A program made the translations under genes and the position numbers. The notes under the pieces are model-generated. The model saw only the letters and a list, made by a program, of their open reading frames with translations, was not told where the DNA came from and searched no databases. 39,518 nucleotides of DNA from an uncultured Oscillospiraceae bacterium (GTDB taxonomy: Bacteria; Bacillota; Clostridia; Oscillospirales; Oscillospiraceae). Position 1 is the stretch's first letter. The number at the start of each line of letters is the position of its first letter. Shown here piece after piece: positions 1-39,518 of this stretch. The stretch is from contig CALWXB010000016.1 in the NCBI GenBank assembly GCA_944385405.1, forward strand, positions 1-39,518, in the 5' to 3' direction.

Positions 1-1
1 G

Positions 2-724
2 GAGGAGGCGGCCGTGGACGTTGGCTGCGGCGTGGAGATGCTCCACACCTACTCCCTGATCCACGACGATCTGCCCTGCATGGACAATGACGACCTGCGC
101 CGCGGAAAGCCCACCAGCCACAAGGTATTTGGCGAGTGCATCGCGACCCTGGCAGGTGATGCTCTTCAGGCGGCGGCCTTTGAAACAGTACTCACTGCCC
201 CCGGCCCTTGGCCTGCAGATGCCACTGCGCCCATGCGGGCTGCGGCGCTGCTGGCTGCGGCGGCAGGGGAGAGCGGCATGTGCGGCGGCCAGTATCTGGA
301 CACGGTAGGCGACGGACAGCCCCATACTCTGGAGGAACTGACGGAGATCAACGACAAAAAGACCGGCGCACTGCTGCGGGCTGCCTGCATGATGGGTATA
401 GCCGCAGCGGCAGGGGAGCGGCTGGTGGATAGTGCCTGCATGGAAGCCGCGCGGGATTATGCCACCGCGCTGGGACTGGCGTTTCAGATCCGGGATGACA
501 TCCTGGATGCCACATCTACCACCGAAGTGCTGGGCAAACCTGTGGGTTCCGACGCGGCCAATGAAAAAACCACCTATGTGACGCTGTTGGGCGCGGAAGC
601 CTGTGAGAAGCAGGTGTTGGCCTACACGGAACAAGCCAAGGCGGCGCTGGACCGTGGCGTCTGGCCCGGCGGTACCGAGTTCCTGGCGGCGCTGGCGGAT
701 TCTTTGGCTGTACGAGGCATGTAA
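2..724 (+). CDS. ispA: Polyprenyl (farnesyl/geranylgeranyl) diphosphate synthase, 5' end missing
   Basis: Trans-type prenyl transferase that condenses isopentenyl diphosphate with allylic diphosphates in the isoprenoid pathway, in the cytosol. The reading frame is open to the left edge, so the GTG at 14 is not the true start and roughly 50-60 N-terminal residues are missing compared with the usual ~295. Both aspartate-rich motifs are present: the first reads DDLPCMDNDD soon after HTYSLIH, and the second is DDILD after FQIR. The GGQYLD and GKPVGSDAANEK segments are also typical of the family. A strong hairpin terminator follows the stop. Chain length (C15 or C20) cannot be read reliably. In such genomes this gene usually sits in a xseA-xseB-ispA-dxs cluster, but the neighbours to the left are not visible. 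Confidence 0.93.
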   Translation, partial: EEAAVDVGCGVEMLHTYSLIHDDLPCMDNDDLRRGKPTSHKVFGECIATLAGDALQAAAFETVLTAPGPWPADATAPMRAAALLAAAAGESGMCGGQYLDTVGDGQPHTLEELTEINDKKTGALLRAACMMGIAAAAGERLVDSACMEAARDYATALGLAFQIRDDILDATSTTEVLGKPVGSDAANEKTTYVTLLGAEACEKQVLAYTEQAKAALDRGVWPGGTEFLAALADSLAVRGM

Positions 725-731
725 AATATAA

Positions 732-765
732 AAAAGATCCCCGCCTGAAGCGGGGATCTTTTTTT
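732..765. terminator. Rho-independent terminator between ispA and pfp
   Basis: Perfect 13-bp stem (732-744 with 750-762, loop 745-749) followed by a T run. The A run on the left side lets it work in both directions, serving ispA (+) and the convergent pfp (-). Confidence 0.9.
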
Positions 766-776
766 ATCGTCCGGAT

Positions 777-2015
777 TTACTTGGCCAAGACTTTCTTCAG
801 CTTGGCAAAGCGAGGCAGGGAATCCTGCTTGGGCAGCTTGGGTTCTCCCTGAATCAGAGGCAGCGCATAGTCGATAAAGGGCTTCTCCACGCCGTCATGC
901 GTGGCGTTGATCCACTCCAGCGGGACCTTCTTCTCCGTGTTGGCCACGTCAGTCAGATTCAGCAGCTTGGTCTTGCAGACGTACTTGCCGTCTTCATAGG
1001 TACGCTCAAAGCCCACCATTTTATCCGTGATGCCGTTGACTGCGTTCTCCACGGCGGCCTTGCCGGCCATGTAGCTCTCCTCGATGTCGGTCTCAGAGGC
1101 CAGATGTGCGCCGCAGCGCTGCAGCAGGCTCAGCTCGATGCCGCGGACCTTGGCGCCGGTCTTCTGCTTGACCGCGTCGGCCAGCATGGCAGCAAGGCCG
1201 CCCAGCTGGGCATGGCCAAAGCCGTCGGTAGCGGAGGTCTTGGCTTCGGAGACGAAAGAACCATCGGCATAGTGGATGCCTTCAGAGACGGCCACCATGC
1301 AGTTGCCCTTCTCCTTATAAATGCGGTCCACATCCGCCAGGAACTTGTCCATGTCGAAGTCCACCTCGGGCAGGTACACCAGATCGGGACCGGCACCGTA
1401 AGCGGTGGCCAGGGAGGCAGCTGCTGCCAGCCAGCCGGCATGACGGCCCATGATTTCGATGACGCACACCAGGCCGGTGTCGTAGACCCGGGCATCCTGA
1501 TAGACTTCCATGCAGGAAGTGGCGATGTACTTGGCCGCAGAGGCATAGCCGGGGCAGTGGTCTGTACCAAAGAGGTCGTTGTCGATGGTCTTGGGCACAC
1601 CCATCACACGGCACTCATAGCCCACCTTCTGCATGTACTTGGAGATCTTGTTGCAGGTATCCATGGAGTCATTGCCGCCGTTATAGAAGAAATAACGGAC
1701 ATCATATTTCTTAAAGATCTCCAGGATGCGCTTATAGTCGGTGTCGTCCACATCCGGATCCTTCATCTTATAACGGCAGGAACCAAGCGCAGAGGAGGGA
1801 GTGTACTTGAGCAGCTCCAGCTCAGCGGGATCCTCCTCACCCATGTCGAACAAACGATCGTTCAAAACGCCCTTGATGCCGTGCTCTGCACCGAACACGC
1901 GGGTAATGTTGGGATTCTTCAATGCCGTGTCAATGACGCCGTATGCGCTGGCGTTGATGACGGAAGTGGGACCGCCGGATTGGCCGATGATGCATGCGCC
2001 TTTCAGTTCACTCAT
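777..2015 (-). CDS. pfp: Pyrophosphate-type 6-phosphofructokinase
   Basis: Phosphorylates fructose 6-phosphate to fructose 1,6-bisphosphate in glycolysis. Its 412 residues carry the PFK fold motifs: GQSGGPTSVINA at the N-terminus, GGNDSMDT at about 113-120, PKTIDNDL at 141-148 and EIMGRHAGW at 187-195. An Asp where ATP-PFKs have the second Gly of GGDGS, together with the Lys of PKTIDND, marks the pyrophosphate-dependent branch and makes the reaction reversible. This rests on known residue rules, not on an assay. The ATG is preceded by GGAGGAATTCCC. It is divergent from the aldolase gene, which uses its product, and the two share an AT-rich promoter region of about 240 bp. Confidence 0.92.
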   Translation of the reverse strand: MSELKGACIIGQSGGPTSVINASAYGVIDTALKNPNITRVFGAEHGIKGVLNDRLFDMGEEDPAELELLKYTPSSALGSCRYKMKDPDVDDTDYKRILEIFKKYDVRYFFYNGGNDSMDTCNKISKYMQKVGYECRVMGVPKTIDNDLFGTDHCPGYASAAKYIATSCMEVYQDARVYDTGLVCVIEIMGRHAGWLAAAASLATAYGAGPDLVYLPEVDFDMDKFLADVDRIYKEKGNCMVAVSEGIHYADGSFVSEAKTSATDGFGHAQLGGLAAMLADAVKQKTGAKVRGIELSLLQRCGAHLASETDIEESYMAGKAAVENAVNGITDKMVGFERTYEDGKYVCKTKLLNLTDVANTEKKVPLEWINATHDGVEKPFIDYALPLIQGEPKLPKQDSLPRFAKLKKVLAK

Positions 2016-2079
2016 GGGAATTCCTCCTCAAGCATTTTCTTCCAAAGAGGGCAAACGGGCATACCGCTGCCTTTTTCTT

Positions 2080-2108
2080 ATCATAACATTCAAAAAATAA
2101 ATTGTAAA
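2080..2108 (-). promoter_or_regulatory. Sigma-A-like promoter of pfp
   Basis: On the minus strand TTTACA (2108-2103) is followed after 17 nt by TATGAT (2085-2080). This places the start of transcription about 55-60 nt upstream of the pfp ATG. The block is AT-rich compared with the surrounding coding DNA. Confidence 0.6.
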
Positions 2109-2111
2109 TAC

Positions 2112-2139
2112 TTGCATTTTAAAATCGTTGTGATATTAT
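2112..2139 (+). promoter_or_regulatory. Sigma-A-like promoter of the aldolase gene
   Basis: TTGCAT (2112-2117), 16-nt spacer, TATTAT (2134-2139). It lies back to back with the pfp promoter and leaves a leader of about 115 nt before the aldolase start. No riboswitch fold was recognised in that leader. Confidence 0.5.
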
Positions 2140-2260
2140 ATAGAAGGAAATCGTTTTCGCCTTCTTCAATCGTTCATTTACGACAAACAAATCCCGTTAA
2201 TTGCAGTGATGGTGGACGTTTTGAAGCGGCGGGACAAATATTATTCAGGAGATGATCGTT

Positions 2261-3229
2261 ATGCCACTGGTTACCACGACTGAGATGTTCAAGAAGGCCT
2301 ATAACGGCGGCTATGCCATTGGTGCTTTCAACGTCAACAACATGGAGATCGTTCAAGGCATCACGGAGGCAGCCAAGGATCTGGAAGCCCCCTTGATCCT
2401 GCAGGTATCCAAGGGAGCCCGCGCCTACGCCAACCATACTTATCTCATCAAGCTGGTGGAAGCCGCTGTCATCGAAACAGGCCTGCCCATCTGCCTGCAT
2501 CTGGATCATGGCGACAGCTTTGAGACCTGCAAGAGCTGCATCGACGGCGGCTTTACCTCCGTCATGATCGACGCCTCCTCCAAGCCCTTTGCTGAGAACA
2601 TCGAGATCACCAAGAAGGTGGTCGAGTATGCCCACGACCACGGCGTAGTGGTGGAAGCCGAGCTGGGCGCTCTGGCCGGCATTGAGGACGAAGTGAAAGT
2701 TTCCGCTGAGCAGTCCCACTACACCAAGCCTGAAGAGGTGGAGGAGTTCGTCACCAAGACCGGCTGTGACTCCCTGGCCATCGCCATCGGCACCAGCCAC
2801 GGCGCTTACAAGTTCACTGCCGCGCAGTGCACCCGCAATGAAAAGGGTGAGCTGGTTCCGCCCCCGCTGCGTTTTGACATTCTGGATGAGGTTGTCAAGC
2901 GTCTGCCCGGCTTCCCCATCGTACTCCACGGCTCTTCTTCCGTGCCCCAGAACTTCGTAAAGATGATCAACGAGAACGGCGGCAAGATGCCCGACGCTGT
3001 GGGCATCCCTGAAGAGCAGCTGCGCCAGGCCGCCAAGAGCGCCGTGTGCAAGATCAACATCGACTCCGATCTGCGCCTGGCCATGACTGGTACCATCCGG
3101 CAGTTCTTCAATGAGCATCCTGACAAGTTCGATCCCCGCGAGTACCTCAAGCCCGCCCGCCAGGCCATCAAGGATCTGGTCTCCCATAAGATCGTGGACG
3201 TGCTTGGCTGCGACCACAAGGCTTTCTGA
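2261..3229 (+). CDS. fba: Class II fructose-1,6-bisphosphate aldolase
   Basis: Zinc-dependent aldolase that splits fructose 1,6-bisphosphate into glyceraldehyde 3-phosphate and dihydroxyacetone phosphate. Motifs in order are YAIGAFNVNNMEI near the N-terminus, LHLDHGDSFE (catalytic Asp and a zinc His), VEAELG, IAIGTSHGAYKF, VLHGSSSVP and INIDSDLR. The length of 322 residues is normal for the family. An ATG at 2252 directly abuts the AGGAG at 2247-2251 and is too close to be used. The ATG at 2261, nine bases after the Shine-Dalgarno, gives the usual MPLVTT start. It is divergent from pfp, forming a small glycolytic locus, and ends at a strong hairpin terminator. Confidence 0.96.
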   Translation: MPLVTTTEMFKKAYNGGYAIGAFNVNNMEIVQGITEAAKDLEAPLILQVSKGARAYANHTYLIKLVEAAVIETGLPICLHLDHGDSFETCKSCIDGGFTSVMIDASSKPFAENIEITKKVVEYAHDHGVVVEAELGALAGIEDEVKVSAEQSHYTKPEEVEEFVTKTGCDSLAIAIGTSHGAYKFTAAQCTRNEKGELVPPPLRFDILDEVVKRLPGFPIVLHGSSSVPQNFVKMINENGGKMPDAVGIPEEQLRQAAKSAVCKINIDSDLRLAMTGTIRQFFNEHPDKFDPREYLKPARQAIKDLVSHKIVDVLGCDHKAF

Positions 3230-3245
3230 TTTTCTCCCGGTCCTG

Positions 3246-3277
3246 AAAGCGGAGGCGCAATGCGCCTCCGCTTTTTT
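3246..3277 (+). terminator. Rho-independent terminator after fba
   Basis: Perfect 13-bp stem (3246-3258 with 3262-3274), 3-nt loop, T run at 3272-3277. It lies 17 bases after the fba stop. Confidence 0.93.
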
Positions 3278-3330
3278 CGTATCCTTTTCTCTCTGCGTGC
3301 ATAGGATGGGAAAGAGGGAGGGGGAGTCCA

Positions 3331-3834
3331 ATGCGCTTTTTCCGAGATTACAACCGTTCCGCTGCTGTTCGATACGCCCACAAATGGGCTTACGGACGGA
3401 ATCCACGGTTTTACGATTACGAAAACCTAGGCGGAGATTGTACCAATTTTGCGTCCCAATGCATCTACGCAGGCTGCGGCGTCATGAATTTCACACCCAC
3501 CTATGGCTGGTATTATATTGACGCGGATCAGAAGGCTCCGGCCTGGACCGGCGTACCGTATCTCTGGAATTTTCTCACCCGGAGCGGACCATCCATCGGT
3601 CCGGTTGGGCAGCCCTGCCAGATGGAGGATCTCCGGCCGGGGGATATCGTGCAGCTCTCCTTTCGGGATGGTGTCTTTCAGCATACTCCCGTGGTAGTCT
3701 CCGTAGGATGGCCGGTAACGCCGGATAACGTATTGGTAGCGGCCCACAGTTATGACGCAGACAATCGGCCCCTTGCCACTTATACATACCAGGAGATCCG
3801 GTTTCTGCACATCATCGGCACCATGCGGCCATAG
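3331..3834 (+). CDS. Amidase_6-type putative amidase (NlpC/P60-like cysteine hydrolase)
   Basis: Protein of 167 residues that matches the amidase_6 group of putative cell-wall amidases common in spore-forming Firmicutes. Recognisable parts are the N-terminal YNRSAAVRYAHKWA, the active-site block LGGDCTNFASQC with the presumed nucleophilic Cys, the LRPGDIVQL strand and the FQHTPVVV block with the presumed catalytic His. No signal peptide or membrane segment is visible, so it acts in the cytosol or forespore/mother cell, or is exported in another way. A GGGAGGGGGAG stretch precedes the ATG. It lies upstream of an SLH-GH18 gene on the same strand, 81 bp apart. Substrate unknown. Confidence 0.8.
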   Translation: MRFFRDYNRSAAVRYAHKWAYGRNPRFYDYENLGGDCTNFASQCIYAGCGVMNFTPTYGWYYIDADQKAPAWTGVPYLWNFLTRSGPSIGPVGQPCQMEDLRPGDIVQLSFRDGVFQHTPVVVSVGWPVTPDNVLVAAHSYDADNRPLATYTYQEIRFLHIIGTMRP

Positions 3835-3915
3835 CTGAGATTTAACGTTTTATTCACAATTTTTTTGAGGCGGATTGCTATCATGGAATCATCACGCGAA
3901 AAGGGAGAGATTTCC

Positions 3916-5577
3916 ATGAAAAGATTGCTTTCTGCCCTGACTGCCCTGACGCTGATCCTGACGCTGGCCCTTCCGACAGCCAGTGCATACAGCGACATTC
4001 CGGCTTCCGGCACACTGTCGGAGGAGGTATGGAAGGCCGTGGATTACGGCCTCATGAACGGTTACTCTCCAAGCACCTTCGGATACGGAGACTCCATGAC
4101 CCGCGCCCAGTTTCTGACAGTGGTCGGCCGGATGATGGGCTGGTTTGAAAACGCCCAGACGGCGGAGGCCCAGATCACACCCGCCATGCAGGTGCCTCAG
4201 AATATTTCCACCACATACTGGACCGCCATCAGCGATGCTGTAAAATACCAAGTGGTGGACGATGACATTCCCTTCCGGCCAAACGCGGCCGTGACCCGCG
4301 GGGAGATGGCGGAGATCCTGGTCCGGGCACTGGGGCTCAAGGGCGCAGCATCCATTGCAGAAAAAGAGATGAGCCTGCCATTTTCCGATGTCACCAGCGG
4401 AAAGGGATATGTGGCCATTGCCTATGCCATCGGCATGACCAACGGCACGTCAGCCACCACGTTTTCCCCCAATGCCACAGCCACCCGCGCCCAGGCGGCG
4501 GCCATGCTGGTACGGATCTATGAGAAGATGGAGACGGCCAGCGGCTTCGTTCACGGCTTCTATGCCCTGTCCTCGTACAGTCAGCTCAGCTGCGCCTCCC
4601 GTATGAATGCCGTCAGTGCGGGCTGGAGCCGGATGACCTGGGATGGAACCACAGCGCTGCTCTCCACCACCAGCGCAAACAGCAACGAATACTACGTGCC
4701 CACCGGCTATAGTGAAGTCACGGATTACATGCAGTCCAACGGTGTCAAGCTGCATCTGAGTGTATTTATGGATGCTGCAGGCGGTGTGCGGGAGCTGCTG
4801 GCTTCCGCAGAGGGCAGAACGCAGGCGGTGGCTCAGATCGTAAATGAGCTGACCGTCGAATACAAAAGCATCGGCCGCAATCCCTACAGCGGCGTCACCA
4901 TCGACTTCGAGGGCCTGCGCAGCGCCCAAAAGGCGGACTTTACTGCCTTCCTGCAGGAGCTTTCCACGCAGTTGGACAAGCTGAACAAGTCTCTGTATGT
5001 CTGCGTGGCACCAGCGCTCACCGGCGGTGCCTACTATGACGGATACGATTACCGTGCCATCGGTGATCTTGCGGATCAGGTGATCCTGATGGCTTACGAT
5101 TTTGAGGCCCGGGATGCAAGTATCTATCTGGGCAGCAATATTGCCGAAAGCTCCGGCTTTGCGGAATCCACCCGGAATGCCCCTGCCGGACAGGTGTTCT
5201 GGGCTCTGCTGGCCATCACCAATGGTTCCACTGGCGTACGGGATCCGGGAAAGGTACTGCTGGGGATCAGCAGCAAAAATGTCGCCTGGAAAGTGGATGA
5301 AAACGGCTGCCTGCTCTCCGCGCAGCCGGTATATCTCTCCAACGATGCTGCCCATTCCTATCTCTCCCAGGCCGTATCCGGCGCGGCGGGTTCCGTGGTC
5401 ACGGAGACCTATGTCATCGCAGCAGGCGGGGACGGCACCCGGTATTTCCTGTGGCGGGAGGATCCGATGCAGAATCTCCAGTCCGCCAAGCTCTTAGGTA
5501 TCACAGGTGTCTCTCTCTGGCGTTTGGGAACACTGCCCATGTACAGCGATTGGAGCTGGTCCGATCTGCTCCGCTGA
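3916..5577 (+). CDS. Secreted SLH-domain protein with glycoside hydrolase family 18 domain
   Basis: Secreted protein of 553 residues. A signal peptide (MKRLLSALTALTL... ending near ASA, residues 1-24) is followed by about three S-layer-homology repeats (residues ~25-205, with TRAQFLTVVGRM, TRGEMAEILVRAL and TRAQAAAMLVRIY). A GH18 barrel then runs to the end. The GH18 signature reads GVTIDFEGL, with the presumed acid Glu at about residue 332. This composition resembles the YaaH/YdhD type of spore-cortex and wall-glycan hydrolases, anchored here to secondary wall polymer by SLH repeats. The frame extends upstream to 3865, but AGGGAGA at 3902-3908 and the signal peptide fix the start at 3916. 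A perfect hairpin follows the stop. Confidence 0.88.
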   Translation: MKRLLSALTALTLILTLALPTASAYSDIPASGTLSEEVWKAVDYGLMNGYSPSTFGYGDSMTRAQFLTVVGRMMGWFENAQTAEAQITPAMQVPQNISTTYWTAISDAVKYQVVDDDIPFRPNAAVTRGEMAEILVRALGLKGAASIAEKEMSLPFSDVTSGKGYVAIAYAIGMTNGTSATTFSPNATATRAQAAAMLVRIYEKMETASGFVHGFYALSSYSQLSCASRMNAVSAGWSRMTWDGTTALLSTTSANSNEYYVPTGYSEVTDYMQSNGVKLHLSVFMDAAGGVRELLASAEGRTQAVAQIVNELTVEYKSIGRNPYSGVTIDFEGLRSAQKADFTAFLQELSTQLDKLNKSLYVCVAPALTGGAYYDGYDYRAIGDLADQVILMAYDFEARDASIYLGSNIAESSGFAESTRNAPAGQVFWALLAITNGSTGVRDPGKVLLGISSKNVAWKVDENGCLLSAQPVYLSNDAAHSYLSQAVSGAAGSVVTETYVIAAGGDGTRYFLWREDPMQNLQSAKLLGITGVSLWRLGTLPMYSDWSWSDLLR

Positions 5578-5583
5578 TTTTCC

Positions 5584-5619
5584 AAGCTCCGGCGCTTTCT
5601 TTTGAAAGCGCCGGAGCTT
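5584..5619 (+). terminator. Hairpin after the SLH-GH18 gene
   Basis: Perfect 16-bp inverted repeat (5584-5599 with 5604-5619) around a TTTT loop. There is no clear T run after it, so it may be an atypical terminator or an RNA-protecting hairpin. Confidence 0.65.
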
Positions 5620-5722
5620 CCATCTTAAAAAAATTGTATCTGTATGAATGGATTCTGCGTGCCGGATCGTGTTATCATCAAAGGGCGAATCCGCCCGGCA
5701 TCAGAAATGGAGGAATGGACAC

Positions 5723-6004
5723 ATGAAAAAAGGACTCATCGGTCTCCTGGCGGCAGTCATGCTGCTGACTGCCGGCACCGGGGCGTTGGCAGCAGGGCGC
5801 GGCATCTGCCGCAGCAGCGTGGATTGCCGCTATACGGACACCAACAACGATGGGGTGTGCGACATCTGCGGGGCTGCCGCAGGATGCAGATCCGCCTGCC
5901 GCAGGGGTAGTGTGGATTCTGACGGCGATGGAATCTGTGACAACACTGCCGTTTGTGTTCGTACCATCGGCACGGGCCATCATGGCGGAGGCCATCGCCG
6001 CTGA
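5723..6004 (+). CDS. Secreted Cys-rich mini-protein with DxDxDG repeats and Gly/His tail
   Basis: Protein of 93 residues. It has a signal peptide (MKKGLIGLLAAVMLL, ending near ALA), then two short acidic loops, DTNNDGVCDIC and DSDGDGICDN. These resemble calcium-binding loops of dockerins, EF-hands or thrombospondin type-3 repeats. The mature part has about eight cysteines and ends in GTGHHGGGHRR. An in-frame ATG at 5648 exists, but GGAGG at 5709-5713 and the signal peptide favour 5723. The sigma factor starts 14 bases after the stop, so the two are probably co-transcribed. Its role is unknown. Placement before a sigma/anti-sigma pair suggests an extracytoplasmic ligand, a metal or calcium binder, or an output of that pair (inference). 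Confidence 0.72.
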   Translation: MKKGLIGLLAAVMLLTAGTGALAAGRGICRSSVDCRYTDTNNDGVCDICGAAAGCRSACRRGSVDSDGDGICDNTAVCVRTIGTGHHGGGHRR

Positions 6005-6018
6005 CAGAAGGGAGCGGT

Positions 6019-6501
6019 ATGCGGAGCGAGGAAGCGCTGATCAGAGCCATCGATCGGTATGCCGATACTGTTCGGCGGCTCTGTATGATCCATCTGAAAA
6101 ATCAGGCTGATACCGAGGACATATTTCAAACGGTGTTTTTGAAATATGCCCTTAGCTCCGTTTCCTTTGAAGACGACGAACATGAGAAGGCCTGGCTCAT
6201 CCGGGTGACCCTCAATGCCTGCCGGGACCTTCTGAAGCGTGTATTCCGCAGCCGCACGGTATCCCTGGAGTCGCTTGGAGAACAGCCTGCGCCGATACCG
6301 CCGGACTACCGGGAGGTGCTGGAAGCAGTATTGGCCCTGCCGCAGGCCTATCGAGACGTGGTATATCTTCACTACTATGAAGAGTACACCGCTCCGCAAA
6401 TCGGTCAGATCCTTGGGAAAAATGTCAATACAGTCTACACGCTTCTGTCACGTTCCAGGCAGATGCTGCGGGAAAGGCTGGGAGGTGACGCGGATGCATG
6501 A
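6019..6501 (+). CDS. ECF-like RNA polymerase sigma factor
   Basis: Sigma-70 family factor of about 160 residues with only regions 2 and 4. Region 2 reads AIDRYADTVRRLCMIHLKNQADTEDI... (start quoted in part; FQTVFLKYA follows). Region 4 has LPQAYRDVVYLHYYEEYTAPQIGQIL followed by the recognition-helix part NVNTVYTLLSRSRQML, typical of ECF factors. The frame is open from 5953, but an AAGGGAG just before the ATG at 6019 decides the start. The stop overlaps the anti-sigma start by 8 bases, so the two are translationally coupled. It presumably directs transcription of its own operon and wall-related genes once released; targets cannot be read from the window. Confidence 0.9.
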   Translation: MRSEEALIRAIDRYADTVRRLCMIHLKNQADTEDIFQTVFLKYALSSVSFEDDEHEKAWLIRVTLNACRDLLKRVFRSRTVSLESLGEQPAPIPPDYREVLEAVLALPQAYRDVVYLHYYEEYTAPQIGQILGKNVNTVYTLLSRSRQMLRERLGGDADA

Positions 6502-7213
6502 GCAGATAAAAGCGGCGTTCGATACCGTCCGTGCGGAACAATCGCTGAAGGACCGGACCCGGGCTGCTGTGGTACAACAGATGCAACGCAGCAGCCGGTC
6601 CAGGATGCTTTTCCGCGGCCTGGCCGCTGCGTGTCTGCTGGCCTTTTTGGCAGGCGGACAGTGGCTGTATTTTATGCCCACAGCGGAGATCAGCATTGAC
6701 ATAAATCCCTCTGTGGAACTGCAGGTCAACCGGTTTGACCGGGTCATTGATGCCAGCGGATACAACGAAGATGGGGAACGACTTTTGGAATCGGTCCAGG
6801 TCCGATTTACGAACTATCAGGTTGCTCTGCAGCGCATTCTGGAATGCGAATCCGTGGCAGAGCTGCTGGCCGAAAATGAGGAGCTTAGCATAGCCGTGGT
6901 AGGGCCTGACAATGCCCAGTGCGCCCGGATGATCACCCAGATCCGGAATTGCACAAGAAATCAGGAAAACGCCCACTGCTACCACACCGACATTCAGGCA
7001 GTCTCCGACGCCCATGAACTGGGCCTCTCTTATGGAAAATACAGTGCTTTCCTGACACTGCAGGCCCTGGATCCCAGTGTCACAGCCGAAGAGGTCCAGG
7101 GGATGACCATGCGGGAGATCCGGGAACAGATCGAATCCCTGAGCGGAGAAGGGGAGGCGGCAGGAGGGGGGAACCTCCATGGACAGGGATACGGGCTCCA
7201 CGGGCATCATTGA
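6494..7213 (+). CDS. Membrane anti-sigma factor with RsgI-type extracytoplasmic domain
   Basis: Single-pass membrane protein of 239 residues. A cytosolic N-terminus (about 1-36) presumably binds the sigma factor. A membrane helix follows at about 37-57 (LFRGLAAACLLAFLAGG). Then comes the characteristic RsgI block AEISIDINPSVELQVNRFDR, where a conserved Asn-Pro lies at the cleavage region of RsgI proteins. The C-terminal part is helical with a few Cys and ends in a Gly/His stretch (HGQGYGLHGHH), similar in composition to the tail of the secreted mini-protein upstream. The frame extends back to 6239 inside the sigma gene, but the ATG at 6494 follows GGAGGTGACG and gives the normal family start. 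A strong terminator follows. Confidence 0.85.
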   Translation: MHEQIKAAFDTVRAEQSLKDRTRAAVVQQMQRSSRSRMLFRGLAAACLLAFLAGGQWLYFMPTAEISIDINPSVELQVNRFDRVIDASGYNEDGERLLESVQVRFTNYQVALQRILECESVAELLAENEELSIAVVGPDNAQCARMITQIRNCTRNQENAHCYHTDIQAVSDAHELGLSYGKYSAFLTLQALDPSVTAEEVQGMTMREIREQIESLSGEGEAAGGGNLHGQGYGLHGHH

Positions 7214-7226
7214 ACAACACGCGCGG

Positions 7227-7264
7227 AAAACCCAGCCTCCGATGCTTTCGGAGGCTGGGTTTTT
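7227..7264. terminator. Bidirectional rho-independent terminator
   Basis: Perfect 16-bp stem (7227-7242 with 7248-7263), 5-nt loop, A run on one side and T run on the other. It serves the sigma/anti-sigma operon (+) and the convergent recombinase gene (-). Confidence 0.92.
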
Positions 7265-8270
7265 AAAGTTTCCCTTTCTTTTTCACATGTGACAGGGGAT
7301 TTGCCTTTGCAGCAATGCGCAGAGATTCATTATCGATATGCGTATAGATCTCTGTGGTATTCAGGTGATCGTGTCCCAGAACCTCCTGAACGGCACGTAC
7401 ATCCACGCCGTTTTGCAGCATCAACGTGGCAGCCGTATGACGGAGCTTGTGTGACGAGTACTCCGAAGCGTCGATCCCGGCCTCGGCCAGTCGTTTTTTC
7501 ACCATGGCATGAACGGTGGAACGACTCATCCGCTCATTTTGTGCAGACAAAAACAGGGCATCGGCATCCCGGCCCGTAATGGGCCTGCGGACTGCCAAAT
7601 ACTGCCGCAGCGCTGACTGGCAGGCGTCATTCAAATAGATGATGCGTACTTTATTGCCTTTTCCCAAAACCCGCAGCGCATCATCCTGAATGTCCCGAAG
7701 ATTCAATCCTACCAATTCGGAGATCCGCAGTCCGCAGTTGAGGAACAGCGTCAAAATACAGTAATCCCGTTCCTGATTCTTACCACTGACAGAATCCAGC
7801 AGCTGTACGCTTTCGTCCAAGGTCAGGTATTTCGGCAGTGATTTTCGCAGCTTGGGAGAGTCCAGATCTTTGACAGGATTTTCACGAAGTAAGTGCATTT
7901 TATTGGTGAGATACTGGTAAAAGGAACGGATCGTGGCGATCTTCCTGGCTCTGGAAGCAGCGCTGAGCCCATAATCTGTGTTTCTGCTGTTATGGAATCG
8001 CGCGCGGTCCCGGCTGAGATACGTCATATAGCCATAGATATCCGTCAGCGTGACCGTGGAAACGAAGTCCAGATCCACATCCAGGATCCCGATCTCATCC
8101 AGCGGCTTGCCAGCCAGTGCAGGATCCCGGGCTTGTTTCAGATAGCGGAAAAAATTCCGCAGATCCAAAAAGTATTCGTCCACGGTGCGCTTGGAATGCG
8201 CCTTGATGTTTTCATGATACGCCAAAAAATCCCGCAGGATCTGCGGCGCCTCAGTGCGGTAATCGTTCAT
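7263..8270 (-). CDS. Xer-type tyrosine recombinase (chromosomal)
   Basis: Site-specific recombinase of about 335 residues. The N-terminal SAM-like DNA-binding domain (ILRDFLAYHENIKAHS, RTVDEYFLDLRNFFRYL) is followed by a complete catalytic domain. The catalytic residues lie in CGLRISEL (Arg), GKGNKVR (Lys), SHKLRHTAATL (His, Arg), LGHDHLNTT (His) and TEIYTHI (Tyr). It resembles the XerC/XerD-like proteins of Clostridia. The frame is open to 8363 (TTG), where an AAGGAGG sits too close to be a good ribosome site. The ATG at 8270 gives the family-like start MNDYRTEAP but has a weak ribosome site, so the start is uncertain. It lies outside the prophage as defined by the cotJC junction and is probably a host gene. 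Confidence 0.88.
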   Translation of the reverse strand: MNDYRTEAPQILRDFLAYHENIKAHSKRTVDEYFLDLRNFFRYLKQARDPALAGKPLDEIGILDVDLDFVSTVTLTDIYGYMTYLSRDRARFHNSRNTDYGLSAASRARKIATIRSFYQYLTNKMHLLRENPVKDLDSPKLRKSLPKYLTLDESVQLLDSVSGKNQERDYCILTLFLNCGLRISELVGLNLRDIQDDALRVLGKGNKVRIIYLNDACQSALRQYLAVRRPITGRDADALFLSAQNERMSRSTVHAMVKKRLAEAGIDASEYSSHKLRHTAATLMLQNGVDVRAVQEVLGHDHLNTTEIYTHIDNESLRIAAKANPLSHVKKKGKL

Positions 8271-8316
8271 GAGAAATCTCGGGGAATCGGACGGGAGCGG
8301 TGTTTTACCCTCCCCT

Positions 8317-8348
8317 AAATTGAACAAAATTTTTATTTTGTTCAATTT
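8317..8348. repeat. Perfect 14-bp inverted repeat upstream of the recombinase gene
   Basis: AAATTGAACAAAAT (8317-8330) and its exact reverse complement (8335-8348) flank a TTTT spacer, in a local AT-rich patch 47 bases upstream of the ATG at 8270. It could be an operator, a recombinase binding site or a leader-RNA hairpin. It does not resemble the dif consensus. Confidence 0.75.
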
Positions 8349-8452
8349 CGTGTATCCCCGCAAAGCCTCCTTCCCCAGATGATAAAATACCCGCTGTCGG
8401 GCAAGCTATGGATATCACACACGATAAAATGACAGGAAGCGAGTGATGATGC

Positions 8453-8665
8453 ATGAATTTCATTCCCTGTACCAGTGCGTGTGTCTATCAGTCGGATGGA
8501 TGCTGCATGCTGGAAAGCGCCAGTGCAGCCGGGATACCGTCTCTGGGCGGTGCCTGTGTGCATTTCATTCCCGCCGCAGAGCCGCTCGGATCGCCTCACC
8601 GATATTGTGTGCCGGGATCAGCTCCAGCCCCGGATAAGACTCCGCCGCACGGTGCGCCGGAATGA
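8453..8665 (+). CDS. Small Cys-rich protein, antisense to the radA 3' end
   Basis: Possible 70-residue protein. It carries the pattern C-x-YQ-x-DG-x-C-x-L (ACVYQSDGCCMLESA) followed by GGACVHFIPA. I recognise this from very short Clostridia proteins often misnamed hydroxymyristoyl-ACP dehydratase, whose function is unknown. The ATG is fixed by an in-frame TGA just upstream. AGGAAG at 8434-8439 is a weak, somewhat distant ribosome site. The last third (after about residue 42) overlaps the 3' end of radA on the other strand and has low-complexity composition. That suggests the original C-terminus ended earlier or that the tail is not conserved. It could be a chance frame, but the Cys pattern argues for a real gene. 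Confidence 0.5.
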   Translation: MNFIPCTSACVYQSDGCCMLESASAAGIPSLGGACVHFIPAAEPLGSPHRYCVPGSAPAPDKTPPHGAPE

Positions 8666-9932
8666 CGCATCTCCGGAAACCCAGCCTGTGTACCTCGGAG
8701 ATGCGCTGATCCAGGTGATTGACGGTACGCAGCTCCCCCGTCAGTCCAACCTCTCCGATGGCCACCAGGTCCCTTGGAACGGGCCTGTCCAAATAACTGG
8801 AAGCCAGCGCCACCACTGCGGCCAGATCTGCAGCGGGCTCGTCCAGCCACAGTCCGCCGATGATGTTCAGATAGGCGTCACAGGCAGAGACCTTGAGCCC
8901 TCCCCGCTTCTCCAGCACCGCCATCAGCATGGCTGCCCGGTTGTAGTCAAATCCGTTGCTGGTGCGGCGGGGACTTCCTCCGGCGCTGCCTACCACCAAA
9001 GCCTGGATCTCCGCCAAAACGGGCCGTGCACCCTCCATGACACAGGTAACACAGGTCCCGGGTGCATCATCCGGACGCCCGGAGAGCAGCATCTCCGAAG
9101 GATTCTCCACCTCTGCAAGGCCTGAATCCCGCATTTCAAAAACCCCGATCTCGTTGGTGGCACCAAAACGGTTTTTGGCCGCCCGCAGGATGCGGTAGGA
9201 TGTGTGCTGATCCCCTTCAAAGTAGAGCACACAATCCACCATGTGTTCCAGTACCTTGGGGCCGGCAATGGAACCCTCCTTGTTGACGTGACCAATGACA
9301 AAAATCGTGATCCCCTGCCCTTTGGCCAGCTGCATCAATGCCATGGTACACTCCTTCACCTGGCTGATGCTGCCGGCCGGAGATTCCAATCCGGTATTGT
9401 AAAGCGTTTGGATGGAGTCTACGATCAAAACATCCGGCGCTTCTGCCGCCACGGACTCCAGCACATCTCCCAAACTAGTCTCAGAGATCACATACAGGCT
9501 GCTGCTTTCCACACGCAGGCGCTTGGCGCGGAGCTTCAGCTGATGCTCGGATTCCTCGCCGGATACATATAAGACCTTGGAAAATTCGCATAGTTTGCTG
9601 CAGATCTGCAGCATCAGCGTGGACTTTCCGATACCGGGAGCACCACCCACCAGCACCAGCGACCCCTTCACTGCGCCGCCGCCCAGCACCCGATCCAGCT
9701 CCCCCATTCCTGTTGGAAAGCGGATCTCCTCATCGGTCTTAAGCTCTGTCACCGGACAGGCGCGGCGCGGGAATGCGCCTCCGCCTTTTCCGGAAGCCTG
9801 ACTCCGCAGCGGTTTAACGGGTTCCGGCTGCTCCACAATGGTATTCCACGCTCCGCAGGCAGGGCACTTCCCCGCCCATTTGGGCGTCTCATTTCCGCAG
9901 GATGTACAGTAAAACATCGTCTTTTGCTTCAT
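8565..9932 (-). CDS. radA: DNA repair protein RadA (RecA-like ATPase)
   Basis: Branch-migration ATPase that processes recombination intermediates. It has 455 residues, the usual length. An N-terminal C4 zinc finger (YCTSCGNETPKWAGKCPACG) is followed by the RecA core with Walker A GGAPGIGKST and Walker B VLIVDSIQTL. The diagnostic RadA motif KNRFG sits in AAKNRFGATNEIG, and the Lon-protease-like C-terminal domain begins around ALVVGSAGGSPRR. The open frame extends far upstream, but the ATG at 9932, after GGAAGGAAACGAATC, starts directly before the zinc finger. Its start overlaps the cwlD stop (ATGA), so the two are translationally coupled. Confidence 0.96.
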   Translation of the reverse strand: MKQKTMFYCTSCGNETPKWAGKCPACGAWNTIVEQPEPVKPLRSQASGKGGGAFPRRACPVTELKTDEEIRFPTGMGELDRVLGGGAVKGSLVLVGGAPGIGKSTLMLQICSKLCEFSKVLYVSGEESEHQLKLRAKRLRVESSSLYVISETSLGDVLESVAAEAPDVLIVDSIQTLYNTGLESPAGSISQVKECTMALMQLAKGQGITIFVIGHVNKEGSIAGPKVLEHMVDCVLYFEGDQHTSYRILRAAKNRFGATNEIGVFEMRDSGLAEVENPSEMLLSGRPDDAPGTCVTCVMEGARPVLAEIQALVVGSAGGSPRRTSNGFDYNRAAMLMAVLEKRGGLKVSACDAYLNIIGGLWLDEPAADLAAVVALASSYLDRPVPRDLVAIGEVGLTGELRTVNHLDQRISEVHRLGFRRCVIPAHRAAESYPGLELIPAHNIGEAIRAALRRE

Positions 9933-10657
9933 GATTCGTTTCCTTCCGATAGACCTTTGAAGAATCCGGCAGTGATGGCCACGGCCAGCCTGCACTGATG
10001 ACCGGCTTGCTGCAGGCGCAGCGTTTCCTCCGGATTGGACAGGAATCCGCATTCTACCAATACTCCAGGGGCCGTAATCTGCCGCATCAGGTAAATGGTG
10101 GAAGCAATGGGTTTTGCTTCTTTTGCCCGATGAGTATTGATGGCTTGGTTCAGTGCATCCTGAATGGATACCGCCAATCTCTCGGCACCAGCCTGCTGAT
10201 TCCAAAACGCCTGCGCACCGTAAGTCACTACAGAGGACGGCAGGCTGTTTTGATGGATGCTCAGCAGCATCGCTCCGGGAATTCCATTGACAATCTCCAC
10301 TCGTTGGCGAAGATCCGATGCCTTTTTCTCTTGAATGGTCCTGGCCTCTTCCTGGTGGATGGACACATCCGCTATCCGGGTCATCTGCGTTTTGACGCCG
10401 GAAAAGCGCAGCAGTTCCTGCAGGCGCAGCGCGATCTCCAAATTGAGTCCGCTCTCCTCCACTCCGTCGGGCGATACGGCGCCGCCATCCTCCCCGCCGT
10501 GTCCCGGGTCCAGTACCACGGTAAGCGCTGCTGCTTCCGATGCAGAAAAGACAGGTTTCGCGATCTGACTCTCCAAAAACGCAGTACTTCCCAGAAAGGC
10601 AATGCAGCAGGCTGCAGCCGCCAGGAGAAGCCAGCGCTTGCTTATCACGATGATCAT
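9929..10657 (-). CDS. cwlD: CwlD-type N-acetylmuramoyl-L-alanine amidase
   Basis: Zinc amidase_3 protein of 242 residues. CwlD-type enzymes act in spore cortex synthesis, helping to form muramic-delta-lactam. An N-terminal membrane or signal segment (SKRWLLLAAAACCIAFLG) precedes the catalytic domain. Zinc ligands and catalytic residues appear in VLDPGHGGEDGG (His), EESGLNLEIA (Glu), LLSIHQNS (His) and VLVECGFLSN (Glu). An upstream in-frame ATG at 10705 exists, but the G-rich ribosome site just before 10657 and the position of the membrane segment favour 10657. It is coupled to radA by a 4-base overlap and divergent from the cotJ operon, which supports a spore-former. Confidence 0.9.
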   Translation of the reverse strand: MIIVISKRWLLLAAAACCIAFLGSTAFLESQIAKPVFSASEAAALTVVLDPGHGGEDGGAVSPDGVEESGLNLEIALRLQELLRFSGVKTQMTRIADVSIHQEEARTIQEKKASDLRQRVEIVNGIPGAMLLSIHQNSLPSSVVTYGAQAFWNQQAGAERLAVSIQDALNQAINTHRAKEAKPIASTIYLMRQITAPGVLVECGFLSNPEETLRLQQAGHQCRLAVAITAGFFKGLSEGNES

Positions 10658-10822
10658 GGACCATCCCCCCTGCCGGAATCTTATGGCGGGGGGATCGTCC
10701 CTCATGACAAATTATAGCGGTTCACCATTCCGAAATCAAGGGCAGGCTCCTCCACCGCTGCTGCCGCATAGTCTGTAACAGGCGCGGAGCCATTCCGCGC
10801 GCTCTTCAAAAGGAGGTATCCA

Positions 10823-11284
10823 TTGCCTATGGAGAACCAGAAACCATCCGCCACCCCCTGCGGCTCCGATCAGGGCTCCCTGCCCGGCTGCTGCGCGTCG
10901 CTGGCGTTTCCCTTTATTGCTATGCAGGAATCGAACCCCGTGCGGCTGAGCCGGATGGAAGCTCTCCAGACCGGTACGCTGTTCCCCGGTCTGGATCTGC
11001 CTTTCAAAGCGGCCATCCAGGCCAAAACGAAGATGGCCAACACAGCGCTTGTAGAGCTGATGGCCCTGGACTTTGCCGTGGATGAGCTGGGATTGTATCT
11101 CACCACCCACCCGCAGGATCAGGAGGCACTGCAGCTGTATTGGTCCTATATCAAACTCTCGGAAGAGGGCCGGGAAAAATACAAAAAGACCTACGGTCCC
11201 TTGCTGCAGACCGACCTGACACCTGAAGACGGCTATGCCTGGCTGCAGGATCCGTGGCCCTGGGACAAAGGAGGGAACACGTAA
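10823..11284 (+). CDS. Fused spore coat protein CotJA-CotJB
   Basis: Protein of 153 residues joining two normally separate coat proteins. Residues ~24-66 look like CotJA (LAFPFIAMQ ... EALQTGTLFPGLDLPF). After a short linker, residues ~68-150 look like CotJB (LVELMALDFAVDELGLYL, THPQDQEALQLYWSY). In B. subtilis cotJA, cotJB and cotJC form one mother-cell operon encoding inner coat proteins. The start is TTG at 10823, six bases after AAGGAGG, or ATG at 10829 with a longer spacing. CATAGTCT at 10767-10774 resembles the -10 of sporulation sigma E/K promoters, but no convincing -35 was found. The stop overlaps the cotJC start by one base. Confidence 0.83.
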   Translation: MPMENQKPSATPCGSDQGSLPGCCASLAFPFIAMQESNPVRLSRMEALQTGTLFPGLDLPFKAAIQAKTKMANTALVELMALDFAVDELGLYLTTHPQDQEALQLYWSYIKLSEEGREKYKKTYGPLLQTDLTPEDGYAWLQDPWPWDKGGNT

Positions 11285-11397
11285 TGTTTGTATACGAGAA
11301 AAAACTGCAGTATCCGGTACGGATCAAAAATACCAATCCCAAGCTGGCAGCACTGATCATCTCCCAATACGGCGGACCAAATATCAATAAACTATAA
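11284..11397 (+). pseudogene. cotJC: 5' fragment of cotJC, interrupted by the prophage
   Basis: CotJC is a manganese-catalase-like spore coat protein of about 190-200 residues. Here only the start is present: MFVYEKKLQYPVRIKNTNPK continuing to IISQYGGPN, a near-perfect match to the family N-terminus. The normal text would continue with G-E-L-A-A-S after GGPN or GGPD. Instead the frame reads four unrelated codons (INKL) and stops at 11395-11397. The phage late-operon terminator and genes begin immediately after. An AAGGAGGGAACACGTA ribosome site precedes the ATG, so translation signals are intact. Either the gene is permanently broken, or it is restored when the prophage excises, as in the sigK and spsM systems. 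Confidence 0.88.
11371..11397. other. Left prophage-host junction (att site) within cotJC
   Basis: Similarity to CotJC is lost at or just before 11383 (codon 34). The recombination core therefore lies at or slightly upstream of that point, probably within the GGCGGACCAAAT stretch encoding Gly-Gly-Pro-Asn. The partner junction is outside the window, so the exact core cannot be fixed. Confidence 0.75.
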
Positions 11398-11430
11398 AAA
11401 GGCAAGCGGGAATCAGCTTGATTCCCGCTT
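11396..11430 (-). terminator. Terminator of the phage late operon at the prophage edge
   Basis: Perfect 12-bp stem (11404-11415 with 11419-11430). On the minus strand it is followed by GCC and a T run (11400-11396). It lies between the stop of the giant polyvalent gene and the cotJC fragment and would shield host DNA from late phage transcription. Confidence 0.88.
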
Positions 11431-11435
11431 ACCTT

Positions 11436-14400
11436 CTATCCATCCAGCCTGGGGATGATGTTCCAGGGATCATACTCCGACCGACCGTACCATGGCGCGT
11501 CGTCCAGCGTGCTTTCCTTGTATCCCGCAGCGTAGTACAGCGCCGTTTTCTGGGCGTTGTTCAGGTCCATGGAGTCGATGAACTGCATCACCTTCCGCTT
11601 CAGGGAGCCGCTGATGGTCTTTCCCATGGGGCCCTTGTCTGTGCTGAGGCCAGAAATGCCCTCCAGGAAGGAGACGAACTGTTCCGGCGTCACACCGCTC
11701 TGATAGGCGTCCGCAAGACCCTCATATTCCGATTCGGTCATCACTACCCGCAAGGCTTCCATCTGTTCCCGTTCCGACAATCCGGCACGCACCATTTCAT
11801 GATACTTTTGGTATCGACTTGTCTCCGCTTCTTTTCCTTCCCATTCCATTGCACGGAACAAAATTGCTGTGGCCGGATCGATTCTCTCCGCTTCTACCTC
11901 AAGCATCCATTTCGGAGGTGTGTAGTCGCTTACGCTGGCACGCGCCATGGCGTCCGCATAAGAATATATTTCATCTATTGCATGAACTTTTCCCTCATCT
12001 GTTAAAGTTTCAAATGCTGCATTTTCCATAATATCAGTGATAATCTGATATGAATCGTTTCCTCTTTTTGTCGCATACCGGATATATTGATCCGCAGTAA
12101 GATCAATTCGTTCCCCGTCCACAGTAAAATATCGAGGCGCCCTGTCCGGCAGAACGTCTCTGCTTCCGGTTCTTGAGTAGATTTCCTGGATTTCCTGATC
12201 CACCGGTGTCTCATTTACCTCGGAAAGGTAGGCTGGGTTGAAAAAGTTGTTGAGAATCCTATACGGCAGGTCTCCTGTTTGTTCTTCTCTTCCCCAGGCG
12301 TCAATATACGGAACCTGCTGGTAGTCCAAAATCGGGATCCTGGAGGATGCTCTTCCCAACGCATATTGGATATCCGTTGGGATTCCGCTGTTTTTGTCCG
12401 TATAGGTACTCATTCTCTTGCTCTCAAAGGATCGTTCAATCTGCCCGCCGAGTGTCGGTAGCGCCTGAGTAAAATAAGAGACGATTACAGAAGGAATCAT
12501 GGCGAGCAGTTTCGGCCCGTCAGAAAAGGAGACACTTTCGATCAGGTCGTTCACACCCTGGAGCATGGACAGTTCCAAAAGCGGGCTGGCCGTTGAGACC
12601 AGTGCGGTCATTATCGCTTCTGCATCCATTCCCTCTTCTCCCATGGCGGAAGCTAATTCCACACCCATGAAGAATGGCAAAGACTCCGGAGCCAACCAAT
12701 CCAACGTGACAGATGCGCCGTCCGGCAGTTCCAGAGAGTAAGGCTGGTGTCCCAGCAGTTCATTGTATGCATCCTCCTTGCTGTCTCCGGAACCGCCGCG
12801 AATCAATCCTTCGCTGAATAAGTACGCGCCAAGTCCCATCAGGGCAGATCCGGTAAGTCCGGCAGCAATGCTGTCTATTGCTTCCGCTGCCGTCTTTTTT
12901 CCATTCTTGACTTGCCAGCAGTCATAAGTAAGTGCCTTTGCAAGTCCAGCTGGGCTGTACTCCAAACCTCTTGCTAAGATGTTGGCCGGTGTGCGGCGGA
13001 ATGGAAGAACAGCTTCTCCGATGAACCCGAGAGAATCAGCAATTTTTACAAATCGGTTGGAGATGGCGTTTGTGTCCTGATAAGTAGCTTTCAGTGCCTC
13101 TTGGCTTGCATACTCTCTGGCCCGTACCAGAATTTCCGGATCCACTTTTCCTGTTTCTAGCTGTGCAGCTGACACTCCGTTGGCTCGCAAATATCCGGCC
13201 AGAGAATCTGCATAAGTGATGCGCTTGAACAGAGTGTCTTCAAGCTCCAAGACGGCGGAATTACCTTTTCTCAGTCTCTCCAGTGGCTGAAGCCTAAAAA
13301 TGGTCCGGCGGCGCTGTATCTCGGTTTCCGGTTTCTCGCTATATTGATTTCCACTCAATACATCCGCAACATTTTCAAAGTCCTTCCAGGCGCTTCGATA
13401 AAGCTCGGGCGATGCTGCAAACGATTTTGTCCTCTCCACGCTATGACCTGCTTTTTCAAGTCCAGCCTCGATTGCTGCCGCAATTTCGTTTTTCACCATT
13501 CGGAGCGGCTGGAACCCAATGTTTCCCACTATGTTTCGAATATGGGTGCGGGGATTCGTCAGCATGGACATGTAGCGCCAGGCCCGCCATCTCTCCTTCC
13601 AATCCGCCGGCATTTGATTGGCAATGTCCTGATAGATGGCATCCAGCGCCGCTGCCTGCTCCGCCGCGTTCTCCGCATGCAGATAGGCGTCCGACAACTC
13701 CGTGTCTATCGTGATTTGATCCTGCCCCGTCAGCTCCTTTGTCAGTCTCTCCCCATAATCCAACGAACTTTTGAACCAATCATCAAATGCCTGAAGGGCC
13801 TTTGGATTATTTTCAAATTCCTTTGACAAGGTGGCTTTCGCCGCCTCCCAGGCTTCCTGATAGGCATCCTGATTCTGAAACAGATCCCGGATCCGTTCCA
13901 TTTCTGAACGCCCGCCGGCAACAGCCCCCTTCGGAGCCGTCTCAGCTGCAAATTTTCGCAAATCCGAAAGGATCGTCTGCGTCACAGTCCTTGTCCGCTG
14001 TTTTGGTTCCTTGGTTCTTGCGGCAAGGCTATCTGCCAGTTCCTCCCCCACTTTCTGCATCCACTGATCTACAGGTACATTGTCTGTCGCTTTCGGTTTC
14101 TTCCTTGTTTTAGAACCTTTACCGGCCGTTTTCCGCATATCACCGGTTCCAGCATTTCCATATCCACGCTCGCTTCCGGTGAACTCCGGTCCGCTCTGTG
14201 TGGTATTCGTGCTGCTTCCGCTCTGCATCCTCCGGATTTTTCCGGTATAGGTTTCGTTGATCCGGTTTACCTCCTTTTGGAGCATGTACAGTTTTCCGGA
14301 TGGAGTCAGTGTTTTCAAAATCCGCATAGCCTGCGTCGCTCTGGCACCGTTCCGAGCCGATACAGACAGATCATACGCCAAATCCAGCGCCATTTTTGTA

Positions 14401-17400
14401 TTGCCCGCATTAGCCGCTGCATTGTAGAGGACTGTTCCCAGAGCCGTGATCTCCTCAGATGCTTTCCCACTGTTCACATCCTCCTTGAATTTTGCCACTG
14501 CCCCGGTAAATCCAAGGCGCTGAATCGTCTTTTCCGCTCGGTCTCGCACCGTTTTGTTTGCAACGGGGATAAAGGAAAACTTCCCATCCACAACAGCCTG
14601 CCCAATTTCTCCTACTGCGCTGTCCGGTGTTGCCGCCGCCTCCAGGATTGTCCTTGCAGAGTACGAGACCTTATTTCCCGATTCCGTACGACTTGGAACG
14701 TCGATTTCTCTGGCGGGCTTTTCACCAGTTGGAATTGCTCCGTATTCGTTCAGCTTGTTGGTATATGGGTCGAATCCGGCCTTTGCAGCGCCTATCGAAT
14801 CTCTTCTGGCATCTCCGGAAGGATCCTCCCCGCCCAGCACCCTGGTCACCAGATCCACGTCCGCCGGGTCCGGCGTCCCCGAATTGACAGGTTCCGCGTC
14901 TTGTGGTATCGTAAAATCAGAATAGGAAAGACCTTGCGGCGGCACGCTTCGGGCGTTATGTGCGGGGCCGGTGAGATCACTGGCATCGTAGTACTCCGTA
15001 ACATGCGGGTCTTTCCTTTTCTGTTTGTACAGAGTATCCGTTTGGATGGAATGTGTCCCATCAGATACCGCCTGCATCGTCACATACTGATTGCCGATTT
15101 GCTTTTCGAAGATCAGGACGTCTCTGCCTCTGGAATCCCGGTCCGGTGAAAGCCGCACATGATCCGGCTCCGCCAGCACCTCCGGGATCCGCGCAATATC
15201 CTCCGCCGTGACAGCAGATTGACCTCTTGCGGACTCCGAAGCGGCATCCCCGTGGTTTTTGATAATATGGCGCACATTGTCACTGGGCAAAATCGCCCGG
15301 TATCCCGTTATATCAACTCCGGTATCTTCCCAAACTCTTCGAGCCACTGTATCAGGAACTTTTCCAAGGTAAGCCCTGTCTGCACTTTGTTTGACGGCCA
15401 GGGCGTTTTTGACAAAGGAAACCGCATCGGAAAAGGTAGAGATGATTTTGTTTCTCTTTCCGCTGCTGAGATTGATCTTTTCCTGATCTGTCAGGGCTGT
15501 CAAGCCGTTTTCATTTACTGCCGTTCCGGGTACTGGGGTGGTGTTTTCTTTGCTCCGCAGTGTCCCCGTCTCCTCCCCGCCGCTGAGGATCCTGGCCACC
15601 AGGTCCACGTCCGCCGGGTCCGGTGCCCCCTGTTTGACAGATTCCGCGCCTTGTGGTATAGTAAAATCAGAATTGAGGGGACGCGTACCCTCAACCGGAG
15701 CTGTTTCTTGCCCACCTGCAGCGGGATCTCGACCCGTGTCAGCATCTGTGGCAGGAAACAGCTCTATTTCATTTAATTTGTGGGTACGGTAGTTGTTGAC
15801 GTCGGGGAATACTTCTACGTCAAAGGACACCATATATGACCTGCCGTTGATCTTGGCCAGCGTTTCAAAATAATCATACCGAACGGTGTTCTTTTGCTTG
15901 CTCCCGTGCTGTACATATTGGCCGCTGCCCACATACTCGCCGTTTTGCACCACCTGCGGAAGGATGTCCAGCAGCGCCAGCTTCTCCGCTGTCAGGTTGG
16001 GGTCGCTGATGACTTTTCCGGGTACACTACCCGGAATATCCACGGTGTAGGGCCTGCCATCAAAGGTGACGCCGGATACCGGCACATTCTTCGATGGTTT
16101 GAATACCGCTTTATAGGCGTTCTTCAGCGTGGCTTTAAAGCTCTTCTCTAGAGCAGCGCCTTCCGGCCCATAGGATCCGTTGATCAGATTTTGCGCCGCC
16201 TGTACGCTGCCGCTGTCCACTGTGACGGCGGCGGTACTTTTTTGCGTCTGCACCGGTGTCTTTCCCTGGTATGGTTTCTGGATGACGGTCACCCGTCCGG
16301 CCTGCACCGATCCCGTCTCCGTTCCTCCATTGAGGACCCTGGCCACCAGGTCCACGTCCGCCGGGTCCGGCGTCCCCTGTTTGACAGACTCCGCCGCTTC
16401 CGTTTCGGGGGCGGCATTTTCCTTTCCCTGTACGCGTCCCATCCCCACGTCCACCGCGCCGCCGACGCCGCCCAGCACCGCGCCGATGGCCGCGTCGCGC
16501 AGCGCGTCGCTGAGGTCGAAGCGGGCGTCGGGGTCGTAGGTGGCCCGCTGCAGCACCGGCTGGAACACGTCCTCCACGAACTCCTCGCTTCCCTCACCGA
16601 TGGCGGAGGCCGCGATCTTCCCCATCGCCGTCTGGGAGAGCTTTTGCATGGTCTGCACGGCGGTGCTCTCCCCGAACCGGCTCACCAGCGTGCCCGCCAG
16701 CTTGTCCGCCGCGCCGGCGCCGAAGGCCTTGCGGAAGGGCGATGCCACGTTGGAGATCTTCTCCGTGGCCACGGAAAGCGCCGCACTGGCTGTGCCGTAC
16801 GCCAGCTGCTGCCCCAGGTCTGCGCCTTCCTGTCTGGCCTTCTGCGTGCTGCTGCCGAATGTGCGAGCCGCCACTACCGGCATTGCGCTTCCGCCGGTCA
16901 ATGCTACCAGGCCGATGTCTCCCGCCAGCTGCACGCCGGCCGCGCCTGCGTCCACCAGGAAGGACCCCACCGCGCCTGCGCCCTCCTTGGCGTCCGCCAG
17001 ATCCTGCGCGGCGGAATCCGCCAGTTCATCCGCCGTCCCATACACGTCGGAGATCACCCGGGAGATGGGCGCATGGGTGGCCTCCGCGCCCTCCCGATAG
17101 ATCCCGGCCCGCTGCTCCGCCCGCTGGGCCAGCATCTCCAGCCGCTGCTTCCCAGCCGCGTCCAGGACGGTGCCGTCGTCCAGCGTCCCCCGGGAGAGCA
17201 TCTCTCGGTAGTGGGCCGCGTTTTCCGCCTCCTGGACCGATTTCCGGTACTCCTGGCTGTTAAGGGTGTCCAGATGTCTGGCCGTATCCAGCAGCACGCC
17301 TCCGGCGTTGGAAAAGGCCGCGCCGGTGCTCTTCACCGCCCCGGAGACGGTGTCCGCCACCCGTCCGGACAGCGTCGGCATTTTGGCGGTCCCGGAGGCG

Positions 17401-17717
17401 GCGGACCGTACCGGCTGTGAGGTCCGGGCCGGCTGCGCGGCCGCGGTCCCTACCCTGGGCATCACGGCTGTGGAGGCTGTCTTGAATACAGAGCTCTGCC
17501 GTACAGAGAAAGGCACGGAGGTACTTCCATACACCTTTCGCCGCAGCTCTTCTCCTGCAGTTGTGCGTCCTGTGGCAGAACTTTCGGTATTTCCGACACT
17601 TCCAGCCGCTTGAGTTTGCGTCTCATATGCAGCCTTTCGTACAGCTTGGATTTGCTCCTCGGTTGGGTCTGCCGTTCCATATACTCGGCTCCGCAACACG
17701 TCACCGACGCTTGCCAT
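11436..17717 (-). CDS. Giant phage polyvalent (probable ejection) protein with nuclease-like domain and LPD38-like C-terminus
   Basis: Protein of 2093 residues, last gene of the late operon. Residues ~1-440 are Ala/Gly-rich with hydrophobic stretches (VDAGAAGVQLAGDIGLVAL), typical of internal virion proteins. Residues ~510-650 look like an LPD3-type polyvalent domain. Residues ~790-905 look like a PBECR-class nuclease (Barnase-EndoU-ColicinE5/D-RelE-like), with RRVWEDTGVDITGYRAIL, HIIKNHG and a SIQTDTLYK end. A linker with PDPADVDLV occurs three times (near 450, 700 and 950), between these domains. Residues ~1370-2093 match LPD38, with LTNPRTHIRNIVGN. By analogy with published polyvalent proteins, it may be packaged, injected with DNA and act against host factors or defences. 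A TAAGGAGGG site precedes the ATG. Confidence 0.8.
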   Translation of the reverse strand: MASVGDVLRSRVYGTADPTEEQIQAVRKAAYETQTQAAGSVGNTESSATGRTTAGEELRRKVYGSTSVPFSVRQSSVFKTASTAVMPRVGTAAAQPARTSQPVRSAASGTAKMPTLSGRVADTVSGAVKSTGAAFSNAGGVLLDTARHLDTLNSQEYRKSVQEAENAAHYREMLSRGTLDDGTVLDAAGKQRLEMLAQRAEQRAGIYREGAEATHAPISRVISDVYGTADELADSAAQDLADAKEGAGAVGSFLVDAGAAGVQLAGDIGLVALTGGSAMPVVAARTFGSSTQKARQEGADLGQQLAYGTASAALSVATEKISNVASPFRKAFGAGAADKLAGTLVSRFGESTAVQTMQKLSQTAMGKIAASAIGEGSEEFVEDVFQPVLQRATYDPDARFDLSDALRDAAIGAVLGGVGGAVDVGMGRVQGKENAAPETEAAESVKQGTPDPADVDLVARVLNGGTETGSVQAGRVTVIQKPYQGKTPVQTQKSTAAVTVDSGSVQAAQNLINGSYGPEGAALEKSFKATLKNAYKAVFKPSKNVPVSGVTFDGRPYTVDIPGSVPGKVISDPNLTAEKLALLDILPQVVQNGEYVGSGQYVQHGSKQKNTVRYDYFETLAKINGRSYMVSFDVEVFPDVNNYRTHKLNEIELFPATDADTGRDPAAGGQETAPVEGTRPLNSDFTIPQGAESVKQGAPDPADVDLVARILSGGEETGTLRSKENTTPVPGTAVNENGLTALTDQEKINLSSGKRNKIISTFSDAVSFVKNALAVKQSADRAYLGKVPDTVARRVWEDTGVDITGYRAILPSDNVRHIIKNHGDAASESARGQSAVTAEDIARIPEVLAEPDHVRLSPDRDSRGRDVLIFEKQIGNQYVTMQAVSDGTHSIQTDTLYKQKRKDPHVTEYYDASDLTGPAHNARSVPPQGLSYSDFTIPQDAEPVNSGTPDPADVDLVTRVLGGEDPSGDARRDSIGAAKAGFDPYTNKLNEYGAIPTGEKPAREIDVPSRTESGNKVSYSARTILEAAATPDSAVGEIGQAVVDGKFSFIPVANKTVRDRAEKTIQRLGFTGAVAKFKEDVNSGKASEEITALGTVLYNAAANAGNTKMALDLAYDLSVSARNGARATQAMRILKTLTPSGKLYMLQKEVNRINETYTGKIRRMQSGSSTNTTQSGPEFTGSERGYGNAGTGDMRKTAGKGSKTRKKPKATDNVPVDQWMQKVGEELADSLAARTKEPKQRTRTVTQTILSDLRKFAAETAPKGAVAGGRSEMERIRDLFQNQDAYQEAWEAAKATLSKEFENNPKALQAFDDWFKSSLDYGERLTKELTGQDQITIDTELSDAYLHAENAAEQAAALDAIYQDIANQMPADWKERWRAWRYMSMLTNPRTHIRNIVGNIGFQPLRMVKNEIAAAIEAGLEKAGHSVERTKSFAASPELYRSAWKDFENVADVLSGNQYSEKPETEIQRRRTIFRLQPLERLRKGNSAVLELEDTLFKRITYADSLAGYLRANGVSAAQLETGKVDPEILVRAREYASQEALKATYQDTNAISNRFVKIADSLGFIGEAVLPFRRTPANILARGLEYSPAGLAKALTYDCWQVKNGKKTAAEAIDSIAAGLTGSALMGLGAYLFSEGLIRGGSGDSKEDAYNELLGHQPYSLELPDGASVTLDWLAPESLPFFMGVELASAMGEEGMDAEAIMTALVSTASPLLELSMLQGVNDLIESVSFSDGPKLLAMIPSVIVSYFTQALPTLGGQIERSFESKRMSTYTDKNSGIPTDIQYALGRASSRIPILDYQQVPYIDAWGREEQTGDLPYRILNNFFNPAYLSEVNETPVDQEIQEIYSRTGSRDVLPDRAPRYFTVDGERIDLTADQYIRYATKRGNDSYQIITDIMENAAFETLTDEGKVHAIDEIYSYADAMARASVSDYTPPKWMLEVEAERIDPATAILFRAMEWEGKEAETSRYQKYHEMVRAGLSEREQMEALRVVMTESEYEGLADAYQSGVTPEQFVSFLEGISGLSTDKGPMGKTISGSLKRKVMQFIDSMDLNNAQKTALYYAAGYKESTLDDAPWYGRSEYDPWNIIPRLDG
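14842..14923. repeat. Direct repeat copy C between domains of the giant gene
   Basis: An 82-bp unit matching copy B (15592-15673) with about 10 mismatches by eye. On the minus strand it encodes SDFTIPQDAEPVNSGTPDPA and onward DVDLVTRVL. It marks the C-terminal side of the PBECR-like domain. Confidence 0.8.
15592..15673. repeat. Direct repeat copy B between domains of the giant gene
   Basis: An 82-bp unit about 88 percent identical to copy C, 750 bp away. It encodes SDFTIPQGAESVKQGAPDPA and onward DVDLVARIL on the minus strand. It separates the LPD3-like and PBECR-like domains. Confidence 0.8.
15634..15662 (+). promoter_or_regulatory. Near-consensus sigma-A promoter antisense inside the giant gene
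   Basis: TTGACA (15634-15639), 17-nt spacer, TATAGT (15657-15662) with a TGG just before the -10, matching the extended -10 pattern. It points rightward, antisense to the giant gene. Copy C has TTGACA, the same 17-nt spacing and TATCGT. This could be chance in coding DNA. Confidence 0.35.
16339..16394. repeat. Direct repeat copy A (short form) in the giant gene
   Basis: A 56-bp unit matching the first part of copies B and C, encoding ESVKQGTPDPADVDLVARVL. It lies on the N-terminal side of the LPD3-like domain and lacks the SDFTIPQ part. Confidence 0.75.
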
Positions 17718-17730
17718 TGGTATTCCCTCC

Positions 17731-19398
17731 TTAAATGCCGAGCGCCTGCATGATGGTAGCGGCGCCTGCCGTGTTGATCTTACCGCTGTTCAGCTGCTCC
17801 AACAGATAGATTTCCAGCTGCTCTTGTGTCGCGTTTCTCTCCTTCATGACCTGCACTGTGCTCAGGGTAAGTCCATACTGTGGGCCATAAGCTCCGGTAG
17901 AAGAATTCTTCAAGATTGTGTTGTAATCCGGCAATTCGGGCTGTGTGATCCCACTGTTCATGGCCGCCCAGGCCTCGTCCGCGCTCAATCCTTGGGCCGC
18001 TGTGCGGGACTCGCTTCCCCACATGCCGTCCGCCGTCACGCCGTAATAATCCTGCATCTGCCGCACCTGGGCCGCGGTGAGGCTCCCGTTGTCATAGCCG
18101 GACCGTCCGGACCCTCCGGAGGACCGGGCCGCAGTGGTGCCGCCGGAGGCGGCCGCCGTGGCGGCGGCGCCCTGCCCCAGCACGGTGCTGCGGATGGCCT
18201 GGGCCTCCTGGGTGCTGATGCCCGCCTGGGCCAGCACGTCGGTACCGGGCATGATGCCCATGCCCAGCAGATCCATGGCCCGGTCGTAGGCGGTGGCGGA
18301 CTGCTGGGTGCGCATCTGCTGCTGATTGGACTGCAGTTGCTGCTGATTCCAGTAGTTGCTGCTCTGGAGGGCCTGCTGGTTCTGGACGTAGCTCAGCCAG
18401 CTGGACTGCATGGACTGGAGGTAGGCCTGCAGCTCCTGGGCCGCCTGGAGATCTCCGGAGAGCTGGGCGTCCCGGATGGCCTGCTGCAGCTCCGCGATGA
18501 CCAGCTGGCGCTGGTTTTCGATGCTCTGGAGGTTGTTTTCGTAATTGGTCTCCGTCTGGATGCGCTGACTGTCCGCCATGCCCCCGGCGTACCCCGCCGC
18601 GCTGAGCTGCTGGTCCAGGTTCTTCTGCCCCAGCATCTTGGCGATATACGCCTGCCGGGCCAGCTCGTCGCTGTCCTTGTTGGTCTGCTCGATCTGGCTG
18701 TTGTAGCTGTTCACCGCCTGCTGCACCGCCGCCTGGATGCGCTGCTGGGTGGCCTCGCTGTACTGGTCATAGCCGGTCTGGTCCAGGAACTCCTGGAAGC
18801 TGGGGATCTCGATCTCCGGCAGCTCCATCATCTGCTGATTTTCCGGCAGGTACTGGGAGTAGTAGTCCGTGGTGGTCTGGGCGCCCTTGTAGTCCGGAGA
18901 GGAGATCTTCTGGTTGCGCATCTGCTCATAGATGGCCGCGGAGGTGTAATCGCCCTTGGCCACCGCCTGGTTGATAAGATCCTGGTAGTTGATGTCCTGG
19001 CTCACCGTGCCGTAAAGGCCGCCCGCGCCGGTGCCGGAGGGGGGAGAGGCGCCCATGATGTCGCTGCTCCCCTTGTAGGGATCTTTCCCGCCGTACTGGG
19101 CGTCGATCTTGTTCTGCCGCTCCTGCTGGAGCTTACTGATGTAGTCCTGGCTGGCCCCTGCCGCCTGGGCGTTTTTGATCTCCAGGGAGTAGTCCAGGTC
19201 GGGGTTGAAGTACCCCGAACCGCTCCCCTTGCTCCCGCCGGAAGTACCGGACGACCCGCCGGAGCTGCCGCCGGAAGAGCCGGAAGAGGCCGTATTTCCC
19301 TTGCTCCAGCTGCCGCTGCTTCCCTTGCTGTACCCCTGCGCTTTCAGCGCGGCGGACACGGAGCCATGCTGCTTGACCATATCGCTGAACGTTGCCAT
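17731..19398 (-). CDS. Gln/Ser-rich phage internal or ejection protein
   Basis: Protein of 555 residues, 13 bases upstream of the giant gene and surely co-transcribed with it. The N-terminus (FSDMVKQHGSVSAALKAQGY) leads into a Ser/Gly-rich linker (residues ~28-62). A long Gln-rich helical region follows, with many QQ pairs (about 190-380). Near residue 450 there is a motif like a peptidoglycan-binding repeat (MQDYYGVTADGMWGSESRTA). No catalytic domain was recognised. Position between the endolysin and the polyvalent protein, together with composition, suggests an internal virion protein that helps DNA ejection, comparable in place to the ejection proteins of P22-like phages (inference). An AAAGGAGG site precedes the ATG. 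Confidence 0.65.
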   Translation of the reverse strand: MATFSDMVKQHGSVSAALKAQGYSKGSSGSWSKGNTASSGSSGGSSGGSSGTSGGSKGSGSGYFNPDLDYSLEIKNAQAAGASQDYISKLQQERQNKIDAQYGGKDPYKGSSDIMGASPPSGTGAGGLYGTVSQDINYQDLINQAVAKGDYTSAAIYEQMRNQKISSPDYKGAQTTTDYYSQYLPENQQMMELPEIEIPSFQEFLDQTGYDQYSEATQQRIQAAVQQAVNSYNSQIEQTNKDSDELARQAYIAKMLGQKNLDQQLSAAGYAGGMADSQRIQTETNYENNLQSIENQRQLVIAELQQAIRDAQLSGDLQAAQELQAYLQSMQSSWLSYVQNQQALQSSNYWNQQQLQSNQQQMRTQQSATAYDRAMDLLGMGIMPGTDVLAQAGISTQEAQAIRSTVLGQGAAATAAASGGTTAARSSGGSGRSGYDNGSLTAAQVRQMQDYYGVTADGMWGSESRTAAQGLSADEAWAAMNSGITQPELPDYNTILKNSSTGAYGPQYGLTLSTVQVMKERNATQEQLEIYLLEQLNSGKINTAGAATIMQALGI

Positions 19399-19411
19399 GT
19401 GCGTTCCTCCT

Positions 19412-20800
19412 TTACTGCAAGCCCAGAAGGTGCTTGCGATACTCCATCACGGCGTACTGCCGCCGGGTCAGGGGCGCATCCAGCATCAGGTCCCCCGCCT
19501 CGTTGCCCTGCATGATCCCCTGCTCCGTGATCCAGGCCACCGCCTGCTCCGCCTCGGTGGGCGCACTGTCCGGTCCGGGCGTCTCCTGGGATGTCTCCGG
19601 TACCCAAGCAACCCCAAGGTGGTCCGTGATGCCCCGGGCCTCTGCTTCGGCCACAGAGGCCCGCCAGCTGCCGTCCTTCAGGTTTGCCGCGTCCTCCGCA
19701 TTGGTGTGGAAGGCGTGCTCGATGAGTACCGCCGGGGCCGCCGTGTGCTTCAGGACATACAGCGCCGGGTCATATACGATGGGCGCGGACCGCACTGCCG
19801 TCCCCGTCTCCCGGACTCGTGTCAGGATGGCCTGCGCCGCCTGCTCCCGCGCGCCGCCCGCGCCGTAGATGTACGCGCTCCAGCCCCGGGCGCTGGACCA
19901 GCCGCTGCCGCCGGCGGCGTTGGAGTGGAGGGAAACAAAGAGGTCCAGCCCAACGATGCCGTTGGCGACGGAGCACCGCTGGGCCAGGGACACCGCCGAG
20001 CCGTCTGGCCTAGTTTCCGTCACCGCCACGCCGCAGCGCTCCAGGTGGTCTCGGATCCGCTTGGCCATGTCCAGGGCAAACTCGTGCTCAAAGTAAGTGC
20101 CGTCCGGGCTCTTGTTGGCCAGATTCCCGGCATCGTGTCCGGCGTCCAGCACCACATGCGTCTGATCGCTCACAGGCTTCTCCTCCTTGTTTCCGTCATC
20201 CCGCAGCCACAGCAAAATCAATGTCTGGCTGGGGTCCTTCCCCTCCATCATCACACCGGCGGCCCGCACGTACAGGTTCACCTTCCGCCCGCCGTCCATC
20301 ATGACGGCGAACCGGCACCCCTGCCGGGCCATGTAGTCCCGGCACGCCTCCGGGGTGCAGGCATCGCCGGAGCCGTCGCTTGCCCCATACGTGATCCACT
20401 CCGTATCCGTCAGGCCCACCGCCACCCGGCCCCTGCGGCCGGCCACGTCGGCGTTGTAATAGAGCTTGGGCTGGGGCGTTCCCTGGCGCACCAGCAAACA
20501 GTTGGCCACGTAGTTGGCCCGGCCGCAGGCCCCGCCGGGGGGCACCAGGACTTCCGCGGCATCCGCGCCGGAGTCCCAGGCCACCGCCCAGTAATTGTAT
20601 TCCCGGTCCGCAAACAGTATCTCGCCGTCTGCCTTCACCGGGCAGACCGGCCGCCAGGCGCCGGGGTCGTAAAAGGCCGCCGTCAGGGCGATGTCCGGCT
20701 GCTGCTCCTCCACGATCTCCGAGAGCGGTTTTTTCCCGGTGTTGACATACACCGCCGCCCTCCGGATGGCGGACAGCGCCGTCCGTTCCAGGTGTACCAT
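19412..20800 (-). CDS. Two-domain phage endolysin: phosphodiester-glycosidase-like plus amidase_3
   Basis: Protein of 462 residues. Residues ~1-195 look like the phosphodiester glycosidase/NAGPA family, with an ALTAAFYDPGAWRPV block and the MMDGGRKVNLYV block containing the family DGG. Residues ~205-390 are an N-acetylmuramoyl-L-alanine amidase_3 domain, with VVLDAGHDAGN (His), FEHEFALDMAKRI (Glu), FVSLHSNAAGG (His) and AVLIEHAFHTN (Glu). The C-terminus (AVAWITEQGIMQGNEAGD ... TRRQYAVMEYR) looks like an SLH-type or wall-binding repeat. The ATG at 20800 follows AAGGAGGGACCCAC; longer frames upstream are not needed. It lies in the lysis region with the holin. It would cleave peptidoglycan; the role of the first domain is unknown. 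Confidence 0.85.
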   Translation of the reverse strand: MVHLERTALSAIRRAAVYVNTGKKPLSEIVEEQQPDIALTAAFYDPGAWRPVCPVKADGEILFADREYNYWAVAWDSGADAAEVLVPPGGACGRANYVANCLLVRQGTPQPKLYYNADVAGRRGRVAVGLTDTEWITYGASDGSGDACTPEACRDYMARQGCRFAVMMDGGRKVNLYVRAAGVMMEGKDPSQTLILLWLRDDGNKEEKPVSDQTHVVLDAGHDAGNLANKSPDGTYFEHEFALDMAKRIRDHLERCGVAVTETRPDGSAVSLAQRCSVANGIVGLDLFVSLHSNAAGGSGWSSARGWSAYIYGAGGAREQAAQAILTRVRETGTAVRSAPIVYDPALYVLKHTAAPAVLIEHAFHTNAEDAANLKDGSWRASVAEAEARGITDHLGVAWVPETSQETPGPDSAPTEAEQAVAWITEQGIMQGNEAGDLMLDAPLTRRQYAVMEYRKHLLGLQ

Positions 20801-20817
20801 GTGGGTCCCTCCTTTTC

Positions 20818-20845
20818 TTGACAGGTCCTCCCGTCCGATGATAAA
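20818..20845 (+). promoter_or_regulatory. Sigma-A-like promoter of the + strand cargo gene
   Basis: TTGACA (20818-20823), 16-nt spacer, GATAAA (20840-20845), in the gap between the divergent endolysin and cargo genes. It leaves a leader of about 28 nt ending in a G-rich ribosome site. Confidence 0.6.
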
Positions 20846-20879
20846 ACATGGATAGATACAAAATTGGGGGGGTGTAGAT

Positions 20880-21437
20880 ATGCAGACCCAGGCCCAGCGG
20901 AAGGAGGCCCTTCTGCGGGAAGCGGACCAGATCCAGGAGGAGCTCCAAGACCTGTCTCCAGGCGATCCCCGGCGTCTGGACCTGGCGCGGAAGCTCCGTG
21001 ACACACTGGCGGCGTATCAGGCCGTCCCCTCCGACGAAGAGCTGCGCGCCCAGCGGGACGCCCGCTACGACGAGATCTCCGCGCAGATGAAGGACCCGGA
21101 GCTGTCCCCGGAAGCGTTCCTGGCCCTGGCAGACGAGCAGCTGCAGCTGCTGGATGAGATGCGCGCAGAAATGAACGCCGAGCAGGAGGCCCTGCTGCGG
21201 GCTTTCCGCGCTCTTCAGGTCCGGCGCAGCTTCCGGTATCAGTTTCACTGTTGGTGCTATGGCTTCCGCGGCATTGTCTGGTTAACGTTCTTCACGGCGC
21301 TGATCGGTCTGCCACTGTCTCTTTCTCTGTCCACAGATTATCCCTGGATGGGCCTGCTGGGCGTCATCACAGCCGTAGGCTCCCTGGTCTGGGCCATCTG
21401 GTCCAGCCGCCCGCCCCAGGATGGGGACGGACCGTGA
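20880..21437 (+). CDS. Prophage cargo protein: coiled coil plus two membrane helices
   Basis: Protein of 185 residues on the strand opposite to the late operon, between endolysin and a small lysis-region gene. Residues 1-115 are highly charged and helical (AQRKEALLREADQIQEELQD), probably a coiled coil. Residues ~125-175 contain two hydrophobic helices (FRGIVWLTFFTALIGLPLSLSL and WMGLLGVITAVGSLVWAIW). No known domain was recognised. It has its own sigma-A-like promoter, a GGGGGGGTG ribosome site and a shared terminator at the end. These are the marks of a moron gene expressed in the lysogen. Superinfection exclusion or another host-conversion function is a reasonable guess but not shown. Confidence 0.75.
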   Translation: MQTQAQRKEALLREADQIQEELQDLSPGDPRRLDLARKLRDTLAAYQAVPSDEELRAQRDARYDEISAQMKDPELSPEAFLALADEQLQLLDEMRAEMNAEQEALLRAFRALQVRRSFRYQFHCWCYGFRGIVWLTFFTALIGLPLSLSLSTDYPWMGLLGVITAVGSLVWAIWSSRPPQDGDGP

Positions 21438-21471
21438 CGCCCCTGATCTCCATACACTTCCCCCCTTCGAC

Positions 21472-21498
21472 AAGGGCGCGGCTCATGGCCGCGCCCTT
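21472..21498. terminator. Hairpin between convergent cargo and lysis-region genes
   Basis: Perfect 11-bp GC-rich stem (21472-21482 with 21488-21498) and a 5-nt loop. T runs are weak on both sides. It separates the + cargo gene from the - strand operon. Confidence 0.6.
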
Positions 21499-21506
21499 GC
21501 TGCGTC

Positions 21507-21851
21507 TTACTCCTGGCTGTGCCGGGGCCAGGACAGGATGGCGTCGAACTGCGCCCGGTCGCCGGAGAGGAACGCCTGGCGCAGCTCCTCCTCGAAGGCG
21601 TCCTCCTGGGCGCGCAGCTCCGCCAGCGCCGCCTCCCGCTGGCCCTGGGTGGCCATGCCGGCGTCCCACTCCTTCTGGGCGGCCTCCCAGTCCACGCCGG
21701 AGACGAAGCCCTCCAGCGGCTCCGCGCCGGTGACGCAGCCCTGCCGGAACAGCTCCCAGCCCATCTCGATGCCGGAGGGATTGCCCCGCCGGACGTCCTC
21801 CTGGCTCAGCACCCGCATGTCATACGCATACTTCTTCAGATCCATACCCAT
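21507..21851 (-). CDS. Small phage protein of unknown function, lysis region
   Basis: Charged protein of 114 residues (MGMDLKKYAYDMRVLSQEDV start; C-terminal half ALAELRAQEDAFEEELRQAF is probably helical). No signal peptide, membrane helix or known domain was recognised. AAAGGAGTACATC precedes the ATG; a second ATG two codons later is also possible. It lies 12 bases after the holin gene, in the same operon. Such genes beside holins are common in Clostridia prophages, and their role is unknown. Confidence 0.7.
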   Translation of the reverse strand: MGMDLKKYAYDMRVLSQEDVRRGNPSGIEMGWELFRQGCVTGAEPLEGFVSGVDWEAAQKEWDAGMATQGQREAALAELRAQEDAFEEELRQAFLSGDRAQFDAILSWPRHSQE

Positions 21852-21863
21852 GATGTACTCCTT

Positions 21864-22394
21864 TCAGTCCTCCGTGTTTGTATGTTCGCCGTCCTCCAAG
21901 ACGGATGCGGCCTCCGTTTCGTGGTCCTCACCCACCAGTTTGTCTCCGGCGGTGTCGATGGCCGCCTGGCTGATCTCCAGGAGCTTCGCCAGCCACCCGG
22001 GCACCGGGGCACCCAGGTTCACCGCGTGCTCCAGGAGGCTCCCCAGCTCTCCGATGACGTACCACACGATCACCAGCGGCCCCAGCAGCACCGAGTAGTC
22101 AAAGGGCAGCGCGATGCCTGGGATGTGGGCCAGCACCGTGGCGATGAGCCAGTCCGCCACCAGGGCGATACACACCACCAGAATCATGCCGCCCTTGTGC
22201 CACGCTCCCTCCCGCATCTTTGCGCTGGACCACCGGCCGTTCTTGGCAGCCGCCGCGCTGCCCACCAGCCAGTCGGTGAGCATCAGGGCCACCCAGGCCA
22301 CCACCAGCCAGCCGAACCACCCCCACACCGCCGTCAGCGCCGCCACAGCTGCCGCCACACCGGCTTTGATCCCCAGCAAGGTCATATCATCCAT
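21864..22394 (-). CDS. Phage holin (toxin secretion/phage lysis holin family)
   Basis: Holin of 176 residues that would form the membrane lesion releasing endolysin. Hydrophobic segments are at about 12-42 (VAAAVAALTAVWGWFGWLVV), 68-92 (GGMILVVCIALVADWLIATVL) and 98-120 (YSVLLGPLVIVWYVIGELGSL). Between the first two lies the family-typical KNGRWSSAKMREGAWHKGG stretch. The C-terminus is long and acidic. The layout fits the Bacteriophage_holin_4 group, frequent in Clostridia. An AAGGAAAAGACA ribosome site precedes the ATG. The endolysin lies about 1 kb downstream, separated by a small gene and by the + strand cargo gene, an unusual interruption of a lysis cassette. Confidence 0.88.
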   Translation of the reverse strand: MDDMTLLGIKAGVAAAVAALTAVWGWFGWLVVAWVALMLTDWLVGSAAAAKNGRWSSAKMREGAWHKGGMILVVCIALVADWLIATVLAHIPGIALPFDYSVLLGPLVIVWYVIGELGSLLEHAVNLGAPVPGWLAKLLEISQAAIDTAGDKLVGEDHETEAASVLEDGEHTNTED

Positions 22395-22421
22395 TGTCTT
22401 TTCCTTTCCCGGCTCACGCCG

Positions 22422-22865
22422 TCAAAATCCTTTGTATCGCGGCCGCTCTCCGCCCTCCACCAGGTACCTCAGCCAATCAAAAGCCGGGATGAATACCAGG
22501 CACAGCACAAACCACACGCCGAAAAACTGCGGGCAGATCTGGCCCATGAAGTTCCCAGGCAGGTGGGAATAGTCCCACACCCCCAGGCCCAGCCACACAT
22601 TGAGGATCAGCCCCGCCGCCAGTTCCACAACCGTCACCAGCACTGCGCAGCAGAGGGCCTGGAGCCACAGCGGCACCCGCCACGGAAGCTGCTCTCCGCA
22701 CCGCTCCACCGCCACGGTGAGCAGAATGGCCACCACCAGCATGGTCCAGGAGATCCTCCACGGCTCCCGCGTGATGGTCTTATAGGCCACCTCCAGCAGA
22801 AAGTACACCGTGCCGCCCCAGAACCACAAGAGCATGCTGAGGACCCACCGTCCCGCCCGGCTCAT
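22422..22865 (-). CDS. Membrane protein of the putative ABC-transporter type IV family, phage-borne
   Basis: Integral membrane protein of 147 residues with about four helices (WVLSMLLWFWGGTVYFLLEV, WTMLVVAILLTVAV, CCAVLVTVVELAAGLILNVW, FGVWFVLCLVFIPAFDWL). It carries the family mark GVWDYSHLPGNFMGQICPQF, seen in proteins labelled putative ABC-transporter type IV. No ATPase partner is present, so transport is doubtful. The family occurs in many Clostridia prophages just before the holin and may help lysis or modify the membrane (inference). Its start overlaps the upstream stop (ATGA). Confidence 0.78.
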   Translation of the reverse strand: MSRAGRWVLSMLLWFWGGTVYFLLEVAYKTITREPWRISWTMLVVAILLTVAVERCGEQLPWRVPLWLQALCCAVLVTVVELAAGLILNVWLGLGVWDYSHLPGNFMGQICPQFFGVWFVLCLVFIPAFDWLRYLVEGGERPRYKGF

Positions 22866-23476
22866 GCGGGCGCCTCCACGGAGCCGTAGTCGATGACCAC
22901 AGCCTGGACCGCCTCCACAGTTTCAGCGTTGTAGATGGCCTCCTTCACGGATTCCTGATACCGCCGGTACGGGTACACGTAGTCGATAATGGCCAGCAGC
23001 AGCGCGGTGTACTGCTCCTCGGTAAAGGTGTGGCACTGCTTTTTCTGGGTGTGCCACTCCAGAACAGCATCCCGCCCCGCCGCTTTCTGCACCTGATATT
23101 GCTGGAGGTTCAGGGCCATTTCGTTCTGGTCGGCCTCCGTGACGCCGTAGACGTTTCCGTCAATCCATGTCAGCGGGTGCTCCGCCAGCCAGGCAGCTAA
23201 GGCAGCCTTGTTATCCTCCTGCCGCGCATCTTTTGCCGCAGGCAATGGATCCGGCTCCGGGTGTTCTGCCATCCAGGCGTCGTAGGCCTCCTGGTCGGGC
23301 GCGATGGCGGTGACAGTGTCATTTTCAATGGTCAGGGTGACGAAGCCCTTGTACTGGAAGAACTCCGTCAGATCCAGCTCGTCCGGCAGCCATGCGTAGC
23401 CGTCCGGCAAATCAGGAGACGCCCATGTTTGCGGTGCCGGATATGCGGATAATACTGCGATCGGTATAATCTTCAC
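22862..23476 (-). CDS. DUF4376-like phage protein following the fibres
   Basis: Protein of about 204 residues. The C-terminal part reads like the DUF4376 family (KQCHTFTEEQYTALLLAIID, YRRYQESVKEAI), often found directly after tail-fibre genes. The middle is Ala/Glu-rich. A fibre assembly or chaperone role is inferred from position only. An ATG at 23482 directly touches the GAGGAGGG ribosome site, so the GTG at 23476, six bases downstream of it, is the better start. Confidence 0.72.
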   Translation of the reverse strand: MKIIPIAVLSAYPAPQTWASPDLPDGYAWLPDELDLTEFFQYKGFVTLTIENDTVTAIAPDQEAYDAWMAEHPEPDPLPAAKDARQEDNKAALAAWLAEHPLTWIDGNVYGVTEADQNEMALNLQQYQVQKAAGRDAVLEWHTQKKQCHTFTEEQYTALLLAIIDYVYPYRRYQESVKEAIYNAETVEAVQAVVIDYGSVEAPA

Positions 23477-23488
23477 GAACATCCCTCC

Positions 23489-24100
23489 TCAAATGGCGGC
23501 CCAAACATATTTGTAGACCTCATTATTACATTGGTCGGTTGCATTATTTGAAGCATATATGGAAAAAGTCTTTCGATCCGCAGATAGCTTGAACCCATAA
23601 CTGGAAAGAGATCCTACCCCTTGCACAGATGATAATCTGTATCCACTTACCCACTCATCTGTCTTCTGGATTGCATCAAGCGGACAATAGCTTCCGCCAC
23701 TCACACCAAAGTCATTGTTAAGCATACCAATAAAAAAGAGAGATTTTGGTGCGTCGAACTGGAACACAGTGGGGTTACTGGAACCGTACGTTCCCGTACC
23801 CTGATAGCTTCCGGTCTGAAGCCCGGCGATTCCATTGGATTTCAGCAGTGCCGCTAGCTCCGCGATGCTCCCCACGCCAGTGCCGCCCCTGGCCGCCGAC
23901 AGGATACCAGAGACAACCTGCGAGGCGTCGTGGGTGTGCGATGCAGCTGCCGCACCGATCTGCCCGGGGCTGACGCCATGGGGGTTATTCTTGTCGGCCA
24001 TATGGGCCGCCAGGTTCGCCTGCACCGCCGCCGCGCTTCCGGCGGGATCAAATGCTTCCGCTTGGACCGGAAACCCTGTATTCACGATACCGTATCCCAT
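23489..24100 (-). CDS. Second tail fibre / receptor-binding protein
   Basis: Protein of 203 residues. The N-terminal half carries the fibre signature AAHMADKNNPHGVSPGQIGA followed by HTHDASQVVSGILSAARGGTG, found in many phage tail fibres. The C-terminal half (from about residue 95) is aromatic and Ser/Asn-rich, likely the receptor-binding tip. Its DNA (about 23489-23780) is clearly more AT-rich than the rest of the operon, suggesting exchange of the tip by recombination. [10 protein letters not shown] segment is shared with the upstream SGNH fibre. A GAGGAGGG ribosome site precedes the ATG. Confidence 0.85.
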   Translation of the reverse strand: MGYGIVNTGFPVQAEAFDPAGSAAAVQANLAAHMADKNNPHGVSPGQIGAAAASHTHDASQVVSGILSAARGGTGVGSIAELAALLKSNGIAGLQTGSYQGTGTYGSSNPTVFQFDAPKSLFFIGMLNNDFGVSGGSYCPLDAIQKTDEWVSGYRLSSVQGVGSLSSYGFKLSADRKTFSIYASNNATDQCNNEVYKYVWAAI

Positions 24101-24112
24101 GCTGCTCCCTCC

Positions 24113-26350
24113 TCACAAAACACTCCGGATGACACTGTTCAGCTTCGGCCACAGCCGTCGGTATCCCGCTTCGTTGACGTGCACGGCATCTGCAAAACAA
24201 CTATTCAACTGCATAGGACCCACAGTTCCCCCGTTGAAAAAGTCTGCATACGGGACGCACCACTTGTTGCAGATCTTTTTGATGTTTTCCCAGAACGCAG
24301 TCTGTCCTGCGTACGACTTATTTCCTTCCGCTTCTGTTGCGAAAATTTTATACAGGCTAAAAAATACAATTTTTGCTTGCGGGTATGCAACCCATTGCAA
24401 AGACCAGAAGATTTTTTCCAGTGCCCCATATGTGGTAGTTGAATCAACCGGGGTGGTTGCGGGGTCCATGCCGTCTCCAAATGACCCGAAATTAGCATCT
24501 GTCAACAGGTCATTACCGCCACCGTCAACCAAAACAAGGTCTGCTTTACCGCCTCCACTATAGTATTGATAAATCTGATTGTAGATTTGATCGTTCGCTA
24601 GCGTTGTACCGCCCACGCTGCGGTTCACCACGGTACAGCCGGGATACGTCTCCTGGATGAGGGCCTGGAAGCCGCCGGAGCCCTCCCATCCGGCGCCGTA
24701 GTTGACAGAGTCCCCCACGATCAGCACCGTCTTGCCGTTGAGGCCGCCCTGGGCCTCCAGCGCGTCCATTGTTTCCTGTACCAGCTGCTGCCGGTCCGCC
24801 TCCGTCCAGTAGTCCGTGCCCTTCACCGGGGTATGGCCGTCGGCGCCTGCCGGACCGGCCTCCCCCTGAGGTCCCTGCTCCCCCTGGGGTCCCTGCTCGC
24901 CAGGGTCGCCCTTCTCCCCTTGGGGGCCAGGGGCACCGTCTGCCCCGGCAGGGCCCTGTGGACCAGGATCACCTTTCTCACCTTGCGGTCCAGGCTCTCC
25001 CTGGGGGCCCACGGGACCCTGTTCACCCTGGGGACCGGGCTCGCCGTCCCGGATGCCCAGGTCCTGGCTGGACACGTCGCCGCTGAGCTCCACGCCGTTG
25101 ATGCGGGGCTTGTTCATCAGCTGCTGATAGTCCATGGTGCCGCCTCCGGCGGGGTCCTCCGGATCTTCTCCGTCCGCCAGGCCAAACAGCGTCAGCGTAC
25201 AGGTGATGGGAGAATCCGGCGCCCGCCTGGCCCGGAACCGCAGCGCCCCGTCCAGTGTTTCCATGGTGGGGCACAGTCCGCAGGCAAAAGCCGCCGCCGC
25301 ACTTGCCGCATCCACCGCAATAGAGGCGGCGTGGTCACTGTGCACGTCCGCATGCGGGACGGTGATGACGTACGGAAATTCTCCAGAGCTGCTCTCCGCC
25401 CATCCCGTGCAGGGGATCTCCACCAGGAGATCCGCCTTGACTACCGCCGCTGCGCTGCCTGCAGGATCCGCGCCTACCATGACGGCGCTGTAATCCCCGG
25501 CCTGCGGGAACACAAATCCGCTCCTGCCGTTGAAGGTGGCTACACCGCCTCCTGCCGCGCCGGCGGCCTGCTGCGCCCAGAACCTGGCGTTGTCGGTATC
25601 CTCTCCCTCCCGGGTCCCGGTGCCGCCCACGGCCCAGCTTTCAGCCAGGACTGCGCGATCTTCTGCCTGGGCCACATACCCGGTCTCCAGGTCCTCCCGC
25701 TGCTGTTCGGCAACGACCCGCAGGGCTTCCGCCGCAGCCCGGGCCTGCTCGGCCTGTACGCGCTGCGCCTCGGCGGAGAGCCGCGCCTCCTCGGCATCGT
25801 CCCGTCCCGTTTCCGCAGCGGTGCGGGCCGCCTCCGCCTGGGCCCGGCCCTCTTCCGAGGAGACCCGCTGTGCTTCCGTCGCGGCCCGCAGGGCTTCCGC
25901 CCGGACTCTGGCGGACTCTGCCGCCGTCCGGCCGTTCTCCGCCTCCGCCCGGCCTGATTCGGCGGAGGCCCTGGCCGTCTCGGCCTGGGAGCGTTCCTGT
26001 TCCGCCTGGGCACGCTGCGTCTCGGCAGAGAGCCGGAGATCTTCCGCGCCGCTGCGCTGGATCTCCGCCCCCGCCCGGGCCTGCTCGGCAGCTGCCCGGC
26101 CACTTTCGGCGGTCACCCGCCCATTCTCCGCAGCAACCCGGGCCGCCTCCGCCGCCTGGATGCCGGACTCCGCCTGGTTGATGGCGCCGATGGCATCCAC
26201 CGCCTGGTTGTACGCCGGGGCGATGAGCTGGCGGACCATCTTGTCGAACACGTTCTTGTTCTCGCTGGGCGTCCCGGTGAGCACGTCCGGCGCGGACACC
26301 ACGCCTACGGCGTCCATCTGCTCGTCTGTGATCTTCTGCAAATCGCTCAT
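24113..26350 (-). CDS. Tail fibre with coiled-coil stalk, collagen-like shaft and SGNH esterase tip
   Basis: Modular protein of 745 residues. After a short base-attachment part (about 1-52), residues ~53-230 are a long run of near-repeats of the type AEAARxxAExxR, a coiled-coil stalk. Residues ~290-420 form a globular part. Residues ~432-505 are collagen-like Gly-x-y triplets ([19 protein letters not shown] is one piece). Residues ~536-745 are an SGNH/GDSL hydrolase, with block [14 protein letters not shown], block [11 protein letters not shown] and block [11 protein letters not shown]. It probably removes acyl groups from surface glycans during adsorption (inference). A longer frame exists, but the ATG at 26350 follows AGAGGTGAGGAC. 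Confidence 0.9.
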
Positions 26351-26354
26351 GTCC

Positions 26355-28223
26355 TCACCTCTTGTAGTTGCTCCCCGGCTCCTTCCACTCCACGCCGAAG
26401 GCATAGAGGCCGAAGGGCTCGTTCTTCTCGCTGTTCTGGAGGCGGAACCGGGTCTTATCCACCTTCTTGATCTTCACCTTCCCGCTGAGGGTGCGGGGCG
26501 TCCGGTCTGCGGAAAAGACGAACTTGGCAAAGTCGATGTAGCTCCAGTCGAAATACCGGGCCCGCTCCTTGGCGTCGAACACCAGGGACCAGATGCCCCG
26601 CCGCTGGGCGTAGATCTTCACGCCCGTCAGCACCGCCGCCGCAAGGCGGACGGAGACGGAGGTGAAGGTCTTGTTCTTGAAGAAGGTCTTTCCGTCGAAG
26701 TCGCTGGTCTCCCAGTAGGCGTCGATGGCCGCGCCGTCGTCGTTGTAGCTCTCCGGATCGTCCACGCTGGAGGCAAACTCCTTCAGCTTCCCGTCCGAGG
26801 TCCCGAACCACAGCACGCCGCCTTCCACCCAGGTGAGCCGGGCGCCGATGCCCGGCCAGTGGTAGGCCTCATACTGGTAGGAGCTGTACGGGTTGTTCTT
26901 TTCATATGTTTTTTGCTGTCCGTCCAGAAGATAGAGATCTCCGCCGATGGAGAGCACATAGAAATCCCGGTAAATGGAGGCGGAGGCCTCCTCCTTCCCG
27001 GCAGCGGATGCCAGAGCCGTGGAGATGAAGTAGCTACGCTCCTGGGTGTACTTCTCGCTGGTGAGTTCCTCGGCGGTGATGGCGTAGACGCCCCGCTCCG
27101 TGAGGAACAGCGGCTCCTTGCCCAGATACGCGAAGCTCCGCGGCGCCACAGGCGCCTCCCCCAGCAGCGTGTTGGTCACCCGGAAGAGAGCCTCGCCGTC
27201 CTCGTCCAGGCTGCCGGTGCGGATGACGGCGTTCCGTCCCGCGCCCCGTCCCCGGAGGAACGTGGCCAGGGTGTTGCCCAGGATGGCGTAGCCCACCACG
27301 GCGCCGCCGTCCCGGCTGACCTTCGTGTAGGCCGTGTCCGGCCAGAAGGTGGGGTCCTCGAAGCCGGAGTACCAGTCCTGCCCCGGCTCACCCGGATTTC
27401 CGGAGAGGAACACCCGGTCCTCCGCGCCGCCCACGCCGTACACGGCGGCGATGCGGCACTTGTTGATCTTGTCCGCGTACCCCTCCCGGGCCTTGTGGGC
27501 GGTGATGCGGACGTTGTCCTGCCCCTTCACCGGGGATTCTCCCGGGGCGGTCTGGAAGGTCACCAGGCCCGCCGTCCGGTCCACGGTGAAGTCCGTGCCT
27601 TCCGTTTTCTCCACCCAGGCGCCGTCCTCTCCCAGGATCTCCGCCTTCACCGCCTCCTGCCCCAGCTCCACCGTGGTGAGCTGGTACTCCGTGGCCTCCG
27701 CCGTCCCCAGGAAGGACTCCTTCCAGGCGGTCCCCAGGAGGTTCAGGGCCTCGTAGCTGGTGCCCCCGCCGTCCGGGTTCCGGGAGATGATGATGGTGGG
27801 CACATAGGCGTCCTGAGACACCGGATGCACCTCCGTGCCGTCATAGACCCGGAATACCGCTCCGTCCAGCAGATAGAGCTTCCCGTCGAAGACGAAGGAG
27901 GCGGAGAGGCTGTCCGCCATATCTCCGGCCAGCAGCGTCCACTCCGTGCCGCTGCACTTGTAGAGGCTGGTCCCGGCGTGGACCAACCGGTGACTTCCCA
28001 GGAAGAATACACCGTTGATGCGCCCGCCGTTTGGTGCCTGGGTCCGGGTGGTGTAGCCCATGCGCTTGCGGACCTTGCCCACCTGGTCCCGGATCATGTT
28101 TGGCGCCGCCGGAGAGCGGCTGGCATCCACATTGGAGGGGCTGTTGAGCAGATCCACGCCCCGGAAATATTCCGTAGTGACGGAGTGCCGGGACTCCGCC
28201 GCCGGGATGCTGTACTGTGCCAA
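26355..28223 (-). CDS. Podovirus-type tail nozzle / tail-tube protein
   Basis: Protein of 622 residues, starting with TTG after AAAAGGAGGGG. The N-terminus ([24 protein letters not shown] part) and the repeated strand patterns ([56 protein letters not shown]) suggest a beta-propeller, as in the nozzle proteins of short-tailed phages (T7 gp12 and P22 gp10 types). Its place, directly after a small head-tail adaptor and before the fibres, fits. No sheath or tape-measure gene is present, which supports a short tail. Exact family assignment would need a structure-based search. Confidence 0.75.
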
Positions 28224-28238
28224 ATCCAGCCCCTCCTT

Positions 28239-28904
28239 TTACCACCACTTGGTCGTGTTCTTGGTCCGCCCTCCGCCTCCGGCAGGCCGCTGGGATGCTG
28301 CCTGCTGGAGCCGGGACAGGCCCACCTCGAACTCGTTGAGCATCTGGGTGCTGATCTGAATATCGTCCTCCCGGTAGAGCTGGGAACCGATGTACAGCGG
28401 CACCAGCTCGGATACCTCCCGGGGCACCCCCAGGTCCTGGCTGTCCGGCGTGGAGGCGGTCAGCAGCGGTACGTAGGCCTGGTAGTACACGGTGTACACC
28501 GCCGCCTCGTCCGCCGGCAGCACCAGCGTATCAGTGCCCTCCACGCTCCACGCCTCCGCCGGTCCAAAGCCCTCCCGCTCCGTCTCCCGGTACAGCTCCC
28601 CGGTCTCCAGGGCCCTGTAGTCCGCCGCGGCCTCCCGCATCCGGATCCGGGCCACGCCGCCCGCCGTCAGGGGGACGCGCAGCGTCTGACCCTCCAGCTC
28701 CGGCTCCGCGACGTCTCCGGAGATCTCCACCGTGAGACGCTTCAAAAGCGGGATGCCCGCCCCGGTGAGGATGGTGAGAGCCTCGTTGGCCGCCGCCGGC
28801 ATGGCGTTGAGATATTCCTCGTTGCTGTCGTCCCGGTTCAGCGACGCGCCGTCGTTGGAAAAGATCCGCTGCAGCGCCGCCAGCTTCACCTCGCCCCAGG
28901 TCAT
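28239..28904 (-). CDS. Head-to-tail adaptor (connector) protein
   Basis: Protein of 221 residues starting MTWGEVKLAALQRIFSNDG. This kind of N-terminus is common in the adaptor proteins of podovirus-like phages, which sit between portal and nozzle. The middle is rich in beta strands and the C-terminus is basic (GGGRTKNTTKWW). It lies after the capsid gene and 15 bases before the nozzle gene, the expected position. An AAAAAGGAGG site precedes the ATG and follows a hairpin terminator downstream of the capsid gene. Confidence 0.72.
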   Translation of the reverse strand: MTWGEVKLAALQRIFSNDGASLNRDDSNEEYLNAMPAAANEALTILTGAGIPLLKRLTVEISGDVAEPELEGQTLRVPLTAGGVARIRMREAAADYRALETGELYRETEREGFGPAEAWSVEGTDTLVLPADEAAVYTVYYQAYVPLLTASTPDSQDLGVPREVSELVPLYIGSQLYREDDIQISTQMLNEFEVGLSRLQQAASQRPAGGGGRTKNTTKWW

Positions 28905-28919
28905 ACGCCTGCCTCCTTT

Positions 28920-28953
28920 TTCAAAAGCGCCCGGGAGATCGCCCGGGCGCTTT
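28920..28953 (-). terminator. Rho-independent terminator after the major capsid gene
   Basis: Perfect 12-bp stem (28924-28935 with 28942-28953), 6-nt loop. On the minus strand a short T run follows. It would cut transcription after the capsid gene and lower expression of the tail genes behind it. Confidence 0.75.
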
Positions 28954-28964
28954 GCATGGTTTCA

Positions 28965-29981
28965 TCAGGTCCCGCTCAGTGCGGTGCCGCCGGTCATGCC
29001 GCCGGCCGACACGAAGCGCCAGTCGGCAAAGCCGCCGGAGAACCGGGCCCGGCCCTTCCAGAGGTTGTTGTCGTTGTTGTCATCCAGCACGGAGCGGACG
29101 TGGAGCTTCACCCGGTCCTGGAAGATGGCGCCGTCGTTCTCCTCCAGGAAGCCGGAATCCAGCAGGAACCACGGCTTGTCCGTCTTGCCCATGAGCTGCA
29201 GCACCCAGGTGAGATACGGGTCCACCAGGATGTTCCACCGGCCCACCTGGTAGTTGAAGGCGTTTTTCTCGCTGTCGGGGTCCTTGTCGGACCCGGCGGC
29301 GGCAAAGGCCGCCTTCTTGAGGCCGGCGTCGTTGGGGATCCAGATGGTGTTGGGCGCGATGTTCAAAAGCTCGCCGTTGTCGCCCTTGAGGTTCTGCATC
29401 TTCTCTTCCATGATGCCCAGGTTGTCGGCGGTGAGGTCCCCGGCAAAGAGGTTGGACTGGGCTTTCTTGTCCACCTTGCCCGGGTGGTCCTTGGCGAAGA
29501 GGGGCTTCTTGTCGGCGCTGGCGCAGTCGAAGGTCTTGGCACCGATCTTCACGGTGGTGCCGTAGAGGCCGCCGGCGTAGAGATACCGGCCGAACTTCTC
29601 CCGGGTGCGGTCGTAGGACGTGATGAGCTTGTTGGCCCGGTTCTTCATGGTGCTGATGCGGCCGTCCTCCACCAGCTCCTGGGTGATGGCGAACTGGCTC
29701 TTCCAGGTCTCGTTGACGATGGCCTTGGGGAACCCCTCCTCAAAGCCGGTCTCCGGGTAGCTGCCGCCCTCGCCCACCGGCTCGAAGTCGTCCATGGCCG
29801 TCTCGCCGGTGTACTGCTCGGCCCAGTGCTTGCTGGTCTCCATCCGGAAGAGCTTTTTCAGGATGGAGCGCTCCTCAAAGGCCTCGCCCCGCTTTTCCAG
29901 GTAGCTCTTGATGGGGAACTGGCTCTTGCCATACAGGCTGTCCACCACGCCGGAGCCGATGGACACGGTACAATATGCCAT
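28965..29981 (-). CDS. Major capsid protein (Mu gpT-like)
   Basis: Protein of 338 residues following scaffold and decoration genes. It has the look of Mu-gpT-like major head proteins: FEERSILKKLFRMETSKHWAE near the N-terminus, an aromatic/acidic loop TGFEEGFPKAIVNETWKS, QELVEDGRISTMKNRANKL in the spine helix and NTIWIPNDAGLKKAAF in the A domain. It would assemble the icosahedral shell around the scaffold. A GGAGGAAAGAAACT site precedes the ATG. A hairpin terminator directly after the stop probably raises its level relative to the downstream genes. Confidence 0.83.
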   Translation of the reverse strand: MAYCTVSIGSGVVDSLYGKSQFPIKSYLEKRGEAFEERSILKKLFRMETSKHWAEQYTGETAMDDFEPVGEGGSYPETGFEEGFPKAIVNETWKSQFAITQELVEDGRISTMKNRANKLITSYDRTREKFGRYLYAGGLYGTTVKIGAKTFDCASADKKPLFAKDHPGKVDKKAQSNLFAGDLTADNLGIMEEKMQNLKGDNGELLNIAPNTIWIPNDAGLKKAAFAAAGSDKDPDSEKNAFNYQVGRWNILVDPYLTWVLQLMGKTDKPWFLLDSGFLEENDGAIFQDRVKLHVRSVLDDNNDNNLWKGRARFSGGFADWRFVSAGGMTGGTALSGT

Positions 29982-29996
29982 AGTTTCTTTCCTCCT

Positions 29997-30386
29997 TTAC
30001 GCGAATCGCACGCGGACGCCGTCGCCCGCGGCGGTGCCCTCCAGCTCCACGATGGCGGCCACGCCGGAGGTGGTGGTGGCGGTCACCCGCAGGCCGTCCG
30101 TCTCCAGCGTCACCTTGTTTCCGGGCTTGAGGCTGGTACCAGCGGCGCTGAGCTGCGTCCGCCATACCTGATAGTCCTGCACCCGCACCACAGGCACGAT
30201 GTCCTGTTCATCCTGGGGGCCCACCGCCATGAACTCCGGCTTCGCCGTGGCGCCGCACTTGGTGAGAAGGCCCGTAGACGCCGTCACCAGCGCCTCCCCC
30301 AGCACCACGTCCTCATCGGCGGTGGCTTGACGGTATTCGATGGGCGGCGTCTGGCCCACATCCATGCTCTGCAGCAAAAATGCCAC
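29997..30386 (-). CDS. Probable capsid decoration / head-stabilising protein
   Basis: Protein of 129 residues rich in beta strands (DEDVVLGEALVTAST, GNKVTLETDGLRVTATTTSG, AAIVELEGTAAGDGVRVRFA). It has no Cys-rich or catalytic motif. Position between scaffold and major capsid genes and its size suggest a head decoration protein (inference). It starts with GTG at 30386, nine bases after AAAGGAG; a nearby ATG is out of frame. It lies 15 bases upstream of the capsid gene. Confidence 0.65.
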   Translation of the reverse strand: MAFLLQSMDVGQTPPIEYRQATADEDVVLGEALVTASTGLLTKCGATAKPEFMAVGPQDEQDIVPVVRVQDYQVWRTQLSAAGTSLKPGNKVTLETDGLRVTATTTSGVAAIVELEGTAAGDGVRVRFA

Positions 30387-30427
30387 GATGCATCTCTCCT
30401 TTCTTTCCTGTCAATGGTTTTTCCTGT

Positions 30428-31354
30428 TCACTTCCCGATGCTCTTGAGATACCCGGCATACGCCGTCCGGATCTCGGCATCCGTGGCGCCGGGCATCATC
30501 TCCCGGTAGCTCTCGGCCATGTCCGCCGGAACCTCCACGGCCTCCCCGGCCTCCTGGGTGAGTCCCGCGCTGAGATGGCGCTTTCCCTGGGCGGCGTTGA
30601 TGGCCGCCTGCCGGCTGGCCGCCCGGCGCCGCTGGTCCAGCTCCTGGCGGTTGGCCAGGTAGAAGGCGTCCTCCAGGTTCAGCCCCTTCTGCACCAGCTC
30701 ATTGAACCGGCCCGCCGTGGGTAGCCGGGCGATGTCGTCCAGGCTCTTGACCTCCGGGAACTCTCGGCCGATGGCCTGGATGCTCTTTTGGATGGCCCCG
30801 GCGGCCTGTTCCCGCACGGCTCTGGCCCGCTCCATAGCCGCCGCCATGGCGGCCTGCCGGGCCTGCAGCACCGCCGGGTGCTGCTCCACCTCCTGGCTCA
30901 CCAGCTGCCGCAGGGCATCCGCAGGCAGTCCCGCCCGGGAGAGCTCCTCCTGGGCCTTCATGCGCTGCTGCTGGGCACTGCGCCGGTCCCGCTCCGCTTT
31001 CCAGGCCAGATATTCCGCCTCCGTGGTGATGGGTTTACCTGTAAAGGGGTTTTCCTGTCCAGCGAAGATGTCCGCGTAGATCTTGTCCCGCCCGGCCTGC
31101 TGGGCCTCCCGGCGGGCCGCTTCCTCCCGCTGCCGGCGCAGCTGCGCCTGGAGATGGCGCTCCCGGGCGGCGTCCGCGCCGTCCGTCTCCTGTGCCGGGG
31201 TCTCCTGCTGTGTGCTTTCGGCGGCAGGGGCGGCGGGCTCCTGCTCCTTTTCGCCTGCTTCGGGTGCGGGGGCGGCGACCTCCCGCGCTTGTTCGCCTGC
31301 GGCCGGAGGCGCTTCCGCCTCCGCCGTCCCGAACACCTCCTCGTATTCGTCCAT
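30428..31354 (-). CDS. Capsid scaffolding protein
   Basis: Protein of 308 residues. The N-terminal third is acidic and Ala/Pro/Glu-rich (GEQAREVAAPAPEAGEKEQE), followed by a long charged helical region (RRQREEAARREAQQAGRDKI) and a compact C-terminus (REMMPGATDAEIRTAYAGY). This composition and the position between portal and capsid genes are typical of phage scaffolds. An AAAGGAGACCCT site precedes the ATG. It would guide procapsid assembly and then leave. Confidence 0.83.
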   Translation of the reverse strand: MDEYEEVFGTAEAEAPPAAGEQAREVAAPAPEAGEKEQEPAAPAAESTQQETPAQETDGADAARERHLQAQLRRQREEAARREAQQAGRDKIYADIFAGQENPFTGKPITTEAEYLAWKAERDRRSAQQQRMKAQEELSRAGLPADALRQLVSQEVEQHPAVLQARQAAMAAAMERARAVREQAAGAIQKSIQAIGREFPEVKSLDDIARLPTAGRFNELVQKGLNLEDAFYLANRQELDQRRRAASRQAAINAAQGKRHLSAGLTQEAGEAVEVPADMAESYREMMPGATDAEIRTAYAGYLKSIGK

Positions 31355-31372
31355 AGGGTCTCCTTTCGCTGC

Positions 31373-31528
31373 TTACTTGCCGTTCTTGGCGCCGCCCCGC
31401 AGGTCGGTGCCGGTGATGCGGACATTGCCCTTCCGGCTGTTCTTGCCGCCCGCCGGCGCCTGCACGTCCTGGGTGCCGCTGTTGGTGATGCTGCCGATGT
31501 AGCCCCGGCGTCTCTCGGTTCCCTTCAT
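31373..31528 (-). CDS. Very small phage protein between portal and scaffold
   Basis: Basic protein of 51 residues (GYIGSITNSGTQDVQAPAGG, then KNSRKGNVRITGTDLRGG). Similar tiny proteins with a GxIxNSGTQxVxAP pattern are familiar from this position in short-tailed phages of Clostridia; their function is unknown. A longer in-frame start at 31633 exists, but GGAGGAGACAGC directly before the ATG at 31528 decides. It overlaps the upstream gene by ATGA. Confidence 0.7.
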   Translation of the reverse strand: MKGTERRRGYIGSITNSGTQDVQAPAGGKNSRKGNVRITGTDLRGGAKNGK

Positions 31529-31740
31529 GCTGTCTCCTCCTTTCCCGTGTGTTTCATGACCGCCGTTTCCGGCGTGGTCTGCATGGTATGGCGGACGGTC
31601 TGGCGGCCCACGGTGCGCCCGCAGTCCGGGCACCGCCGGTTGCGGCAGCGGAACTCCAGCACCCGGACCGCCGTGCCGCCTTGGATCTCCTCCGCCGCGG
31701 CCATCACCGCGGCCTCCGTCTCACAGACCGGGCACCTCAT
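31525..31740 (-). CDS. Phage zinc-ribbon protein
   Basis: Protein of 71 residues with four metal-binding Cys in two pairs, CPVC at residues 3-6 and CPDC near residue 36, plus one extra Cys (CRNRRCPDCG). This is a classic zinc ribbon, similar in layout to Ogr/Delta-like or Com-like phage regulators but not clearly one of them. The ATG overlaps the portal stop (ATGA), and its own stop overlaps the next start, so all three are translationally coupled. It may bind nucleic acid or act in assembly. Confidence 0.75.
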   Translation of the reverse strand: MRCPVCETEAAVMAAAEEIQGGTAVRVLEFRCRNRRCPDCGRTVGRQTVRHTMQTTPETAVMKHTGKEETA

Positions 31741-33755
31741 ACCGCCCCGCCCCCTTCCAAAGCGGGCAGCGCCGCCGCCAGCGCGGAAAGGTCCGTTCCG
31801 CCGGTCCCTCCGGCCGACACGGACGCCTCCTTCCCGCCGCCCGTGTCCCGGTTCATCCCCGGCACGGTTTGGGCCGTCTGCGCCGCCTGCTTTTGCCGCT
31901 GCAGCTCTGCCTTGACGGTCCCCGCCATGGGGTAGTGGAGCTGCTCCATCATGGACCAGTAGAGGATCAGGCTGTCCAGGGACGCAGGGTCCCCGAAGGC
32001 CCCCTCCGCCCGCTGGGCGCGCATCTCCTGCCACATGGCCTCCCGGTTGGAGGCCAGGGGCGCGGAGGTGTCGCAGGAGAAAAGGAACGCGTCGTTCCAG
32101 TAGGGCTGGCCGTCCGCGTCCACACGGAGGAAGTCCCAGCGGTTGAAGGTCCGGTACTGCCGCTGCCCCTGGGCGTTGTAGGTGACGATGGGCCTGGGTT
32201 CGTCGGCATAGGCCAGCTTCCACTTGAACAAGCGTTCGAACAGACGCTGGTAGAGGTCGTTTTTCATGATGCGCTTGCTCTCCAGCCGCCCCGCCGCCTG
32301 GGCGGCGGAGAACTGCTTGGCCTTGCCGGAGGTGGCGGTGGCGTCCCGGCGGCCCTGGAAGGAGTCCGTGATGCCCAGGATGTTGCGCCCCTCCTCGTAG
32401 ATCTCCGCCCGGTACCGGAGGTCCGCGGAGATGTCCACCTGGGTGTTGTAGGTGCGGATCATGTCCAGCTGCTGGGGGCTCTTCACCGTCAGCGTCCGGC
32501 CGTCCTCATCGGAGAACTCATACTTGAGGTCCGCGGGCTTGGTGGTAAAGCTGCCGCCGCTCATGACCTTGGCGGAGAGCTTGGCGGAGATCTTGCTCAT
32601 CTCGTTCTGCTGCCCGGCGATGGCGTCGGCGTCGGAGGCCCCCAGCAGCTGCCCGGCCATGGACACGTTCCGGCGCATGATGATGGGATACAGCCCCGGC
32701 GTGTAGCAGGGGATGCGCCGCTGCCGCGTCCGGGCCGGCCGGGCCAGCACCACCGGAGGCGATCCCCCGCCGAGCATCTCCGCGCCCAGCACATCCAGGA
32801 TCTCCGGCTCCGCCGTCTCGTCGGGCACAGGGAAGCCCTGTTCGTCCCGCTCCTCCTCCATGGCCGAGAGCACCGTCCCGTCGTAAAGGGTCAGGTCCTC
32901 GTACAGCTCCTCGTACGTCTGGACCTCGTCCCGGAAGTCCGTGCCGCCGCAGTGGATGCACTTCACGCCGTCCCCCTCTGCGCCGCACCTCCGGCAGATC
33001 TTCCGCCGCCGGGCCTGGCAGTCCTCCAGATCCTCCAGCAGCGTGTCCCGCACCCAGGCCAGGCGGCCGATACCGCCCCGGTGGTTGCGGTAGAACACCA
33101 GATACTCCGTGACGATGCCCTCCGGCGCCGCGCCGTCCACCTCCGAACGGGCGCTTTCGTCCTCCTCTCCCTCGTCCCGGACATCCACGCCGTACCGGCG
33201 CAGGATGTACTGCCAGGTCCGGGGGATCTTCAGGCAGAAATGCTCCATCTCGTCGATGTCGTAGACTCCCGCCTGGGGGATCAGCTGCCGGGGGTGGATC
33301 TCCCGCACCGTGGCGTCCCCCAGGGTGGTGTGGGTGCTGACGCTCTGGTCCCAGTCGATCCAGAGGAAGTCCGCCCCGTGGGTGTAGGTCACCCGCTCCT
33401 GCAGATCGTTGAGGACCTCCATGGGCAGGCGGTCCAGCTCGTTGCGCAGCATGTCCTCGATGATCCGGGCCAGGTCCTCGTCCTCCTGATGGAGGGCCGT
33501 CACCTTGGGTTGGGGGATGTTGGCGTCCACCTCCGTCTCGATCATCTCCTGCACCAGGTTCCGGCGGTAGGAGGCCTGCCGGCTTGCGTGGGTGCCGTCC
33601 GGCGCGGTGATGGAGGCAGTACCCCGCAGGAGCTGCTCCTGCACGCGCAGGCGGTCCCGGACGCCCTGCCAGTCGTTTTCGTCATACCGGACCACAGCCT
33701 GCCAGTGGGCCAGCCGCCGGCTCTGCTCTTTCGGGATGTGCTCCCGTTTCTCCAT
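31737..33755 (-). CDS. Phage portal protein with a zinc-ribbon insertion
   Basis: Protein of 672 residues at the position of the portal, directly after the small terminase. It has the look of the large portals of short-tailed phages: RRNLVQEMIETEVDANIPQP, YTHGADFLWIDWDQS and the later SAKVMSGGSFTTKPADLKYE. At residues ~250-270 there is a four-Cys cluster (CRRCGAEGDGVKCIHCGG) inside the wing region, a zinc ribbon not expected in classical portals. It forms the dodecameric ring for DNA packaging. A GTG start at 33764 overlapping the upstream stop is possible, but the ATG at 33755 has the better ribosome spacing after GGGAGGAG. Confidence 0.85.
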   Translation of the reverse strand: MEKREHIPKEQSRRLAHWQAVVRYDENDWQGVRDRLRVQEQLLRGTASITAPDGTHASRQASYRRNLVQEMIETEVDANIPQPKVTALHQEDEDLARIIEDMLRNELDRLPMEVLNDLQERVTYTHGADFLWIDWDQSVSTHTTLGDATVREIHPRQLIPQAGVYDIDEMEHFCLKIPRTWQYILRRYGVDVRDEGEEDESARSEVDGAAPEGIVTEYLVFYRNHRGGIGRLAWVRDTLLEDLEDCQARRRKICRRCGAEGDGVKCIHCGGTDFRDEVQTYEELYEDLTLYDGTVLSAMEEERDEQGFPVPDETAEPEILDVLGAEMLGGGSPPVVLARPARTRQRRIPCYTPGLYPIIMRRNVSMAGQLLGASDADAIAGQQNEMSKISAKLSAKVMSGGSFTTKPADLKYEFSDEDGRTLTVKSPQQLDMIRTYNTQVDISADLRYRAEIYEEGRNILGITDSFQGRRDATATSGKAKQFSAAQAAGRLESKRIMKNDLYQRLFERLFKWKLAYADEPRPIVTYNAQGQRQYRTFNRWDFLRVDADGQPYWNDAFLFSCDTSAPLASNREAMWQEMRAQRAEGAFGDPASLDSLILYWSMMEQLHYPMAGTVKAELQRQKQAAQTAQTVPGMNRDTGGGKEASVSAGGTGGTDLSALAAALPALEGGGAV

Positions 33756-33760
33756 GTCCC

Positions 33761-34216
33761 TCACGCTCCTCCCAGAAGATCCTCATAGCTCTCCCCAGCC
33801 TGGTCCTCCCCCAGTCCCGGCAGCATCCGGGAGAGCATCTCCAGCGCCCGCAGGGCGCCCTTGCTGTCAAACTGCCACACGCCGGAGGGCACCCACTCCC
33901 GGACTGCAGAGTCCCACTCCAGCACCGGCTTTTTCTCCGTGCAGCGGCGGTAGACTTCCCAAACCTCCGCCGCCAGGGAGTGGCGCGTCACGCCGATGGC
34001 GTCGAACTGCTCCTGGAGCAGGGCGTCCCGGTACTCCCGGACCGACCGCTTGCGCAGGAGGCGGCTGGCCTGGCTGGCGGCGCTCTTTTCGCTGTACCCC
34101 GTCCGGATGGCCGCCGCCGTGCCGTTGAGATCCTGGAGATACTCCCGGACGAACTGCCGCTCCCGGGGCCGGAGGCGCTTCCCCAGCTCCTCGGCGGCGC
34201 TTTTCGCCTCTTCCAT
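33761..34216 (-). CDS. Terminase small subunit
   Basis: Protein of 151 residues of the Terminase_2 type. The N-terminal DNA-binding part reads LRPRERQFVREYLQDLNGTA and IRTGYSEKSAASQASRLL, the typical helix-turn-helix signature. It recognises the packaging site and recruits the large subunit. The ATG at 34216 follows AGGGGGAAACGGC; a longer frame to 34264 is less likely. Unusually it lies about 2.9 kb downstream of the large subunit, with a hairpin terminator just before it, which implies its own promoter upstream. None was clearly identified. Confidence 0.9.
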   Translation of the reverse strand: MEEAKSAAEELGKRLRPRERQFVREYLQDLNGTAAAIRTGYSEKSAASQASRLLRKRSVREYRDALLQEQFDAIGVTRHSLAAEVWEVYRRCTEKKPVLEWDSAVREWVPSGVWQFDSKGALRALEMLSRMLPGLGEDQAGESYEDLLGGA

Positions 34217-34310
34217 GCCGTTTCCCCCTCTCTCGAACACCTGTTTGTTCTCCCCGTTTCTCATAGCCTACCACAGCCGGACCTCCCGTTATCGCCAACT
34301 TTTCCGCATG

Positions 34311-34338
34311 AAAAAAGCGCCGGGATCTCTTCCGGCGC
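34311..34338 (-). terminator. Rho-independent terminator between the HTH gene and small terminase
   Basis: A 7-bp stem (34317-34323 with 34332-34338), 8-nt loop. On the minus strand it is followed by six Ts (34316-34311). It ends the Rep-HTH transcript and separates it from the structural operon. Confidence 0.82.
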
Positions 34339-34366
34339 AATGGATACACGGTTTTTTTCCTCCTGG

Positions 34367-34648
34367 TCAGCGGCGATCCCAGCTCTCATAGAACATTTTT
34401 CTCGCCCGGTACAAGGCGCTCTCGCTGACGAAGTGGGCCTGGGCGATGGCGGCGATGCTCCGCCGGGTGCACATCACCTCCCACAGGGCAGCACGGTAAG
34501 CGCCTCCGCACTGACCGCAGAGGCGCTGGATCTTGTCCTGGACGGCTTTCGGCTGGTCCGCCCAGTTCAGGCAGGTATAGCGGATCAGGCCCTGCTGCTC
34601 TTCCGGCAGGGCTACCCCTCGTAATTTTTTAAAACCCACCACCGTCAC
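34367..34648 (-). CDS. Small helix-turn-helix phage protein, possible late regulator
   Basis: Protein of 93 residues. The C-terminal half reads IAAIAQAHFVSESALYRARKMF, a helix-turn-helix like that of sigma region 4 or the ArpU/RinA group of phage late regulators. It has a Cys pair (CGQCG) in the middle. It starts with GTG at 34648, after GGAGAGGACG, and overlaps the end of the Rep-like gene by about 20 bases. It is followed by a terminator and then by the small terminase gene. That is where late-gene activators often lie, so control of late transcription is a reasonable guess. Confidence 0.65.
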   Translation of the reverse strand: MTVVGFKKLRGVALPEEQQGLIRYTCLNWADQPKAVQDKIQRLCGQCGGAYRAALWEVMCTRRSIAAIAQAHFVSESALYRARKMFYESWDRR

Positions 34649-35426
34649 CGTCCTCTCCGGCGAGAAGGCCCTCCTTGTGGCCGCCGATCTTCCGCTCCGG
34701 CCGCTTCTGGGCGGGTATGTACCGCACGACGTTCTGTCCCTTCTCCGGGTCGTACCGGGTGCCGGGCAGCTCCAATGCCCCGGCGGGGATGCGCAGCTGG
34801 GCGCCGCTGGAGACTACCTCCTGGCGGACGATGGGCTTTTTCATGTTCCGGGAGCTGGTCCACTTTTTCTCGTCCGGCACGCCCCGGCTCTGGTTGACGA
34901 TATAGTCCGCCAGGGGCTTGTAGTCCTGCTGGTGGCGCAGGAACTGCACGTCCACACACCCCAGGCCCCAGATGTCATCCACCGGCTCGTCCCCCAGATA
35001 CAGGCGCTTGTCCCGCAAGGAGAAGGCGTCGCCGGTGAGGATGATGTGCACATGAGGCCGCACCAGCTCCCCGGTCTCGCCGTCGATCTCGGAGGGGGCC
35101 AGCACCCACCGGGTCACAAGGCCACGCTTGCGCAGGCGGTACACCAGCCGGTCGATGAATTTGCGTCCGGCGGCCTTGGCCCCCTCGTAGGTGCCGCCGA
35201 TGTGCTCCAGCCCCGCCGGATCGAACTTGGCGGTGAGCCACAGATCCCCCGGCGCGAAGTTGCAGTTCAAGACCCGGGCCAGGGCCAGCTTGGCGTATTC
35301 CCGGTTCCCCACGATCTTCCGTTCCCCGCTGCTGCCCCGGATCCGGCCGCCCCGCCGGGCAGGCTGCCGGGTGATGCGGGACTTGCGCCGCTCCACCACC
35401 GCTCCGGAAATGATCTTCGTCACCAT
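34629..35426 (-). CDS. HUH-type rolling-circle replication initiator-like protein (ORF2/G2P family)
   Basis: Protein of 265 residues resembling the REP_ORF2-G2P family. Motif 1 is GDLWLTAKFD at ~64-73. The HUH motif is in RPHVHIILTGD at ~124-126. The presumed tyrosine motif is DYKPLADYIVNQS at ~168-176. These nick DNA and stay bound to the 5' end. The N-terminal MVTKIISGAVVERRKSR fits the family start. The ATG at 35426 follows AGGAGGGGCTGTAC; the in-frame ATG at 35462 also has a fair ribosome site. It is unusual inside the packaging region of a tailed phage. It could serve phage replication, be a captured plasmid-type gene or act on a satellite. GC-rich palindromes lie in the ~290 bp upstream. 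Confidence 0.82.
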   Translation of the reverse strand: MVTKIISGAVVERRKSRITRQPARRGGRIRGSSGERKIVGNREYAKLALARVLNCNFAPGDLWLTAKFDPAGLEHIGGTYEGAKAAGRKFIDRLVYRLRKRGLVTRWVLAPSEIDGETGELVRPHVHIILTGDAFSLRDKRLYLGDEPVDDIWGLGCVDVQFLRHQQDYKPLADYIVNQSRGVPDEKKWTSSRNMKKPIVRQEVVSSGAQLRIPAGALELPGTRYDPEKGQNVVRYIPAQKRPERKIGGHKEGLLAGEDGDGGGF

Positions 35427-35614
35427 GTACAGCCCCTCCTGTCCCCGTGTCTTTCTGCTCATGCCGCCGCTCCCTCCCGCGTGTAAAAAGCAGAGGTACC
35501 CGCGCGCCTCTCCGCGCGAGACCCCTTGTCCCTTCTTGGCTCCACCCGTTTTCCCTGCCGTCCGCCGCCTTTCCCCCTCTTTCCCCGCAAACATAGGCGT
35601 TAAAGAGCCCCGCC

Positions 35615-35634
35615 GATACGCGCGTGCGCGTATC
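35615..35634. repeat. Perfect 9-bp GC-rich palindrome upstream of rep-like and cargo genes
   Basis: GATACGCGC (35615-35623) and its reverse complement (35626-35634) flank a GT. It lies in the 290-bp intergenic region shared by the divergent Rep-like gene and membrane cargo gene. A second, weaker GC hairpin lies at 35501-35518. Either could be an operator or a nick-site hairpin for the Rep-like protein. Nothing else was recognised in the rest of this gap apart from the promoter at 35662-35690. Confidence 0.6.
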
Positions 35635-35661
35635 ATAATAGGAGTGCCGCCCCGCCGGCCC

Positions 35662-35690
35662 TTTACAGATGTCGGTTCATGGGATATATT
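35662..35690 (+). promoter_or_regulatory. Sigma-A promoter of the membrane cargo gene
   Basis: TTTACA (35662-35667), 17-nt spacer, TATATT (35685-35690). Transcription would start near 35697, giving a leader of about 20 nt that contains GGAGG at 35706-35710 and the GTG start at 35717. Confidence 0.72.
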
Positions 35691-35716
35691 GGATAAAAAC
35701 GCCCCGGAGGTGCTAT

Positions 35717-36466
35717 GTGAAAAAATTGAACCAAAAGCTGACCGAATTTATTAAAAAGCACTGGCTTGGGTCCTATGTCGCAGTAATGCTGGTGATTCCC
35801 GGAATTGTCAACGGACTCATGTACTTGTCCATCCCCACGCTCCCGGACCTGAACGCCCCCACATGGCTGGGCTTCTGGGGCAGCTATCTGGGCGGCGCCA
35901 TCGGCTGCCTGCCCGCGCTCGCGGCTCTGTATGATAATCGTGAAGAGGCTCGCAGGCAGCACGAAGAGAACAAGGAAAGCCGCCGCTTGGCTGTGATGCC
36001 GGTATTCGACTGCCGTATTCGTTATGTCTCAGTGAAATATGCTTGGGAAAACTCTTCAAATTTTTTCTTGATTGATCAAAATGGCATTTTTCGAAAAGCT
36101 GATGATCTGGGCGATGACGATTTTGAACTGGATCAATCCCCAAAATGCAATTACATAGATCTATGTAACTGCGGATCTGGTGCAGCGCTTCAGGTAAAGC
36201 TTTTCTATAAGGATTGCTGCGTAGATTTATTCAATCTGAAGAGCGGCGACACAGCACACTACATTTTTCTCCCCAGCAATAAATATTTTTTTGCTCCGGA
36301 GGCAGAAGACCGCATACAATTTACAGTAGAATCCCAGGATATCTACGGAAATCGGTATGAGCAAAATCTTTCCTTCAAGATCTTCAAATGCTTTGTAGAT
36401 AAAATAAAGTACCTTGAATTTCAGGCAGAGTCTATTGGAACTGTTCACTTGGTTTCTTGTCCGTAA
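35717..36466 (+). CDS. Prophage cargo protein with two N-terminal membrane helices
   Basis: Protein of 249 residues on the strand opposite to the phage late genes. Helices at about 17-38 (LGSYVAVMLVIPGIVNGLMY) and 51-67 (GFWGSYLGGAIGCLPALAAL) are followed by a charged stretch (YDNREEARRQHEENKESRRL) and a beta-rich soluble domain with several Cys. Firmicutes encode many such WxGYLGG-type membrane proteins of unknown role, often in mobile elements. Base composition is clearly more AT-rich than the surrounding phage genes, suggesting separate origin. A sigma-A promoter just upstream and GGAGG spaced to a GTG (35717) fix the start; an upstream in-frame ATG (35669) overlaps the promoter. Candidate lysogenic conversion, exclusion or defence gene (inference). 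Confidence 0.78.
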   Translation: MKKLNQKLTEFIKKHWLGSYVAVMLVIPGIVNGLMYLSIPTLPDLNAPTWLGFWGSYLGGAIGCLPALAALYDNREEARRQHEENKESRRLAVMPVFDCRIRYVSVKYAWENSSNFFLIDQNGIFRKADDLGDDDFELDQSPKCNYIDLCNCGSGAALQVKLFYKDCCVDLFNLKSGDTAHYIFLPSNKYFFAPEAEDRIQFTVESQDIYGNRYEQNLSFKIFKCFVDKIKYLEFQAESIGTVHLVSCP

Positions 36467-36578
36467 AAAGAAGAAACTACCGACTGACCAGTCTCTGCTG
36501 ATTGGCATCTCCTTGCCGGGCTCCGCCGGAGGCCACCTCATGGCCCCCGGCGCGGCCCGGCGGCCGCGTATTTTGCAC

Positions 36579-37064
36579 TCACTCAACGATTTCCCAGTCA
36601 TCCGCCAGCATATCCGCCTGGGAAGCCAGCCATCCCATCTGTACCCCAGAAGTCCCGACAAACGCCAGCGCGGCATTTCCAATGGCGCCATGGCTGACGT
36701 TTACCACCGCGCCAGCGGCGTTTTTGTAGCTGATACAAGTGGCAAGCTCGACATACTGGCTCTTTCCGTTCCAGCCTTTGCGCTGGATCTTCTTTCCCAT
36801 CTTGGCTGCCTCAATGGCAAGCCCAAAGTTCATTCCAGTAGTGGGGCGGTATGCCTCTTCAAATACATCTTTCGGGCTCCAACTCTCGTATCCATCCGGG
36901 TAGCGGACACGGTATCCCATGTCGCACATCTCCGCACGGTCGATGAAAGCCGCCTCCGCCGCCGTTTTCTCCCGGCCCAGCTCCACCACCATGGTCTCCG
37001 TCCCGTCGCTGTACCGCAGCGCAGGCTCCGCCTTGATCATCTTGGTCCCGATGTACTGTTTCAT
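36579..37064 (-). CDS. tad2: Tad2-like (DUF2829) anti-Thoeris protein with N-terminal phage domain
   Basis: Protein of 161 residues. The C-terminal ~84 residues are a clear DUF2829/Tad2 domain: MNFGLAIEAAKMGKKIQRKG at 78-97 and the end block GWLASQADMLADDWEIVE. Tad2 proteins sequester the cyclic ADP-ribose-type messenger of the Thoeris defence, as known for phage homologues; activity of this copy is inferred. Residues 1-77 are a separate module (MKQYIGTKMIKAEPAL ... YRVRYPDGYESWSPKDVFEE) that occurs on its own in many phages. An ideal AAGGAGGTAACGTT precedes the ATG. It lies just after the large terminase, in a region with other accessory genes. Confidence 0.9.
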   Translation of the reverse strand: MKQYIGTKMIKAEPALRYSDGTETMVVELGREKTAAEAAFIDRAEMCDMGYRVRYPDGYESWSPKDVFEEAYRPTTGMNFGLAIEAAKMGKKIQRKGWNGKSQYVELATCISYKNAAGAVVNVSHGAIGNAALAFVGTSGVQMGWLASQADMLADDWEIVE

Positions 37065-37085
37065 AACGTTACCTCCTTGTTTTCT

Positions 37086-37111
37086 AAAGGCCCTCCGGGC
37101 CTTTTTCTTTT
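37086..37111 (+). terminator. Hairpin with + strand T run between tad2 and large terminase
   Basis: Perfect 8-bp stem (37086-37093 with 37097-37104), 3-nt loop, followed on the plus strand by TTTTTCTTTTT. As a plus-strand terminator it would end transcripts reading through from the membrane cargo gene across tad2. In the minus direction the T run is short, so late transcription would pass at least partly. Confidence 0.65.
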
Positions 37112-38799
37112 TATCCTCCATGCGACCACAGCTCCATCAGCCGCCGCTTTCCTGCCTCGTCCGCCGCCCGGTAGTCCTCCCACATGTCCTCCGTCCAGCG
37201 GGTGGTGTCGGCGCTCCCCTGCCGCTCCATGGTCACGCGCTGCTGGGACCTGGCAAAGTGGCAGATGGCCGCCGCCATCACCAGATCGTCGTGCTCTCCT
37301 TCCTCCGCCTCCGGCCGGCGCTGCTCGTTGTAGACGAAGTGGAGCATCTGCCGCAGCGTCTCCCGGCTGGCCACCAGCTCCGGCGTCTCCTCCATCACCG
37401 CGTGAATCCCCGCCAGGATCACCGGCCGGGTCCGGGGCGTGGTCTGGAAGCCGAAGGATTTGACGCTCTTGCGGGTGTAGGTGTCGAATCGCTCCCGGGC
37501 GTAGAAACAGGGGTAGCCCCACTCCTCCAGCTTGCGCTGTGGGTAGGTGGAGAAGTTGGTCTCCACGGCGATGAGGGCCCCGTTATAGAACCTCCCCAGG
37601 CAGTAGAGCTGCCGGGCATACAGCAGCTCGGAGAAGGTGAACTCCAGCTCCGCCGCCTGGGCGCCGGTTCGGTTGTCCACCACCCAGGCGGTGAACTTGT
37701 CGCTGCCCTCTCCGGCAGTGTCGCCCCCGATGACGTAGGGGACTTCCGGCTCCGGCGGGGCGTAGATGCGGATGAAGCCGGTGCGGCGGTCCGGGTTCCA
37801 GGTCCAGTCCGCCGGGGCCTCGCCCGCTTCCGGCTCCGGATAGGTGAAAAGGCCCACCTCCGTCGGCTCCCGGGCCGATGCCAGACGCAGCAGGATCTGC
37901 TCGTTGTCGAAAAACGGCGTGCCGGAGAAGAGGAACGCCTCCTCCGGCGTGGAGGGATATTCCTGCTGGAACTTGCGCTTGTCGCCGTGGCAGTTAACGG
38001 CGATGCACCACCGCCGCCAGGCCATCTGCTCCGGCGAGAGATGATAGGCCTCCATGAGGCCCTGTTCTTCCGCATCCCAGACGGTGCCCTCCGGTACCTC
38101 CATCCGGTACTCCTCTTCGTGGAACCAGGCGATGAACAGCGGCACCCAGCCGTTGGTCCCGGCCTCCGCCCCGTCCCAGAGGTCCTTGAACTCGTTGTAG
38201 CCGTTGGCGGTGGACTCGATGACCACCAGGGTGCGGACGTCCGCCGGCACGGCCTGCATCACGCCGTCCAGGATCTCGTTCTTGTTCCCCTTCCAGAAGG
38301 CGAACTCCGAGAGGTGGACATTGTTCAGCGTCTCGCTGCGGCCCATGCCGTCGTTGGCGGTGACGCAGCGGATGGAGGACATGAGCCCCGGCCGCCGCCG
38401 CTTTTCTCCCGGGTTCCGGGTGGGATTCTCGAAGACCAGCTCCTTGGCGTTGGAGTGCTTGCACATGGGCTGAAGACGCCGGGGCAGGCAGTCGTAAAAG
38501 AGCTTGTTCATGCGGAACAGCTTGGTGGTGGAGTCGTCCCGGTGGGCCACGATCAGCGTCTGCACCAGCTTGCGGGTGACGCTGTCGTGGAACATCACGC
38601 CCTCCGTGATGGTGGAAAGGCCCAGCTGCCGGGCCTTGAGGATCAGGATGCGGGGCGGCCTGCCCGCCGCCCGCTCCTGCCGGATGAGATCCAGCAGCAT
38701 CTGCTGGGCGGGCTTGGGCCGCAGCGGCGCCAGCGCCCCGGTCTTGGTCCGGATCTTCAGAAACTGCGGTATGTAGGTGCCCGCGTCCCGCACATCCAT
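37111..38799 (-). CDS. Terminase large subunit
   Basis: ATP-driven DNA packaging motor and nuclease of 562 residues. The ATPase domain shows the Walker-A-like LILKARQLGLST (about 53-64) and Walker B followed by the catalytic Glu in TLVVIESTANGYNEF. The nuclease domain shows three acidic sites: VIGGDTAGEGSDKF, LIAVETNFS and EHDDLVMAAAI. Upstream ATG at 38820 is possible, but GAGGGGGTGACGGGA before the ATG at 38799 is the better site. It precedes tad2 on the same strand and lies upstream of the small subunit, the reverse of the usual TerS-TerL order. Confidence 0.95.
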   Translation of the reverse strand: MDVRDAGTYIPQFLKIRTKTGALAPLRPKPAQQMLLDLIRQERAAGRPPRILILKARQLGLSTITEGVMFHDSVTRKLVQTLIVAHRDDSTTKLFRMNKLFYDCLPRRLQPMCKHSNAKELVFENPTRNPGEKRRRPGLMSSIRCVTANDGMGRSETLNNVHLSEFAFWKGNKNEILDGVMQAVPADVRTLVVIESTANGYNEFKDLWDGAEAGTNGWVPLFIAWFHEEEYRMEVPEGTVWDAEEQGLMEAYHLSPEQMAWRRWCIAVNCHGDKRKFQQEYPSTPEEAFLFSGTPFFDNEQILLRLASAREPTEVGLFTYPEPEAGEAPADWTWNPDRRTGFIRIYAPPEPEVPYVIGGDTAGEGSDKFTAWVVDNRTGAQAAELEFTFSELLYARQLYCLGRFYNGALIAVETNFSTYPQRKLEEWGYPCFYARERFDTYTRKSVKSFGFQTTPRTRPVILAGIHAVMEETPELVASRETLRQMLHFVYNEQRRPEAEEGEHDDLVMAAAICHFARSQQRVTMERQGSADTTRWTEDMWEDYRAADEAGKRRLMELWSHGG

Positions 38800-38804
38800 T
38801 CCCG

Positions 38805-39044
38805 TCACCCCCTCGTCCATGCCCAGAACGCCTCCGCGGTGGCAAAGTTCTGCATCATCTCCACATTGCGCTCCAGGGTCCGGACCTGCACCAGCATGTC
38901 CACGTCCCAGGCAGGCCCCGCCGGCAAGGTCCGGGCCTCCTCCGTCCGCCCTCCCAGGGTCTTGACGATCCGGATCTCCCGCCCCGCCGCGATGGCCCGA
39001 CGCAGCCTGCGGCAGTCCTTTTCATCCAGCAGGATACATTCCAT
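38805..39044 (-). CDS. Small phage protein of unknown function before the large terminase
   Basis: Protein of 79 residues (MECILLDEKDCRRLRRAIAA ... EMMQNFATAEAFWAWTRG). No known domain. The start is ATG 39044 after GGAGCGCGCACG, or GTG 39068 after GGGAGG. It overlaps the preceding gene by about 23 bases and ends 5 bases before the large terminase start, so it is part of the same operon. Confidence 0.6.
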   Translation of the reverse strand: MECILLDEKDCRRLRRAIAAGREIRIVKTLGGRTEEARTLPAGPAWDVDMLVQVRTLERNVEMMQNFATAEAFWAWTRG

Positions 39045-39228
39045 CGTGCGCGCTCCGCTCCTTCGCACCAGACCTCCCGGCCAGATGGTCCAGCACCCGC
39101 CGGATCAGCCCTCTCTGCCTCCGGCACAGCCCCGCGTTCTCCTGCCGCAGCCATCGGTTTTCCCGCTCCAGGGCATCCACCCGGGCCTGCAGCTGCCGGA
39201 TCCGGTGCCACTGCCGCTGGCTGCTCAT
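39022..39228 (-). CDS. Small coiled-coil phage protein
   Basis: Basic protein of 68 residues, starting with a heptad-like helix (IRQLQARVDALERENRWLRQ). It is probably a short coiled coil. No enzymatic domain. A GGGGGGCGGCGT stretch precedes the ATG, and the start overlaps the upstream stop by ATGA. Co-transcribed with neighbours in front of the terminase. Confidence 0.6.
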   Translation of the reverse strand: MSSQRQWHRIRQLQARVDALERENRWLRQENAGLCRRQRGLIRRVLDHLAGRSGAKERSAHDGMYPAG

Positions 39229-39413
39229 ACGCCGCCCCCCTTTCCGCCGCTTCCGCTCTGGAAATCGTCCAGCGCCAGCAGCGCCGCCCGGTACCGCTCC
39301 AGCTCCCGCTTCCCGTCTCCGCCCTGGAGCAGGTTCCGGTCCAGATCGTCCTTCCTGCACGCCACGTCCTGCTCCAGCATGACCTTTACGTACTTCGTGG
39401 TCTCCTGTTTCAT
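39225..39413 (-). CDS. Small phage protein of unknown function
   Basis: Charged protein of 62 residues (MKQETTKYVKVMLEQDVACR; C-terminus Gly/Ser-rich). No domain recognised. AAGGAGCGCAGAGT precedes the ATG at 39413. The frame is open further upstream to 39473, but without a comparable ribosome site. Confidence 0.6.
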   Translation of the reverse strand: MKQETTKYVKVMLEQDVACRKDDLDRNLLQGGDGKRELERYRAALLALDDFQSGSGGKGGGV

Positions 39414-39462
39414 ACTCTGCGCTCCTTCCGCCAATTTCTCCGGCTCCGCTTCTTTTCTCCGG

Positions 39463-39484
39463 CCGCCCGCCACATCGCGGGCGG
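39463..39484. other. GC-rich stem-loop at the window edge
   Basis: Perfect 8-bp inverted repeat (39463-39470 with 39477-39484), 6-nt loop. The last 105 bases (39414-39518) probably hold the end of another gene or a leader region. No gene can be supported there. Confidence 0.4.
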
Positions 39485-39518
39485 GCAGCCCTTCCCGCCG
39501 CCTCCAGGCGCAGACCAG

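Follow-up and report, generated by a model that had tools for sequence, protein, structure and literature searches.

The question raised by this locus is whether a spore-coat gene that a prophage has split is rebuilt when the cell sporulates. The locus lies on a contig of 39,518 bases (C16), analysed whole and hereafter called the window, from an uncultured Oscillospiraceae assembly of 84 contigs that is 88% complete. The left part of the window consists of host genes up to radA, an amidase and the cotJA-cotJB frame; cotJC then begins behind a ribosome site, breaks off and gives way to phage genes (Table 1). The order cotJA-cotJB upstream of cotJC is common to 43 loci, and 38 of the 43 upstream regions hold a sporulation-type promoter, GCATAnnAT. 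These 38 regions were the source of our PWM; two without the motif (L012 and L089), one duplicate (L080) and two that failed the length/N filter (L036 and L052) were left out. Since the cotJ promoter is of the sporulation type, transcription of the operon presumably takes place in the mother cell. A second strong match to this promoter type stands in the host part of the window, at 3299 (+), with a score of 14.0. To our knowledge, sporulation genes interrupted by excisable elements have been described singly, in Bacillus and a small number of clostridia.

The initial annotation had described an intact cotJ operon start that breaks off at Gly-Gly-Pro-Asn and is followed by four foreign codons, a phage-type terminator and the late operon of a tailed phage, and it holds in part. 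The operon start is intact, with its cotJ-type promoter, cotJA-cotJB frame and ribosome site all present. The split also stands: the 5′ piece matches a whole CotJC at 91% (tblastn), and the frame at window 11284-11397 reads MFVYEKKLQYPVRIKNTNPKLAALIISQYGGP and then NINKL, remaining open up to the stop at 11397. The family match, however, ends at Pro32 and not at codon 33; whole CotJC has Asp33, the Asn at position 33 of the window frame is already foreign, and the foreign codons thus number five. The proposed terminator is a stable hairpin (minus-strand fold of 11390-11440, -30.1 kcal/mol, z -8.6, with 0 of 200 shuffles as good), but its T-run lies on the minus strand, where it would end the leftward phage operon. 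That operon carries the terminase, portal, head protein and endolysin genes expected of a tailed phage.

Table 1. Coordinates of the cotJ operon start, the prophage junction and the phage genes in the window
Feature	Position	Strand	Basis
cotJ-operon promoter, -10 GCATAGTCTG, sporulation type	10766..10775	+	PWM score 17.4, showing type and not activity, as this promoter is one of the kind of sequence modelled
cotJA-cotJB as one frame, 5′ of cotJC	10823..11284	+	ORF list
cotJC 5′ piece, codons 1-32	11284..11378	+	PF05067 match, tblastn, translation
attL core TACGGCGGACC, 11 bp	11368..11378	.	Longest block common to both junctions
Hairpin with T-run on minus strand, probable phage late operon terminator	11398..11436	-	Folding
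Large polyvalent phage protein, PBECR3 and LPD3 domains	11436..17717	-	Pfam
Endolysin	19412..21004	-	PHROGs phrog_435, E 5.9e-54
Major head protein	28965..29981	-	PHROGs phrog_371; relatives in three viral contigs
Portal protein	31737..33764	-	PHROGs phrog_156; P22-like portal in Pfam below cut-off
Terminase large subunit	37111..38820	-	PHROGs phrog_2

The remainder of the gene lies on another contig of the same assembly, C5. A PF05067 search of the genome returned two matches only, covering profile positions 1-32 in the window (26.2 bits, this short 5′ piece falling just below the 27-bit cut-off) and 28-197 at C5:9105-9572 (148.5 bits). Codons 28-198 of cotJC start 11 bp behind the end of a large serine recombinase (LSR) of 492 amino acids (C5 7616-9094) with resolvase, recombinase and zinc-ribbon domains. 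The attR core at C5 9108-9118 is identical to the window core, and cotJC joined at this core reads through 198 residues to its normal stop in an intact frame. The joined pieces belong to the CotJC/Mn-catalase family PF05067, whose whole relatives match solved Mn catalases. Chance is ruled out as an explanation, because this one genome also contains codons 28-198, and they follow a serine integrase and have the 11-bp core in common with the window. The prophage that the initial annotation had placed in cotJC is thereby confirmed, the 3′ part that it expected beside an integrase is found on C5, and the second full copy that would have spoken against it is absent from the PF05067 matches of this 88% complete assembly. 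On the evidence of the two junctions, cotJC is the attachment site (attB) of the window's temperate prophage, and C16 and C5 would carry the two ends of that prophage, each end on a separate contig.

The gene content of the two contigs is that of a temperate tailed phage, with head, packaging and lysis modules on C16 and, on C5, a lysogeny-type region upstream of the LSR that comprises an HTH repressor-like ORF (5802-6473) and leftward early genes. If C16 and C5 are parts of one phage, as we infer, the element in the window looks like a full phage. Its portal and head proteins have relatives of 40-50% identity in three viral contigs (portal, 40-43%); among the viral contigs, neither the predicted attP pattern nor the LSR protein found any match (0 each). 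The C5 part also encodes a ToxN family protein (6784-7278, minus strand; Pfam E 8e-46), which together with 2.9 copies of a 36-bp repeat (7329-7435) makes up a type III toxin-antitoxin locus in the prophage. The first 28 codons of the LSR are duplicated at C5 6651-6734, adjoining this locus.

Comparison with strains that have an uninterrupted cotJC revealed that splits of this gene recur, in frame and under purifying selection. Among 61 genomes of the genus, 49 have a match, which tblastn sorted into 22 with a whole 198-aa cotJC, 24 with a cut gene and 3 with a longer paralogue only, so that the gene is cut in 24 and whole in 22 of the 46 genomes that show it. One of the 22 (G057) has an additional partial, more divergent copy. 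The longer paralogue is full length among the matches listed, in both the genus and the family. The cuts fall at four sites, A (codons 28-32), B (61-66), C (133-137) and D (172-175). Aligning cotJC to solved Mn catalases placed each of them within about seven codons of what we take to be a metal ligand of these enzymes, where cotJC DNA would be most conserved. Six genomes carry two inserts in one cotJC (G022, G025, G048, G034, G051 and G003), and G009 and G221, the latter of genus g50, carry three, leaving the gene in up to four pieces. In 17 of the 24 cut genomes of the genus an LSR was seen, either close to a junction or within the insert. Among the seven in which none was seen, two have a contig end at the junction and one, G031, has a complete insert.

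The pattern extends through the family. Of 150 genomes at least 85% complete, 130 have a match, and 44 of them have partial matches only among the matches listed; we inspected 19 of these 44, and the matches of two of the rest (G076 and G186) start at a contig end. All cotJC pieces in 20 loci from other genera are cut at the same places, with a full LSR in 17 of these loci, a fragment in one (L123) and none within the fetched stretch in two (L124 and L131). One Intestinimonas record, JALCSB010000004.1, shows three cotJC pieces and two inserts within a single 21-kb stretch. Searched with the window's LSR, named genomes yielded 17 relatives. For 16 of them a piece of cotJC with its cut at site A lies alongside; the seventeenth (L086) has no cotJC before its contig ends. 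At two loci (L081, one of the 16, and L130), an A-type LSR stands beyond the uncut 3′ end of a cotJC piece, convergent with it, and these two LSRs are sisters in the tree (98/98).

In a tree of 75 LSRs, 73 rows fall into five supported clades that are tied to the cut sites: A (27 rows, 100/100), B1 (23, 100/100), B2 (7, 100/100), C (9, 100/100) and D (7, 100/99). Each site has one clade except B, which has two, and the site label changes 14 times on the tree compared with 40.2 times in shuffles; some rows were given their site by lying inside an insert and not at its edge. The two rows outside the clades are a second LSR in the B insert of G221 and one in G048. Identity between the lineages is at most about 34%.

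These observations are best explained, and we think probably so, by excision of the element in the mother cell, which would restore cotJC during sporulation. The LSR of the window's prophage would have integrated the phage within the core at codons 29-32 of cotJC. During sporulation, the LSR and a small element-coded directionality factor would excise the element from the mother-cell chromosome, joining cotJC in frame, and the inner-coat Mn-catalase-like protein would then be made; the forespore would keep the element. Sporulation-controlled excision had been proposed in the initial annotation. Its footing in recurrent, in-frame, selected splits has been strengthened; the expected sporulation promoter has not appeared, as the PWM scan of the window's prophage gave no cotJ-type match ahead of either its LSR or its candidate excision factor, nor was one found ahead of the LSRs of its close relatives. 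Among 20 inserts scanned for this promoter type, a strong match was seen only in G083 and G161, and in neither case before the LSR. Several small ORFs are candidate directionality factors. At site A the candidate is an ORF at C5:3722-3982 (minus strand) without a Pfam match; 9 of 20 distinct site-A loci have a relative of it, 63-100 aa long, in the neighbourhood of the LSR. An ORF of 61-96 aa that precedes the LSR in 7 of 10 B1 inserts, and a small ORF of genus g76, are further candidates. In the portions of the reports available, mutants of cotJC homologues in B. subtilis and C. difficile have a mild or no coat phenotype (PMC12122855, PMC11222575), which we counted against the excision reading.

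The alternative that survives best is ordinary lysogeny, in which cotJC would be a conserved, dispensable landing site, the lysogen would live without CotJC, and the gene would look clean because insertions are short-lived, being lost by induction or curing. Several observations favour it. The window's LSR shares 88% identity with an LSR from an Intestinimonas MAG but 53-55% with the nearest congener tested, and so appears to move between genera; the window's prophage yielded no sporulation promoter; and the LSRs at sites C and D (pS 0.173 and 0.260, compared with 0.606 and 0.594 for cotJC) are younger than the divergence of their hosts. Constraint on cotJC may thus predate insertion at C and D, and with elements this recent the pN/pS of cut genes alone does not prove function. 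We therefore dropped the use of all split-split pairs as proof of long maintenance, and only genus g76 and the pair G109/G170 carry that argument.

In g76, all six species are cut at site B by one insert of roughly 3-4 kb that holds an LSR, a small ORF and a pyrimidine-nucleoside phosphorylase with a PYNP_C domain. The LSRs are 47-58%, and the phosphorylases 63-66%, identical to those of G135, the closed genome among the six. Judged by this divergence, the g76 split is old. The two pieces of cotJC have no stops and are constrained (median pN/pS 0.103 over 10 pairs for the 5′ piece and 0.161 over 15 pairs for the 3′ piece; 0.392 for the phosphorylase of the insert). In 6/6 species the end of the small ORF, called at 49-91 aa, coincides with the start codon of the LSR. 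In four of the six it is preceded by a two-block motif consisting of GGACAGGCAAA, a 16-nt gap and (C/A)ATAnnnT, and the other two have CATACACAT in front of it; a motif of this kind was not seen in the window's phage. Other PF02885 matches in these genomes, where there are any, are of TrpD length, so the insert phosphorylase appears to be the genome's only one (6/6 species; L112, L114, L156-L159), and excision would take its gene out of the mother cell. One species, G237, has an A insert as well, and the first 27 codons of its cotJC were not seen. The G109/G170 insert is likewise shared, with the same cargo, and its LSR has diverged (pS 0.746, pN 0.240) together with a cotJC that stayed constrained (pS 0.615, pN 0.017), from which this insertion, too, is reckoned to be old. 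Shared, diverged inserts in a constrained gene argue against ordinary lysogeny, as does the proportion of cut genes, about half of those in the genus and with up to three inserts each, a high load for a tolerated loss. We regard ordinary lysogeny as unlikely, if still a serious competitor.

Some splits may nonetheless be locked. The complete site-C insert of G031, 2.3 kb long (L036 2857-5194), holds a hybrid histidine kinase with a receiver domain as the only gene seen, and no LSR was found in it; unless a recombinase supplied in trans can excise it, this split is locked. In one g76 species, G238, the LSR frame contains stops. A hybrid histidine kinase 66% identical to that of G031 is also the cargo at site C in G022 (L035 2488-4596).

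A second alternative is that the split copies are non-functional remnants whose role another catalase or coat protein took over. Decay does occur: G050 has, beside a cut gene elsewhere in its genome, an extra cotJC fragment broken by an in-frame stop (L071 6761-7117), and some genomes hold the longer family paralogue. This paralogue is full length, however, in only two of the 24 cut genomes (G049 and G050) among the matches listed, and all 20 testable cut genes of the genus, laid out by codon, are free of stops and frameshifts, so that precise joining restores the frame. Three of the 20 (G003, G009 and G019) lack a match for the last 24 codons, a piece that was found in G034; four cut genomes represented by one piece only (G001, G023, G047 and G056) were left out of the codon and selection analysis. 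Cut cotJC is as constrained as whole cotJC, with median pN/pS of 0.1325 between whole genes, 0.1274 between cut genes and 0.1294 in mixed pairs (pairs with pS ≤0.05 omitted), and the 3′ pieces alone, beyond the insert, behave like the rest. Loss of the gene is accordingly improbable as a general account.

Broken or misjoined MAG contigs are a far weaker explanation still. In G004, counted among the 24 cut genomes, the junction coincides with the ends of both contigs, which overlap by 10 bases; this cut is doubtful and the gene may be whole; those of G042 and others break near junctions; and the permuted order in G048 may reflect a chimera. Yet inserts lie on the same contig as cotJC in many genomes, including the closed G135 and the isolate Oscillibacter ruminantium GH1 (G014), a member of the window's genus, and hence evidence that the host is related to Oscillibacter, in which a 5.2-kb insert splits cotJC; and identical sites with matching LSR clades recur across genera. 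As a control, spoIVA gave 58 matches in the same 61 genomes, one per genome, of which 57 are full length; the remaining one, in G040, is truncated where its contig ends. With spoIVA in one piece in 58/58, we rejected a genome-wide artefact of gene fragmentation. In a second set of 10 genomes, spoIVA is in two pieces in G187, both ending exactly at contig ends. In G048 (L056, L057 and L058; contigs C11 and C4), ligA ends just before the middle piece of cotJC and the 3′ piece lies ~10 kb upstream of radA, cotJAB and the 5′ piece; the assembly is a chimera unless the 'insert' now takes in most of the chromosome.

A split protein, made in separately translated pieces that come together as one enzyme with no excision of DNA, is scarcely credible. 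Some 3′ pieces lie behind a same-strand LSR and could be co-transcribed, but the LSR at B1 sites faces the other way, no ribosome site of its own was recognised for most 3′ pieces, and as many as four pieces would need to fold into one protein.

Excision in the mother cell, the reading we prefer, would place cotJC in a known kind of system. The closest likeness is SPbeta in spsM of B. subtilis, described in the accessible part of the source as a temperate phage with an LSR, a short core and in-frame joining on excision (PMC4191935). The two cases share a full temperate phage, its LSR, a split spore-envelope gene of the mother cell and a frame that joining at a short core restores; the target here is cotJC, and the RDF of SPbeta has a mother-cell promoter, whereas none was found in the window's prophage. 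The same excerpt describes the sprB promoter of SPbeta as having a good -10 and a poor -35 (PMC4191935), a likeness to the g76 motif. In skin, the RDF Skr is, according to the section available, a 64-aa ORF that overlaps the start of spoIVCA (PMC6957869). The skin elements in sigK of B. subtilis and C. difficile resemble those in cotJC in that the LSR adjoins the split gene, and the g76 small ORF overlaps its LSR start as skr does that of spoIVCA; the skin target, in contrast, is a sigma factor, and here it is a coat enzyme hit at four sites by five LSR lineages. The small elements of about 3-5 kb in other species look domesticated, by analogy with skin. Further serine-recombinase elements, vfbin (spoVFB), vrin (spoVR), gin (gerE), yin (yabG) and one in kamA, are each described, in the available extracts, as one element per gene (PMC5595907, PMC10747680, PMC4191935, PMC6957869), unlike cotJC with its several sites and several inserts at once; gin, like the small cotJC elements, has no phage genes. 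Interrupted genes named in the accessible literature are sigK, spoVFB, spoVR, spsM, gerE, kamA and yabG. Within the searchable portions of the open-licence literature, cotJC was not found as an interrupted gene. The nearest case is prophage phi027 of C. difficile, which in the portions available adjoins cotG, a CotJC homologue downstream of attR that is not split (PMC11222575, PMC12122855); a prophage is next to a CotJC-family gene in both cases, adjacent in C. difficile and splitting it here. As far as our searches reach, what is new within this known kind is the cotJC target, with its four active-site positions, five lineages and multiple inserts, and a small element that has become fixed.

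It is quite possible, if short of probable, that many Oscillospiraceae build cotJC by programmed excision, with five unrelated LSR lineages acting at four active-site segments and up to three inserts removed, and that in at least one genus the arrangement has become fixed and is passed on, with the insert carrying the only pyrimidine-nucleoside phosphorylase found in the genome. What the window shows is the phage end of a pattern that spans the family, and its split gene is a real and recurrent feature: in this major gut family, five integrase lineages have independently struck one 597-bp coat gene at four active-site segments. The inserts span every stage from a full phage to a fixed element of roughly 3 kb, a natural series for prophage domestication through which one may study how prophages turn into developmental regulators, why a coat enzyme is targeted and how two or three excisions per gene are coordinated. 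They also yield four new integrase/attachment-site pairs in which the position of the site is known. Annotation pipelines will report a split cotJC in spore-forming gut commensals as missing or broken.

The site-B inserts of G170 and G109 carry a tRNA-Pro(ggg) (L119 6964-7040 and L121 2033-2109, respectively); we rejected the idea that it is the sole copy, as each genome has a second, identical one. In the G109 insert, the LSR is fused in frame to a DNA alkylation repair domain (L121 3977-6181), and the two are separate neighbouring frames in G170.
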